Both the position numbers and the translations under genes were made by a program. From the IMG/VR virus record IMGVR_UViG_3300025767_000018, positions 1 through 59,097 of that record: DNA of 59,097 nucleotides. One strand, 5' to 3'. Under the pieces are notes generated by a model. That model was not told the DNA's origin. It worked only from the letters and a program-made list of their open reading frames with translations, and ran no database searches. How positions within the stretch are numbered: the stretch's first letter is position 1; each line of letters starts with the position of its first letter. Below are positions 1 to 59,097 of this stretch, in pieces. Source of the stretch: a virus.

Positions 1-247
1 TGCCAACTTCTGTCCAAGAATGTATCCAGTAGTCTGGAAACTTAACATTAAATAAAGAATACTGTTGTATCAAGTCTAGCTGTTTTAAGTTTCCAGAGCC
101 GCCTCTAGCAAACGAAAGCACCAGATAATGGTCATTTTGTAACCGGCCTTCGATACTGTCGTCCATCCGTAACCCCGACTTTGTTAACGACCTCCAATCA
201 AGCCAACTGTCGCCACTAAGCCATATCATATGTGTTCGCTTCCCCAT
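1..247 (-). CDS. SGNH-hydrolase-like protein, 3' end cut by window
   Basis: Open frame from an ATG at 247 that runs off the left edge, so only the first 82 codons are present. The N-terminus holds MIWLSGDSW, which resembles the GDS block of SGNH/GDSL hydrolases, and a later RGGSGN that resembles the Gly/Asn block. This is the same pattern as in the complete protein at 2058-2792. The catalytic Asp-His end, if present, lies outside the window. It is the last visible gene of the accessory operon and overlaps a tiny upstream frame. SGNH proteins often add or remove acyl groups on sugars, which would fit the sugar genes here. That role is inference from two short motifs. Confidence 0.5.
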   Translation of the reverse strand, partial: MGKRTHMIWLSGDSWLDWRSLTKSGLRMDDSIEGRLQNDHYLVLSFARGGSGNLKQLDLIQQYSLFNVKFPDYWIHSWTEVG

Positions 248-342
248 TTAATAGTTTCAATAAACAATTTCTTATTGTTAATATTAGTTTGTTGCAATCT
301 TTTTTTTCTGTAATCTATATGTTTAGTGGGATTAAATTTCAT
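226..342 (-). CDS. possible 38-residue small protein
   Basis: ATG at 342 lies one base after the TAA of the radical-SAM gene (TAA-A-ATG), the coupled spacing seen throughout this operon. The frame gives a 38-residue, lysine-rich, basic peptide beginning MKFNPTKHIDYRKK and overlaps the next gene by 22 nt. It fills what would otherwise be the largest gap in the operon. No family is recognised. It could be a chance frame: the support is only start placement and gap filling. Confidence 0.3.
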   Translation of the reverse strand: MKFNPTKHIDYRKKRLQQTNINNKKLFIETIKWGSEHI

Positions 343-343
343 T

Positions 344-1408
344 TTAAGTAAACTGCTCTGCAAAAGGATCAAACTCGGATCCGCACTTCATAGCACATAC
401 CTTTAGTTTTCCATCGCCGCAGCTTGGTTTATTCCAGCTGTCTTGTATTCTGTCAAATGCACCTGTAGCAAATACTTTCTCTAAGCCGTTACGTGCATTA
501 AGGGCGTCTTTATCGATAAAGTCCCATATCTGTTCTACTTTGGGATCTTTGTGCCACCATTTATACATACGGCCAGCAGTCCAACAACACGGCATTGCTA
601 GGCCCTCTGCTGTAATAAACAAACTATTATCTTTCTTTACTTTACAAATGATAGGAGCTGCATCATAGTAAGCATCCATAGTGCCGTACTTGTTAATAAT
701 TACTTCTTGCTTGCTAAGTGCTTTGTTAACATACTTTGCATTTGGTTTTTTAATTTCAGTTGTATTGTTGCCTTTTTTATCGCGGGCTTGATGAGATTCT
801 TTCTTCTTAGAATCCTGCGTAATAAAGCGTCCAGTTTTTTTCTTCATAAACTTTTCACAACCCCACTTATTAGCAAGTGCTTCTGCTTCTTCTACTTGAT
901 GTTGGTTGTGTTCAAATATTAAAAAGTCCCAACGTGCTCTGCCTCCGGCATTAATAAACGCTTGCATGTTACGCTCTACGTTGTCCCAGTTTACTCCTTG
1001 ACGATAAAGATGATTAGTATCACGCAACCCGTCTACGCTGAATATAACTGCACCCTTTTTATTAATAACATCTGCAAGCTCTGACCACCAAGCAACACTC
1101 TTTGCGCCGGCATTGGTGTTCATACTTAACCACATTGTAGGGTTATGCTCTCTAAAGTATTTGAATATTTCCAATGTATCTCGTGCTACAATAGGATCAC
1201 CTAGGTTACCGCACATAAACATTGTGTCTAACTGTGCAATAAACTCTGGGAGGAATATTTTTTTACAATCTTCTAAACTAAGTTCATCTAAATTAATGTG
1301 AGGATTAATACCTTTACCATTCATATTGCGATCGCACATAGGACAACTAGCTTGACAGTTTTGTGTTACTTCAAGATGAATTGATCTTATATCAGCATAG
1401 TTATACAT
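344..1408 (-). CDS. radical SAM protein with C-terminal cysteine-rich region
   Basis: Radical S-adenosylmethionine enzyme. The Fe-S motif CQASCPMC (CX3CX2C) begins 18 residues from the chosen start. The C-terminal region carries further cysteines (MPCCWTAG, then CGDGKLKVCAMKCG), suggesting a SPASM-like auxiliary cluster. The middle part (SMNTNAG, FSVDGL) fits the TIM-barrel strands of the family. The start at 1408 was preferred because its ATG overlaps the upstream TAA as ATGTATAA and a GGGGA lies upstream. An in-frame ATG at 1456 would add 16 residues and overlap the QueC-like gene by 56 nt. The substrate is unknown. The overlap with the PP-loop gene suggests the two act together. Family assignment is firm, function open. 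Confidence 0.85.
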   Translation of the reverse strand: MYNYADIRSIHLEVTQNCQASCPMCDRNMNGKGINPHINLDELSLEDCKKIFLPEFIAQLDTMFMCGNLGDPIVARDTLEIFKYFREHNPTMWLSMNTNAGAKSVAWWSELADVINKKGAVIFSVDGLRDTNHLYRQGVNWDNVERNMQAFINAGGRARWDFLIFEHNQHQVEEAEALANKWGCEKFMKKKTGRFITQDSKKKESHQARDKKGNNTTEIKKPNAKYVNKALSKQEVIINKYGTMDAYYDAAPIICKVKKDNSLFITAEGLAMPCCWTAGRMYKWWHKDPKVEQIWDFIDKDALNARNGLEKVFATGAFDRIQDSWNKPSCGDGKLKVCAMKCGSEFDPFAEQFT

Positions 1409-2057
1409 ATCTATTAAATCCCCAATAGCGTTCTTTACAAAACCAACATACTTCACAATGCTTGTCGATGTTATACACTGAATCGGTTACTATTGCTTCG
1501 CAACTTCTAGTTACAGGAAATAATGTATCCATTACTCCTAGTCGAGTATAGTGTTCAGCAACGCCGCGTTTATCTATGTTAATAAGAGGAACACGATAAT
1601 TGACTTTTTTTACAAGTTGTTTCGATCTGTCATCAGTCGGCATAGACGAAATATCGGTATACAAATGCGGAGCATCGTCTTTACTTGGGTTAGCTGTGAT
1701 GCCGCTAAAATGCAAATTAAACAGTTCTTGTTCATACAACGACTTTAAAAAGTCTTCTTGATCTAAAATATATCTACTTGCTGTAACATCTTTATATTGA
1801 TGTTTGCCAAACACTATTCCAGTTAGTTCTTCAACCTTTCTCAATACACTATCTGCATACTTTTGCTGATATAGTTTATTGTCGGCAACACCTGTTACAG
1901 GATGAATTGTTATGTCTGGGCGTTCTTCCATTACATACTTTGCTAACATATAACACACAATTGCACTATCAGCGCCACCAGATATTTTTAATCCAATATT
2001 AGTTATATTTTTAGGAAGATCAATTTCCCAGTTATCTTGCGAATTTTCAAATAACAT
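1401..2057 (-). CDS. QueC-like PP-loop ATP pyrophosphatase
   Basis: 218 residues, the usual length of QueC-type enzymes. The ATP-binding PP-loop SGGADS is at residues 26-31. Near the C-terminus Cys186 is followed by CEVCWFC (Cys201, 204, 207) and KERYWGF, matching the QueC zinc site (C, then CX2CX2C, then R..aF). The stretch before it (VPLINIDK, LGVMD, TRSC) also follows the QueC order. QueC makes 7-cyano-7-deazaguanine from the 7-carboxy precursor, which phages use for DNA or tRNA modification. No FolE, QueD or QueE homologue is visible here, so another nucleotide- or sugar-related amidation or adenylation is equally possible. TAA of the upstream gene abuts its ATG. Confidence 0.7.
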   Translation of the reverse strand: MLFENSQDNWEIDLPKNITNIGLKISGGADSAIVCYMLAKYVMEERPDITIHPVTGVADNKLYQQKYADSVLRKVEELTGIVFGKHQYKDVTASRYILDQEDFLKSLYEQELFNLHFSGITANPSKDDAPHLYTDISSMPTDDRSKQLVKKVNYRVPLINIDKRGVAEHYTRLGVMDTLFPVTRSCEAIVTDSVYNIDKHCEVCWFCKERYWGFNRYV

Positions 2058-2792
2058 TTATAGCTGTTCCTTAACATAATTAAATATGTGTTCGTTTGTT
2101 AATGTGCCTATATGGGTATTATCATAAGCATAGTCTATCCGTGCAATCTCTGATATGTTATAAAAGTTTTCTTCAGATGTTATATCATACTCAATAGCGT
2201 TAATGTCGAAACTATTTAATAAATTTAAAGTATGTTGACGACACCATTTAGAATGTGTTTCTATAGGGTTAATTTCGCCTTGTATAAAGGGTCCAAAACC
2301 TTTTTGGGATGCCATGGGCTGTATCCGCATAACCGCATTGCTAGGATGTGTATACGGAAAATTTAGTCTCATATGCTTTGGCCATTGTATAACTACTGCT
2401 TTTGGTTTGTTTGATACATTATACAATAGATTAGCTATATTCATCATAATGTAATTTGCACTACCGCTACACAGGCCTAAATTGTAGGTTTTTATATTTA
2501 AATTCTTTTCTATAAGATTTGAAGCACGTTCATGTTCATGTAAGTATAGACCGTATGTATTACTACATCCAATGTGGATAATGTATTCACCATCATTGTC
2601 AAAGTCAAATTCATGTGTTCTGTATCCCATACTATTATGTTTAAATTCTATAGGATTTTCTAAAAGTTTACGATATTTCCAGGGTTTGCCCAGTATCTTT
2701 AAATTTCTGCGCCATCTCTTATGGTCATCTGGGTGCGGAAAGTTAATATCTATTTTACTGCCACCACCTAGATCAATTAAATCATACTGCAT
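2058..2792 (-). CDS. SGNH/GDSL-hydrolase-like protein
   Basis: 244 residues with the SGNH blocks in order: IHIGCSNTYG at about 73-81 (nucleophile block, Ser77), NLGLCSGSANY at 104-114 (Gly/Asn block), KAVVIQWP (core strand) and DNTHIG at 224-229 giving the Asp-X-X-His pair. The family includes carbohydrate esterases and O-acyl transferases or hydrolases. The nucleophile block reads GCSN rather than GDSx. The gene overlaps the upstream one by 16 nt and directly abuts the QueC-like gene. A role in acyl decoration of a glycan is inferred from neighbouring sugar genes; the fold call rests on motif spacing only. Confidence 0.6.
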   Translation of the reverse strand: MQYDLIDLGGGSKIDINFPHPDDHKRWRRNLKILGKPWKYRKLLENPIEFKHNSMGYRTHEFDFDNDGEYIIHIGCSNTYGLYLHEHERASNLIEKNLNIKTYNLGLCSGSANYIMMNIANLLYNVSNKPKAVVIQWPKHMRLNFPYTHPSNAVMRIQPMASQKGFGPFIQGEINPIETHSKWCRQHTLNLLNSFDINAIEYDITSEENFYNISEIARIDYAYDNTHIGTLTNEHIFNYVKEQL

Positions 2793-3211
2793 TTTTCCAT
2801 ACCTCTATATGTATTGTAGCACATATTTTTAGTTTTGTCAATCTTATAATACTCATCCCCTGGATACAGCAAACTTAAATTTACAATAATATGTGAAGTT
2901 CTGTTTAGTTCGGTATATTTTCTATCTATGCATCGTCCAAAATGAAACCCACAAAAATAATATGGTCCGGTAGTATCTGGAGTTTCTTGTATCTTATTGA
3001 TTACTATATCTTTCGAAGTATCAATTTCGTCCATTATCTCTCTACCATCTGCACAATGTATAATTGCATAACTTGACCTTAAACTTTTTAAACGTAGATT
3101 TAAAAAGCTACCAAACAATTTTGCTTCTTGTTCGAGGTGCGGAAATCGTATTACATCTTCTTTTTCACAATGCTTCCAAGCATCGACTACTATAATAGTT
3201 CCTTTATTCAT
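2777..3211 (-). CDS. small protein, possibly isochorismatase-like
   Basis: 144 residues. An N-terminal strand ending in Asp (GTIIVVDAW), a central SYAIIHCADG and a late YYFCGFHFGRCI echo the alpha/beta order and the conserved late Cys of isochorismatase-like hydrolases. The match is weak and the catalytic lysine is not obvious. It overlaps the upstream glycosyltransferase-like gene by 8 nt and the downstream SGNH gene by 16 nt, so it is clearly part of the operon. Treat the function as unknown. Confidence 0.6.
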   Translation of the reverse strand: MNKGTIIVVDAWKHCEKEDVIRFPHLEQEAKLFGSFLNLRLKSLRSSYAIIHCADGREIMDEIDTSKDIVINKIQETPDTTGPYYFCGFHFGRCIDRKYTELNRTSHIIVNLSLLYPGDEYYKIDKTKNMCYNTYRGMEKCSMI

Positions 3212-4241
3212 TTATAATTCCTTGTATAACAGGCCTTAATCTTTCAGCATCGAATTCTACAAATTGTTGCCTATATACTTTTTGATTATGTTTAATTATC
3301 GGCCGCATTTTAGATCTAATGTTTGTTAATTCACAAGGTGTAAAATTTCTATAATAGTTTAAATTATCTGTAATAACTTTTATTCGATCTGATAAATTAA
3401 TATCGTTATCGTAGTCTTCGTTAAACCATTTATCAAAAGTTTTATACCCCATTTGTTTTAAAGATTTTAATGTTCCGGGATTACCTAATATCATAAATGG
3501 CATTCCTATTGCTATTGGTTTATATACTTTTTCTGAAAAGAATAAGCGAGTGTTATCAACTAACGTTTCTGTAGCAATATAGACGAAAGACCTTTTACAC
3601 TGTTTCGTAGGTACAAAGTTATTAGGGTTTATGTTAATTAAATCACTAACGTCTAATACATCAAATTTTTGATTAGGAATTTTTGAAGTTGGATTATTAC
3701 TAAAATAATTTGTTAACTCGTTTCCCTTATTGCTTATTGTATTATACCCTAAGTCAAAAAGATCATTGTTAATTAATTCTTCTATTAATTGTGCTCTATG
3801 AGGGCGAGCTACTCTAGTACAATTTATATATAATTTGTTGCTGAAATATTTACAAGGCCTATTCTGAGGATACATGCAAGCACTCCAAAAGTTATGAAAA
3901 ATAAAATGTAAATCGTTAGTAGACTGATTAGGTAATAGTTGATCACAAGTTATTACATAAATTTTCTTTTGTAAATGTTTGTTTAATAATTGTGCTGCGG
4001 TATAAACAAATTTACTTGCTTCAAATAAATCAAAAAGTACTACTCTAACATTATTGTGTTTAATAAACTCTTTATTTGTTCCGTCTATTACTAATTGCAT
4101 CCATTGGTCGATTGGTTCGTCTATTCCTGGGGAATATTCAATAGGATATATTTGTATATCATCAGATGTTTCGATCTCTGGCAGCATATCAAAAGTTGTT
4201 TTATGCCACAGTTGACTTTTATCTATAAACGCATATTTCAT
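3204..4241 (-). CDS. putative glycosyltransferase (exostosin/fucosyltransferase-like C-terminus)
   Basis: 345 residues. The C-terminal part reads FFSEKVYKPIAIGMPFMILG followed by GTLKSLKQMGYKTF and a DKWFNEDYD. This is the arrangement (Ser-Glu-Lys-X-Tyr-Lys-Pro, Pro-X-hydrophobic, GY.TF) seen in nucleotide-sugar-binding halves of GT-B enzymes of the exostosin and GT10 type and in many marine T4-like phage proteins. The N-terminal half is less conserved, with VRVVLFDLFEAS and YVITCDQLLPN. The start TAATG overlaps the stop of the preceding small gene by one base. The acceptor is unknown; a role in glycosylating cell-surface or virion components is inferred from context. Confidence 0.55.
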   Translation of the reverse strand: MKYAFIDKSQLWHKTTFDMLPEIETSDDIQIYPIEYSPGIDEPIDQWMQLVIDGTNKEFIKHNNVRVVLFDLFEASKFVYTAAQLLNKHLQKKIYVITCDQLLPNQSTNDLHFIFHNFWSACMYPQNRPCKYFSNKLYINCTRVARPHRAQLIEELINNDLFDLGYNTISNKGNELTNYFSNNPTSKIPNQKFDVLDVSDLININPNNFVPTKQCKRSFVYIATETLVDNTRLFFSEKVYKPIAIGMPFMILGNPGTLKSLKQMGYKTFDKWFNEDYDNDINLSDRIKVITDNLNYYRNFTPCELTNIRSKMRPIIKHNQKVYRQQFVEFDAERLRPVIQGIINE

Positions 4242-4456
4242 TAATCATCTAAAACTAATTTGATATCTTTGCCTGGTCCTACTTTACTGGGCAGGTCACC
4301 GTGCTCATTAACATACCAATCTATTACTGCTGCATACCAATTTTGACTGTTGTGATGTGCTTGTTTATTAAATTGATAGATGTTGTTGTTTGTTGCCTGC
4401 ATTGAATTTAATGCCCTAGCACTTTCTTTTTGCATTTCTCTTAAACTAAGTTTCAT
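4241..4456 (-). CDS. hypothetical 71-residue protein
   Basis: Short protein with a glutamine- and asparagine-rich centre (about residues 20-40) and a tryptophan-containing segment NWYAAVIDWYVNEHG. No domain or membrane segment is recognised. It overlaps the sugar dehydrogenase by 11 nt and shares one base with the downstream glycosyltransferase-like gene, so translational coupling is likely. The function is unknown. Confidence 0.65.
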   Translation of the reverse strand: MKLSLREMQKESARALNSMQATNNNIYQFNKQAHHNSQNWYAAVIDWYVNEHGDLPSKVGPGKDIKLVLDD

Positions 4457-5546
4457 ACTTTACTCCGTAGCTGTTCCATGGATCGAAGTTATATACATTA
4501 TTTATTGGCTTGCACGTTGGATGAACTAAAACATACACTAACGGGTTGCTATCAACAATCCGTCCACCAAGTTCTTTTACATAATGTTGCACTAATAGAC
4601 TGTAACTACCGTCAGTATATTCAACACCCGGTTTATAACTATCGCTACTAAACTGTATTCGATCGCCGTGGTTTAAAATTTCAATAGCCATGTTCCGTGC
4701 TTGTTGTTCTCTTGCTATCATCATTGAGTCAAACAAGTCGTATCCTAAATCTAACTTGTCTGCTAGAAAACGCAGAGCAATATTATCTCTAGGATGACAT
4801 GCGCCGCCGTCTCCCATCCCTGCTGTCATATACGCTGGACTTATAATACGCTGTGTAGATTGCGACAAAGCGCCTGTAACAACGTTTACGTTAATGTTAC
4901 CCTGTTGCACTGCTACGTCTTGTATCATGTTTACAAGGGCAATTTTAGTGCTTATAAATGTATTATAGAAAACTTTAATACACTCACATTCGTCCCAGGT
5001 GCCAATTACGTAGCGAGGATTGTTTTCCATGATTGTTTTATAAAAATCTACAAGTTGTTTTGCATCACCTGTTTCGGTTCCGTCTGCTGTGCCAATCATA
5101 ACCATTTCAGGATTGACCATATCCCAAGCTACTGTGCCCATAGCAATCAAATAAGGATTATAAACAAATCGTGTATTAGGGACAAGATCAATAAATTCTC
5201 TACGTACTGTGCCTGGTAATACTGTACTTACAAGTACAAGCATTTGAGCAGGAGTCATATGGGTGTTTGCTTCTTCAAGTACATCTTTTACAATTTTATA
5301 ATCAAAGTCCTTAGGTGGTAGATGTGACGTGGGAGACGATCCGTCATAGGCCGGGTCATGTGGTGTTGGCACTGCTATAAAGACAATATCTGCACTTTGA
5401 ACTGCTTTCTTAATTGTGGAGGACACAAATACTTTAGAGCTTTTTTTATTACTAATATCGTATCCAGTTACATTATGTCCTTTTTGTGCAATAACTTCTG
5501 CACACGGCAACCCTAATTTACCTAAGCCAATCCATGCTATATTCAT
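4446..5546 (-). CDS. UDP-glucose/GDP-mannose dehydrogenase family protein
   Basis: 366 residues, somewhat shorter than the usual 390-450. An N-terminal Rossmann fold carries GLGKLG (7-12) and an acidic end of strand 2 (YD, residue 30), so NAD is the likely cofactor. VPTPHD follows the family's VPTP motif. GDGGACHPRD contains the expected catalytic cysteine at residue 250. These enzymes oxidise a UDP-hexose (or GDP-mannose) twice to the uronic acid through a thiohemiacetal on that cysteine. The gene supplies an activated sugar precursor to the neighbouring transferases. The start overlaps the repeat-protein stop as ATGA. The exact sugar substrate cannot be read from the sequence. Confidence 0.88.
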   Translation of the reverse strand: MNIAWIGLGKLGLPCAEVIAQKGHNVTGYDISNKKSSKVFVSSTIKKAVQSADIVFIAVPTPHDPAYDGSSPTSHLPPKDFDYKIVKDVLEEANTHMTPAQMLVLVSTVLPGTVRREFIDLVPNTRFVYNPYLIAMGTVAWDMVNPEMVMIGTADGTETGDAKQLVDFYKTIMENNPRYVIGTWDECECIKVFYNTFISTKIALVNMIQDVAVQQGNINVNVVTGALSQSTQRIISPAYMTAGMGDGGACHPRDNIALRFLADKLDLGYDLFDSMMIAREQQARNMAIEILNHGDRIQFSSDSYKPGVEYTDGSYSLLVQHYVKELGGRIVDSNPLVYVLVHPTCKPINNVYNFDPWNSYGVKYET

Positions 5547-7057
5547 TTGATTCCAATTCTCATATATCTTGTGTACTTTTCTAAAGGCAATTCACCTTCA
5601 TATAATACTGATGTCATCGGTGACTGACTTGCAAAGTCAGTTAATCCGTCTACACAATTTACATGTTCTTCTATTTCAAAATAATTATTAGTTTGTAAAA
5701 TAACTAGTTTTCCATCTGGTATCTTAGCATACCATTCTTCAAAGTTATTTATATGCTCACAACTTGTGTTTATAATTGTGTCAGGTGTATCATCTAAAGG
5801 ACACTGTGTTCCGTCGAATTTAATCACTTCATAGACGTCATGCACATAATTAATATCCATAATGTCCTTTGTTGATGATTTAAACTTCCAGCTATCCTTA
5901 ACCCACGGTTTATTAAATGTTTCGGCAATACTTTGGCAATTAGGATCAATATCAAAGCTTCGTATCTTGTCTATTTTGATCTTACTTTCAAACAACATAG
6001 TAGCTAACGTAGCATACCATCCTGCACACAAGAAAACTGTACCTAAATCTAAATTTAATTTTGTAAGCTCTTTGACAATCCATAGTTTACTTTTTATTTG
6101 TCCTCGACTAAAACAATCGTCCCAAATTTCAGTTTCATTAACAAAAAAGTCTTTAAATGCTGCTACAAACTGTGTGTCGACATATCGATCTAGAATAGGC
6201 CAAAGTTTCCAAATATTATCTTCTAATACAAGTTTTCGCAAATCTTCGTCATCGACGAATCTAAAAATACTATGTAAGTTCTGTTCAACTACTGCTTTAC
6301 GCAACTCTTCGTATTCATCCGGCAATAGTCTAAAAATACTATGTAAGTTCTGTTCAACTACTGCTTTACGCAAATCTTCGTCATCGACTAATCTAAAAAT
6401 ACTATGTAAGTTCTGTTCAACTACTGCTTTACGCAAATCTTCATCGCCATTAGTTAATCTAAAAATACTATGTAAGTTTTTTTCAACTACTGCTTTACGC
6501 AATTCTTCATCGCCATTAGTTAACCTAAAAATACTATGTAAGTTCTGTTCTAATACTGCTTTACGCAATTCTTCAAGTTCTCCATTAACTTCGCCATCGA
6601 CTAATCTAAAAATACTGTGTAGGTTTTGTTCAACTATTGCTTTACGCAATTCTTCGTATTCATCCGGTAATAGTCTAAAAATACTGTGTAGGTTTTGTTC
6701 AACTATTGCTTTACGCAATTCTTCATGTTCATCCGGCAATAGTCTAAAAATACTGTGTAAGTTTTTTTCAACTACTGCTTTACGCAATTCTTCATGTTCA
6801 TCTGGCAATAGTCTAAACAAACTATGAATATTTTCTTCTACTATAGTTTTACGCAAATCTTCGTATTCATCTGGCAATAGTCTAAAAATACTGTGTAGGT
6901 TTTGTTCTAATACTGATTTACGAAGATCCTCATCTGCATCAATAAGCCGAAAAATACTGCTTAAATCTTTATCTATATACGATCTTCTTAAATCAGCAAG
7001 GTTACTTTCAGTAGGATATAACAATTCAAATCTGTCTAATAATTCATATGTTTTCAT
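5543..7057 (-). CDS. tandem-repeat protein with C-terminal methyltransferase-like domain
   Basis: 504 residues in two parts. Residues about 22-290 are twelve head-to-tail repeats of 21-27 residues with core LRKAVVEQNLHSIFRL and an acidic linker of variable length (LPDEYEE, VDDED, TNGDEE, VDGEVNGELEE). The first and last copies are degenerate. The C-terminal 200 residues look like a class I SAM-dependent methyltransferase: TVFLCAGWYATLA (glycine-poor motif I), RSFDIDPNC (acidic end of strand 2), IKFDGTQC and IINTSCEH. The repeats predict amphipathic helices that could form a solenoid or rod. The methyl acceptor is unknown. It overlaps its neighbours by 4 and 14 nt. Confidence 0.75.
   Translation of the reverse strand: MKTYELLDRFELLYPTESNLADLRRSYIDKDLSSIFRLIDADEDLRKSVLEQNLHSIFRLLPDEYEDLRKTIVEENIHSLFRLLPDEHEELRKAVVEKNLHSIFRLLPDEHEELRKAIVEQNLHSIFRLLPDEYEELRKAIVEQNLHSIFRLVDGEVNGELEELRKAVLEQNLHSIFRLTNGDEELRKAVVEKNLHSIFRLTNGDEDLRKAVVEQNLHSIFRLVDDEDLRKAVVEQNLHSIFRLLPDEYEELRKAVVEQNLHSIFRFVDDEDLRKLVLEDNIWKLWPILDRYVDTQFVAAFKDFFVNETEIWDDCFSRGQIKSKLWIVKELTKLNLDLGTVFLCAGWYATLATMLFESKIKIDKIRSFDIDPNCQSIAETFNKPWVKDSWKFKSSTKDIMDINYVHDVYEVIKFDGTQCPLDDTPDTIINTSCEHINNFEEWYAKIPDGKLVILQTNNYFEIEEHVNCVDGLTDFASQSPMTSVLYEGELPLEKYTRYMRIGIK
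6190..6994 (-). repeat. in-frame tandem repeat block, 12 units of about 63-81 nt
   Basis: Units are near-identical at DNA level. For example CTATGTAAGTTCTGTTCAAC (plus-strand reading) recurs near 6270, 6340 and 6402 with few changes in other copies. Length differences fall in the acidic linkers and are multiples of three, so the reading frame is kept. Such arrays expand or shrink by recombination or slippage. Confidence 0.9.
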
Positions 7058-7736
7058 TAAATTTTTCCTTTAACCAATCAAAATCGTTTATTTTTTTAAG
7101 TGCTTCTACATTATCTTGATTTGCTCTTCCGTAACCAGTGCCTGCTGTTGCGCCCCTAATAGCATACTCACCATGAGGACGGTCTTTCCCTACTGTCTGC
7201 CAGACACGCAGACGATTTTCAGTTTCTTCATTATTTTGCCTATCTATCACTTTGCTCGACAGTTTAGTACACTCTCTAAATGCACTGCGCCAAGTGCTAA
7301 ATTCATCAACATTAAATGCTGTAACATTACTAACTTGATCCATTGGAATAAATTTATTACTAATGCTAGTTGTCATGTCAGTAGTAGTTGTATCCATATT
7401 AACTGTTGCTAGTCTTGGAAATAACTTTACTCCGCCATTACCGTATTCTAAATCATTGATAGGATTACAACTGCGCCATACATGTACTGCATCTCTATTA
7501 TTACGAGTAGGAACATACCCAAAGTCAAAGTCATCTACAATTTGTGCATCTGCATCAATTATCCATATCATAGGAGTAAATGCCTGTTTGGCTGCTTGAA
7601 TGTGCGCCTGATGTATTCCTTTAACTCCATGCACACGAGTAGCCCACGGAACTTTTCTTTTTAACACGTTCCAGTTTGTATCTGCTTCAGCTTCGTTGTA
7701 GCTTATAAAAATTACATCATACATTACTATTCTCAC
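7044..7736 (-). CDS. putative glycosyltransferase, paralogue of the 9051-9977 protein
   Basis: 230 residues. YDVIFISYNE at the N-terminus, VPWATRVHGVKG, then IIDADAQIVDDF (a DXD-like metal/nucleotide-sugar site) and NDLEYGNGGVKLFPR match the protein at 9051-9977 segment by segment, so the two are paralogues of a GT-A-like family. The start is a GTG at 7736: its MRIVMYDVIFISY aligns residue for residue with MKIIDYDIVYLSY of the paralogue. An ATG four codons later (7724) is the alternative. The two paralogues flank a radical-SAM gene. Sugar donor and acceptor are unknown. Confidence 0.6.
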   Translation of the reverse strand: MRIVMYDVIFISYNEAEADTNWNVLKRKVPWATRVHGVKGIHQAHIQAAKQAFTPMIWIIDADAQIVDDFDFGYVPTRNNRDAVHVWRSCNPINDLEYGNGGVKLFPRLATVNMDTTTTDMTTSISNKFIPMDQVSNVTAFNVDEFSTWRSAFRECTKLSSKVIDRQNNEETENRLRVWQTVGKDRPHGEYAIRGATAGTGYGRANQDNVEALKKINDFDWLKEKFNENI

Positions 7737-9063
7737 ATAATTTATAAAATTCTTTATATTCCGGAAATGTTTTTAAAAAGTTTTTATTTCTTCGCCGGTC
7801 GTATTCGTTAACAAATTGTACAAATCTAAATCTGTCTGCATCTACATTAGTATTCTTTTTAAAACGAGCAATACAATCATTATATATTCTTTCTAATTTT
7901 ATAATTTCTTCTATTTTAAATCTTTTATTTTTTTCATTTCTCATATAGGTTATTGTGGATTTTAAATATAATTCAATCATTTCTTTAGTTGCAATCTTAA
8001 TGTCAAGGAATTCTGGATGCCTAACATACGCAAAATCCATATGTATCCGATCGCCGTAGTTGCGTTTTAACTTTTCTATGTGACACACATACTTATGAAT
8101 TGTAGGAAGACTAAAAATATTAAATGCACTCATAAAACAAATGTTAATATTATTAGTATTTTCTAAAAAATATTTAATATTTTTATTAAAAACGTCCCAA
8201 TCCATTCCGTCTCTACTATACTCAGCTTGCTCGTTTACACTTTCTGCACTTGTAAATAACGAAAACGACTTAATAGATCCTGAGGCTTCTAATTTTTTTA
8301 TAGAATTAACAAAGTTCTTCCAAATTCCATCCGGCGGGCATGCATTACTGTTTATAGCAAATTCTAAATTAGGTTGTGGGTTATTAATTAAGTATTGAAT
8401 CACGCGGTTAGTATGCTTGCTTAATAAAGGTTCGCCGCCTGTGATCCTAAATACTTGCATATACTTTACAGCTTCTGGAAACCATTTCCAAAACGCTTCA
8501 ATGTATGGGTTCTCTTCTCTTTCAAGGATAGGTACTTCGGTATCTTTAATACTATTATAATGATTATTTTTTAATTTATAAGGACCGTTAGTTTTTATTT
8601 CTTCAGTCCACTTGCTACTAAATGCCGGGCCGCAATACGAACATTTAAAATTACAAACGTTAGAGAAACTAATTTCGGCATATCTTGGATATACATTTTC
8701 ATTACCAGTAGATGCTATTATTTTATCTTTATCAATAGTACTCCATTGTTCTGAACTTTTAGTAATCCTATCACTAAAATTATTAGTGTTATCTTCTATG
8801 CGCCAACAATAGTCACATTCGTCAGGACGTTTGCCTGCAAGCATTTCTTTTCGAATTTGTTTTTTAAAATTAGTATTATGTAATGCACCTGGATTAGTAG
8901 CAAGTTCATCTAATGGGATTTTATGAGCACCTACATGATGACAGCTATGTGTTATGCCAGAACCTAAGTGCGTAGTTACTTGGGTCCATTTAGCTAGACA
9001 AAATCCACACCCAACAGCATCTAATTCTTTTTTGACTTGCGGAAATGTATTTAAATCTGGCAT
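7717..9063 (-). CDS. radical SAM protein, twitch-domain type
   Basis: 448 residues. The cluster motif CNFKCSYC (Cys137, 141, 144) is followed by ITGGEPLLSKH, the GGE motif that contacts SAM. The N-terminal 90 residues contain extra cysteines (GCGFC at 18-22, SCHH at 40-43, CDYC at 83-86), as expected for an auxiliary Fe-S (twitch-like) region. Proteins of this type recur in marine T4-like phages without a known substrate. The gene lies between two paralogous glycosyltransferase-like genes with overlaps of 20 and 13 nt. It may modify a sugar or a protein acted on by them; this is inference. Confidence 0.85.
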   Translation of the reverse strand: MPDLNTFPQVKKELDAVGCGFCLAKWTQVTTHLGSGITHSCHHVGAHKIPLDELATNPGALHNTNFKKQIRKEMLAGKRPDECDYCWRIEDNTNNFSDRITKSSEQWSTIDKDKIIASTGNENVYPRYAEISFSNVCNFKCSYCGPAFSSKWTEEIKTNGPYKLKNNHYNSIKDTEVPILEREENPYIEAFWKWFPEAVKYMQVFRITGGEPLLSKHTNRVIQYLINNPQPNLEFAINSNACPPDGIWKNFVNSIKKLEASGSIKSFSLFTSAESVNEQAEYSRDGMDWDVFNKNIKYFLENTNNINICFMSAFNIFSLPTIHKYVCHIEKLKRNYGDRIHMDFAYVRHPEFLDIKIATKEMIELYLKSTITYMRNEKNKRFKIEEIIKLERIYNDCIARFKKNTNVDADRFRFVQFVNEYDRRRNKNFLKTFPEYKEFYKLCENSNV

Positions 9064-9977
9064 TCGGGATCAATCACAAATTGTTGAGTAGGATTTCTAC
9101 TAGGATTTTGATATACTGTTTTAAAGAATTTACTTTGTTGCCGATCTAACGGAGTTGAAGCAATAGGAATATCAAGTTCATGAATAAGCGTTTCGCCTAA
9201 TCCCATAATTTCATAGGGCAGCATATCTTCAGTAATTTTACTGTATTCATTTTTCCAAAGACTATTGAGGTACTCGAAGTCTCTTACTTGTACAAAATCC
9301 CAATCAGTACACATTGTTTTATATAAGCCTTCACGGGCTCCGTAGATTGCCCAGTCACCGTTTTCTACATCTGCGCCTATCATTAACCAAATCCAAAGCC
9401 TGTGTAAGTTTTTCCAATGGCCACTAAGAAACTGATCCTTAGTAGGTTTAGCACCTTGATCAAGTGCCATTTTAACACCTTCACGGAAACCTGCTCGCCA
9501 AGCTTGATGTGGAGTTGCATTATTATGAACATCTGAATAACAACTGTTTTGCTGAATATACTTTAGATCCCAACAAAAATCTACTTGAGCTGCAACATTG
9601 TTAACATCAGCATTTTCATGTGTTTTCATTTCTAATACATATTCTTTTGGCCAACACTTTAATCCACCGTTACCGTATAGCAACCCATTAATCTCATTTT
9701 TGCCGCACCAACTAATAACACTAGTTTCTAAATTACTACCTTGTGGAATATCTATGTCTTGTTCTAAAAAACCAGGACGGATAATATTATCGCCATCGAC
9801 TGTGATAAATCGATCTGTTTCACTTAGTTTAGCACATGCTTTGTGTGCGGCATCACTACCCTCTACACCATGTACACGCTTTGCCCACGGCGCTTTAGTA
9901 AGTAAATCTGCGTAATTTTTTTCTGCGTTTGGTTCATCATAGCTTAGATAAACAATATCATAATCAATAATTTTCAT
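9051..9977 (-). CDS. putative glycosyltransferase, GT-A-like
   Basis: 308 residues. It shares with the 7044-7736 protein YDIVYLSYDE, APWAKRVHGVEG, FITVDGDNIIRPGF (DXD-like) and NGLLYGNGGLKCWP, then AWRAGFREGVK. It has about 70 more C-terminal residues than the paralogue. The pattern (short N-terminal strand, acidic DXD-type site, YGNGG loop) suits a nucleotide-sugar-dependent transferase. A TAATG-like junction and an SD-like AGGAG precede the ATG. Assignment rests on the DXD-like site and context. Confidence 0.6.
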   Translation of the reverse strand: MKIIDYDIVYLSYDEPNAEKNYADLLTKAPWAKRVHGVEGSDAAHKACAKLSETDRFITVDGDNIIRPGFLEQDIDIPQGSNLETSVISWCGKNEINGLLYGNGGLKCWPKEYVLEMKTHENADVNNVAAQVDFCWDLKYIQQNSCYSDVHNNATPHQAWRAGFREGVKMALDQGAKPTKDQFLSGHWKNLHRLWIWLMIGADVENGDWAIYGAREGLYKTMCTDWDFVQVRDFEYLNSLWKNEYSKITEDMLPYEIMGLGETLIHELDIPIASTPLDRQQSKFFKTVYQNPSRNPTQQFVIDPECQI

Positions 9978-9980
9978 TTA

Positions 9981-10535
9981 TTACTCCTGTACAATATGTA
10001 TATGTTTTACGTGATGTGAACTACATAAAAGGCTAATTGGTTGCTTACATATCTCTTTATTATAATCGTTTATAATAACAGTATCCTGTGCTGCAAGAAC
10101 TTTTAAATTAACTCGAAACGTATCTAATAATATAAACCTGTTAGCAGTATCAACTACATAATATTCTTTGATATGATCACCGCCTTGAGCAAATAAAGAA
10201 CAATTTACATCATTCATTGTATGCGTAACTATCCACTTACCGTTAGTTATATCCTGTGTTATAATAACCAAGTTTTTAGATATCTCTTGTTTAGCAATGA
10301 CGCCTGTAGTCTGCATTAATTTCTCATGTTTATCTAAGTCTCGCGACACAATATGCATTTTTCCTGAAATTTTTGCATTTTTAATTACAATATAATCAAA
10401 AAGTTGCTTAATGTTATTTGAAAATTCTTCATAAGTTTGTAAATCAACTTCTACAAAATTGGGGCCGAACGAAGCATCTTGCATATTTGTAGCAGAAGTT
10501 ATATTTCCAGTATTGTCATAATACACATAATACAT
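9981..10535 (-). CDS. hypothetical protein of the sugar operon
   Basis: 184 residues from the ATG at 10535, which overlaps the upstream TAA as TAATG; an in-frame ATG at 10556 would add seven residues (MVERKDI) from inside the upstream gene. No known domain is recognised. Several beta-rich segments such as GKWIVTHTMNDV and ANRFILLDTFRVN are visible, with no signal peptide or membrane helix. Its place between transferase genes suggests an accessory role. The function is unknown. Confidence 0.65.
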   Translation of the reverse strand: MYYVYYDNTGNITSATNMQDASFGPNFVEVDLQTYEEFSNNIKQLFDYIVIKNAKISGKMHIVSRDLDKHEKLMQTTGVIAKQEISKNLVIITQDITNGKWIVTHTMNDVNCSLFAQGGDHIKEYYVVDTANRFILLDTFRVNLKVLAAQDTVIINDYNKEICKQPISLLCSSHHVKHIHIVQE

Positions 10536-11350
10536 TATATCTTTTCTCTCAACCATGTTAACATATCGTCTGTTAGAAAATCATCTTCAACATAATGCAA
10601 TACGCCTGATTGTTTATAACCATTAATATAAATGGTATCATTTCCAAAGTCTACAGGTAATACGTCTGTCCATTTGTTAGGTACATGTTGCCAATGTTGT
10701 GCGTGAGGTTTCATATGTGTAAATGATAACATACTATTACTATTTAATGCATATTTGTCTAAGTTTAAAATCTTTAATGCTAATGCTGCACTTAAATCTA
10801 CACTGTTCCAATTTTGCATGTTTTTATGTGCATATTTTTTATAAAAAACTCTCCAATTTTTCATTATTACATCTAGAAAATTAACAAAGTTATGAGCATC
10901 GGTACTTTTACTAAATTGATACATACCAGTGTATACATCTGGCAAATTATTTGCATCAAACGCCTTGCGATAATATCTACTAGTAATAATTTCATTTCGA
11001 TAAGTTTTAACATTAGTAGCAAACGAAAGGTTATGTAAATTATTCCAAATAGGAGCAATGTTGTCTAATACTAACATGTCTGCATCAAACACAATAGTAT
11101 TAGTATATGGCGTTACATGATAAACTTTATATCGATTTTCGATCTTCCAATCATTGTGTGCAATATCACTCCATGGTATAGGAATTACTTTATCAAATAC
11201 ATTATATGGAACTTCGTCATTAGTAATTAAACTTATATTTGTGTTAGGAGATTTAGCAAGTATACTTAACGCAAGTGCATATGCTTGTTTAACATAATTT
11301 GTTGTTGAGTTATTTTGTGCTACTACGCAAATACCGTTACTCATTTTCAA
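10535..11350 (-). CDS. GT8-like glycosyltransferase
   Basis: 271 residues. N-terminal GICVVAQNNSTTNYVKQAYALALS and SLITNDEVP precede VFDADMLVLDN, the hydrophobic-X-DXD-hydrophobic signature of GT8/GT-A enzymes that bind Mn and a UDP-sugar. Late histidines (SFTHMKPHAQHW) are also typical of the family. It is a paralogue of the next gene (11337-12179), with which it overlaps by 14 nt. It probably transfers a hexose or uronic acid onto a glycan; the acceptor is unknown. Confidence 0.65.
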   Translation of the reverse strand: MKMSNGICVVAQNNSTTNYVKQAYALALSILAKSPNTNISLITNDEVPYNVFDKVIPIPWSDIAHNDWKIENRYKVYHVTPYTNTIVFDADMLVLDNIAPIWNNLHNLSFATNVKTYRNEIITSRYYRKAFDANNLPDVYTGMYQFSKSTDAHNFVNFLDVIMKNWRVFYKKYAHKNMQNWNSVDLSAALALKILNLDKYALNSNSMLSFTHMKPHAQHWQHVPNKWTDVLPVDFGNDTIYINGYKQSGVLHYVEDDFLTDDMLTWLREKI

Positions 11351-12179
11351 ATTCCTTGTCTATAAACGAATTTAAACTAAATTTATTCATAACATGCACT
11401 GTTGCATCTGTAAGTTTTACAGGCAAATAATCATAAGATTTATGTGCAAGTAATTTAACAGTAGTATCAGTAATATCTAATAGTACATCTTTATCTGTCG
11501 ACACCCACATGTCACTGTTTAATTGTAGTGGCCATTCTGTACTAGATTCAAATCCACTCATCATATGTACAGCAATACTAAATGCAAAATCATTCCTAAA
11601 CTTAGATTCTGGTATGTCATAAACTGTTCTGTAATAATTATAGTTTTCTTTTATATGTGCAACTAAGTCAAATACCGTCTTAGCTGTGTTGCTTTTTGTA
11701 AAATAAAGTATGGTTGCCCAATACATCGGAATAGTTTTATCGCCCACTTTATCAAAATTTATTCCGTTAAGATTAACAAGTTCGTGATGTTTTGCAACCA
11801 TAAAGTCTTCGCTTGTGCTAAAACACGATAATAGCTTGTCATTAAACAATAGTAAGTCTGTGTCAATTACTAATGTTTTCTCAAATACGCTTATTTCGTA
11901 TGCATCACTACGTGCAGAATTCTTCCATTCTAATTGTGTTTTACTATAAATGCCGTTATAGAATGTTTTAGTATGACCCTTTGGGGCATCTCTGTGAGTT
12001 ACTATATCGATATATTGTTTGTAAAACGGATAAGCAGATTTAATATAATCCTCTGCATCAGTAACAAGTTGTACTGGCAATTTGAGGTGCGTTTTTATAC
12101 GTTTTGCACAATAGATTGCTTGTTTTACATAATCAACACTGTTGTTATTAAATGCAAAAAGTAAAACTCCTTGTTTCAT
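11337..12179 (-). CDS. GT8-like glycosyltransferase
   Basis: 280 residues. GVLLFAFNNNSVDYVKQAIYCA parallels the N-terminus of the preceding paralogue. TLVIDTDLLLFND is the DXD site. HMMSGFESS and a late LAHKSYDY follow in the order expected for the fold. The two paralogues are only moderately similar, so they probably add different residues or act on different acceptors. It starts 4 nt inside the end of the first gene of the operon. Confidence 0.62.
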   Translation of the reverse strand: MKQGVLLFAFNNNSVDYVKQAIYCAKRIKTHLKLPVQLVTDAEDYIKSAYPFYKQYIDIVTHRDAPKGHTKTFYNGIYSKTQLEWKNSARSDAYEISVFEKTLVIDTDLLLFNDKLLSCFSTSEDFMVAKHHELVNLNGINFDKVGDKTIPMYWATILYFTKSNTAKTVFDLVAHIKENYNYYRTVYDIPESKFRNDFAFSIAVHMMSGFESSTEWPLQLNSDMWVSTDKDVLLDITDTTVKLLAHKSYDYLPVKLTDATVHVMNKFSLNSFIDKEFENE

Positions 12180-12523
12180 AAATCGATTAATCCGTGTACT
12201 GATCTATTTTTCTTAATTGATTCATAGTCACTGGCATACTTACGAGATGCAAATACATACACGCCCATTATCTCTTTTGCAAATTCGTCAATGTTAGTAA
12301 CAGCATACGGAGTATTATTATCATCTAATACTACGGCATCTAATGGGTGCATTTCTGATAATGTATGTAAAAAATTAATTAATTCTTGCGTAACTGTAAA
12401 CTTGTGTCCGTGAGTGTAATGTACAAGATTTTCCTTATACTGTGCTAAAAATATGCGCTTTTGATTATTCTGTGTTTCTAAAAAGTTAGAAAACTCTAGG
12501 GCTTTTTCTAATCGTTCGTCCAT
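12176..12523 (-). CDS. hypothetical protein, first gene of the accessory operon
   Basis: 115 residues, no recognised domain. A helical, charged N-terminus (MDERLEKALEFSNFLE) is followed by HYTHGHKFTVTQELINFL and DAVVLDDNNTPYAVTNIDEF. It starts 26 nt downstream of the -10 box of a consensus sigma-70 promoter, with a GGAGAG ribosome-binding site, so it should be well expressed. The function is unknown; being first in the operon it may be an early protein unrelated to the sugar genes. Confidence 0.7.
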   Translation of the reverse strand: MDERLEKALEFSNFLETQNNQKRIFLAQYKENLVHYTHGHKFTVTQELINFLHTLSEMHPLDAVVLDDNNTPYAVTNIDEFAKEIMGVYVFASRKYASDYESIKKNRSVHGLIDL

Positions 12524-12538
12524 TCGTGACTCTCCATG

Positions 12539-12577
12539 TATAATATATATTATACACTACAATTGACGAGATGTCAA
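12539..12577 (-). promoter_or_regulatory. consensus sigma-70 promoter of the accessory operon
   Basis: Reading the minus strand, TTGACA (12577-12572) and TATAAT (12554-12549) are separated by exactly 17 nt, a perfect match to the host housekeeping promoter. The -35 box is the left arm of the dyad TTGAC-ATCTC-GTCAA (12577-12563), and the -10 box is the left half of the 16-nt palindrome TATAATATATATTATA (12554-12539). Both could bind a regulator. The first gene starts at 12523. Confidence 0.85.
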
Positions 12578-12583
12578 GTTAAA

Positions 12584-13498
12584 TTAGAAATTATGTGTGT
12601 CACCAGTTGCAATAGTTGGAGCTGTTGCTGCTACGTTTGCACCTGTGGCATATACATAAGATAATGCACTAGTTAGTGTACCTTGTACGTTTTCATCAAC
12701 TGGCGGTCCTGATCCTGTTTGGTCGCCAGTATCATTGTCTTCATATAACACACGAATTCGAAGACCATTAGTAATTGATCTTGCTAGGACTTTATATCGG
12801 TTTTCTGAATAAGGATTTGCGCCTCCGCGAACATAAAGTTCACGTTCTGTAGTAGTAATATCATAATACCCATCATTGTTACTAATAGTTCCGCCGGTTC
12901 CAGATTCTTTGTATGCATCAACGTAGTTAATAGCAATAATAGCTGTATCAGATACCATTGTCCGCCAATCTAATGTTTTTGCTTCACCGCCTGCATACGA
13001 TAATGATGTGGAAATCCTTAGACGGCTACCAGAATTAAAAAATGCCTTTGCATCATTTAAGGTTGGCCAAGTAAATGTAATGTCATGTATCTTTGTTCCG
13101 TTCCAATTTGTTGCTGTTACACTACTAGCAGATATTGTCGAAAATTGTCCGGCACCTAATGAAAATCTAGTTCCTGCATCTTTAACAAGATTAACTATAG
13201 TTTCAAGTTCATCATGTATTACTTTTGTAATTCCAGTATCAGTATTTACAGTAGCAAGTGCAGGACTGGGTCCTGATCCTATCTGGTGCGTATATGCTTT
13301 ATCGATATCAGATTTTAGGCTGTTCCAATCTGCAGCAAGTACTTTATCTCCTGGACTAACAGGTGGGGCAGATAATGTTTGATTATAACCAGCAGCACTT
13401 AGTCCAAGACCAGTGGGTGTACCCATTACAAGATTAATACCCGATCTTAATGTCGTATATTCTGCTTCGCCTATTGTTTGACCCACTGTAACTGCCAT
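12584..13498 (-). CDS. virion structural protein, tail-fibre type
   Basis: 304 residues. The N-terminal MAVTVGQTIGEAEYTTLRSG and repeated PGDKVLAADWNSLKSD are the kind of segment found in structural proteins of marine T4-like phages next to tail fibres. The remainder is beta-rich with many Gly, Ser and Thr. It is last in the structural block and has its own late-type promoter at 13525-13532. No enzymatic motif is seen. Fibre or fibre-tip assignment is by position and composition. Confidence 0.6.
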   Translation of the reverse strand: MAVTVGQTIGEAEYTTLRSGINLVMGTPTGLGLSAAGYNQTLSAPPVSPGDKVLAADWNSLKSDIDKAYTHQIGSGPSPALATVNTDTGITKVIHDELETIVNLVKDAGTRFSLGAGQFSTISASSVTATNWNGTKIHDITFTWPTLNDAKAFFNSGSRLRISTSLSYAGGEAKTLDWRTMVSDTAIIAINYVDAYKESGTGGTISNNDGYYDITTTERELYVRGGANPYSENRYKVLARSITNGLRIRVLYEDNDTGDQTGSGPPVDENVQGTLTSALSYVYATGANVAATAPTIATGDTHNF

Positions 13499-13524
13499 AC
13501 TATATCCTCTTTATTAACTACGTA

Positions 13525-13532
13525 TATTTATA
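13525..13532 (-). promoter_or_regulatory. late promoter TATAAATA
   Basis: Exact T4 late-promoter octamer on the minus strand, 26 nt upstream of the ATG at 13498 and within the short gap between two structural genes. Confidence 0.75.
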
Positions 13533-15060
13533 CTTTTAACACACACTCTATAAGTTTTTCATTTGCATCATCACTTGATTCAAGAGCAATTCCTACCATG
13601 GCTGTTGTTGAAATAGTTGTACATACACCATCTGACATTGCATAAACTGCATCGCCTTTTGTAACTGCACCCTTAACTCTTACAGGTAACCGTCCTTTAA
13701 GACCAATGTATTGACCATCACTATCACTGTTCATCATGTATGCTGGATCTGTTGAAACAACACCAATACAATGATTACTTGCACTTGCTGGGCAAACCTC
13801 TGCTTCGCCGCCTACTGCTACTGCTGTACCTGCTGGTAATTCTTCTGCTGTTGTGTATTTTTCTGCAAGGTCAGCATAACGTGCGCTTGTTGCAGTACCT
13901 TGGAATAATACCGCATTTAAGTTTCCACTTGCATCTCTAACTGCAACAGTACTACTAGTACCGGTTCCAATAGTATCAACTGCACCAACTCTAGCCGAGC
14001 CGCCGACTACTAATGCACTTGCTTTTTCTGATAATCCATAAAGATTAGTAGCATACACAGCCGCAAATGTATTACTAACATCGCCTAATGCTACTAATTC
14101 ATTATCAGTACCTGCTGAATTTAATCCTGGCTTTATTAACCCATAATTAAGAGTTGCAGCATCTGTAGAATACCCAAGTGTAGCAATATTTTTAATTAAG
14201 CCGCCTGTTTTTTTGCTTCTAAAACGTATTTCGTCACCTTGTGTATTTGAAATAACTCCTTGATTATCGTTTTCAATGAATAATTTTAAATCTAACCCTG
14301 CACCAATGGCAATGCCATCGTCAATTTGGATATTAACAAGTTCCGAGAATACAGTCGGAACTCCTGGAGTTGCTGTAATATAGTCTGTTGAAAGCTTGCC
14401 ACCTAGCTTTTCAGCGTTAGTAGCTGTACCATGGAACCGTTGTGTTCCGCTAGTAATTCCTGCTGCGTCATTAGGGGTATTGACAAGGGTTACACCTGCA
14501 CGTATTACATCAAATCCTGTAATAGCATTTTGGGCGTCATTAGAATCAATCGTGAATTGTAAAGGACTAATAATAAATATTACTTCGTCATTAACTGTAG
14601 CTGTAATTACACTTCTACTAACTGCAGTCGTATCGCGTACAGTTTTACTCTGCATTTGGGTAATTCCTGATCCAGCATCTTGAGGACCAATTAATACAAA
14701 GTCAGTACCGTTGTACGAATATAATTGTTCGTTTGTAGTGTCCCACCAAAAATCACCAATTGCTAAGCCAGCAGGGGCGGTAGCACTGATTTCAGCACCT
14801 CCTGTTGTACGCCATTTTGTTCCGTCATTGAATTTTAGTTTGCTGTTTGCACTATCAAACCAAACTTGCCCTCTAATTGCCCTCGGTGGTTGATTAGACC
14901 CTGCAAAATTTTCTAACAAAAATACAAAATTTTCGTTTTGTATTTCGCCGTATCCTGCATAGTTTTTACCAACTAGTTTCAAATCAGTTGTTTGGTCTAA
15001 CGTACCATCTTGTACTATTGTTAACTGATCTGTGTTGTATTTGTTAATTGTATACGCCAT
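13528..15060 (-). CDS. tail-fibre-like protein with shared N-terminal module
   Basis: 510 residues. Residues 1-130 form the module shared with the next two upstream genes: KNYAGYGEIQNENFVFLLEN, then two copies of a G-X-hydrophobic-W-X-D motif (GQVWFDSANSKLKF, GDFWWDTTNEQLYSY). The C-terminus (ADLAEKYTTAEELPAGTAVA ... CIGVVSTDPAYMMN ... GLKGRLPVRVKGAVTKGDAV) is a conserved end of many marine phage fibre proteins. The module presumably docks the fibre to a common partner while the C-terminus contacts the host; that is inference. GATAAATA late promoter upstream. Confidence 0.7.
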   Translation of the reverse strand: MAYTINKYNTDQLTIVQDGTLDQTTDLKLVGKNYAGYGEIQNENFVFLLENFAGSNQPPRAIRGQVWFDSANSKLKFNDGTKWRTTGGAEISATAPAGLAIGDFWWDTTNEQLYSYNGTDFVLIGPQDAGSGITQMQSKTVRDTTAVSRSVITATVNDEVIFIISPLQFTIDSNDAQNAITGFDVIRAGVTLVNTPNDAAGITSGTQRFHGTATNAEKLGGKLSTDYITATPGVPTVFSELVNIQIDDGIAIGAGLDLKLFIENDNQGVISNTQGDEIRFRSKKTGGLIKNIATLGYSTDAATLNYGLIKPGLNSAGTDNELVALGDVSNTFAAVYATNLYGLSEKASALVVGGSARVGAVDTIGTGTSSTVAVRDASGNLNAVLFQGTATSARYADLAEKYTTAEELPAGTAVAVGGEAEVCPASASNHCIGVVSTDPAYMMNSDSDGQYIGLKGRLPVRVKGAVTKGDAVYAMSDGVCTTISTTAMVGIALESSDDANEKLIECVLKV

Positions 15061-15084
15061 ATTTAAATAACCCCTTGCTATTAG

Positions 15085-15092
15085 TATTTATC
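15085..15092 (-). promoter_or_regulatory. late promoter GATAAATA
   Basis: NATAAATA late-type octamer on the minus strand, 24 nt before the ATG at 15060, in the 37-nt gap after the preceding fibre gene. Confidence 0.65.
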
Positions 15093-15097
15093 GGATG

Positions 15098-16999
15098 TTA
15101 AGGATAATTGCTTGTGCTAGTAAATACCCACGTAGCGCCCGTAACTGTAAATGTCATTGTGTATCGTGTCGGAGTTAAAACTACCAAACCCGATGCTGTA
15201 TTTGCTGCTGCAATATCCTGTATAACTGTTTCGTTTTGTGTGCCAGCACTATCGACAGCTATTGTAGATTTTTGTAATACCCCTGAACTGTCTGTTGTTA
15301 CAGTTACGTTAATTCCAGTAACTGCTGCACCTGCGTAACTCGTGCAATGAATTTTAGCAACTGTGCCATTTCTCGAACTAGTTGCAGGGCTAATGCTCTG
15401 TAGTATATTTCCAACATCTACAATTGGCCCGTTTCCTGTACCTGCTGGATTTGGCCCAGTTAATCCAGTAATATCTAAAGAAAATGCAACAGGTATTGTT
15501 AAAGTTGAATTATCAACATATGCTTTTGTTGTTGCATCTGTATTGCTAGTAGGTGTTGCTAGCCCTGTAATTTTTTGATTGTTTATTGTTATATCACCTG
15601 TCGAACTAATAGTTAATGCGCCCGGTGAGCTAATACTTCCAAATGCTCCATTTCCGGTTACTGACAACGAACTCAAAGTACCTATACTTGTTAATCCATT
15701 AGCTGTAGCAACAGTATCTCCTAATTTAGTTTTAGATAATACTTGTACATTTTCAATTCTATATTCTTTGCCAGCAATTAAATCTACATTTTGATTAAAT
15801 GTCCAGTTACCTGTTGACTGTATCCAAGATATATCTTTACTGCCGTTACTTGATCGTAGTGTTATACCGCCACCGTTCGCATTAGTATCATCACCTTCAG
15901 TACTGTCATCTAATAAGCCTAATTCAATGTTAGGATCTTGAACTCTAAATTGTTGCACATCAATTGATGTTGTTGTACCTTGAATTAATAAGTTACCAGC
16001 AACAGTAAGATTTCCTGTAAACTTTCCTGAACCCGTTACGTCTAATTCAACAGTTGGAGTATCTTGGTAAATCCCAATTCGCTTAGTGCTAGTATCAAGA
16101 GTAAATGCTTCTATAAAATCATTTCCTTGTGGCACTCTAATAGCAAAATCATAATTTAATTGTTTTAATTCTAGTGCTGTAGTTGTTCCGCTATCAAGTG
16201 TTTTAAATGAAGCATATTGAGTATCGCCGAACCCAACACTAACACCGTTGGCCCCTTTAACAAAAAGTGCGCCTTCCATTTCTTGATTAACTACTGCATT
16301 TGAACTGTCTCTCTCATTAGTTCTTACAAAGTCTATTACCGAATATACAACACCTGCATCATCTATTAATGATTCTGAAGATAATGCCGATCCTTGCCAT
16401 TTAAAGTCTGAAACAACTGTTGGATTAAATCCAACTTTTATTAGTCTTCCTGCAGCATATGGAAGTATAACAGAATCCGAAGAAGGAGTAAATTGGAATC
16501 TACTATAAATTCCGGCTAATACACCTCCTATATACATTACTGTTACAGTTCTAATTTGTCCTCCAGTATCAACCATCGAAACAGCTTCAAGACCTGTTTT
16601 TCCTTGGGATGAAGTATATTGGGGACCAATTAATGTCCACACAGTATTAAACATATAGAGGCGGTCTTCACTATTATCAATCCATAAGTCTCCAATAACT
16701 GGATTAGTAGGAGCTGTACTGCTTACTGTTGGTGCACCCGATGTTATAAAATTAGTACCATTATATATTTTTAATCTGTTTTCGCTAGTATCGTACCATA
16801 ATTGTCCACTTAGGGGATTACTTGGTGCAGTAGTTGATGCAAAATTTTCAATTATTTTAACAAAATTTTCATTAAATGCTTCGCCAAAACCTTTATAATT
16901 TCGTCCAACTAATGTAATATCTGTAGAAGTTGTATCAATTATGCCGTCGGTAAGTTCTATTAACAAATTGCCATTAGTTTTATTTATTTTATAGCTCAT
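15098..16999 (-). CDS. tail-fibre-like protein with shared N-terminal module
   Basis: 633 residues. The N-terminal module matches its two neighbours: GRNYKGFGEAFNENFVKIIE, then GQLWYDTSENRLKIYNG and GDLWIDNSEDRLYMF. The middle has LTVAGNLLIQGTTTSID and SSTGDITINNQKITGLATPT, typical repeats of fibre shafts, and the C-terminus is beta-rich. The start overlaps the stop of the upstream fibre gene by 4 nt (ATGA), so the two are co-translated. It is probably a distal or side tail-fibre subunit. Confidence 0.68.
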   Translation of the reverse strand: MSYKINKTNGNLLIELTDGIIDTTSTDITLVGRNYKGFGEAFNENFVKIIENFASTTAPSNPLSGQLWYDTSENRLKIYNGTNFITSGAPTVSSTAPTNPVIGDLWIDNSEDRLYMFNTVWTLIGPQYTSSQGKTGLEAVSMVDTGGQIRTVTVMYIGGVLAGIYSRFQFTPSSDSVILPYAAGRLIKVGFNPTVVSDFKWQGSALSSESLIDDAGVVYSVIDFVRTNERDSSNAVVNQEMEGALFVKGANGVSVGFGDTQYASFKTLDSGTTTALELKQLNYDFAIRVPQGNDFIEAFTLDTSTKRIGIYQDTPTVELDVTGSGKFTGNLTVAGNLLIQGTTTSIDVQQFRVQDPNIELGLLDDSTEGDDTNANGGGITLRSSNGSKDISWIQSTGNWTFNQNVDLIAGKEYRIENVQVLSKTKLGDTVATANGLTSIGTLSSLSVTGNGAFGSISSPGALTISSTGDITINNQKITGLATPTSNTDATTKAYVDNSTLTIPVAFSLDITGLTGPNPAGTGNGPIVDVGNILQSISPATSSRNGTVAKIHCTSYAGAAVTGINVTVTTDSSGVLQKSTIAVDSAGTQNETVIQDIAAANTASGLVVLTPTRYTMTFTVTGATWVFTSTSNYP

Positions 17000-19101
17000 C
17001 CTGCAACTCCTGTGTAGATAATATAGTTAATAGTTTGGAACGGATTCATAGTTTCAAGTGGGGCACCGACTTCACTAAATGCACTTCCTAATGGAATCGA
17101 AACATTTCCACTACTAGGCAATCTTTGTGATAAGTTATCTACACCGGTCTGCAGGGTTGATCCTTCAACGCCATCTGGTAAGTTAGAGCGGCCATCGACT
17201 TCTCTATGCACATAAAATTGTTGTCCTGTAGATGATTTTAAATCATGTTCGTGTTCTGGTAAATTTTCTAAGTTAATTGTAGCCGAATCAGTTCCGTCTA
17301 CTGCACCTAGTACACTCGAATTTGATCCTCTACTTCTAATATCTGGATCAGTAACAGCCGGTGCCGTACCGCCCATTGTTAAATTACCTAATGGAAATCT
17401 GCCTCTAAGATCAGGTACTTGAAAATATCCCGATGTCGGAGTTGGTCCATAAGTAAATCCAACTAATGTAAACAATGCGTCAAATGGACCTTGTGCTAAT
17501 TCTTGACCATTACAAAATTTCCAACCAGAAGGTTCAGCAACTCCTGCGTATGGCATAATACTACCTACTGGTGTTAGACCTGTAATACTATTAAATAAAG
17601 TAGCTCTAGTTATACGTTTTAAACCTGTATCTGCACCAGTAGTTCTGTCAATTAAAAAATCATCACTAGATAAACTATTAATTACCTGTTCCTTAGCACT
17701 AATAACTGTATTTTTTAATGTTAATGCGAAAGTTTTTACTCCGCCACCTGTTTGACCATCGAAACTATTTTCTACTGTCTCAACATCACCGGTTAGTCTA
17801 AATGTCGTAGCTGATGTAAGTTTATCAGCACTTCCTGATTTTCCACTTACATTACCACTAACTTGTCCTTCTAAGTTTCCTAAGAAAGTAGTTGCATATA
17901 TTTTCCTCCAGCGTTTTGTAGGAGTACCAATATTTCTAGCATTGTTAAGATCTGGCAATATTAAATCACTTGCTGCTGTATCAACTACTAAGTCAGTGTT
18001 ACCTAATGTTAAGGATTTTTGTACAGTCATCGAATCGCCAACGTTTATTGTTTTAGCAACGCCAAGGCCGCCTTTAACAACTAATGCACCATTACCAATT
18101 GTACTACTCTGAGAAGTATTATTTGTTGTAATAATTCCACTAGATTTAATATTTCCAGTAACATCTAGTGCTTCATCCGGAGCTTCATTATTGATACCAA
18201 CTCGCAAACTTGAGTCAACTCTTAAAACAGTATTACTATTTCCGGCATTTCTAACTCTAAAATCAATATTTGAGCCTTCGATATTATGCTGTATCACACC
18301 TGCACTTCCCTCAATGCCGATATTGAGCTCTGCATTAATTCCGTATGCTATGCCTGTGTTATTTTGGACATTAAGGGGAAAGGTTGTTGTTGATTCTGTA
18401 TCACTTCTTAAGAAGTCAGCAGCTGGTATTGTTAAATTGTTAACAATTAACCCTTCTGCTTTTTCAGCTGTACCATAAAACTTAACATTATTAATGCCAT
18501 CAGCATCAGTGTCTCTGTTGGCTAAGTTAATGCCAGGGCGAATTTGTCCGCTACTAAATCCAGTAATTGTTGCTTTTGGAGTAAATGTATTAAATGCAAT
18601 AATTGCAACAATAACAGCGTTTACTTGTACTTCAATTACAGTGTAATCATTATTGTCTTGGCCAGTAATAGTGTTAGGTTGGGCACCAGTTGTTAATCCA
18701 CTACTAAAACTCGGACCAACTAATATCCAAGTAGCACCTGTAAATAAATATAATTGTTGGTTATTGGTATCAACCCACAAATCGCCAGTAATTGCTTGTC
18801 CTGGGTCAGGTTCAGTTGTGCTCTTTTTAAGACCACTAGCAGAAACCCAAACTGTGCCATCGTATATTAGTAACTGTTCTGTGTTATTATTGTACCATAG
18901 TTGACCTTCAATAGGTCTATCTGGAGTTGTAGGACTAGCAAAGTTTTCTAATAAATGTAATAAATCTTCAGCAATTGCAGCACCGTATCCTGTACTGTTT
19001 CTCCCTGGCAATTTGATACTAGTGTCAGTATTAATTGTCTGGTCTTCAACTACAATAGGATCTTTTTCAGCACTATCAGTATATTGTATTGTGTATGCCA
19101 T
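16996..19101 (-). CDS. tail-fibre protein with C-terminal tail-collar domain
   Basis: 701 residues. The shared N-terminal module (GRNSTGYGAAIAEDLLHLLE, GQLWYNNNTEQLLIYDG, GDLWVDTNNQQLYLF) is followed by shaft-like repeats (NIKSSGIITTNN, GLGVAKTINVGDSMTVQKSL). From about residue 511 comes a phage tail-collar domain: GSIMPYAGVAEPSGWKFCNG, then FQVPDLRGRFPLG. This domain occurs in T4 gp12 and many fibre tips and usually binds the host surface. It sits 5 nt after the preceding 204-residue structural gene. Confidence 0.8.
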   Translation of the reverse strand: MAYTIQYTDSAEKDPIVVEDQTINTDTSIKLPGRNSTGYGAAIAEDLLHLLENFASPTTPDRPIEGQLWYNNNTEQLLIYDGTVWVSASGLKKSTTEPDPGQAITGDLWVDTNNQQLYLFTGATWILVGPSFSSGLTTGAQPNTITGQDNNDYTVIEVQVNAVIVAIIAFNTFTPKATITGFSSGQIRPGINLANRDTDADGINNVKFYGTAEKAEGLIVNNLTIPAADFLRSDTESTTTFPLNVQNNTGIAYGINAELNIGIEGSAGVIQHNIEGSNIDFRVRNAGNSNTVLRVDSSLRVGINNEAPDEALDVTGNIKSSGIITTNNTSQSSTIGNGALVVKGGLGVAKTINVGDSMTVQKSLTLGNTDLVVDTAASDLILPDLNNARNIGTPTKRWRKIYATTFLGNLEGQVSGNVSGKSGSADKLTSATTFRLTGDVETVENSFDGQTGGGVKTFALTLKNTVISAKEQVINSLSSDDFLIDRTTGADTGLKRITRATLFNSITGLTPVGSIMPYAGVAEPSGWKFCNGQELAQGPFDALFTLVGFTYGPTPTSGYFQVPDLRGRFPLGNLTMGGTAPAVTDPDIRSRGSNSSVLGAVDGTDSATINLENLPEHEHDLKSSTGQQFYVHREVDGRSNLPDGVEGSTLQTGVDNLSQRLPSSGNVSIPLGSAFSEVGAPLETMNPFQTINYIIYTGVAG

Positions 19102-19106
19102 CTAAA

Positions 19107-19721
19107 TTATCCCTCGTTAAATCCAGTTAAACTTTGTACCCTAACAGTATAATCAATTTGAATTAGTCTATTAAGACTTTTCTGTACTGGATGGAATACA
19201 ACGTGTGTTAATAATCTGCCAGTACCGTTAGCACTATACGACTTTAACCCTAATTCGTCAAACACATACGGACTGTCTGTATTAGTTGCTGTGTCAAAAG
19301 CATCTTGACCACTTGGTTCACTATAATCTAATAAACAAGTTACTAAGATATCAGTGTAATTTGTACCACTTACATGACGTGTTTCAATTTTGTTACGTGC
19401 AGGATCAAGATTGTTTACACTTCGATCATCTACTACCTTAGTAAATGTTTCGTTATATAAACTAGCATTTGTGCCTGTACTGTTTGGAGTTAAGTATGTA
19501 ATAATACCTGTCGGGTCAACACTTGTGCCGCTGTTACCAAACCCCATTTCATATATCCAACCTGTGCCGGCATTGCCTAAACTTTCTGCAAGGCTAATAC
19601 TCATATTTTCATAATGAATAGCGTTGCGTTTGTCTACAATAACCTCTCCAGTTTCTGGATTGTGTATTTTAATGTGTCCTTGTAATAACACACCACTTTG
19701 TTCATTTAATTTATCTGTCAT
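19107..19721 (-). CDS. virion structural protein
   Basis: 204 residues. GVLLQGHIKIHNPETGEVIV and NAIHYENMSISLAESLGN near the N-terminus and a beta-rich remainder ending DYTVRVQSLTGFNEG recall conserved structural proteins that precede tail fibres in marine T4-like phages. A GATAAATA late promoter lies 25 nt upstream. No enzymatic motif is present. The role may be an adaptor between the giant protein and the fibres; this is inference from position. Confidence 0.6.
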   Translation of the reverse strand: MTDKLNEQSGVLLQGHIKIHNPETGEVIVDKRNAIHYENMSISLAESLGNAGTGWIYEMGFGNSGTSVDPTGIITYLTPNSTGTNASLYNETFTKVVDDRSVNNLDPARNKIETRHVSGTNYTDILVTCLLDYSEPSGQDAFDTATNTDSPYVFDELGLKSYSANGTGRLLTHVVFHPVQKSLNRLIQIDYTVRVQSLTGFNEG

Positions 19722-19746
19722 AGTTTATATACCATCCTGCTTATTG

Positions 19747-19754
19747 TATTTATC
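19747..19754 (-). promoter_or_regulatory. late promoter GATAAATA
   Basis: NATAAATA octamer on the minus strand, 25 nt before the ATG at 19721, overlapping the end of the giant gene. Confidence 0.65.
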
Positions 19755-22700
19755 GCGGCAAGTCAACTGTTGCTGCACGTAAGAATCTACTAATATCAGA
19801 TTCTGATTCACTTAGGCGTATTCCTGCATCTTTCCATATTATTCCAGTTTTTCTAACAACAGTTACCTTAATATCTGGTTCTTCAGGAACCGACAACAGT
19901 GTTAATGTAGATCCTTCTATACTAAACTCTGCTGGTAATGTTACATCGCCTTCTGGACTATCTGGTGCAATTACTTGTATTGCATCACCGTTTTTAATAG
20001 GCTGTACATAACTACTAATTGCATTTTTACGTAACCGTTTTCCTGCTACAAATACTTCAAATTCATTTACACCATCTTCACCAGGTTCAAAATTAAGTTC
20101 GTAAGTTGCTGTAGTTCCGTCTGTTAAAAATTCCGAAGTTAATGTTTCGTCTCTGTACGGCATAGTTGCATTTTGACTTTGGTTATAAACATTTTCACCT
20201 TCTAAGTAAATTGCCTTAACTCCAGTGCCTAGTGTGCCTCTACGTAGTTGACTTAATACATTGTCATTTCTCACAAAGTATTCAATGCGTTCTCCGTTAA
20301 TAAACAGTATGCCAGGAATATTAGTCGACGGTACTGGATCAGGAAGTGTTGTTCCATCTGTTACTGTAATACTTTGATCATACCAATTTAAATCAGTTGC
20401 TAACATTATACCATCTCTATCATCAAGACGTTTATAATGTGTTCTATTAAGTATATCTTTAAATTGTCTCCACCCGTATTTGTTAGATAATATAGTATTT
20501 GAAAATTGTAATATTTCAATTACATCGTTCTCTTCAATACTTATGTTGATTTTAACATAACGTTTATTTTCAGTTACATAATAGTGCATACTAGGTGTTA
20601 ACAAATCACCATTAAGGGTAACCCAAACATATTGTGCATCTAACGCAGGTTTTGCTAATTCAATTAATCCAGCAGTTAAATGATTATATGTATACCAGTC
20701 ATCTGTTCCGACAGTTAACGATACTCTATCAACAGCGTCATACTGTTGTCTATCAAATCCCTGCGAATCGTGGTTACTAAATTGGTAAACTGTTATGATG
20801 TCACCGTCGTTATATGCACTATCAAGATACAGTTCGCCTGGAGTAGAAACAAATTCATTTGCACTATCAAAATATCCGTATCTGTATTCGCCATCATTAG
20901 TAATAAACACTGTTAATACATCACCATCTTGTTGGTTAACTTTTGGTTTTAGTCTAACTAAACTACCGGCACTACCTTTAGTTCCAGTAAATGACCATTC
21001 TGTATTATATGCCAATTCTTTATTATTTAAAAACACTTTTATTTGCTTGTTATTAACTGCACCGGGTGGAATTTGAAACTCTTCTAATTTATATTCACGC
21101 TTTTCTGCTGTTGTTACAAATCTACGATTGTATCCTGCGTTAAGTATTTTGTTATTAACTTTTACAATACTAAACCAAGCACTTGGCTCATTATTAAACG
21201 GCGTTTGTACAAGATCAAAAACTGTTGTGCTTCCGTCTGCTGTAAATGTATCAATCGAGACTTCACTAAAGTTTTGTTTATCCCCTTTAAAGAAAGCATA
21301 ACTTATTACACTACCTGCTTCTGGTGGCGTAGCAAATGATACTACTGCATTATTTGGATATGCATATGAATCGTCGCTTTCTTCAATTACATTGTTTAAA
21401 GTTTGTCCGTTTAATGCAATAAAATATTGCAAGTCTGTACCAAATCTCACGTTAGTTAAAAACTTACTTGTACTTCCGTCTGCAATAAAATTGTCTATAT
21501 CTAATATTTCAGTGCCGCTTATACCCAATATTGCAAAATGTATTTTTGCATTTAGTACAGGCGCAATATTAAAAGTTACTGTTTTAGTAGTGTAATTAAT
21601 AGTGTAATCTTCTGCAGAGATAATATTATATCCTACCTTTACAAACAAGCTGTTAGCCTGTAAAGGTGATGTATCTAAACTGAATTCTTTAGTTGTGCCA
21701 TCACCTGTATAATTTCTTGAAGTAATTTGGCTGCTGCCGTTTTGCGGTCTTTCATATACCTTAATATCAATTGTATCAAGTACTTGACCAGGAACAAGTT
21801 CTTCTGGGCCACCGCTTGTTGTTGCTGTCACAAATCCGTCACCGTCAATCACAATATCTTCAGCGTTTAACCCTGTAGCAGTTGAATAGTTAAGTGCGCC
21901 GCCTGTTATACTAGTATCATAACTATTTGGGTCAGGTAAGTAAGTTCCATCGCTAGTTGATTTTCTAATAATGATAATATCGCCTGCTTGGTTAGCAAGA
22001 TTAAGTCCGTCATTATCAAGGAACACAATAGTAGTAGTTCCGTCTCCTGTAATACTTTGACATATTGCATTTGGATTAGTTACTGGAGTTGCAGTGCCGT
22101 AGTTGACATCATCAATGCGCACACCGTTTAAGTAAACATTGTATACTGTTGCGTTTGCTAACGGCGCAGCAAGATCGAGACTTATAGTAGATCCGTCTAA
22201 TTCAAAAATTTCATCTTCAAATGTTGTGTCGTAACTGTCCCAAGTGTCTTCATACCATCCATCTGAATCCCAGCCTTGACCTTTGCCAAACCCAAGACTA
22301 GTAACTTCAACTCCGCCGTAGTCTAAACCAGTCATAAGTTGGTTTAGGTCTTTGCCAGGCATACCTGTAGTTGGAGTATAATAATTATTAATTCTATCTT
22401 GGGCTTGCATCAAGTCAACGGATTTTTTATATTCAATTCTTACCGATTTATTAATTGCAGGAGCGTTAGTAAAAGTTATTTGTCCATAATGACGATCATA
22501 TCCTTTAGTAATATCTAATAAGTTTTTATATGTGTATTCACTGTTTAATGCTTCTTGATTGTTGACATAAACTTTTATATTTGATTTTAATAGATCCATT
22601 GGCCATATTAAATCAAATTCAAATTCGCTACCGCTTGCTATAAACGTTTCGGTTTGACTTAATGAGGTATAAACATATGTGCCGGTTGTTCTATCAAACT

Positions 22701-25700
22701 TAACAGTTGAATATAATCCTCTTACAGGATTGTCACCAAGTTGTACACTGAATGTTGCAACTTCGCCACCTGGCTCGATATTATCTAATGATGATATTGT
22801 AGGAGTAGAATAATATCCTGCACCTGGAGATACAACAGTTACACTAGATATTTTGCCGGCGGTTCCTATATTTGCTTTTAATACTGCGCCGCCTGATCCA
22901 CTTAGTGTTAGTACAGGTGCAGTCTTATACCCGCTTCCTGGATTAACTACTTCAACCTTTACAATCTTATACCCACTGTTATCTAACCAATTCTTATTAG
23001 GATAATTTTCAAAATCAGCATTAACACCAATTAAAACACCATCTTGTATTTTAACGTTTTGTGGAACAATTTTGCCGTCGACGCTATTATATGCTGGAGG
23101 TAAATCAAAGTCAGTAACTGCTGTGCTAGTATTATCAAGGCTTTCGTAAGCACTTAAATATTCTCTAACTTTAGTTCCAAACGGTTTAACTTCTTTAATA
23201 TAAGACTCGTAACTTGGAAGATTATCATTATTAAATGTAACGTCTTTTCTTAAACTTCCAACATTATGTTTTGCTTTAATAAAGCTAGTTTTAAATGCCC
23301 AATCAATATAAGTTTGTTCACTAAATGCATAACGTAAATTTGCAAAGAACAAAGAATTAAACTTAACTAATAGATCGTCAATAAATAAATCATTTTTAAT
23401 TGACTCTAATATTATTCTAAGTTCTATTGTTGGCTCACTGTCATAAACTTTAGTATCAAAACTTATAGTATCAAACCCAGTAGCAGCTTCATTAGAATCG
23501 TAAAGTGTAGATTTAAACTGAATAGTGCCGTTTTGTCTTCCAATAGTACTATAATTAATTGTATAATCTTCAGTATCTTGGGAGTCTATTTTCTTTAGTA
23601 ACAGCCATCCGCCTGATCCAATTGAAGATATTTTTACAATATCGCCAATGCTATTGTTTAGTGATGTAAGTTCATAACTATTATCAATAAGGTAATCAAT
23701 TTCAGTTAGTTCACTGTAATCACTTGCATACCAATTTGAATAATCCCAATATAAATTTACATTATAGCTTTGGCTTTGTATTCTATTCCAAGAACGAGGA
23801 TCATTAATTCTTTCATATAGCCCCCATTTTCCTTGTATAGTTCTATCACTGTTAACTAGAACAGTAAATTTTCGTACAGTTAGTATTGGTGCATTATTAT
23901 AATTTTCACCAGGGGCTGTAACAGCAACACTTGTGATTCGACCAAAAGTATCAATTGCTGTTTGTAATATGGCGCCAGTTCCGTTGCCTGTTACAGTTAC
24001 CGTTGGCGGTACTCTATAACCTCTTCCTGGATCTACAATATTAACACTTGAGATTTTACCATTTATTACTACAGGCGATAATATAGCCTGTGTTGCTCTT
24101 GCAACACCTATAAATTCTAAGTCATCGATTGTGTCAACTTTAGCATCCCAATGATTTGACACTTCAGTTGGGGCAGGATCAAAATTAAAGAGTGATGTAA
24201 ACACTTTATCATCTACAATTAAGTTTTCGTTAAGTATAAGGTTAGTTCTTTCAATAAATTGCTTTAATGCTTCAGTACGATTTATAAACCAACTTTGCCT
24301 TGGTGTGTTTAATGCACCGTATTTTTGTTTTGTACTTAACAACGGATCCGGAACAATACGATCTTGTTCATCATATCCTATTAGACTGTCGTACCATTTT
24401 CTAATAATATCTTTATTAGGCTGACTTGTTTCAAGTCCTTCAGATATAATTTGATATTGTGTATGGATATTTTGGTCTTGATTTTCGATTGTCCAAAATT
24501 GGGTACTTAATGCAACATCAGTGCCTTTAATATATCCTTCTGCATTATAAAGTACAAAGCTAGTAGGACTAATTAATCCAGCAAATGTGTATCCTTTAGC
24601 AACAGGATCTTTAATGTAATCTGCAATATCACTAATATTAATGTTTCTAAATTCTACATTAGGCACTGTCTTTTTATTAGATACCCAAAAGTAATATATT
24701 GTTATAAATGTGCCAGCAATATTATCATATTTGCGTTTAGTGCTATAAGCTGTATCGCCATATAAACTAGTACCGCTATATCCTTTTGCAAATCCGTTTT
24801 CAGTATCAGCTTGGGCATCCCAGGCACTAGGTAATACATCTGACTCTACCCATTCGTATACATCAATAGTGTTGCCCTGGAAGACTTTAGACCAATTTTG
24901 TGTACTAAAAATTGTATCTCCTTGATAAGGATTATAAAATTTAGCGTTAGTTAAATTCCACCATACTTCACCAATATGTTCACTTCCCCAACTATTTGTT
25001 ATATCAATAATAGTGCCCGATGCTGTTGATAAATCATAAAGTGCCGGATCGTAATAAGTTTTAAATGTTAGTTCTTGTTCTGCAACACCTGCAACTTTTC
25101 CTTGAATTGGATCAATATAATCAAGCGGAGTTAGTAATAAATTTTCCTTTGTATCATAAAGGAACATTTTTTTAATCTTACTAATATCAACGGTTGACTT
25201 AGCTGCGCTATGTTCCGTCCACATAGGTTGCGTTTTATTATTGGCAAAATTTAAAATACGTCCTGTATAATTTCCGGAGATATCTACTTCCTTAGATAAT
25301 CCAACATATAAGTGATTATTTTTAGCAACAATATTTTGGCCAAACTCTTTTACAGCTCTATTAGATATTCCAATAGTTTGTGCAAGTAATAATTCCGCCT
25401 CTATTTTTTCGTAAACATATATAACTCCTGCGTCTTCATTAATTGTTTTAAAATCAGTAAAGCCGCCATCAAATACTGTGCTATAATTATCAAAATAAGA
25501 CCTAGATTTAGAATCTGCATTTTTAGCAGAAATATATAATTTTTCGCCGTCAAACTCAATTTTCCAACCAAACAATTCAGCTCTCTCGTTATTAAAACTT
25601 TTTAATGTTTGTGATAATACAAATGTTCCATTAATTTGTTTATAGATATAAACAATCCCTTGATTTTCAAGATAGTCATCGTTTAACGGGGCACTTATTG

Positions 25701-28700
25701 CAATTAATGTACCATCTGAGGATATTGATATTGACTGGCCAAATGCCGATGTTTTATCAGGAGCCGGAATTTCTTGAGATTTTTCAAAATGACCGTTATT
25801 AGATCTATATACAACTACTTGGTTAGGTGTCTGATTGCTATATAATGCATTAACAACTAGCACTTCTCCGGACAATGATACGTCAAACTGTGAGGCAAAA
25901 TCTTCAAGCCCGATCTGATTTAATATTGTAGTCGAGTCACTTACATTTCGACCAGTTGAATTAGGAATAAATCCAACATAGTCAACTAAGTCTGACATTG
26001 CGGTCCATTCATTAATACTAAATGTGCTAGGTGCTAAATTAGTTTTTGCAGCATATATTATACCTTCATTATATACAATGTCGTCTGTAAAATAAGTAAT
26101 ACCTTCACTAAATGTACCTTTAAACTTTTTATTTTTTGCATAATCCCAGTTATAGTTTATACCGTTTTCTTCACCGTTTTTAATAAAATATAATTTGCCT
26201 GGAGAATATTGAGTAGTAGTCCAGGTATTATTACTCCAAGAATATATAAAATTGTTAACTTTCCATTTGCTATCTTGAGTATTACCATAAACTATATACG
26301 TATTGATATCTGATATTTGCGGATCAATCTTTCCTGCAAAGTACGGAGTACCTGATATTGTTACACCGGTAATGGTTCCGCTAATACTTACGCCAGTAAC
26401 TGTTAATACAGCATCGTTGTTGCTATACCTTCCACCTAGTAAATTTCCTCTTATAACAATAGTATCATTAATATTAAAATTAGAGCCGCCGTCGACTATA
26501 TTTTCAATATTGTAATATAAATCTGGTAATGTTTGTGTACTATCATTAAGTGCAGGCGTTAATACTCTTACTCCAACTGTAAAAGATGTTTGAGTAGGTA
26601 AATCATTTGCCGAATCTAATGTTCCTATTGTATCTAAATCAAGTGAAGAACCAGCGTGAATAAATCCTCTATATAAATTATTATTCTTTGTAATTTTTAT
26701 AGAACTACCAAGTTTAAAGTTTTCTTGTTTTTCAGGTACAGTGTAATTTTCTGTTATACTATATTTTCCAGGAGCAATCTTTGAGTATACACTATACATT
26801 CCTTCGTTAGTCAATCCGCTAGCAGTTCCAGTCTTATCAGCTGGGATTTGATATATCTGAGTCCATTCATTATTAACAGCAGACGGTATGTTTGCAAGAC
26901 GTGCCCTGCCAGAAACTTCGTATTGTTGATAAAGCCAATATTCTATATCTAATAATCTAGAGCCTGATGATAAAGGAATAATATCCGAAGATTGGAAAAC
27001 AAATAACTTTCCAATACCTTCACTAGGCAGTCCTAAACTAACATATTGTATTTGTCCAATTGTTCTATCTACTTGGTATGTTGGATCAGGGTCTCCTGGA
27101 ATTTCTTTAAATTTAATTTCAGCATTGTCAGAGAATACGTATCCATTAGACCATGTTCCCACTACACCTTTAACAAACAACGTTGCATTAAGACCGTCTC
27201 GTTGATAATATGTAACTATGCCAGTTGCTCCGGTAGTCAAGTCTTCAACAGTTTGGCCAATCTTTGGCTCATAAGGAGTATCATCAACATTAAATTTTGT
27301 ATAATTTATGTTTATGTAACCATCCCATACATCGTACACTGTTTGCACACTATTGGTAATATCAGTTGACAATCCAATAGATGTTAAATCTCTAACAATT
27401 CCAGTGCCGTATTGGGGTAACTGGTTAACATAAAGGTTAATTAGATCACCCTGGTTAACCTCATCGCTAATCATCTTAGGTGCTCTAACTACATACAAGT
27501 TATTTAAGAATGGTGCATTAGACCCATATGCGCCAGGCAACCCTTGATAGCTTAATTTTTCTATGTATGCATTATATGTATTTTGACTACTAAATGCATT
27601 AGTTTTATAATCTAAGGAATTAGCATATAGTTTATTGCTATCTACACTATCTGTAATAACATCGTAGAATACTAAGCCACGTCCTTGATCTGTATTTTCA
27701 GTTCCAACAGTCGGAGTATAACTAGGAGTATCAATAAACCAAAACCCTCCAAATTGTGTGTTAGACTGAACACTACTAATTGGTCCTTGTTTAATATATT
27801 CTCCAATAAAATCGCCATCATCACGGAAAATACTATCAGTACTGTTAAACACACCATTAACATCTTTTAAGTATATTACTAATTCTGCACCATCGTTATA
27901 TACATAATCAACAATTCCGGATGCCGTTGTTGTTTGTAATATATCACCAATAGCAGGAAAGTTAGTTGACGCATTAATATATAGTACAACATCAATTTTC
28001 TTTTGTATAGTATGTGTTTGCTCTAAAAATTCTGCATTAATATTTGCAAATGATCCATTAAATGGGGAACGACTTGCAAGTGATGGCAAGTCTTGATTTG
28101 AGTAAGTTGTTTGGTTCCAAGCTACTTTAATTAGATCGTTTTCTTCACTACCTTCATAGTGTGCTAGCGGCGCTCTAATTAACATATGTGTCGCTGGTTG
28201 ATTTGCAAATGCAAGTTGTGCAGTTATTGGGTTAATTGCATAGTTACCAGTAACCAAAGTCGGTATAGATACTGCATTATCATTTTCTACGTCTAGCGTG
28301 TCAACAATTTGTGTAACAGAACCAAAACTATTAAATTCAATATTTTGCACAGCAGGTTGAATATCAACTAATGATTTCCAAAGTTGTTCATCTTTAGATA
28401 CAATAGTTCCCTTTGTGTAAGCAAAGTTAGGAAGAAAAGTTCCGCCTGGGGCGTATTTTGTTTTTACGTCAGATGCATTAGGCGAACCAATTATTATGCT
28501 ATTTCCGTCAGGACTAATTGCAACAGCTGACCCAAATGCTAGTGTGTCAGACGGTACCGGAAGTTGCACAAAATAATTACTTTCAAATCCATCTTCAGCA
28601 TCACTTGAATGCGGAGTAATACACTGATAAAATAAACCGTTATATATTATTATTTCGTCAACATAATCAATCTCCGGAGCCCAATTATTATATAGTTTTG

Positions 28701-31700
28701 CAACGTTGTCAGATACTTCGATTACCTGTGTTTGTGAAAAGTTTAATGAATCAGAAGATCTATTATAGACATATACCTTACCATTACCCTCGGTAGGTGC
28801 ACCAACTAACATAGTAGTATTTCTGTCATCAGTTGCTAATGCTGATCCAAAAGAATTGTCTAAAGAAGTTGTTGTCTTAGTAAGTTGTTGTTGTTCTAAA
28901 AGTAAATTTTCATTCTTGAGAACTTTCCATTTACCTGTGCCATTAACATTATCTATCCATATATAGTCATCAAGTGCAATACTTTCTTGTAGTATATTAT
29001 TTGCTGATGTAATATTTGCTGCGCGAACTTTTAAAAATCTTGTTATAGATCCAAAACATCTTGGTATTTCATCCTGGGCATTATTTGTAAGTACTGTAAT
29101 TACATTTTTGTCTACCGCAGATACTAAATAAAATCCTTCTAATTCAAATTTTTCGGTAGTTGATGATGCCGACGAGTCTTGGCCTGTATATTCTATATAA
29201 TTATTAAAACTATGTAATCCTATAACATCATTAACTGAAATTGTATCAGCATTAGTTGTAAGAGTTAATGTAAAGGAAGTAGTTCCTTCGGTTACTGATT
29301 CAACTCTATAATTAGTATCAATGTGTTTGTAAACATTCCAAGAAAGCTGATCATTTCCTACCCAAATATAATCATTTCTACTAATATCTGCAAAATTAAA
29401 ATCAGCAATATTGTTATAATTTGTTGCAACACCTCTTACATCATCAGGGTTTACATATCCTGCATCTTTTACATAACTTGCATCTACATACTTTTTAGGA
29501 AAAGGCTTATGGTCGTAATTAGGCGTTTTTTGATAAACTTCATAAGGAAGAATTCTATAAACTAAATCAGTTTCTTTACCTGTAGTACTTGTTACAAGAT
29601 CAATTGGCTGGGGAGTAAGTCTAAACTTGCTTTCATCCAGTAATAATTCGTATTCTGTAAATCCTTCACTTGCTCCATACTGACCGGCTTTAATTGCCCA
29701 TTCTTCGTAAAATTCTAAACTATCCTTATCTGCACTACTTAATACATCAAATAATTTTGTTAATGCGTTTTTAGTACCTTTGTCTTGTATCATACCTTGA
29801 TAAAATTTATATTGACTTACATCATCATTAATGATATTTTCAAGATACTGCCGCTTCTGGTAACCAATTAAATGTTGAGAAAGTCGCTGTTGTTCAGTAT
29901 CAAAATTATCCGAATCTAGGTCGTAAAAATCTGCAAACTGATTAGTTTTATATTCAAAGTTTGCATATAATCCTGCTTCTGGTTTTTTATCTAAACGATT
30001 CCAATCTATTGCATTAAACGATTCTGTACCAGTTAATTTAGTAGACGAGCTATAATAAAACTCTTTGTATTTTACAATACTGCCAATTGCATAATCAGTC
30101 CAGGGCATCCAACTAGTAGTTTTAGCTTCGTCATATACGAACCCTGGAATATTTAAACTGCCGTCCCATTCTTGGGTTTTATAACCAAGTACTTTAATGC
30201 GCTCTTGTCTATAGCCCGGTTGTGTGTCGTAAATAACATCACCAAATACTGTATTATTATCAATTAATAATGCGTGTTCTTTTTGTATAAGAGGAAGTTT
30301 AACAGCATATATTCCGTTAGCAGTAGTATCTTTCGAACGAATAACAAATTCATTAGGGGAACGTCCTAATAATGAAAATTCTTGTACTAATTTAGTGCCA
30401 TCTGATTGTAACAGAGAATAACCATAAAAACTATCAAAGATGTTATCGACCATTGCATATTCTGTTTGGAATTTAAGTTGCGCCGATGCTGGACTTAGTG
30501 TAATAACACTTCCTTCACCCCAGTTTTGTGTTGTCCAGAATAAGAATTCATTTACACTATGACGCCAGTTTAATACAACTTTTGCATCGCCTTCGTAATA
30601 ATCAAATACAAATCCTTGGTCTTCTAAATAATTGCCGTAGCCTAATAAAAAATCAACTACATCCTGTATACTAGTAAACAAGTGCCCGTAATCTGATTCA
30701 ATAACAATATTTTTATTAAATGTTTTTCTTAGAAAAGCATTTCTGCCACCTATTAATGGCAATGCCGCAAGTTTACTAAGATTAGTTGTGTCAAATTCTT
30801 GGCCACTTCTAAAATTAGATTTTACTCTATAATATGCTCCTTGGTATTCTAAATTTTGTCCTGGTATATAAGTCTTATTGCTATCCCAAATTAAATAGCT
30901 TTCACTTATTCCACCAATATTAATACTCGGATCTGCTTGAGAAGATATCGGCGCATAATATTTAAACGATGCAATTTCATTATCATATCCTTTAATTACA
31001 TATCCGTCACTTCTGCGTTCAATAATAACACCACTATACGAAACAGTCTTAACTGGTGTACTGGTATTTAAAAATACTTTATAATTTTCATCTGGGATAA
31101 AAACATTGCCGTCGTTTGTTGGACTACGGCTATCTAATATTAATTTAAATTTTTCTTTATCAGTAAATCCTGCTAACTTATGCCCTAATTGATTTTTAAT
31201 ATTTTTAATATTTGTTTTGTATGTAGTATAAGATGTAGTTACGTCAGATGTTAAATAGTTTGCAATATAGTTTACAAGCCCACTTGTATAAATTTGAGAT
31301 GTATCTTCGTATGTATTCGGAAATAATAAGTTAGTTAATTGAATTCTAGTACCTGTAGTTTTATACACTAGCTCATTTGAAACATTTCTTACTTGATTAA
31401 TTCTATCAAACCCGGTAGCAAAAAGTGTATGCGGTTTATTAATTGCAAAAGCTGAAATAATACTAAACGGATATTGACTACTTGATCTCCAAGCACTTTC
31501 TACAGGTGAACCATCACCAAATATAAAACTTCTGTCTAGTAGTTGATTATCGAATGTATTAATATAACCAGACTCGATTGGAGATACTAAGTTACCGTTA
31601 CTATCAACTGGAATGTGATTAACTAAGCCAGGGCGTTTGAAATTATTAAGAATTTTATATTTTACATTTGGTTGCCTTACAATACCTGCTTCGAGATCTT

Positions 31701-34700
31701 GCCACAACAATAAATTTTCTTTAGTATACGGAGCAGGGCCATATTGTGTTTCCCACCAAGTAGGCATAACGCTAAATCCAAGCATTTCCCAAGGATGTGT
31801 ATGAGGACGATCAGTATCGTACGCTTGTTGATAAATTTGTCTCCAAAAACCCGGCAACGATTTGCCAGATGGGCCTGTACTGCCTGCATAGTTAAATGTA
31901 AAGGAGTTAGTTCTATCAAAGAAATTATGTAACGTATAATCTTGATCAATTAATTTTGACCATTGTACAAAGTCTGGTAACATAACCCTATCGATATGTT
32001 TTTTAGTAACTCCTGTATCTCTGTGTTCGCCACCAATTAAACTGTTTATATCTAATAATTTATTGTCATATACTACTTTTATGTTATTATAGATTCTTTT
32101 TTCAAGTTCAAGTAGTAAGTCATCTCTGTAATCGTTAAACGCTATAATTTTACTACCGTCGTGGCCTTGAATAACTTCCTTTGGTGTTTGATACGTATTA
32201 TCTAAGTATTTTACAGGTTCATAAGAAGGGTATAATCCTAGCTTACTAGGAGTAGGCGGAACAAAGCTACCGTTAGTAGTTTCGTATTCATAAATATCAA
32301 TTACATCATCTGGATATTTAGTTGCGGTAACTATTACATAGCCTTCATTATTAAATGTATAATCTTTACCATGTACTAGTTGCACTTCGTTTAAATATAC
32401 TTGTACTGCTATTCTAGAAGGAGTACTTAAAGAAAAGATTGCCGACAAAGGATAAAATTTGTCGTCAGCATCAATTACAGTTGTTGTTAGTTTTCTAGTT
32501 GCACCAGTTGGGGTCATATCACTAAAGAAGAACGGCTGTGTAGGAGTCTTATTTTTGTTAATTTGTTCTAATATTGCATCTACATGCAGTTTAGTAGTAC
32601 CACTAAAAATTATATCTTCGGCTGTTTGAAGAAATAACCGTTTAAAAGTAGTATACTGATTCATTGCAAATTTTATACTTTTTATAACATTTGCATCGTT
32701 ATCTAACATATGATATAATGCAAGATTCATTGGCGAACTGTGTTGTACAAATCTTCGCCCTAATTCTGTTAAATTGCCAATATCTCGTAAATTACTTGTT
32801 CCTGGATACGTTCCTACAAATGTATCACTTTGTTCTACTATCGTAGCAATGTGATCGTTTACTTCGCCGAGCGTAAACTCTGTGATATTTTCGTTTGCTG
32901 GATTTCTTTCTAAGGATGCAGGAATTTCATAATAGCCATTTTCATTTTTTGTGGCAGATGATCTTGTCTTAATTATTACTACATCATTTATAGATAATGG
33001 ATTTGTGAAATTTACTGTTGCAATATTGTTAATATCATTAATAATAGTATAATTATTATCTTTAAATTGTAATTTGTTATTTAAATATACCTTAGTCCAA
33101 AGATCTGTTAGTTCTCCGCTATTATCATACATGTCAATTGGAAAAGACGTAATAGTATTATCAAACACATACTGTCTAATTACTAACTGTTCACTGGGTG
33201 TACTAACTTTTTTCCATCCAGATACTGAAACAAAGTTACTAAGATTTGAATATTTTCTTAAAAATCCAATATCAGTTTTTTTAGAAAAAGTTTCGTTTTT
33301 AAATGTATAAGTAAATGAATCATTTAGTAAACTAAAATTAAAAACAATGTCACCAATGTTATTAATACTCCTATAAGAAATAGGAATGGTTAATTCACTG
33401 TCAACAGCACCGGTACCGGTTTTATAACTGAATACTGTGTTACCAGTAAACGTAGACGATTCATAAACAGTTGTATCTGCATACGAGTTACCATCAATAT
33501 CAAAAATATCAAAAACAGGAGCCTGGTTAATTTTAATCTTATCCTGAGTAAGTTTCCAATCTGTGCCAGTATAATACAACATTTTACCTTTGTATGTTAC
33601 GCCATTTAAAATCAATACGACTTCGTTTGTTATTGGAATTGAATCTGTTTCTGGAATTAAAGTAATCTGTCTCTTTACTCCGACAGTCGGATCTGTAAAA
33701 TTAATAAATTTTACTTTAAATATCCTTCCAGCTACTAAAGAGTCTGGGTCTGCAGTAAACACAATTCGCATACCGTCTGCTAGATCAATTCCGTCAACAT
33801 TATATCCTTCGGAACCTTCAATAATAGAAAATGCGTCTTTTGTAAAGTCGTCAACAACATCAACATCTAATTTTGAAGAAGTTCCAAAGTTATGTAATTT
33901 TAGATTTGCTTCAAATTCAATAATAGGACGTTTGGCACGCTGTAATTGGTCTATATCAACGCTTTCATTGTTAGATAATGCACTTTCTTCAATAACACTT
34001 TTATGAAACCATCTATTATAACGACTCCATAAATTGCCATCTATACTTGCACGATTAATTACAATATAATCTTTATCTTCTGGATATCCGATTGCTTTAC
34101 TATACGGTAGTCTATCAAATCCTTGAGCATCAAATTGTATATCAATATCTTCTGTAAACGATGTAGGAACATTTAATTTAGTTTCAGAAACTAAATTAAT
34201 TTTATCACCTACCCCTTCAACATAAAATGTGCCTTGGGCATAAGTTGCAGGAACTACTTCACCAGTAAACTCGACCTTCATACCATTTGACAATTCAATA
34301 CCATTACCGCTTTTATAAAATTTCTTACCAATAACTTCGGTTTCAACATTAATAAAAGTTGCTTCGCTTATATCTTTAACAATAATAGTACCGCTTGCAT
34401 CTAAATCATTAGCTGCAACATAGTACAGCACATCCGGAGTAGATGTACCGAGTTGCAATGTGCTAACTCCTTTTTCTAATCCCTGTATACTAACACCATC
34501 AAATACTAAAATACTTGAACTATCTAATTCAAATCCATCTTCAAGTGTTTTCTGTGTTTTAATTGTAAAAGGTAAATTTGGAGTGTCAATGTCAAACTTG
34601 TAAGTAATTCCTCTATAAAGAGTAATTGTGGGATTCTGTGTCAATCCGTCTGGAGAAAATATATAAGTTTCGTTATCTGCGTTTTCACCAATACGAACAG

Positions 34701-35217
34701 TATATGTACTTTCAACGTCAACAGTATTTCCGGAAATGCCAATTGTTTGTGGGCCCGAAGGCAACCAATAATATTCGCGGAAATTACTAAACTTATCCCA
34801 ATCAATACTAGGGTTCCAAGCATAATATTCTTGCTGATTAACTACACTATGGTTGTCGTTAGATTTATTAAAGTTTGTTAACTGATTTGTAAAATCGTTA
34901 TAATCTTTATAAAAAGTAACATTACCTAACTGATCTTTAATTACTGCTGTAGGTTCTAGCTGATAGTTAAATCTATCAGCACTAACATCTCCAATATAAT
35001 TATCAGTAGGATTAAATGCTTTAGCTGTTTCTCTGCCAATATAACCATTAAGTTTTTCAACTACTCCCGGCTGTATTAATTGATCTAATGTACTATTTAA
35101 AAACTTTTTGTTTGACGGTGTTCTAAAAAATCTAGGAAGGAAAGCTTCACTTTTGCGTTTGTCGCTACTGCCTGGTACTGGCAAATTTGGTTCGTTTTGA
35201 TCGTTGTCGTAAGACAT
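19750..35217 (-). CDS. giant virion structural protein (5155 residues)
   Basis: One uninterrupted frame of 15.5 kb. The N-terminus (SSDKRKSEAFLPRFFRTPSN, then LDQLIQPGVVEKLNGYIGR, about residues 17-63) is a conserved start of large structural proteins in marine T4-like phages. FG-GAP-like repeats occur near residues 2120-2290 (AFGSAVAISPDGNSIIIGSP) and 3120-3320 (AFGQSISISSDGTLIAISAP). PGRGY/PGSGY modules (VDPGRGYRVPPTVTVTGNGT) are near 3720-3780 and 4085-4140. The last 650 residues contain several DGTT-type beta modules (FTADGSTTVFDL, YTGDGTTKEFSL). It follows gp6, where T4 has gp7 and gp8, so it is probably a baseplate-attached adhesin or wedge-associated protein. TAATG coupling to gp6. Confidence 0.75.
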   Translation of the reverse strand: MSYDNDQNEPNLPVPGSSDKRKSEAFLPRFFRTPSNKKFLNSTLDQLIQPGVVEKLNGYIGRETAKAFNPTDNYIGDVSADRFNYQLEPTAVIKDQLGNVTFYKDYNDFTNQLTNFNKSNDNHSVVNQQEYYAWNPSIDWDKFSNFREYYWLPSGPQTIGISGNTVDVESTYTVRIGENADNETYIFSPDGLTQNPTITLYRGITYKFDIDTPNLPFTIKTQKTLEDGFELDSSSILVFDGVSIQGLEKGVSTLQLGTSTPDVLYYVAANDLDASGTIIVKDISEATFINVETEVIGKKFYKSGNGIELSNGMKVEFTGEVVPATYAQGTFYVEGVGDKINLVSETKLNVPTSFTEDIDIQFDAQGFDRLPYSKAIGYPEDKDYIVINRASIDGNLWSRYNRWFHKSVIEESALSNNESVDIDQLQRAKRPIIEFEANLKLHNFGTSSKLDVDVVDDFTKDAFSIIEGSEGYNVDGIDLADGMRIVFTADPDSLVAGRIFKVKFINFTDPTVGVKRQITLIPETDSIPITNEVVLILNGVTYKGKMLYYTGTDWKLTQDKIKINQAPVFDIFDIDGNSYADTTVYESSTFTGNTVFSYKTGTGAVDSELTIPISYRSINNIGDIVFNFSLLNDSFTYTFKNETFSKKTDIGFLRKYSNLSNFVSVSGWKKVSTPSEQLVIRQYVFDNTITSFPIDMYDNSGELTDLWTKVYLNNKLQFKDNNYTIINDINNIATVNFTNPLSINDVVIIKTRSSATKNENGYYEIPASLERNPANENITEFTLGEVNDHIATIVEQSDTFVGTYPGTSNLRDIGNLTELGRRFVQHSSPMNLALYHMLDNDANVIKSIKFAMNQYTTFKRLFLQTAEDIIFSGTTKLHVDAILEQINKNKTPTQPFFFSDMTPTGATRKLTTTVIDADDKFYPLSAIFSLSTPSRIAVQVYLNEVQLVHGKDYTFNNEGYVIVTATKYPDDVIDIYEYETTNGSFVPPTPSKLGLYPSYEPVKYLDNTYQTPKEVIQGHDGSKIIAFNDYRDDLLLELEKRIYNNIKVVYDNKLLDINSLIGGEHRDTGVTKKHIDRVMLPDFVQWSKLIDQDYTLHNFFDRTNSFTFNYAGSTGPSGKSLPGFWRQIYQQAYDTDRPHTHPWEMLGFSVMPTWWETQYGPAPYTKENLLLWQDLEAGIVRQPNVKYKILNNFKRPGLVNHIPVDSNGNLVSPIESGYINTFDNQLLDRSFIFGDGSPVESAWRSSSQYPFSIISAFAINKPHTLFATGFDRINQVRNVSNELVYKTTGTRIQLTNLLFPNTYEDTSQIYTSGLVNYIANYLTSDVTTSYTTYKTNIKNIKNQLGHKLAGFTDKEKFKLILDSRSPTNDGNVFIPDENYKVFLNTSTPVKTVSYSGVIIERRSDGYVIKGYDNEIASFKYYAPISSQADPSINIGGISESYLIWDSNKTYIPGQNLEYQGAYYRVKSNFRSGQEFDTTNLSKLAALPLIGGRNAFLRKTFNKNIVIESDYGHLFTSIQDVVDFLLGYGNYLEDQGFVFDYYEGDAKVVLNWRHSVNEFLFWTTQNWGEGSVITLSPASAQLKFQTEYAMVDNIFDSFYGYSLLQSDGTKLVQEFSLLGRSPNEFVIRSKDTTANGIYAVKLPLIQKEHALLIDNNTVFGDVIYDTQPGYRQERIKVLGYKTQEWDGSLNIPGFVYDEAKTTSWMPWTDYAIGSIVKYKEFYYSSSTKLTGTESFNAIDWNRLDKKPEAGLYANFEYKTNQFADFYDLDSDNFDTEQQRLSQHLIGYQKRQYLENIINDDVSQYKFYQGMIQDKGTKNALTKLFDVLSSADKDSLEFYEEWAIKAGQYGASEGFTEYELLLDESKFRLTPQPIDLVTSTTGKETDLVYRILPYEVYQKTPNYDHKPFPKKYVDASYVKDAGYVNPDDVRGVATNYNNIADFNFADISRNDYIWVGNDQLSWNVYKHIDTNYRVESVTEGTTSFTLTLTTNADTISVNDVIGLHSFNNYIEYTGQDSSASSTTEKFELEGFYLVSAVDKNVITVLTNNAQDEIPRCFGSITRFLKVRAANITSANNILQESIALDDYIWIDNVNGTGKWKVLKNENLLLEQQQLTKTTTSLDNSFGSALATDDRNTTMLVGAPTEGNGKVYVYNRSSDSLNFSQTQVIEVSDNVAKLYNNWAPEIDYVDEIIIYNGLFYQCITPHSSDAEDGFESNYFVQLPVPSDTLAFGSAVAISPDGNSIIIGSPNASDVKTKYAPGGTFLPNFAYTKGTIVSKDEQLWKSLVDIQPAVQNIEFNSFGSVTQIVDTLDVENDNAVSIPTLVTGNYAINPITAQLAFANQPATHMLIRAPLAHYEGSEENDLIKVAWNQTTYSNQDLPSLASRSPFNGSFANINAEFLEQTHTIQKKIDVVLYINASTNFPAIGDILQTTTASGIVDYVYNDGAELVIYLKDVNGVFNSTDSIFRDDGDFIGEYIKQGPISSVQSNTQFGGFWFIDTPSYTPTVGTENTDQGRGLVFYDVITDSVDSNKLYANSLDYKTNAFSSQNTYNAYIEKLSYQGLPGAYGSNAPFLNNLYVVRAPKMISDEVNQGDLINLYVNQLPQYGTGIVRDLTSIGLSTDITNSVQTVYDVWDGYININYTKFNVDDTPYEPKIGQTVEDLTTGATGIVTYYQRDGLNATLFVKGVVGTWSNGYVFSDNAEIKFKEIPGDPDPTYQVDRTIGQIQYVSLGLPSEGIGKLFVFQSSDIIPLSSGSRLLDIEYWLYQQYEVSGRARLANIPSAVNNEWTQIYQIPADKTGTASGLTNEGMYSVYSKIAPGKYSITENYTVPEKQENFKLGSSIKITKNNNLYRGFIHAGSSLDLDTIGTLDSANDLPTQTSFTVGVRVLTPALNDSTQTLPDLYYNIENIVDGGSNFNINDTIVIRGNLLGGRYSNNDAVLTVTGVSISGTITGVTISGTPYFAGKIDPQISDINTYIVYGNTQDSKWKVNNFIYSWSNNTWTTTQYSPGKLYFIKNGEENGINYNWDYAKNKKFKGTFSEGITYFTDDIVYNEGIIYAAKTNLAPSTFSINEWTAMSDLVDYVGFIPNSTGRNVSDSTTILNQIGLEDFASQFDVSLSGEVLVVNALYSNQTPNQVVVYRSNNGHFEKSQEIPAPDKTSAFGQSISISSDGTLIAISAPLNDDYLENQGIVYIYKQINGTFVLSQTLKSFNNERAELFGWKIEFDGEKLYISAKNADSKSRSYFDNYSTVFDGGFTDFKTINEDAGVIYVYEKIEAELLLAQTIGISNRAVKEFGQNIVAKNNHLYVGLSKEVDISGNYTGRILNFANNKTQPMWTEHSAAKSTVDISKIKKMFLYDTKENLLLTPLDYIDPIQGKVAGVAEQELTFKTYYDPALYDLSTASGTIIDITNSWGSEHIGEVWWNLTNAKFYNPYQGDTIFSTQNWSKVFQGNTIDVYEWVESDVLPSAWDAQADTENGFAKGYSGTSLYGDTAYSTKRKYDNIAGTFITIYYFWVSNKKTVPNVEFRNINISDIADYIKDPVAKGYTFAGLISPTSFVLYNAEGYIKGTDVALSTQFWTIENQDQNIHTQYQIISEGLETSQPNKDIIRKWYDSLIGYDEQDRIVPDPLLSTKQKYGALNTPRQSWFINRTEALKQFIERTNLILNENLIVDDKVFTSLFNFDPAPTEVSNHWDAKVDTIDDLEFIGVARATQAILSPVVINGKISSVNIVDPGRGYRVPPTVTVTGNGTGAILQTAIDTFGRITSVAVTAPGENYNNAPILTVRKFTVLVNSDRTIQGKWGLYERINDPRSWNRIQSQSYNVNLYWDYSNWYASDYSELTEIDYLIDNSYELTSLNNSIGDIVKISSIGSGGWLLLKKIDSQDTEDYTINYSTIGRQNGTIQFKSTLYDSNEAATGFDTISFDTKVYDSEPTIELRIILESIKNDLFIDDLLVKFNSLFFANLRYAFSEQTYIDWAFKTSFIKAKHNVGSLRKDVTFNNDNLPSYESYIKEVKPFGTKVREYLSAYESLDNTSTAVTDFDLPPAYNSVDGKIVPQNVKIQDGVLIGVNADFENYPNKNWLDNSGYKIVKVEVVNPGSGYKTAPVLTLSGSGGAVLKANIGTAGKISSVTVVSPGAGYYSTPTISSLDNIEPGGEVATFSVQLGDNPVRGLYSTVKFDRTTGTYVYTSLSQTETFIASGSEFEFDLIWPMDLLKSNIKVYVNNQEALNSEYTYKNLLDITKGYDRHYGQITFTNAPAINKSVRIEYKKSVDLMQAQDRINNYYTPTTGMPGKDLNQLMTGLDYGGVEVTSLGFGKGQGWDSDGWYEDTWDSYDTTFEDEIFELDGSTISLDLAAPLANATVYNVYLNGVRIDDVNYGTATPVTNPNAICQSITGDGTTTIVFLDNDGLNLANQAGDIIIIRKSTSDGTYLPDPNSYDTSITGGALNYSTATGLNAEDIVIDGDGFVTATTSGGPEELVPGQVLDTIDIKVYERPQNGSSQITSRNYTGDGTTKEFSLDTSPLQANSLFVKVGYNIISAEDYTINYTTKTVTFNIAPVLNAKIHFAILGISGTEILDIDNFIADGSTSKFLTNVRFGTDLQYFIALNGQTLNNVIEESDDSYAYPNNAVVSFATPPEAGSVISYAFFKGDKQNFSEVSIDTFTADGSTTVFDLVQTPFNNEPSAWFSIVKVNNKILNAGYNRRFVTTAEKREYKLEEFQIPPGAVNNKQIKVFLNNKELAYNTEWSFTGTKGSAGSLVRLKPKVNQQDGDVLTVFITNDGEYRYGYFDSANEFVSTPGELYLDSAYNDGDIITVYQFSNHDSQGFDRQQYDAVDRVSLTVGTDDWYTYNHLTAGLIELAKPALDAQYVWVTLNGDLLTPSMHYYVTENKRYVKINISIEENDVIEILQFSNTILSNKYGWRQFKDILNRTHYKRLDDRDGIMLATDLNWYDQSITVTDGTTLPDPVPSTNIPGILFINGERIEYFVRNDNVLSQLRRGTLGTGVKAIYLEGENVYNQSQNATMPYRDETLTSEFLTDGTTATYELNFEPGEDGVNEFEVFVAGKRLRKNAISSYVQPIKNGDAIQVIAPDSPEGDVTLPAEFSIEGSTLTLLSVPEEPDIKVTVVRKTGIIWKDAGIRLSESESDISRFLRAATVDLPR

Positions 35218-38200
35218 TAATAAGCCCCTTTAATTGTGGTCAATCCACTACTTGTTAAACCTGCATTAACTGAAGTTGCATCAGTAACAATTGATCCACT
35301 TGACCGAAGTCTTGTAGCGGTTATACTATCAATTAATTCGATATCAGCAACAGTTGCTCCACTTATAAAAACTTCATCAGATTCTGATTTTATTTCAAAT
35401 AAACTACCAAATGTGCTAGATGCTTGATTTGGAACTATTACAAATGTCACTAGATTTGGCGATAGCTGTTGCATAACGTATGTACTTAATTCTGTAAAAT
35501 AAAACGTTTCGCCAAATTCCCAGTTTTCAAGTGCAAAGAATTCATTAATTGCAGCTATCACCCTAGTTTTAATTTCATTATCATTAATTACAATATCCGG
35601 ATTCTTTACAATTTTAAATTTTGCTTGTAAATCAGACGATGCTATTTCTCCAAACAGTATTTTATACTTAACTGGATGATAAATTATTTCATCACTAATT
35701 GACTTAATATTATTAAGCTGTTGACCGTAGTTTAAATACAGCTGATCACTACTAGGAGCAAAAGGCTTAACAGTTGTTGTGCCGTCAAGATAAAGTCTAA
35801 AATTATCGTCATATGATTTTGTTAACAGATATACGTCTACAATATTACTAACACTTGGATCAATTCTATTACTTGCATCAGCTGCATGAACATAATGAAA
35901 TTTAAGTGTTCCTCGGCCAAGTTTAGCACGATAGAGTTGTGTAGTAGTAAGACTACCAGTTATTTTATTTAATGTTTGAAATAAATTTTCTTGGACAAAA
36001 TAAAATATTTGACCATCGTCATAACTCGATGTGCTAGTTAAATTACTAACAGAAGCAATAACGTTTATACTTCCTACACTGTCTAAGAATGTATATTTTG
36101 CAATTTTTGGGCTTTCTGAAATTATCGTCGGAACCTCTGTTGCAAGATGTCTATATTCATCTATACCGTCAATAGTAGTTGTTTGGAGCTCAAATACATA
36201 TTTTGTTATCGGGTTTTCAGATTCGTTAACAATTTCATCAAATAATTCAGGATTGTCAACTACGCCGTCGTCATCTTCATCAAAGAAACTAACTTGGATT
36301 TTACTACTGTCGACATATCCTTCAGCATCTCTGTATTCTTCTACAATTTCCCAATCAAAGTCAACTGTAAATGGATTAACATTGTCCGGCTTCTTATTAA
36401 TATTTAATACAGAAATTTTATCTTTAATAATCTTGCCTGTGCTAGTATTATAAATTTTATCTGAACTGTCAAAATAAAATCTAATTTCTTTTGCACTTTC
36501 AAATATATACCTACTACCTCTATAAGTAATTGAATACGTTTCACCGTCAGTTTCAAATAACAATAACCAACTTGCATCTAACTGTTGAGTAGTTGCATCA
36601 CCAGTTTTACCAATACTAAAAGGACTATTAATATTTAAATTGTCAGTAGTAATTACCCGCCATTCTCCTATATTAACATCAAATCTTAAACCAAAACTAT
36701 TGTAAGCAAATACTTGATCAATTACTTGCAATGAAACAGCAGATTGTAATTCTGTAGCTAATCTTGGTATTATTTCAGTGAGTATTGGACGGTTTGACGA
36801 ATTTAAAAGATCACCAGGAATATTATCATTAAGTATTATTGGCCCAGTTCCGTCAGTATTCGTTGTAGTACCGTCGTCAACAACACTTACAATCTTAGTC
36901 CATTTATATAAAGTGCCATTTACAGGTATTTCTCCCGATGTTGGTATAGAAGTTAACTTGTTATTATTTTTACTTTGAAAATATTTTCCACTAGGTGCTA
37001 CAAACTTAACTAGCGTTCCAGGCTTTAATAATTTTAAAGTACTTGCTGTAAACGCTCCTATCTGTAACCGTGATCCGGCTGTATTAGTAAAATAACCAGT
37101 AGTCTGATTGGTATTGTCTGATTGGTTGTTCCACATTACACCTAAATCTCCTACAAGAATTTTAGGAAAACTATTATAATAATAATTTTTTATTTGGTTA
37201 TTAGTTAGTATTGGTTCTATTATATTTGCAATAGCACCTTCTATGTCAGTTTTAGTTATAAAGTTAAATTTTGATTTAGGTGTTAAAAACTCTTTAGTTA
37301 GAATTCCGTCTATACCAAACAAATTAGTTTTAGAATATTTTCCTGTTGCATCAACTAGGTCTAAATACCGACTAATTCCACTAGCTGTTCTATTAACACT
37401 TTTTACTTTAATAATTTCTTGGCTTATTGACAGCGGTGCCACTTGATAATCTTCAGCAGTTATCATTCTATTTTGTGTGTAATACGTTGACGGAGCATTG
37501 CGTTTAATACTATCGTTTGTTTCGCTTGTACTTGCATTGTCAACAGTATACTTCAATGAAAATACCATTGTAATTTGTTCTATTTTGCCAGTCTTACTTA
37601 CATAAGGAATCTTAATACTAACACCTCGCATGTCTGCTGGTTCGATAATTAATCGTTGATTTTTACTGCTTCTATAGTATACTCTAAAATTACCTTGAGG
37701 CAAATTACCAAATGTACCGTCAGAGAAGATTAAACTAATTCTGTCATTTGCTCGTGTCAATACACTATAAATATTCCTAATACTTTTACTTAAACTATTA
37801 TATATTACATTGTTGCCTTCTACAGCATCAACTTTACTCCATAGTTCTTCTTCTAATCCAAAATTATCAACTTTATAAAGCCAAACATCTGAGTTATTAA
37901 CATCTGTTGCATCAATTGCAACAACTTGGTTAGTACTAGGACGGTCTATTGTAAATGTGCCTTGGTCTAATGCACCTTGTCTAAAGTGGCAAAAATACCC
38001 AGTGTTAGAGCTTGCTGGGCCTTTGCCATCATTTCTATAAAGGAATGCAAAATTATTTCCTGGAAACGGTGCTTCTTCTTTAATTTCACCGTTGTCTATG
38101 TCAGTTGATACAATTTCAAACTTACTAGTTGACCCACTAATAGTCTTATTAAAGCCATAAACAGGTAAGTCGGTATTTGAACTGTTTAATCTGTATTGTT

Positions 38201-38753
38201 CTGTTGGCACACCGGCTACAGTTTCTTTTTTAGACGGGCGGCCAATATTAGAATTAACCGGAAGTGCAGCATTTAAAATTTTAGTAAATTGTTCTTGCCA
38301 GTTAGGATTACTAGGATCATTCCAAACAACAGTTTGGTTAGATAAATTTAAATTATTAGAGTCCCTAACACTTTCTGTTGAATTTACACTTTCAATTTTA
38401 AACAGTCCATTAGATGCTTGATTACGTTTAGGATTATAAGAAAGTAATCTTGCTAAACGTAGCACACTTTCTCGGCGTTCTGCAAGTTCTAAGAAGTTTT
38501 CTCTAGCATTTAAATCAGTACGGAAAGCAATATTTTGGCCTAGGAAAGCAATTAGGTCAATAAGTGCAAGGTACTCCGAACTTTCAATGTAGTCATTAAA
38601 GTCTTCTGGGTAATTTTGTCGAATATAATTGATCATTGTCCGACGTAAATTATCAAAATCATAAGATTTGAAATCTGCATTTCTATAGCTTTGATAGATA
38701 CGCTTCCAATCTTCTGCTACTAATAAACGGTTCTGTCTGTCTGTACTTGACAT
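35217..38753 (-). CDS. gp6: baseplate wedge protein gp6
   Basis: 1178 residues against 660 in T4. The N-terminus (LLVAEDWKRIYQSYRNADFK, then SSEYLALIDLIAFLGQNIAF and ARLLSYNPKRN) is the diagnostic gp6/baseplate-J-like region. gp6 dimers form the continuous ring that ties the wedges together around the baseplate. The extra length lies in the middle and C-terminal parts, a feature of marine relatives. It sits directly downstream of gp25 as in T4-type genomes and has an AATAAATA late promoter 24 nt upstream of its start. Confidence 0.88.
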   Translation of the reverse strand: MSSTDRQNRLLVAEDWKRIYQSYRNADFKSYDFDNLRRTMINYIRQNYPEDFNDYIESSEYLALIDLIAFLGQNIAFRTDLNARENFLELAERRESVLRLARLLSYNPKRNQASNGLFKIESVNSTESVRDSNNLNLSNQTVVWNDPSNPNWQEQFTKILNAALPVNSNIGRPSKKETVAGVPTEQYRLNSSNTDLPVYGFNKTISGSTSKFEIVSTDIDNGEIKEEAPFPGNNFAFLYRNDGKGPASSNTGYFCHFRQGALDQGTFTIDRPSTNQVVAIDATDVNNSDVWLYKVDNFGLEEELWSKVDAVEGNNVIYNSLSKSIRNIYSVLTRANDRISLIFSDGTFGNLPQGNFRVYYRSSKNQRLIIEPADMRGVSIKIPYVSKTGKIEQITMVFSLKYTVDNASTSETNDSIKRNAPSTYYTQNRMITAEDYQVAPLSISQEIIKVKSVNRTASGISRYLDLVDATGKYSKTNLFGIDGILTKEFLTPKSKFNFITKTDIEGAIANIIEPILTNNQIKNYYYNSFPKILVGDLGVMWNNQSDNTNQTTGYFTNTAGSRLQIGAFTASTLKLLKPGTLVKFVAPSGKYFQSKNNNKLTSIPTSGEIPVNGTLYKWTKIVSVVDDGTTTNTDGTGPIILNDNIPGDLLNSSNRPILTEIIPRLATELQSAVSLQVIDQVFAYNSFGLRFDVNIGEWRVITTDNLNINSPFSIGKTGDATTQQLDASWLLLFETDGETYSITYRGSRYIFESAKEIRFYFDSSDKIYNTSTGKIIKDKISVLNINKKPDNVNPFTVDFDWEIVEEYRDAEGYVDSSKIQVSFFDEDDDGVVDNPELFDEIVNESENPITKYVFELQTTTIDGIDEYRHLATEVPTIISESPKIAKYTFLDSVGSINVIASVSNLTSTSSYDDGQIFYFVQENLFQTLNKITGSLTTTQLYRAKLGRGTLKFHYVHAADASNRIDPSVSNIVDVYLLTKSYDDNFRLYLDGTTTVKPFAPSSDQLYLNYGQQLNNIKSISDEIIYHPVKYKILFGEIASSDLQAKFKIVKNPDIVINDNEIKTRVIAAINEFFALENWEFGETFYFTELSTYVMQQLSPNLVTFVIVPNQASSTFGSLFEIKSESDEVFISGATVADIELIDSITATRLRSSGSIVTDATSVNAGLTSSGLTTIKGAY

Positions 38754-38777
38754 ATGTTGCTTCCTCTAATTATACAG

Positions 38778-38785
38778 TATTTATT
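38778..38785 (-). promoter_or_regulatory. late promoter AATAAATA
   Basis: NATAAATA octamer on the minus strand, 24 nt upstream of the gp6 ATG, in the 56-nt gap after gp25; AGAGGAAG in between serves as ribosome-binding site. Confidence 0.65.
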
Positions 38786-38809
38786 AAATATAATAAACCG
38801 CGTATATAA

Positions 38810-39259
38810 TTAATTGGCTAAAAATCCGTTATTTTGATCAAATTTAAGTTGCATATTTTCTGCAATATTATAAGGTAAAAATATTAAAGTTGCATCTATT
38901 TGTAATCCACTTTCGTATTGGTCGACTGTGATATTAGTAACACTAACCCTTGGATCATAATTAATAATAGTAGTTACATTATCAGCAATAATTTTCTTAA
39001 GACTTTCAGTTAGCGGTTCAAATAAAATGTCCCAGATGATTGTTCCAAAGTTAGGATTACTAAGTAACTCTCCTTGGCGAATATGAAAGTTATTAATAAT
39101 ATCTTGTTTTACAATTTGTAAATCATATAACTTAAACCCAACATTATCAGGATTAACCGTAGAAAATCCTTTATAGGTTTTTTCGCCTATTCCGTAATCA
39201 GGGCGAGTATTACCCTTTACAGTAATTTCTTTATAAAGTTTCTTCTCTAATGTGCTCAT
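38810..39259 (-). CDS. gp25: baseplate wedge protein gp25
   Basis: 149 residues (T4 gp25 is 132). GFKLYDLQIVKQDIINNFHI, RQGELLSNPNFGTIIWDILF and the EPLTESLKK that follows are the core of the gp25/lysozyme-like family, which has no enzymatic activity in T4. gp25 joins gp6 and gp53 in the inner wedge and starts sheath polymerisation. Synteny with gp6 downstream and gp5 upstream supports the call. Confidence 0.92.
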   Translation of the reverse strand: MSTLEKKLYKEITVKGNTRPDYGIGEKTYKGFSTVNPDNVGFKLYDLQIVKQDIINNFHIRQGELLSNPNFGTIIWDILFEPLTESLKKIIADNVTTIINYDPRVSVTNITVDQYESGLQIDATLIFLPYNIAENMQLKFDQNNGFLAN

Positions 39260-39274
39260 ACTGTATTTACCTTA

Positions 39275-40858
39275 TTATCGTGGTCCGGTTCTTGACGGAG
39301 TACTAGTAATTGTTGCAGTTCCAGGACGGACTGTTCTTCCATCAACTGAATACTCGCCACCACCAATTGATTCATTATACGCAGCTACTTCAGCATCAGT
39401 TGACACAGTAGTGGGAGGTGTTGTTGGCACACCGGGATCGGCAGTATCTGCACCTGTTCTTGACTCTGGAGGACATTTTGCAAATGTATCCATTTGCACA
39501 AGTTCTTCTTCTGCTGGTAGTGGTGCTGTTGTTGCGGTTGCTTCAGTATTAACTGTTGTAGGATTTATATTTTCGTGACTTCCCCAAGGTTCAACAGACG
39601 GAATTCGTGTTGGCACAGCTGGTGGGCTTGCTGTAGGAGCAACTGGTCCGTTCATATGTATAACTGTAGCTGTTTCATAATGTCCTGCACTAGCAATGTT
39701 ACTAGTTCCGGCGCATGTTAATCTGCCATCTGCTCCTACTAATACATCCCAATTTGCGCCTGTTTGTGTTGACATTTGATTAGTTGCAACTATATTAATA
39801 TTATTGCCTGCTTTAATATTAACATTTCTACCAGCATCAAAATTTAAATCATTGTCACTATGAATGCTTACACTATCTTTAGAGTATATATCAAGTTTAC
39901 CGTTGGCGGTCATCTCAATCCAACTATTACCACTACCATGAGAAATATAAACTAAGTCTTCTGTATTATGTAAAAGAATTTGATGGCCAGTTCGTGTTCT
40001 AATTCTTACTAGCTCGTTCATAGGCAAAGTAGGGTCGCCACCGTCAGCTATACTTGCATATTCACTAGGAGTTGTAGCTGCTGGGCCTTTTCTAAACATA
40101 CTAGAATCGCCGTCATCCATTACAAAACTTGACCCGGTTAGTCTCGATGCTGGTATTTCAGTTTGTGCGTTTTCGGCACCAACTTTTACTTTAGGTTTTC
40201 CGGGCCTACGATCTAAAGGTCCTGGCGTACTCATACCAAATACCATACTAGGAACCTCTCGCCTAGCACTTGAAGTAGTTGTGCCTCTTATTTGATCATT
40301 AATTAGACCTGCTGCTGTGAGTTGTTCTACTGCATCTGTATTAACGGATTTTAAAAACTGAGTAGGATCATTGCCGGCCCCTAATTCGTTGCGCTTATTA
40401 TATTCGCTAACAGGTAAAACTGTTTGTTGATCTTCTTTATTGTACGTAGTGCTTGCATTACCAGGTATCATAAAATTCATAAACTTTTCTTGAACACAAC
40501 CGATCCAAAAACCTCTACTTTTATTTCCTTCTGCAAAAATAACTAAAACTGTAGTTCCAATGTCTGGTGGCACTGCCCACATACCGTAACTCTTTTGTGT
40601 GTGATCAAACCCTTCGTTATCACTAGTTCCGCTGTAAGGTGTAATTCCATAAAACGGACTTAGATAATTTACAGTTGCCATTTCTCCAGACACATTTGTT
40701 GTATTACCTTCAGTGGTTGATTTTAATAATTCAACTTCTAGTGACCCCATGTATTCAGTATCTATATGGTTGCGTACAATTGCCATAAATGGGCCTGGAC
40801 CATCAAACGAACTTGATTTTTGTTGTACTTCTGGAGTTCTAGTATCTTGTCCTGCCAT
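39275..40858 (-). CDS. gp5: baseplate hub spike protein gp5, without lysozyme domain
   Basis: 527 residues. The N-terminal OB-fold is visible in MAIVRNHIDTEYMGSLEVEL, SYGMWAVPPDIGTTVLVIFA and GFWIGCVQEKFMNFMIPG. The C-terminal half contains the triple-stranded beta-helix type repeats KDSVSIHSDNDLNFDAG and NIKAGNNINIVATN. The T4 lysozyme domain between them is missing, as is usual in marine relatives, so peptidoglycan must be opened by another protein. It forms the central membrane-piercing spike together with the hub protein encoded upstream. A proline/threonine-rich tail follows. Confidence 0.85.
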   Translation of the reverse strand: MAGQDTRTPEVQQKSSSFDGPGPFMAIVRNHIDTEYMGSLEVELLKSTTEGNTTNVSGEMATVNYLSPFYGITPYSGTSDNEGFDHTQKSYGMWAVPPDIGTTVLVIFAEGNKSRGFWIGCVQEKFMNFMIPGNASTTYNKEDQQTVLPVSEYNKRNELGAGNDPTQFLKSVNTDAVEQLTAAGLINDQIRGTTTSSARREVPSMVFGMSTPGPLDRRPGKPKVKVGAENAQTEIPASRLTGSSFVMDDGDSSMFRKGPAATTPSEYASIADGGDPTLPMNELVRIRTRTGHQILLHNTEDLVYISHGSGNSWIEMTANGKLDIYSKDSVSIHSDNDLNFDAGRNVNIKAGNNINIVATNQMSTQTGANWDVLVGADGRLTCAGTSNIASAGHYETATVIHMNGPVAPTASPPAVPTRIPSVEPWGSHENINPTTVNTEATATTAPLPAEEELVQMDTFAKCPPESRTGADTADPGVPTTPPTTVSTDAEVAAYNESIGGGEYSVDGRTVRPGTATITSTPSRTGPR

Positions 40859-40868
40859 TGTTTATTCC

Positions 40869-43604
40869 TTAAAAAGGTCCTGATTGTTGTTGTGCAGAAA
40901 CATTAGCTGCTTGCGTTGCCCTAACTGCTCTCAAAGGTGCATCGTCATATGTGCTTCCGGTAGTTGGGTTTGGTCTACTTGCAGGGCGAGGGCTGCTGGT
41001 TATAACTCCCGGATCTGCGGTATTTGCACCATTTGCGTTTGCTATTGCAGCTTGTGCTGCTGCTTCGTCACCTGCTCCGTTAGCACCAACTGTTGGGTTA
41101 GCATTAGTACCTGTAAACTGGTTAGTATTAGTATCTGTATTAAGTACCAATGACTGTGCCGGAATTGACGAACTCTGATCTTGGCTTTGTCTTCGAATTG
41201 TTTGCAATGTTTGTGTAAATTGCCCGTTACTAAATTTATTATTTACAAATAAAACTTGGTACAATCCGCTAAATTCTGCTACAGGAGCTGTGCCGTTAGC
41301 CGGAAAGTCCATATATCCAGTTGGACCATAATCAAGTGGAGTTCTAAAATTAAGTTCAATGTCAACTTCGCCATTTTGATAATTCATAGTTCCGTCTGCG
41401 TTGATGTTTAATATTCCTGGTACTTGCAATGCATTGTAATTGCCCATTCCGCTATCTGCTATGTAATACGGATCACCTAATATTTCTAAGTCTACTGCAA
41501 CTAAATCTACTGTGCTATTCATTAATGCTTCATTAAAACTTCGGGCAACTTGAGACTCTGGATGAAGTTGGCCAATTCCTCCGTCAACAGAGTTAGGTTT
41601 TGCTGTTGCCGACTGTGTACGTCCAATTTCGGCCGGATTAGCACTTCCCTTAGGTACACCCGGAGATGGTCTTTCTCCAGATGAAGTAGTTTCTTGTACT
41701 ACAGAATTTTTACTATCTAAACCAGCTTGACCTAAATCTCCATTAATTGAAGTAAAGAATGCATGATTAAACTTAATGTCAAAATTAATGATATCTTTAT
41801 TTTTTCCTGTATAGATGTAATTGTATTCTTTAATTGCTTGCTGTTTTAATTGCGGTATTCCGGGACTACTATCACTGGCTCCTTTAAATTTGCTTAAATG
41901 TACAAAATACGGTACAACTCTGTAAACAAACACTCTTGCAGGTATACCGGTTTTTGCTACTACCGCTGAACTTGAATCTGCATTAAATACCTGTGTTTCG
42001 ATTCTAAACCAAGAAACCATTCCATTTCCGTCAGGTTTTCTATTTGCGATATCTCTACCATACTCGCTTGAGATAATAATTTCTTCAATAATAGTTTGAA
42101 TTTTTTTGCCTGAAGAAAAAGTAGCTTGGCGAACATCTCCTGATAATTGTACTTTGCAACGATCTATTTCACCTTTAGTAGTTTCACTTTCGGTATTTGT
42201 GGCAGTTCCCATAGGTCTAGTTCCGCCGTCATTATTAGATTTAACTATTTTTGCTCGACCTATTGCATTCATATTTCCTAATTTCTCAGCATATTCTCGA
42301 ATATTTTCTCCAATTGTTGATCTCTTAACTGAAATACCTGGCGAATTTGCTATTTCATTTCTATAATCAGCAGGAATTTTGTCGCTAAGAACCCCTGTTG
42401 AAGATTTGTAATAATTTTTTATTTCGCCTTCAGTGAATTCTCGAGTAGTTGCACTGTCATTAGCCTGTTCTGGCTGACCCATCATAAACTGAGCCGACTC
42501 TTGTGCAGACGAACTAGTATCTGGAAACATTATAATATATTGGTTTGCTTTACTAACCTTTCCTGCTTTTTCTGAAGCAAGTTCTCGATCGTTTATTATT
42601 CTTGTTAAACTTTTTGCACCAGTCTGTAACATTTCAGAAACTGTTGATCCAGCAAAACTTACATCAGTGTGCGTAGTTTGCACTTCATCAGTTAATGCAA
42701 TTTCATGGTAGGGTATTGCTTGTACTGCATATGTACTTCCTGATTCAGTTACATCAAATTCTATGTTTACTAATTTTATTGGAAAAAGTCTGCGTAAATT
42801 ACTAGCATGAATATAATTTCCGGCATCATCGTACCCTTTAAATTCTACTGAGAGTAAGTATGGAGCCTCAATATAATTTGGATATCCTGATCGCAATGCT
42901 GATACCTGTAATGCTTGAAGGAATAATCCCATGCTATACGGTTCGAGAATTTCAAAACTTAAACTAGTTGCGTTTGTAGAACGAGATCCTGCATTACCGG
43001 CAACAATAGTTTCTATGTCAACATTTTCTATAAAATATTCTGTTTTTCCAGTAGATTCATAAACAGTACTACTTCCCCGAGTAGGGCCGCCGCCAGATCT
43101 AAGTATTACATTTTCTGGCTCTTGTCTTCGATATGTTAAATCTGGAAATTCTAATTCACGCTGAGTTAAACACCCTAATGTAAACACATAATTAAAACTA
43201 GCAAACTGTTCTAACGGATTAGGAAGTTTACTAGCGCCGCCACCAGCAGAAGATGTTCCAAAGCCATCGCCAAATGCTGCTCCTAAAAATCCACCAATAC
43301 CACCTTTAATTTGATCTATTAAGTTGTTTGAAATATTATTAGCAATATTGCCAACTAAACTTTGTCCTATTCCAGGGCCTGTTAATCCATTTAAGCTATT
43401 TGTTAAGTTAACAGTTGCACCTTTTAAATCTTGCACAGATCCTGATACAGAATCTAAAACTCCATCAACTGAAATATTATTACTTGCTAGAAATCTCTTA
43501 CCCGAAGCTAATGTTTGAGGAGAAGCCGCATCTACGCTGTTAGAAAAACTTTTTCCTGCAGCTTTTAATCTTGAAGATAAATTTTGTGGGAGAAAACTTC
43601 TCAT
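40869..43604 (-). CDS. baseplate hub protein, candidate gp27 counterpart
   Basis: 911 residues. The N-terminal 120 residues are helical and glycine-rich (GGIGGFLGAAFGDGFG). The body has NPLEQFASFNYVFTLGCL, LSVEFKGYDDAGNYI and AVQAIPYHEIALTDEVQTTH. The end (PVAEFSGLYQVLFVNNKFSN, then GQFTQTLQTIRRQSQ) has the form common to tail-hub proteins, whose last domain reads G-Y-X-V..V.H/N.F..G.F.Q.L. Its place next to gp5 is that of gp27 in T4, but it is more than twice as long, so the equivalence is inferred. It is 10 nt from gp5. Confidence 0.6.
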   Translation of the reverse strand: MRSFLPQNLSSRLKAAGKSFSNSVDAASPQTLASGKRFLASNNISVDGVLDSVSGSVQDLKGATVNLTNSLNGLTGPGIGQSLVGNIANNISNNLIDQIKGGIGGFLGAAFGDGFGTSSAGGGASKLPNPLEQFASFNYVFTLGCLTQRELEFPDLTYRRQEPENVILRSGGGPTRGSSTVYESTGKTEYFIENVDIETIVAGNAGSRSTNATSLSFEILEPYSMGLFLQALQVSALRSGYPNYIEAPYLLSVEFKGYDDAGNYIHASNLRRLFPIKLVNIEFDVTESGSTYAVQAIPYHEIALTDEVQTTHTDVSFAGSTVSEMLQTGAKSLTRIINDRELASEKAGKVSKANQYIIMFPDTSSSAQESAQFMMGQPEQANDSATTREFTEGEIKNYYKSSTGVLSDKIPADYRNEIANSPGISVKRSTIGENIREYAEKLGNMNAIGRAKIVKSNNDGGTRPMGTATNTESETTKGEIDRCKVQLSGDVRQATFSSGKKIQTIIEEIIISSEYGRDIANRKPDGNGMVSWFRIETQVFNADSSSAVVAKTGIPARVFVYRVVPYFVHLSKFKGASDSSPGIPQLKQQAIKEYNYIYTGKNKDIINFDIKFNHAFFTSINGDLGQAGLDSKNSVVQETTSSGERPSPGVPKGSANPAEIGRTQSATAKPNSVDGGIGQLHPESQVARSFNEALMNSTVDLVAVDLEILGDPYYIADSGMGNYNALQVPGILNINADGTMNYQNGEVDIELNFRTPLDYGPTGYMDFPANGTAPVAEFSGLYQVLFVNNKFSNGQFTQTLQTIRRQSQDQSSSIPAQSLVLNTDTNTNQFTGTNANPTVGANGAGDEAAAQAAIANANGANTADPGVITSSPRPASRPNPTTGSTYDDAPLRAVRATQAANVSAQQQSGPF

Positions 43605-43605
43605 A

Positions 43606-43908
43606 TTAAATTCCTAATACCCTAGCCAATGCATCGCCTTTAGGTACATATATTTGAATACCTGCTACTAAATCAAATACAGGATCTTTAAGTATTTCCA
43701 TATTTCGTTGTGCAAACACCCACCAAAGATCTTTATCTCCATATAAGTCAAACGATAATAAATCAGGTCGGTGCGTGTACTGAGGTTGCACTGTAATTAA
43801 AACGTCATCTGATTCAGCAGGTATAGGTCGTATACTTAAAATATCAAGATACTGATCTTCTTGTGTATTAGTGTTAAACCATGGGCTAGTTCCAGTATAA
43901 TTTGCCAT
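43606..43908 (-). CDS. gp53: baseplate wedge protein gp53-like
   Basis: 100 residues (T4 gp53 is 196). YTHRPDLLSFDLYGDKDLWW followed by VFAQRN and a late LVAGIQIYVPK matches the conserved core of gp53, which connects wedge to hub and includes a LysM-like segment. The protein is about half the T4 length, retaining the core only. It overlaps the gp48 gene by one base. Confidence 0.65.
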   Translation of the reverse strand: MANYTGTSPWFNTNTQEDQYLDILSIRPIPAESDDVLITVQPQYTHRPDLLSFDLYGDKDLWWVFAQRNMEILKDPVFDLVAGIQIYVPKGDALARVLGI

Positions 43909-44783
43909 TAAATAAATCCTTGTCCGCTACCTTTAGCATAACCGCCGCTAACAAACTTGTCTAAACTAAATTGTTGTACTGAACGTCTGCTGTATGTTGG
44001 CATTAATACCACTGATACGTTGCATCTAGTAGGAGCCCAAGTGTCTAATGCAGAAATATAAATGTAATCTACATCTTCAGGCAGTTCACATGTAAATTGC
44101 TGTACTACCACAGGAACATTTTTAAAAACAAAACTGCCATATCCGTTAAGTTGTACAACCGGGGGCGGCGCTCCTTGATTACTTGAATTACCATAAGACA
44201 TTTTTGTAATACTTCGTAAGTAATGAATCATTGCTATCCAATATAAACCTTCGGCTTCATTTTCAATAATAAAAGGTCCAGTAATTTGAATATTATCAGG
44301 TTGACTATTTTGATAAACTGGAAATGGGTAGTTACTGTGTGTAGGTTTAACTTGCGAATAGGTTGCACTGTGTGACATAATAATACTAGGAGTATATGGA
44401 AAAATCATTCCACTTGTTTCTTCTAGTGCTTCAAGAAGATTAGGTTCTAACCCTAGTCCCTGCGGCATGGAAAGTCTAACACGCCAATCATCATTATCAG
44501 TTCCTGTCCAACTAACATCACTAAATCCAACACTTCCTGGCATTCCAAACTTAGGAAGACCTCCACCTCTTAACAAACTCATAAAGTTACTAGCTGTGAA
44601 TATATCCTCAGCAACACCTTTTATAGAATTTCCAATCTGTCCTACAAGTCCTTGACCAAATTGTGCAGCACTACCTAACAAATTACTTACTGCCGACTGT
44701 GGAGAAACACCATTACGGGCTTGCGATTTTGCTGCTTGGGTAAATGATGTCCCAATTGACCCACCTGGGTTAAAGTTTGGCAT
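43908..44783 (-). CDS. gp48: baseplate tail-tube cap protein gp48
   Basis: 291 residues. A glycine/serine-rich N-terminus is followed by WRVRLSMPQGLGL, GMIFPYTPSIIMSHSATYSQ, THSNYPFPVYQNS and QITGPFIIENEAEGLYWIAM, the pattern of gp48/gp54-type proteins that cap the baseplate and initiate the tail tube. It is the first gene of the minus-strand structural block. The upstream gap holds the divergent gp55 promoter and a weak late-like ACTAAATA (44813-44806, one mismatch). Confidence 0.72.
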   Translation of the reverse strand: MPNFNPGGSIGTSFTQAAKSQARNGVSPQSAVSNLLGSAAQFGQGLVGQIGNSIKGVAEDIFTASNFMSLLRGGGLPKFGMPGSVGFSDVSWTGTDNDDWRVRLSMPQGLGLEPNLLEALEETSGMIFPYTPSIIMSHSATYSQVKPTHSNYPFPVYQNSQPDNIQITGPFIIENEAEGLYWIAMIHYLRSITKMSYGNSSNQGAPPPVVQLNGYGSFVFKNVPVVVQQFTCELPEDVDYIYISALDTWAPTRCNVSVVLMPTYSRRSVQQFSLDKFVSGGYAKGSGQGFI

Positions 44784-44812
44784 ATTATTAGTCTCCTATA
44801 TACATTATTTAG

Positions 44813-44841
44813 TTGACTTTTTAATGTATGTATATTATAAT
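44813..44841 (+). promoter_or_regulatory. sigma-70 promoter of gp55/gp47/gp46
   Basis: TTGACT (44813-44818), 17-nt spacer, TATAAT (44836-44841): one mismatch from the host consensus. The leader holds CGGAG six bases before the gp55 ATG at 44867. It lies in the 83-nt gap between divergent gp48 and gp55. Confidence 0.82.
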
Positions 44842-44866
44842 AGTACTAAGTTAACCGGAGACTCAA

Positions 44867-45700
44867 ATGGCTAGAAAAATTAATTATCTTAACAATAAAG
44901 ATATACTTAAAGAAATACATAAATCAAAGAGTACATTCTGTAGCTTTGTAGCAGATACTGATCATCAATTTGATCTTATTTTGCCTAGTGTTGATAAGAT
45001 CAATATTAGAACAGTTGCAGAAGCTAAAAGAGCACACGCCAAACGATTACAACACTTAGATTTTGAATCTCGTAAGCTAGCAGGTGAGAAAATTAAACTT
45101 GCTGAATGCGAAATTGATTATAGAAAAATTGAAAAAACTGATCTAGTGTTTCGTATTATGACATTTGATCATGTTCCAGACGAGCCCGGACGTAAAAAGA
45201 CACCAAAGACAGTTGCTGATCACAAAGTAAAACTTAACTTTCCGCCGTTTCAACATTTTAGATTTGATGAGGAAGATAATTTAGTATGTGTAGGCAAGAG
45301 CCATTGGTCAGGCGGAATGGAAAACGGACATTTTAATCTAGGCGGCGGTAAGGCCACAAATAAACTTGCTCTTATGTGGATGAAACTATGTGATCGCTAT
45401 GCTACTCGAGGCAATGTACGTGGTTACACATACAATGACGAAATGCGCGGACAAGCTATTCTACAATTAGCACAAATTGGACTACAATTTGACGAATCTA
45501 AGTCAGATAATCCGTTTGCATACTACACTGCTGCCGTAACTAACAGTTTTGTTCGTGTTATCAACATTGAAAAACGTGCGCAAAACATTCGTGATGATAT
45601 TCTCGAAATGAATGACATGAATCCTAGCTATACTAGACAAAATGCAGGTGAATGGGAAGCACAACAGAAACGCGAAAAAGATTTTCAAACTAAAAAATAA
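44867..45700 (+). CDS. gp55: late-transcription sigma factor gp55
   Basis: 277 residues against 185 in T4. The C-terminal third holds the sigma region 2-like part (YNDEMRGQAILQLAQIGLQF, then NPFAYYTAAVTNSFVRVINI and EKRAQNIRDDIL), which recognises the -10-like NATAAATA sequence of late promoters. The N-terminal extension (about 90 residues, lysine-rich) is common in marine relatives. GNVRGYTYND precedes it. gp55 replaces the host sigma factor so that RNA polymerase reads structural genes, here visible as NATAAATA sites on both strands. Expression from a host-type promoter fits an early or middle product. Confidence 0.85.
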   Translation: MARKINYLNNKDILKEIHKSKSTFCSFVADTDHQFDLILPSVDKINIRTVAEAKRAHAKRLQHLDFESRKLAGEKIKLAECEIDYRKIEKTDLVFRIMTFDHVPDEPGRKKTPKTVADHKVKLNFPPFQHFRFDEEDNLVCVGKSHWSGGMENGHFNLGGGKATNKLALMWMKLCDRYATRGNVRGYTYNDEMRGQAILQLAQIGLQFDESKSDNPFAYYTAAVTNSFVRVINIEKRAQNIRDDILEMNDMNPSYTRQNAGEWEAQQKREKDFQTKK

Positions 45701-45711
45701 TTACTTGCTCT

Positions 45712-45730
45712 TTAACATATAATATGTTAA
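45712..45730. repeat. 19-nt perfect palindrome before gp47
   Basis: TTAACATAT-A-ATATGTTAA (odd centre) between gp55 and gp47. A possible weak promoter (TTAACA at 45712-45717, 16 nt, TATAGT at 45734-45739) overlaps it, so it could be an operator; as an RNA hairpin it is too AT-rich to be a strong terminator. Confidence 0.5.
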
Positions 45731-45762
45731 AATTATAGTCAATATCAAATAGGAACTTAACT

Positions 45763-46773
45763 TTGTTTAAAAAAGCTGCGGTATTTACAGACATACACTT
45801 TGGATTAAAAGGCAATAGTAAGGTACACAATCAAGATTGTGAAGATTTTATTGATTGGTACATCAAACAAGCACAAGATGCCGGTTGCGAAACTGGTATT
45901 TTCTGTGGAGATTGGCATCATAATAGAAATAGTTTAAATTTAACTACTATGGACGCCACTGTTCGATGTATGGAGAAGCTAGGTGCTGCTTTTGAGCAGT
46001 TTTTCTTCTTTGATGGCAATCATGACTTGTACTACAAAGACAAACGTGACGTTAATAGTACAGCGTTTGCTAAACACATTCCGGGTATTACGTTTATTGA
46101 TGAAATTACCACAATTGAAGACGTTACTATTGTTCCTTGGCTTGTAGGTGACGAATGGAAGAAGCTACGCAAGCTGAAAAGTAAGTATGTATTCGGACAC
46201 TTTGAACTTCCTAGCTTCTACATGAACGCTATGGTACAAATGCCCGATCACGGAGAGCTTAGAGCAGAAGACTTTGCTAATCAGTCGTATGTGTTTAGTG
46301 GTCACTTCCATAAACGTCAACAACAGGGTGTTGTACACTACTTAGGTAACGCATTTCCACATAACTATGCTGATGCGTGGGATGACGAACGTGGTATGAT
46401 GATACTTGATCGAGAAAATGACAAGGCTCCAGAGTATATTGATTGGCCGCAATGTCCTAAGTATCGTACAATTAAGCTAAGTCGACTAATCGACGAAGCT
46501 GATACGTTTATTAAACCTAATATGTACCTACGGGTTAACTTAGACTTGCCAATTAGTTATGAAGAAGCTAGTTTTATTAAAGAAACTTTCATTAATAACT
46601 ATAATTGTCGTGAAATTAGTTTAATTCCACAAAAACAGTTAGAAGAAATTAGTACAGAACTAAACATTGCACAATTTGAAAGTGTTGATCAAATTGTTGC
46701 TGGCGAAATTGCCGCAATCGACTCAGACAACTTCAATAAGAAGATGCTATTGGACATTTATAACGAACTATGA
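45763..46773 (+). CDS. gp47: recombination endonuclease subunit gp47 (Mre11/SbcD-like)
   Basis: 336 residues, as in T4 (339). Metallophosphoesterase motifs are complete: TDIHFG (Asp10, His12), GDWHH (49-53), DGNHD (84-88) and SGHFHK (His181, His183). With gp46 it resects DNA ends for recombination-dependent replication. The start is TTG at 45763, preceded by AGGAA at good spacing; there is no ATG in frame nearby. It overlaps gp46 by 4 nt. Confidence 0.93.
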   Translation: MFKKAAVFTDIHFGLKGNSKVHNQDCEDFIDWYIKQAQDAGCETGIFCGDWHHNRNSLNLTTMDATVRCMEKLGAAFEQFFFFDGNHDLYYKDKRDVNSTAFAKHIPGITFIDEITTIEDVTIVPWLVGDEWKKLRKLKSKYVFGHFELPSFYMNAMVQMPDHGELRAEDFANQSYVFSGHFHKRQQQGVVHYLGNAFPHNYADAWDDERGMMILDRENDKAPEYIDWPQCPKYRTIKLSRLIDEADTFIKPNMYLRVNLDLPISYEEASFIKETFINNYNCREISLIPQKQLEEISTELNIAQFESVDQIVAGEIAAIDSDNFNKKMLLDIYNEL

Positions 46774-48542
46774 TAAAAATTAAAGATCTAACAGTACGTA
46801 ACTTCATGAGTGTGGGCAATCAAACCCAAGCAGTGAACTTTAACCGAGAACAACTAACACTTGTACTAGGTGAAAACCTAGATCAAGGTGGCGACGATAG
46901 CGGATCACGCAACGGCACTGGTAAAACTACTATCATTAATGCGTTATCATACGCATTATATGGCAAAGCACTTACAAATATCAGAGCTAACAATTTAATT
47001 AATAAAACTAATAGTAAAGGCATGTTAGTTACACTCCACTTTGAAAAGAACGGTGTTGATTATCGTGTCGAGCGCGGTCGTGGTCCTAATCTATTAAAGT
47101 TTTTTGTTGATGATCAAGAACAAGAAATGACAGACGAGTCACAAGGTGACAGTCGTAAGACGCAAGAGTTTATTAACAACTTGTTAGACATGAGTCACGA
47201 CATGTTTAAGCATATTGTTGCACTAAACACTTATACTGAGCCGTTTTTGTCAATGAGGCAGAATGATCAACGTGCTATTATCGAACAGTTGCTTGGTATT
47301 ACTATCCTAAGTGAAAAAGCAGATGCTCTTAAAGAACAAACTAAGCAAACTAAAGATGCTATCACTGAAGAAACATTAAAAATTAATGCTATCCAGAGTG
47401 CAAATGAAAAGATTCAAACAACTATTGATAGCTTAGGCCGTACACAACGTGCATGGCTTTCTAAGAAAGATCAAGACTGTGTTAAATTACAAACTGGCAT
47501 TACTGAATTAGAAAAGGTAGACATCGATGCAGAACTAACTGCGCACGATCAACTTTCAAACTGGACACAGCATAACAATGCTATTTTGGCTCTTAAAAAA
47601 GAATTAAGCACATTAGAACCAGCACTAGTACGTGCAGATAATAGTGTTAAAAAGGCAAATAAAGACATTACAGATCTCGATGATGCTACTTGTTACACAT
47701 GTGGTCAAGAACTACATGCAGACAAAAAAGCAGAAATTTCTTTACGTAAAAGTAAAGAACTAGCTGATGCTATTGCATATCAATCAGAAATTACTGTTAA
47801 AGTAAATGATGTTATAAAAGGGCTTGGCGAAATCGGCGACATCAACGGTAAGCCTACAACGTTTTATGACACTGCTAAAGAAGCATATGACCATAGACAA
47901 AATGTTGATAGCTTAAAACAAGCGTTAGCAAATAAACAAGAAGACACTGATCCGTATCAATCACAAATTGACGAATTAAACGATGCAGCAATGCAAGATA
48001 TTGATTGGTCGTCAGTTAATACACTTACTGATTATAAAGAACACCAAGACTTCTTGCTCAAGTTGCTAACAAACAAAGATAGTTTTATCCGTAAGAAGAT
48101 TATCGATCAAAACTTGATGTATCTTAACAATAGATTGTCTTACTATCTTGACAAACTAGGATTGCCGCATCAAGTTGTATTCCAAAACGATCTTGCTGTT
48201 GAAATTCAGCAGCTAGGACAAGATTTAGACTTTGATAACTTGTCACGCGGAGAACGTAACAGACTTATTTTAGGAATGAGCTTTGCATTCCGTGACGTTT
48301 GGGAAAGCCTATATCAAAAGATTAACTTAATGTTTATTGACGAACTTATCGATAGCGGTATGGACACAGCAGGTGTTGAAAGTGCATTAGGTGTTCTTAA
48401 GAAGATGGGTAGAGAAGGTGACAAAAATGTTTATCTTATCTCTCACAAGGACGAACTAGTTGGAAGAGTTAATTATGTAATGAAAGTAGTAAAAGAAAAC
48501 GGCTTTACAAGTTACGAAAACGATATTGATATTATAGAATAA
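46770..48542 (+). CDS. gp46: recombination endonuclease subunit gp46 (Rad50/SbcC-like)
   Basis: 590 residues (T4 560). Walker A GSRNGTGKTT (45-54), a coiled-coil middle with the zinc-hook CYTC (Cys308, Cys311), the ABC signature LSRGER near 491 and Walker B NLMFIDEL near 521. It is an ATPase that dimerises through the hook and loads gp47 nuclease at DNA ends. Start ATGA overlaps gp47; its stop overlaps the next start as TAATG. Confidence 0.95.
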   Translation: MIKIKDLTVRNFMSVGNQTQAVNFNREQLTLVLGENLDQGGDDSGSRNGTGKTTIINALSYALYGKALTNIRANNLINKTNSKGMLVTLHFEKNGVDYRVERGRGPNLLKFFVDDQEQEMTDESQGDSRKTQEFINNLLDMSHDMFKHIVALNTYTEPFLSMRQNDQRAIIEQLLGITILSEKADALKEQTKQTKDAITEETLKINAIQSANEKIQTTIDSLGRTQRAWLSKKDQDCVKLQTGITELEKVDIDAELTAHDQLSNWTQHNNAILALKKELSTLEPALVRADNSVKKANKDITDLDDATCYTCGQELHADKKAEISLRKSKELADAIAYQSEITVKVNDVIKGLGEIGDINGKPTTFYDTAKEAYDHRQNVDSLKQALANKQEDTDPYQSQIDELNDAAMQDIDWSSVNTLTDYKEHQDFLLKLLTNKDSFIRKKIIDQNLMYLNNRLSYYLDKLGLPHQVVFQNDLAVEIQQLGQDLDFDNLSRGERNRLILGMSFAFRDVWESLYQKINLMFIDELIDSGMDTAGVESALGVLKKMGREGDKNVYLISHKDELVGRVNYVMKVVKENGFTSYENDIDIIE

Positions 48543-48745
48543 TGATAGAAGATGACATTCACGATCAATTAACCAAAGCGTACTTAGAATACTTTAAGGC
48601 GAACGAAAATTTTGAATCTCGTTTGTCTCATCGTACACATTTATCAAGTAGAAAATGGTTACGAGAAATTAGAAAATTAGCAAAACTAAGGCAAGAAGAA
48701 ATACATGCTACATATGCAGCCAAGAAGGCAGCAGAAAAGCAATAG
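48542..48745 (+). CDS. small conserved basic protein
   Basis: 67 residues, helical and charged (KWLREIRKLAKLRQEEI). No known fold is recognised. It is co-translated with gp46 (TAATG), so it may act with the recombination or replication machinery; this is inference from linkage only. Confidence 0.7.
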   Translation: MIEDDIHDQLTKAYLEYFKANENFESRLSHRTHLSSRKWLREIRKLAKLRQEEIHATYAAKKAAEKQ

Positions 48746-48761
48746 GCACAATAAGTATGTT

Positions 48762-49196
48762 ATGCAATGGACTTATCAAGGCAAAACAATAGACCAACTA
48801 CCGGAAGGTTGTGAAGCATTTGTATACCTAATAACAAACAAAGTCAATGGCATGATGTACGTAGGCAAAAAACTAGCAAAATTTAAAGTAACAAAGAAAC
48901 CACTCAAAGGCAAGAAAAACAAAAGACGTAGCACTAAAGAAAGTGACTGGCAAACTTATTACGGTTCCAATGATAGACTTAATGCAGACGTTTTAGAGTT
49001 AGGCGAAGAAAATTTCATAAGAGAAATTATTCACATTTGTCCTAGCAGAGGCATAGCAAGTTACTTAGAGGCACGAGAGCAGTTTGAACGCAGAGTACTC
49101 GAAACAGATGAATACTACAACGGTATCATAAATGTTAGAGTTGGCGGATCAAAAATTCTTAAAGAACATCTACAGGCAAATCATTCCAACACCTAA
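48762..49196 (+). CDS. GIY-YIG-like endonuclease-related protein
   Basis: 144 residues from the ATG at 48762. FVYLITNKVNG and MMYVGKK (residues 20-36) match the paired GIY and YIG strands, and a later EAREQFER supplies acidic and basic residues. A lysine-rich insert (KKPLKGKKNKRRS) and WQTYYGSN follow. An earlier in-frame ATG at 48705 would add 19 residues read out of frame through the preceding gene and is less likely. It could be a free-standing homing-type nuclease or a conserved phage protein that kept only the fold. It ends directly before the non-coding structured region. Confidence 0.68.
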   Translation: MQWTYQGKTIDQLPEGCEAFVYLITNKVNGMMYVGKKLAKFKVTKKPLKGKKNKRRSTKESDWQTYYGSNDRLNADVLELGEENFIREIIHICPSRGIASYLEAREQFERRVLETDEYYNGIINVRVGGSKILKEHLQANHSNT

Positions 49197-49404
49197 GGTT
49201 AGCGGGCCAGTTTAGAAATACCGCTGTGGAAAAAGCTCTCGTATAGAAGCACACGTACATATTGATCGACTCCCCAGAGGGAGGAAGCCACCAAACAAAT
49301 TGGGCTCACTGGTTGATATAGATTGCATGTTGGCAGTCGAAAAACACAACATAGTTCATAAAAACCCTTTAGCAACAGGAACGAAGCGAGGGAATATTGT
49401 ATAC

Positions 49405-49447
49405 TATATTGTACATTAACTAGTTTAATGTATATTATATTGTACAT
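49405..49447 (+). promoter_or_regulatory. paired 12-nt direct repeats flanking a dyad, possible promoter/operator
   Basis: TATATTGTACAT occurs at 49405-49416 and again at 49436-49447, on either side of the dyad TACATTAA-CTAGT-TTAATGTA. TTGTAC (49409-49414) and TATATT (49431-49436) with 16 nt between could form a promoter for the RNA downstream. Regulator unknown. Confidence 0.4.
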
Positions 49448-49450
49448 AAT

Positions 49451-49584
49451 GTCGACGGAGGATGGGAAAGGTCAGAGCCCATTGAACTTGTGTATAAAAA
49501 ATTACCTCTTTCCAATGTCTCGGCTGTGACAGACTCACATGAAGCTCAGATTAGACGGAACCCTTAAACAGGTTCCGTCTGACT
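49451..49584 (+). ncRNA. candidate structured RNA with terminal 10-bp hairpin
   Basis: GTCAGAGCC (49471-49479) pairs with GGCTGTGAC (49522-49530) with one mismatch, extended by CATTG/CAATG (49480-49484/49513-49517). GGAAAGGT (49465-49472) can pair with ACCTCTTTCC (49504-49513, two-base bulge), competing with or pseudoknotting the first stem. A perfect 10-bp hairpin ends it. No family is recognised; calling it a transcript is inference. Confidence 0.4.
49553..49580 (+). terminator. 10-bp perfect hairpin, terminator-like
   Basis: AGACGGAACC, 8-nt loop CTTAAACA, GGTTCCGTCT. It is followed by GACTAAAAC rather than a T run, so it may be an RNA-stabilising 3' end or a poor terminator on the plus strand. 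Confidence 0.45.
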
Positions 49585-49728
49585 AAAACAATCTACATGA
49601 AACTTAAACATTATTACATTCGTAATAATGCAATTATAATTCATTTACATTATTTAAATAAAACGAAGTGTTATAGTTTGAGCGTTAGCGAAAACTTGTA
49701 TGAACTTGTTCATACACTAAGTATCTTA

Positions 49729-49736
49729 GATAAATA
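49729..49736 (+). promoter_or_regulatory. late promoter GATAAATA
   Basis: NATAAATA octamer 29 nt upstream of the ATG at 49766 on the plus strand; AAGGA at 49752-49756 is the ribosome-binding site. Confidence 0.65.
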
Positions 49737-49765
49737 ACTTTAATATAATTAAGGATTAGTCACGA

Positions 49766-50971
49766 ATGAAAGTACATCACATATTATCTGAAACATTAGA
49801 CGTAAAGCAAATTGACGGTATGTGGAGAGTATTTGATACTGTTAAAAATGCTGTTGTAGGTGATATTGGATTTGCAACGGCTGGCGAAGCTGAGGCTGAA
49901 CGAGATAGAGTCAGGGCCCGACCAGCAGCGGATACAGGTGCTAACAATAGAGCTAATACTCCTTCTCAAAATTCATTCTCTGCTGGTGCTCGGCCTGGAA
50001 CTCCTAACTCTAGTCAACTAACTAGGGGAGAGCAACGTAAACTTTCTAGATCTGGTAGTATTACTCGCGGCGGTGTTACCTATACTCGAGCAAACATTGC
50101 TGCTGCTGATGCTGAGCTTAAACTTAAAGTTGAGCCTGGATCTTTTGACAACAACAAACCTAATAGTAGTAAAAAAATAAATGATGACTGGCTTTCTAAA
50201 GCTAAAGAAGGTGCTGCAAAATCCTTTAAAAGTAAAGCATTTCAAAGTTTTGGAGGACTTCTTAAAGGCACTGCACTAACAAAAATACAAGCTATTTTTA
50301 ATGCTATGGTACTTGAAGAAACATTAGACGCATACTTACGAGCTGTTAGAGAATGGGGCACAAGTTTAAATGCAAACGATTCTGCTGGAGTAGCAAATTT
50401 TCAAAAAGCTGAAGCTGGAGATAAAAGTGCTGTGCTACCACCTAAGGTACAGGCTGCATATGTAGAATCAGTAAGACGATCTACTGAGCTCTTTATTGAA
50501 GGTATAGTAGGTCTTGTACTGACTTTGGGTCTTGCAGCAATACCAATAATTGGATTTTTTGGGTTAGGCACAGGCGGCCTTGGCTGGATTGCTAGTCTTA
50601 TTGCAGGTGGTGCACTTGTTTGGGGCGGCTCTACGTTAGTATACGAAATTCTAAGAAAAACCGGAGTAACTAATTCTATATCTAAATGGATTGGTAGTGA
50701 ATTTTTAGATCCGCCATATGTAATAACATTAGCATTAGGCGTAGATGGCTTTCAAGATCAACTAGGAGCAAAATTAGATATGTTTAGTAATGGCACTCTT
50801 GGACAGTTTGTTAGAGATGACGAATCTATTGAAGAATCAAATTCTCTAGGAGATTTTAAAGTTGACTCAGCTGTAGCAGATGAAGCAATTAAAGATTTTA
50901 TCAAATCTGATCCTAAATTAATAAAAGCATTTAGAGATGGTAAGAAAAAACTAGCTGCTAAAACAGATTAA
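49766..50971 (+). CDS. hypothetical late protein with two predicted membrane segments
   Basis: 401 residues. Charged, Ser/Asn-rich N-terminus, an amphipathic segment (KAFQSFGGLLKGTALTKIQA), then two long hydrophobic stretches around residues 240-297 (IEGIVGLVLTLGLAAIPIIG and IASLIAGGALVWGGSTLVY), and an acidic C-terminus with DEAIKDFIKSDPKLIKAF. There is no signal peptide. A late promoter suggests a virion or lysis-stage product: an ejected membrane-inserting protein or an inner-membrane factor are options. No family recognised. Confidence 0.7.
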   Translation: MKVHHILSETLDVKQIDGMWRVFDTVKNAVVGDIGFATAGEAEAERDRVRARPAADTGANNRANTPSQNSFSAGARPGTPNSSQLTRGEQRKLSRSGSITRGGVTYTRANIAAADAELKLKVEPGSFDNNKPNSSKKINDDWLSKAKEGAAKSFKSKAFQSFGGLLKGTALTKIQAIFNAMVLEETLDAYLRAVREWGTSLNANDSAGVANFQKAEAGDKSAVLPPKVQAAYVESVRRSTELFIEGIVGLVLTLGLAAIPIIGFFGLGTGGLGWIASLIAGGALVWGGSTLVYEILRKTGVTNSISKWIGSEFLDPPYVITLALGVDGFQDQLGAKLDMFSNGTLGQFVRDDESIEESNSLGDFKVDSAVADEAIKDFIKSDPKLIKAFRDGKKKLAAKTD

Positions 50972-50973
50972 AT

Positions 50974-51207
50974 TTATAATAACGGCAATCTAGTTTTTTC
51001 AGTAGTTTCAATATTGTCTTTAATAATTCTATTAAAAATTTCAAGATCATCATGGCTTATGTGATACATTAAGTCAATATAATTTATTGATCCACGCATA
51101 TACCATCCAATACGATACCTATCGTCTTTAATTTGTTTTATTTGTAGTTCGTATTGATCAACTAATTCTAATAGATCAGATTCCGGGAGTGTAAGAATCT
51201 GAGTCCG
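50974..51207 (-). CDS. -1 frame extension of gp26 (tail-assembly chaperone GT-like)
   Basis: 77 sense codons and TAA, with no ATG, GTG or TTG start after the in-frame TGA upstream of the slip site. It is reached by a -1 slip at 51213-51207 from the gp26 frame, giving a predicted fusion of 276 gp26 residues plus this tail (353 in total, 50974-52034). The tail includes LLELVDQYELQIKQIKDDRY, IGWYMRGSINYIDLMYH and DLEIFNRIIKDNIETTEKT. It fills the whole space to the convergent gene, whose stop is 2 nt away. By analogy with lambda gpG/gpGT it would be the T domain that binds the tape-measure protein. The coding nature is strongly supported; the function is inference. Confidence 0.8.
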   Translation of the reverse strand, partial: RTQILTLPESDLLELVDQYELQIKQIKDDRYRIGWYMRGSINYIDLMYHISHDDLEIFNRIIKDNIETTEKTRLPLL

Positions 51208-52034
51208 AAAAAATTTGAATAGTCCAATTCAACATTTGATCTATAATCGTGATTGCACTCTTCGTCTGAGCATGATACATCAATAGTAGGAGTGCGCCAC
51301 CGGTTGCTCAACTCGTATATATTATCTTTAAGTTTGTTATAGAACACACTATCATTTTGAGCAACGAAGTTTGATATTTCGTCTATGTTAGTTTCTTCAC
51401 TGATTTCATTTTTAACAGATTCAATATATGATATAGCAACTCTAAGATTTAGATTGTTTATTTGCGAATAAGAATTTTTACTATTTTTATTTTTTTCTTC
51501 GTCAGTCATATCGTTATTTCTTCCTATTTCGATTAACTGTCTTTCAAACGAATAATTTTCTATACTAAAGTTTGTCATTTGTCTATAAGTTAACGGTTTT
51601 AAATTAAATTTCAAGTCGTTAACTTCAAAACTATGAGCTGTTTCAAACGTTTCGTATTTTTGTATCATTCGAGTAAGACTTAGCGAACTTTGTGTTTCTG
51701 TATCGCATTTACTGCATTTAGTAGTAATTGGCATTTCGTCTCCGTAAGTAGCAATACGAATTGCAATTAGTACGTAGTCGATATCAAACCCAACAAGATT
51801 CCATGGATCTAATATTGAAGGAATACAACTTTTTATAACTTGTGCTGTTGACTCGCCAGTAAATAGTGCATCTGGAGTTTTAAACATAATTTCGTCCATT
51901 GCATTCATACCGAATACAGGAACTTGAACATACTGTTCATCTTCTATAATTGTTGAGTTATAATATTTTCCCTTGCTAGGTAAATCTATAAACAACTTAG
52001 GCTGTCGTTGATATTGTTGTAGAAAACTGCTCAT
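51168..52034 (-). CDS. gp26: baseplate hub protein gp26 / tail-assembly chaperone (unshifted form)
   Basis: 288 residues (T4 208). LFIDLPSKGKYY and EDEQYVQVPVFGMNAMDEIM at the N-terminus, CSKCDTET and CSDEECNHDY cysteine pairs, and LDYSNFFGLRF at the end are the gp26 family landmarks. The last 12 residues after Phe276 are replaced in the predicted frameshift product. The gene is divergent from the tape-measure-like gene, with which it shares a 76-nt control region. A CATAAATA late promoter is upstream. T4 gp26 is needed for hub assembly; a chaperone role is suggested by the frameshift. Confidence 0.82.
   Translation of the reverse strand: MSSFLQQYQRQPKLFIDLPSKGKYYNSTIIEDEQYVQVPVFGMNAMDEIMFKTPDALFTGESTAQVIKSCIPSILDPWNLVGFDIDYVLIAIRIATYGDEMPITTKCSKCDTETQSSLSLTRMIQKYETFETAHSFEVNDLKFNLKPLTYRQMTNFSIENYSFERQLIEIGRNNDMTDEEKNKNSKNSYSQINNLNLRVAISYIESVKNEISEETNIDEISNFVAQNDSVFYNKLKDNIYELSNRWRTPTIDVSCSDEECNHDYRSNVELDYSNFFGLRFLHSRNLIY
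51176..51213 (-). promoter_or_regulatory. programmed -1 ribosomal frameshift signal
   Basis: In the gp26 frame the codons read AAT TTT TTC GGA, giving the slippery heptamer T TTT TTC (51213-51207). After 4 nt comes a perfect 8-bp stem, TCAGATTC (51202-51195) with GAATCTGA (51183-51176), loop of 11 nt. Heptamer, spacer and stem all fit the known -1 frameshift architecture. Confidence 0.82.
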
Positions 52035-52066
52035 ATTATCTTTCCGCTAAATATACTTATATACTA

Positions 52067-52074
52067 TATTTATG
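52067..52074 (-). promoter_or_regulatory. late promoter CATAAATA for gp26
   Basis: NATAAATA octamer on the minus strand, 32 nt upstream of the gp26 ATG, followed by GCGGAAAG as ribosome-binding site. It lies in the divergent gp26/tape-measure gap. Confidence 0.6.
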
Positions 52075-52110
52075 ATTAATAATATAGGTAGTTTTTAAAT
52101 TGGAATTAAA

Positions 52111-54204
52111 ATGGCAGACGAAGTAGTTTTATCGCAAACAAGTATTAATCAGTTAGTTGATGCCCTAAAATCTGTTGGTAACAACGCTCCTCGTAATAAT
52201 ACTACACCCGGCAACAGTAGAAATACAAATTTTAATACTAAAGAAGTTGGCGAAGCTTATACAAGTCTTACTGGATTTATTGCAGCAGCTGGCGGAGATG
52301 TAACTAGTTTTGCTAAAGCAATGGGCGGCGGAGCCCTTGGTATAAAATTATTCTCTGGTATTATAGAAAACAGTGCTGGATATATAGAAGGCCTTAACAA
52401 TACATTTCAAAATCTTTCTAAAGTTGGAGCAGGCTTTAATGGTGACTTAGGAGCACTTGCAGCTGCAGCATCAAATACACGTATGCAAGTTGGCGAATTT
52501 GCAGATGTTGTTGGCACAAATGCAAAAGATTTAGCCGGTCTTGGCGCAGGTGTTAATCAGGGAGCAAAGCGTTTTTCAGAATTGTCTAGAGCAATGTTTG
52601 AAGATGGTCAAGTTATTGAAGGCATGCTCAATTTAGGGTATAATATACGAGAATCTAACGAAGCATTATTAGATAACGCAACATTGTTATCAAGACAACA
52701 GCGACTAACTGGAATGAGTGACAATGAAGTTGCTCAAGCTACGCTATCAATGGCTGCAAATATGGCAGAGATAGCTGAAATAACTGGCAAAAGTGCTAAA
52801 CAGCAGCGCGAAGAGCTAATTGATGCTAATAGAGATGGTAAAAACATTGCTGCAAATAGAGCACTAGAAGCACAAGGTATCAAAGATGCTTCTCAGACAT
52901 TTAATCAAGTATTTACGGCGTTAGGTGAACTAGGTCCTACTGCGCAAGCATATGCGCAAGATATGAACCAAGCTAGAGCACCGTTGTCAAAACTTACGCA
53001 GAACTTTGAAACAATTGCACCTCAGACTGCTGCAATTATTAAAGAAATGGATGCTGTAAGAAAATCAAATTTAACAACAGCTGAAAAGACTGCAAGGATA
53101 AGCGCATTAGAAGCACGAGCACGAGCAACATACGCAACAGAAATGAAAAGTTCTCAGGTATTAGCTGCTGCTAGACTTGGTCAAATTAATGAACGTGGTG
53201 CAACGGCTGCTGACATGCTGTCAGAGTTTAATCCTTCTTTACAAGCTATTGAAGCAGTTCAAGCAGAAATGGCCAAAGAACGTGCAGAAGCATCTGGTCA
53301 AGAATATACAGGTGGATACGGCGATGTTACAATGGCAGAAGCTGAAACAGCATTGCGCCAATCTATTGCTGATCGTGTTAACGCTCAAACAGGTGGCGGA
53401 GATAATGAACAAGCTGTTTCAAGAGAAATTAATCTTGCAACTATAGGATTAGCAAATACTGCTGCTAGTGTTAATCAAGAAATAGGAAGAAATTTAAGTG
53501 CTAATACAAAATTACAAGACGCTGTAGCAGCAGCATATCGAGGGTTAGTTAAAAGTTCGGGGGTAATTGCAGCAACAGCAGAAAAGGCACTGGGTGTGTT
53601 ACCTGGAACAGTTGATGATGAAAAAATATCATTAAATCCATTTAGAGAAGTATTTAAAGAATCTTCCTTTGCTAACGGTGCATTACGGACAAACATAGAT
53701 AATTTTGATGACATTGCTGGTGTTATGTCTTCTCAAACTAAAGAAGATATTCGTAATATGTTTAATGACCCGCCTGGTAAAGCACTTGGTGGAAGTGTAA
53801 CAGCTAACAGCCCATATCGAGTAGGAGAATATGGCGAAGAAACTTTTGTGCCTGGAATGGATGGTGCAATTATACCAAACATGAAAACGGCCCTAAACAG
53901 AATGCCAGACATAGCTAAACAATTAAAGCAAGAAATGGAACAATTCGGCGCACCAATAACGAAAGCAGCAAAAGCAGCAGCTGCTGTTAGTGGTCAAGAA
54001 TCTAAAAAGCTTGAATCTATGAAGACAGCAATGACAAATTTGAAGAGTGACGATATTAGCGCATTAATACAACATACTCAAACCACTAACGAGCTTTTAA
54101 CACGTTTACTTGGGGTAAATACTACACAAATGCGTGTAGGCGAAAAACAATTAAAAAGTTCTAGGGGCGCAGGAAACTTAATGACAGGACTAGGTAGAGC
54201 ATGA
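52111..54204 (+). CDS. tail tape-measure-like protein
   Basis: 697 residues, mostly alpha-helical and alanine-rich. GDVTSFAKAMGGGALGIKLF and FQNLSKVGAGFNGDLGALAA near the N-terminus are typical of tape-measure proteins. Near residues 560-592 is GGSVTANSPYRVGEYGEETF followed by VPGMDGAIIPN, the GG...VGE.G.E.F.P...G.I.P motif common to their C-terminal part. A fully extended helix of this length is about 100 nm, similar to a T4-type tail. It would be the counterpart of T4 gp29. It overlaps gp20 by 4 nt. Confidence 0.78.
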   Translation: MADEVVLSQTSINQLVDALKSVGNNAPRNNTTPGNSRNTNFNTKEVGEAYTSLTGFIAAAGGDVTSFAKAMGGGALGIKLFSGIIENSAGYIEGLNNTFQNLSKVGAGFNGDLGALAAAASNTRMQVGEFADVVGTNAKDLAGLGAGVNQGAKRFSELSRAMFEDGQVIEGMLNLGYNIRESNEALLDNATLLSRQQRLTGMSDNEVAQATLSMAANMAEIAEITGKSAKQQREELIDANRDGKNIAANRALEAQGIKDASQTFNQVFTALGELGPTAQAYAQDMNQARAPLSKLTQNFETIAPQTAAIIKEMDAVRKSNLTTAEKTARISALEARARATYATEMKSSQVLAAARLGQINERGATAADMLSEFNPSLQAIEAVQAEMAKERAEASGQEYTGGYGDVTMAEAETALRQSIADRVNAQTGGGDNEQAVSREINLATIGLANTAASVNQEIGRNLSANTKLQDAVAAAYRGLVKSSGVIAATAEKALGVLPGTVDDEKISLNPFREVFKESSFANGALRTNIDNFDDIAGVMSSQTKEDIRNMFNDPPGKALGGSVTANSPYRVGEYGEETFVPGMDGAIIPNMKTALNRMPDIAKQLKQEMEQFGAPITKAAKAAAAVSGQESKKLESMKTAMTNLKSDDISALIQHTQTTNELLTRLLGVNTTQMRVGEKQLKSSRGAGNLMTGLGRA

Positions 54205-55949
54205 GCTGGAAAAAACATTTTACACCTGTACAAACAGGCGACAACCCAAATGGAAGTTATAGTCCAATAAGCGGTTCGGCATCTGCCGGTCGTCCAGGAC
54301 CTGCACGTTCTAACTATTCAAGTTACTTGCCTGATGTGTATGTAGGTTCGCCAAACAGAGTTGAACGCTACGGACAATATAACACAATGGACCAAGACAG
54401 TGAAGTAAATGCTGCTCTTGATATTCTTGCTGAATTTTGCACACAAAAGAATAAACAAAACGGAACCAACTTTAAATTTGCATTTAATAAAAGTGCAACA
54501 AATAATGAAATTAATATTTTAGGCCAATATTTAAAACAATGGTGTAAAATAAATAATTTTGAAACAAGAATGTTTAGAACATTCCGTAATATATTTAAAT
54601 TCGGCGATGCAATATTTTTAAGAGACCCGGAAACAAAAAAATTGTTTCATGTTGATCCTGCAAAGCTAACACGTATTATTGTTAATGAAAGCGAAGGCAA
54701 AATACCAGAGCAATATATCATCAAAGATATAAACTTTAACTTTACTGAAATGGTTGCTACTACTCCGCATATTACTAACGGTAACATGGGCACGCCTGGA
54801 GCAAATTATCAAACTGGCGGCGCTCGCGGAATGACCGGCGGCGTTGCTGGCCAAAGTGGTTCGCGATTTAACGTTCAAGACGGAGAAGTTGCAATTGATG
54901 CAGATCATGTAGTTCATTTAAGTCTAAGTGAAGGTTTAGATAATAACTATCCGTTTGGTAATAGTTTACTAGAAACAATATTTAAGGTATTCAAACAAAA
55001 AGAATTACTCGAAGATGCTATTATCATTTATCGTGTACAACGTGCTCCAGAGCGCAGAGTATTCTACGTTGATGTGGGTAACATGCCATCACACCTTGCG
55101 ATGCAATTTGTTGAGCGTGTTAAAACGGAAATACATCAAAGACGTATCCCATCGTCAACAGGAGGCGGAACTAATGTCATAGACAGTTCATACAATCCCT
55201 TGTCAATCAACGAAGATTACTTCTTTCCACAAACTGCTGAAGGACGTGGATCAAAAGTTGAAACATTACCAGGCGGTACTAACCTTGGAGAAATTGATGA
55301 CCTTAGATATTTTACTAATAAGCTCGTACGCGGTTTACGAATACCTTCCAGCTATTTGCCTACGGGTGCTGATGATGGAGCAAGTTCATTCCAAGATGGA
55401 AGAGTCGGTACTGCTTACATACAAGAACTAAGATTTAATACGTACTGTGAACGTTTACAAGGTTTAATTGTAGAAGATTTTAATCAAGAGTTTAAACGTT
55501 ACTTGTTAGAAAAAGGTGTAAACATTGATACAGCAATGTTTGATTTAGAATTTGAAACACCACAAAACTTTGCAAGTTATCGACAAGCAGAACTTGATAA
55601 TGCTCGTGTTCCGACATATACACAGATGAGTGCTATTCCTTATATTTCTAATCGCTTTGCAATGAAACGTTTCTTAGGCATGAGCGAAGAAGAAATTGCA
55701 GAAAACGAACGTTTGTGGAAAGAGGAAAATGACGAAGAACTTAATAATGGCGGCGAAGACGCAAGTGCAGAAATGCGCAGCGCTGGTATTAGTAGTGCAG
55801 GCATCAGTGCAGACATTGATGGCGCCGAAGATATTTTACCCGATGACAGCGAACCTGAAATAGGTGGTGATACAGCTCCACCAGAAACAGTAACAACTGC
55901 AGAACCTGGCGGAGCTGCTCCTGCAGCATCTACAGCACAAACGATATAA
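54201..55949 (+). CDS. gp20: portal vertex protein gp20
   Basis: 582 residues (T4 524). PNRVERYGQYNTMDQDSEVN, AALDILAEFCTQKN, FRNIFKFGDAIFLRD, DHVVHLSLSEG and VQRAPERRVFYVDVGNMPSH are classic gp20 segments used as markers for marine myoviruses. Twelve copies form the DNA entry channel and the nucleus of prohead assembly. The acidic, Ala/Pro-rich C-terminus (from about residue 510) is an extension. The gene follows the tape measure rather than gp19. Confidence 0.95.
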   Translation: MSWKKHFTPVQTGDNPNGSYSPISGSASAGRPGPARSNYSSYLPDVYVGSPNRVERYGQYNTMDQDSEVNAALDILAEFCTQKNKQNGTNFKFAFNKSATNNEINILGQYLKQWCKINNFETRMFRTFRNIFKFGDAIFLRDPETKKLFHVDPAKLTRIIVNESEGKIPEQYIIKDINFNFTEMVATTPHITNGNMGTPGANYQTGGARGMTGGVAGQSGSRFNVQDGEVAIDADHVVHLSLSEGLDNNYPFGNSLLETIFKVFKQKELLEDAIIIYRVQRAPERRVFYVDVGNMPSHLAMQFVERVKTEIHQRRIPSSTGGGTNVIDSSYNPLSINEDYFFPQTAEGRGSKVETLPGGTNLGEIDDLRYFTNKLVRGLRIPSSYLPTGADDGASSFQDGRVGTAYIQELRFNTYCERLQGLIVEDFNQEFKRYLLEKGVNIDTAMFDLEFETPQNFASYRQAELDNARVPTYTQMSAIPYISNRFAMKRFLGMSEEEIAENERLWKEENDEELNNGGEDASAEMRSAGISSAGISADIDGAEDILPDDSEPEIGGDTAPPETVTTAEPGGAAPAASTAQTI

Positions 55950-55952
55950 ATA
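55945..55952 (+). promoter_or_regulatory. late promoter TATAAATA overlapping the gp20 stop
   Basis: Exact T4 late octamer that includes the gp20 TAA and ends 4 nt before the next ATG. Transcripts from it would be almost leaderless; it could also be coincidental. Confidence 0.45.
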
Positions 55953-55956
55953 CAAT

Positions 55957-56205
55957 ATGATATTACGAGAACTATTTTATTTTGATAAAGAAACAATTGA
56001 GTCTACTGAAGATGATCGATATGATCCTCAGTATGACGATAGTGTTGTTAAGATGAAAGACAGTCGCAAAACACGTCTTACTCTACGCCAAATTAACCGC
56101 GCAAGGAAAGCTAGTGAGCTACATACAACTGAGAAGGCTACCGAGTTAGACTTTGTTAGACAGATGTATGGAATAGCAGCACAAGCAGCCGCTGCCGGGG
56201 TATAA
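55957..56205 (+). CDS. small conserved head-cluster protein at the gp67/gp68 position
   Basis: 82 residues: MILRELFYFDKETIE, DRYDPQYDDSVVKMKDSRKT, RLTLRQINRARKASELH. A conserved small gene of this type follows gp20 in marine T4-like phages; T4 has the prohead core genes 67 and 68 here. There is no clear ribosome-binding site before the ATG. Function unknown, possibly a prohead core component. TAATG junction with the next gene. Confidence 0.75.
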   Translation: MILRELFYFDKETIESTEDDRYDPQYDDSVVKMKDSRKTRLTLRQINRARKASELHTTEKATELDFVRQMYGIAAQAAAAGV

Positions 56206-56927
56206 TGGCAAAAATAGATAAAACTCAATATACAAAAGAAGAATGGCATAAAATAAGAGATCAACGCCGCCTTGAAAAACTTAAAGAAGAAATCAAGATC
56301 GACGTTATATCTCCTAAAAAAATTAATAATCCTACAACTACTAACACAGCATTTGTATTAGGTAATGGTACAAGCAGAAGTACCATTGATGTTAATCAAA
56401 TATCGTTGTATGGTAAAACATATGGGTGTAATGCACTTTATAGATCATTCTCACCAGATTACTTAATTGCTGTTGATGTTAAAATGGTTTTAGAAATAAA
56501 TAAATCTGGTTATCAACACAAAAATATAGTTTGGACAAATCCTAATAAGACTTACCAAAAAATGTCAAATTTAAATTACTTTCAGCCAAGCAAAGGTTGG
56601 AGTAGTGGACCAACAGCATTATGGTTAGCTAGTCAACATAATTACGAAAAAATATTTATATTAGGATTTGACTATAAAGGATTAGATTCTGGAAACCGAC
56701 TTAATAATATATATGCTGACACAGTAAATTACAAAAAATCAACAGACGGCGCTACATTTTTTGGAAACTGGTTAAGGCAAACAGCAAGTGTAATTAAAGA
56801 ACATCCTAAAATTATGTATTATAGAGTTATATCGCCAGATAATTATTGTCCAGAAGAACTAAATAGATTTAGTAACGTAAAAGACATTTATATTGAAGAT
56901 TTTAAAAAAATGTTCAATATTTCCTAA
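56205..56927 (+). CDS. putative sugar/phosphate-transfer enzyme (DUF115/sialyltransferase-like) in the head cluster
   Basis: 240 residues. A basic helical N-terminus (about 35 residues) precedes TAFVLGNGTSRSTI, the glycine-rich nucleotide-binding start seen in DUF115/MptE-like and GT29/GT42-type proteins. Then come YGCNALYRSFSPDYLIAVDV, VWTNPNKT, GWSSGPTALWLASQHNYEKI and FILGFDYKG, widely conserved in marine T4-like phages but absent from T4. The C-terminus has FFGNWLRQTASVI. It may modify a glycan or a virion protein; the family assignment is from motif likeness. It is wedged between portal and core genes. Confidence 0.6.
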   Translation: MAKIDKTQYTKEEWHKIRDQRRLEKLKEEIKIDVISPKKINNPTTTNTAFVLGNGTSRSTIDVNQISLYGKTYGCNALYRSFSPDYLIAVDVKMVLEINKSGYQHKNIVWTNPNKTYQKMSNLNYFQPSKGWSSGPTALWLASQHNYEKIFILGFDYKGLDSGNRLNNIYADTVNYKKSTDGATFFGNWLRQTASVIKEHPKIMYYRVISPDNYCPEELNRFSNVKDIYIEDFKKMFNIS

Positions 56928-56941
56928 CATTAATTCTAAAT

Positions 56942-56956
56942 GGCTCGTTTTGAGCC
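56942..56956 (+). terminator. hairpin GGCTC-GTTTT-GAGCC, possible terminator
   Basis: Perfect 5-bp G+C-rich stem 15 nt after the stop at 56927, followed by TATTATC. A short stem and no long T run make it a weak candidate; a late promoter follows. Confidence 0.45.
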
Positions 56957-56976
56957 TATTATCATCCCATATTCTT

Positions 56977-56984
56977 AATAAATA
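56977..56984 (+). promoter_or_regulatory. late promoter AATAAATA for core/protease/scaffold genes
   Basis: NATAAATA octamer on the plus strand, 55 nt upstream of the ATG at 57040, in the only sizeable gap (112 nt) of the head cluster. Confidence 0.6.
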
Positions 56985-57039
56985 GTAAATACACTTGACA
57001 GCCTTACCATAGGTACAACATTTATTAGGAGAAAAAATA

Positions 57040-57954
57040 ATGGCAGATTTAAACAAATTTGAACAGATGCTTGAAAAACTTGTCAACGAAGACAAGGCAG
57101 GCGCTGAAGAACTATTCCACGAGATTGTAGTAGAGAAATCACGTGACATTTACGAAGGTTTATTAGAAGCAGAACTAGAGGACGACGAAGTTGACGAAGC
57201 AACTGATGAAGAAGTTGATGAGTCAGATGATGAGCTAGACGAAACTGATGACGAAGAAGTTGATGAGTCAGATGATGAGCTAGACGAAGACTTTAACTTA
57301 GACGAGTTTGAAGTTGAAGCAGATCCAATGGACGCTATGATGAGCGACATGGAAGTAGACGGCGGCGACGAAGCACCAGCTATGGATATGGGCGACGAAG
57401 AAGGTGAAGGCGATGTTGAAGATCGTGTTGAAGACCTAGAAGACGCTCTAGAAGAATTAAAAGCAGAATTTGAAGCTATGATGGGTGACAACGACGATGG
57501 CGAAGAAGCTAACGACGATGCAGACGACATGGACATGGATGCAGACGACGATGGCGAAGAAGCTGAAGAAGAAGCAATGGCTTTTGAAACAGCAGACGAA
57601 GAAGTTGAAGAAACAGCAGACGAAGAAGTTGAAGAAACTAAAAAGTCAGCAGGCGAAACAATGCGTGAATACGTAGAAAAAGTAAATGCAACAATGGGCG
57701 ACAACGGTGCAAATACTAAAAGTGCAACAGCTACTCCAAACCACATAGGTGACGGAACTGCTGCAAACTTAGCACAAGGTGCAGATGAAAAAGGCGGCAA
57801 AGCTGATTCAGCTAAAGATATGTCAACTGGCAACGTAAATGTTCCAGGCGGCAAAGCAGCAAAATCAAATACACCAAATGCTAAAGGCCATGGTGCTGAG
57901 AAAAAAGGCGCAGGCGAAACTGCTGATAATAAAAAATCTACTATCGGCAAATAA
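57040..57954 (+). CDS. acidic prohead core-like protein
   Basis: 304 residues. The N-terminus (NKFEQMLEKLVNEDKAGAEE, then LFHEIVVEKSRDIYEGLLEA) is folded-looking. Residues about 47-205 are extremely acidic (DEEVDESDDELDETDDEEVD) with internal repeats, and the last 90 are Gly/Ala/Lys-rich. It occupies the place of T4 prohead core proteins gp67/gp68, which are acidic and cleaved by gp21. A core role is therefore likely, though direct homology is uncertain. Strong AGGAG before the ATG. Confidence 0.65.
   Translation: MADLNKFEQMLEKLVNEDKAGAEELFHEIVVEKSRDIYEGLLEAELEDDEVDEATDEEVDESDDELDETDDEEVDESDDELDEDFNLDEFEVEADPMDAMMSDMEVDGGDEAPAMDMGDEEGEGDVEDRVEDLEDALEELKAEFEAMMGDNDDGEEANDDADDMDMDADDDGEEAEEEAMAFETADEEVEETADEEVEETKKSAGETMREYVEKVNATMGDNGANTKSATATPNHIGDGTAANLAQGADEKGGKADSAKDMSTGNVNVPGGKAAKSNTPNAKGHGAEKKGAGETADNKKSTIGK
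57208..57288 (+). repeat. two perfect 36-nt direct repeats in the acidic gene
   Basis: The copies at 57208-57243 and 57253-57288 are identical and 45 nt apart, in frame. A second pair of 24-nt units is at 57589-57612 and 57613-57636. Both encode acidic Glu/Asp/Val segments and point to recent slippage or duplication. Confidence 0.85.
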
Positions 57955-57970
57955 GAGTAAGGAAATCTGA

Positions 57971-58594
57971 ATGTTAAACTTACGAGAACACCTAAGTTTC
58001 GACCAAGCGAAAATTGTCGTTGAGTCTGCTAACGAAGGAAAAGACTTGTACATGAAGGGTATTTGTATACAAGGCGGAGTACGCAACGCTAATCAGCGTG
58101 TGTATCCTGTAAATGAAATTGGCAGGGCTGTCAAAACTCTCAGCGAACAAATCGAGGGTGGATACAGTGTACTCGGAGAAGTTGATCATCCAGAAGGACT
58201 TAATATTAACCTAGATCGCGTAAGCCATATGATCAGCGAATGCTGGATGGATGGCCCAAACGGTTATGGTAAATTAAAAATACTACCAACTCCAATGGGA
58301 AACCTAGTTCGCACCATGCTTGAAAGTGGTGTGAAACTAGGGGTTTCATCAAGGGGATCTGGTAATGTTAGTGAAGACGGTAGCGGCAACGTTAGCGACT
58401 TTGAAATTATAACAGTGGACGTTGTGGCACAACCTAGCGCCCCTGGAGCATATCCTACACCAATCTATGAGCATCTTATGAATGCTCGTGGAGGAATGAA
58501 GGCATATGAATTAGCACAGGCAACAAGGCAAGACCCAAAGGCACAAAAATATCTAAAAGAATCTCTGATTAATATAATCAGTAGACTCCAATAA
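57971..58594 (+). CDS. gp21: prohead core scaffold protease gp21
   Basis: 207 residues (T4 212). MKGICIQGGVRNANQRVYPV, GEVDHPEG (His73) and KLGVSSRGSGNV (Ser126/Ser127) are the conserved catalytic regions of the T4 prohead serine protease family. It cleaves scaffold and core proteins and the N-terminus of the capsid protein during maturation. AAGGAA lies before the ATG. gp22 follows 14 nt downstream. Confidence 0.94.
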   Translation: MLNLREHLSFDQAKIVVESANEGKDLYMKGICIQGGVRNANQRVYPVNEIGRAVKTLSEQIEGGYSVLGEVDHPEGLNINLDRVSHMISECWMDGPNGYGKLKILPTPMGNLVRTMLESGVKLGVSSRGSGNVSEDGSGNVSDFEIITVDVVAQPSAPGAYPTPIYEHLMNARGGMKAYELAQATRQDPKAQKYLKESLINIISRLQ

Positions 58595-58608
58595 AAGGAG
58601 AACATAAT

Positions 58609-59097
58609 ATGTTGGACGCACTAAAAACACTTTTTGAAAACGATGCAGTTTCTGAAGAAGTACGTGCAGATATCGAAGGCGCATGGAATGCAAAGATTCA
58701 GGAAAACAAAATGCAGGCAACTGCTGAGTTACGTGAAGAATTTGCAAAGAAATACGAGCATGATAAATCAACTATGGTTGAAGCTATTGATGCTATGATT
58801 TCAGAGCGCCTTGCAGAGGAAATTGCTGAGTTTGCAGATGATCGCAAACAGCTAGCTGAAGCAAAAGCAAAGTACGGAGTAGCAATGCGTGAAAATGCAG
58901 ATCTACTAAAACGCTTTGTGGCTGAGTCATTAGTAAAGGAAGTTTCTGAATTGCATGAAGATCAAAAAGCAATTGCTAGCAAGTTTAGTATGCTCGAGAG
59001 TTTCATCGTTGATGCACTTGCAAACGAAATTGCAGAGTTCCACGAAGACAAAAAAGATTTAGCTGAAACTAAGGTAAAACTTATTAAAGAAGCTAAA
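58609..59097 (+). CDS. gp22: prohead core scaffold protein gp22, 3' end cut by window
   Basis: 163 codons are present; the gene continues past the right edge. MLDALKTLFENDAVSEEVRA at the start and the long charged coiled-coil (EFADDRKQLAEAKAKYG, SELHEDQKAIASKF, EFHEDKKDLAETK) are typical of gp22, the main scaffold around which the gp23 shell assembles. The repeated E-(F/L)-(A/H)-(D/E)-D-(R/Q/K) segment, about every 45-50 residues, is visible. AAAGGAG precedes the ATG. Confidence 0.9.
   Translation, partial: MLDALKTLFENDAVSEEVRADIEGAWNAKIQENKMQATAELREEFAKKYEHDKSTMVEAIDAMISERLAEEIAEFADDRKQLAEAKAKYGVAMRENADLLKRFVAESLVKEVSELHEDQKAIASKFSMLESFIVDALANEIAEFHEDKKDLAETKVKLIKEAK

Follow-up and report, generated by a model that had tools for sequence, protein, structure and literature searches.

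We analysed a 59,097-base IMG/VR fragment of a T4-related bacterial virus (hereafter the window, i.e. the whole stretch of DNA), in which a single gene on the minus strand is a candidate for encoding two products. This gene, gp26 (51168..52034), encodes a 288-aa short form (TAC-N-like, with PF12322 and phrog_150 matches) and its 0-frame stop codon lies at 51170-51168. The slippery heptamer T_TTT_TTC is found on the same strand at 51213-51207, in the X_XXY_YYZ phase that a tandem -1 slip needs. Past the slip site, the 0 frame continues for 12 codons (GLRFLHSRNLIY; 51171..51206, minus strand), which would be translated in the -1 frame as well. The heptamer is followed by the 4-nt spacer GGAC, then by TCAGATTC-(11 nt)-GAATCTGA, a perfect 8-bp inverted repeat at 51202-51176 that forms a candidate stimulatory hairpin on the minus strand. 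The -1 frame is devoid of stop codons from 51228 to its own stop at 50976-50974, and the part lying past the slip site (50974..51207, minus strand; TAC-C-like) would extend gp26 by 77 codons, giving a predicted fusion of 353 aa (276+77). This extension fills the 196 nt available past the gp26 stop, with a gap of 2 nt between its stop and that of the convergent gene (49766..50971, plus strand, 401 aa), an ORF call without assigned function and without any match in the PHROGs scan. On the other side, a divergent gene (52111..54204, plus strand) encodes a probable tape-measure protein of 697 aa. An earlier note on this DNA had described the same arrangement: its coordinates for the heptamer, spacer, stem, frames and gaps were all correct on recheck of the window sequence, and the lengths of both products, as well as the extent of the -1 frame up to the convergent gene, were the same on recomputation.

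Other genes of the window deserve mention. A giant open frame of 5155 aa (19750-35217, minus strand), located between baseplate wedge and tail-fibre-like genes, contains a carbohydrate-binding module (CBM_5_12) and FG-GAP repeats, and may act as a giant adhesin or tail fibre. Shortly after a gp46-like exonuclease gene, positions 48705-49196 (plus strand) encode a SegE-like GIY-YIG endonuclease (PF19835, 3e-32), probably a homing endonuclease; its best PHROGs match is labelled 'NAD synthetase', and this label looks wrong. In addition, one end of the window is occupied by a series of non-structural genes, two of which (344-1456 and 7717-9063, minus strand) encode radical SAM proteins.

The gp26 protein matched PF12322 (T4_baseplate) at 1.3e-12 (48.3 bits for a cut-off of 24.5) and phrog_150 'baseplate hub' at 1.3e-14. 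It carries two nearly invariant cysteine pairs, C-X2-C (C107, C110) and C-X4-C (C255, C260). The core and the extension were modelled apart with AF2, from input alignments made of the window and viral-contig sequences. The best hits of the core model in BFVD were T4-like baseplate hub proteins (best E 1.2e-18), while PDB fold searches returned nothing for either the core or the extension, the sequence search for solved relatives found none, and NCBIfam left both gp26 and the tape-measure candidate unnamed. The extension alone was predicted to be folded (pLDDT 87.6), with helices at residues 9-36, 43-49 and 52-72. The 0-frame tail, on the other hand, was predicted to be disordered (pLDDT about 31-43), and its length after the slip site varies among homologues from 1 to 12 or slightly more codons. 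Thus, the product that is both constant and folded is predicted to be that of the -1 frame.

Both T4 gp26 (8.8e-64) and T4 gp51 (3.9e-52) belong to the same Pfam family as the gp26 of the window, PF12322. T4 gp26 ends near GLKEFFELL, without any heptamer, and gp51 is longer by roughly 45 residues. From the title of a published study, the papers citing it and our own comparisons, our reading is that T4 gp26 is the short gene and gp51 the long one, the two being paralogues. The frameshift arrangement was also found in the cyanophages Sf-FS3 and P-SSM3, in Aeromonas phage phiAS5 and, as TTTTTTG, in the Rhizobium phages IC12 and RL38J1. The phiAS5 fusion spans positions 10-281 of the 282 of phrog_150, and phrog_634 'baseplate hub assembly catalyst' is matched by the -1 frames of Sf-FS3, IC12 and phiAS5 as well as by gp51. 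When profiles were aligned with hhalign, the fusions of the window and jumbo phages matched those of the cyanophages, rhizobial phages and phiAS5 over their full length (E 2.7e-17), the latter matched gp51 (6.4e-23), and gp51 matched gp26 (3e-21). The direct comparison was not significant: the extension gave no hhalign match with the single T4 gp51 sequence, and the window extension profile aligned with the gp51 C-terminus at a probability of 25% only. The link to gp51 is therefore made via the intermediate phages.

This stepwise alignment of the fusion to gp51, together with gp26 and gp51 as short and long paralogues, argues for a function as a G/GT-like tape-measure chaperone pair, which is very probably the function here. 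The earlier note had proposed this reading, and it is supported by the heptamer, by selection on the coding of the -1 frame and by membership in the gp26/gp51 family. The record of Acinetobacter phage Stupor also names its gp26 'tape measure protein assembly chaperone'. As for the divergent neighbour, which that note had called tape-measure-like, its C-terminus contains GGSVTANSPYRVGEYGEETFVPGMDGAIIPN, which is tape-measure-like, and its residues 555-592 share 63% with the 'tape measure protein' of Roseobacter phage CRP-406. On the basis of this C-terminal motif and of one short match, the neighbour is probably the tape-measure protein. Almost every locus with sufficient flanking sequence has a large divergent gene next to gp26. 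In PHROGs, the counterpart of this neighbour in RaK2 and CBB is classified as 'head and packaging', and in the jumbo phage CBB this neighbour (CBB_251) is represented by 29 virion peptides (PMC5259590).

The rival that survives best accepts the short/long pair as real and takes gp26 for a structural subunit of the baseplate hub rather than a tape-measure chaperone. This would fit with the database names (baseplate hub), with the older T4 genetics that assigned gp26 to the hub (PMC3004832) and with the CBB record, in which CBB_250, the gp26 of this phage, is labelled structural protein. However, CBB_250 and the -1 ORF CBB_249 are both absent from the stretch of the virion mass spectrometry table between CBB_247 and CBB_251 (PMC5259590), and PMC3004832 lists both T4 proteins, gp26 and gp51, among the chaperones of hub assembly, with gp51 absent from the virion. 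Moreover, tail assembly chaperones typically come in a short and a long form (PMC12846349). We therefore consider a hub subunit unlikely and retain the chaperone pair.

The conservation of the heptamer was examined in the relatives of gp26. The scan of viral contigs gave 80 loci with 31-77% identity; with 10 named jumbo phages included, the readable homologous loci amounted to 82 (62 distinct), with identity down to about 22%. Six T in phase were found in all of these 82 loci, and the exact TTTTTTC in 81 of them, the last one (XacN1) having TTTTTTT. The heptamer had been expected to be conserved in relatives, and this is what was found. In the contig scan, every locus reaching the gp26 stop in frame has an in-phase TTTTTTC near the end of the gene. 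A single contig locus (L018) departs from this arrangement: its 0 frame meets a stop after 28 codons, with the remainder of the gene present, as a result of an assembly error or because it is a dead copy. The same arrangement is present in Atu_ph07, Phosso, PA5oct, BF, RaK2, 121Q, CBB, Vibrio 2.275.O, SCTP-2 and XacN1. Elsewhere in the gp26 genes, phenylalanine is encoded by TTC in only 125 out of 771 codons (16%), TTT accounting for the other 646, while the second phenylalanine of the slip site is encoded by TTC in 61 of the 62 distinct loci. Given this codon use, the probability that the three synonymous choices agree in 29 representatives (<60% identity) is about -32 in log10, a value that assumes independent representatives and serves as a guide only.

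We then considered the RNA downstream of the heptamer. The perfect 8-bp stem described in the earlier note is indeed present in the window, with an MFE of -11.2, but its z-score is only -1.08 (27 out of 200 shuffled sequences fold equally well) and the pairing is not conserved. In a set of 19 close relatives, 64.5% of the cells of this stem are paired versus 64.6% in shuffled sequences, and no pair shows two-sided changes; a conserved version of this particular stem was consequently rejected. No consensus structure was obtained with RNAalifold in either clade. Nevertheless, in 34 representative loci, the 50 nt starting 4 nt past the heptamer have a mean z-score of -1.40, whereas the same measure elsewhere ranges from -0.33 to +0.12 (Mann-Whitney p 4e-6). 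As these controls take in coding sequence on both sides, the excess folding is local. Long stems just past the heptamer were observed in several relatives (L040, L077 and L038). Since the excess folding recurs while the stem pairs vary, a putative downstream stimulator would probably be kept as a position occupied by differing stems and not as one conserved sequence.

The same 353-aa fusion might also be obtained without ribosomal slippage if the polymerase added one U in the T6 run. The run is homopolymeric, the product would be identical, and XacN1 even has seven T, so that transcriptional slippage has some arguments in its favour. Yet six T are short for efficient slipping of a polymerase, T6C is held even though T7 would encode the same two phenylalanines and TTT is the favoured codon (646 vs. 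125), and a stem just downstream suits ribosomal slippage. Slippage of the polymerase is thus quite improbable, and a -1 slip of the ribosome remains the preferred mechanism.

The -1 frame has the features of a coding sequence. Wherever the contig is long enough, it stays open beyond the stop of gp26 over about 190-225 nt, and the extension measures 70-79 codons among readable loci. In 26 clade-1 loci, this frame contains no stop past the gp26 stop, while the other two frames contain 4.8 and 9.5 on average. In the same region, the dN/dS ratio is 0.157 in the -1 frame (0.845 and 1.92 in the other frames), indicating purifying selection, and the differences in the -1 frame by codon position (1/2/3) number 5311/2670/9261. 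In the alignment of 28 extensions, column identity averages 62%, and R, K, W, MRG and P are invariant. The coding nature of this frame, for which the earlier note had suggested such comparisons, is therefore well supported. No ATG, GTG or TTG was found in the first 35 codons of the -1 frame of the window, and the separate conserved start codon that would have spoken against a fusion was sought at the head of this frame across readable loci without being found.

These observations bear directly on another reading, in which the -1 frame is a separate small gene translated from its own start and coupled at the gp26 stop. The annotators of Phosso, BF, 121Q, CBB and the cyanophages assumed such a gene, and a start codon overlapping or following the gp26 stop does exist in Phosso, 121Q and Cygsa01; it may even be the real route in the few phages without the heptamer (Cygsa01, perhaps YC and S8). 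However, the window and most relatives lack ATG, GTG or TTG near the head of the frame, which is nonetheless conserved up to the slip site, and a conserved TTTTTTC would be unneeded by such a gene. We regard this route as highly improbable for the window. Finally, the idea of an artefact or pseudogene, i.e. one 353-aa gene split by a sequencing or assembly indel, has practically no chance of being correct: although homopolymers are error-prone and the 0 frame of L018 is broken early, the layout is conserved in some 80 contigs obtained from numerous samples, as well as in named isolates that different groups sequenced, which rules it out. The two-frame arrangement is beyond chance and is not a sequencing error.

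Taken together, these sequence comparisons make it highly probable that one gene produces a short and a long form by -1 slippage, and that both act as a tape-measure chaperone pair. The sequence comparisons establish the slippery site with its phase, the selection on coding, the predicted fold and the homology. We infer that slippage takes place and how efficient it is, that the products are chaperones and how the two forms share the work, this last point by analogy with lambda. Most ribosomes would end at 51170-51168 and release the 288-aa short form. A minority would slip back one base on T_TTT_TTC, where RNA folding a few bases further on would assist them, and would add 77 codons to produce the 353-aa long form with its all-helical C-terminal domain. 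According to the lambda model and to the homology with T4 gp26 and gp51, many copies of the short form would coat the tape-measure protein. The extra domain of the long form would recruit subunits of the tube or of the baseplate hub, again following the lambda model.

The phylogeny of the core gives some indications on the history of this frameshift. In the midpoint-rooted tree, the deepest split separates two groups that both include frameshift lineages. T4 gp26 and gp51 are placed together within these lineages; their sister is phiAS5 (91/86), itself a frameshifting phage. The gp51 proteins form a single clade (100/100). The heptamer is absent from Cygsa01, S8 and YC, which group together (92/98). 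At the corresponding site, these three loci (L096, L106 and L107, respectively) have ATTTTC or CTTTC, and Cygsa01 displays a TAATG overlap that would permit coupling. In RB43 (L103), the ORF preceding gp51 is unlike gp26, and the short-form gene was not found in the stretch examined. Under an ancestral frameshift, 3 changes suffice for the whole tree. An ancestral frameshift replaced by a duplication in the T4 lineage is thus the simplest history. We hold it as somewhat probable that the T6C slip was ancestral to the RaK2-like jumbo phages, the uncultured lineage, the cyanophages and the rhizobial T4-like phages, that T4 gp26 and gp51 arose by a later duplication with loss of the site, and that a second loss occurred in Ackermannviridae-type phages.

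These results have consequences for annotation. Genome records miss the long protein, which is omitted, described as a separate hypothetical gene or named 'hub assembly catalyst'. In the public annotations of PA5oct, RaK2 and Atu_ph07 (L083, L086 and L081), for instance, the -1 extension is missing or only partly called. As the site is conserved, annotators can add the long form across a large group of myophages. In phages whose tape-measure gene is poorly identified, the finding also directs attention to the divergent neighbour as the candidate for it.

Frameshifting is a known way to produce such chaperones in other phages, T4-like ones among them; in the present case, even very distant relatives appear to have retained it. 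In lambda, the gpG/gpGT pair likewise consists of a protein and its fusion with a C-terminal domain, with an expected role on the tape measure as in the window. The lambda heptamer, GGGAAAG, differs from the TTTTTTC of the window, and the PHROG scans revealed no sequence relation of the window proteins to gpG/gpGT. Furthermore, the lambda tape-measure gene is directly downstream and co-directional, whereas the candidate in the window is divergent. We found no description of a frameshift in RaK2-like jumbo phages in the searchable literature. In Pseudomonas phage Adele, a chaperone locus with GTTTTT combines, as in the window, a conserved poly-T -1 slip with an uninterrupted -1 frame where the gene ends (PMC12846349); this phage belongs to other families than the window (Vandenendeviridae/Andersonviridae). 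The closest systems are the T4-like tail assembly chaperones (PF12322, phrog_150/phrog_634), which are of the same family as the gp26 of the window and come as a short form and as one lengthened by a C-terminal domain. T4-like TAC-N genes have been reported to contain poly-T slippery sites, as in the window (Vladimirov, Gautam & Davidson 2022, Virology 566:9-15, as cited in PMC12846349 and PMC10885494). The idea of a frameshifted T4-like chaperone is therefore not new, and the window agrees with that report as cited there. T4 itself, unlike the window, where one gene would encode both forms, has two duplicated genes and no slippery site; with a gene pair in place of the slip, T4 offers a contrast by which the ratio of short to long form, and what the additional domain does, become testable.
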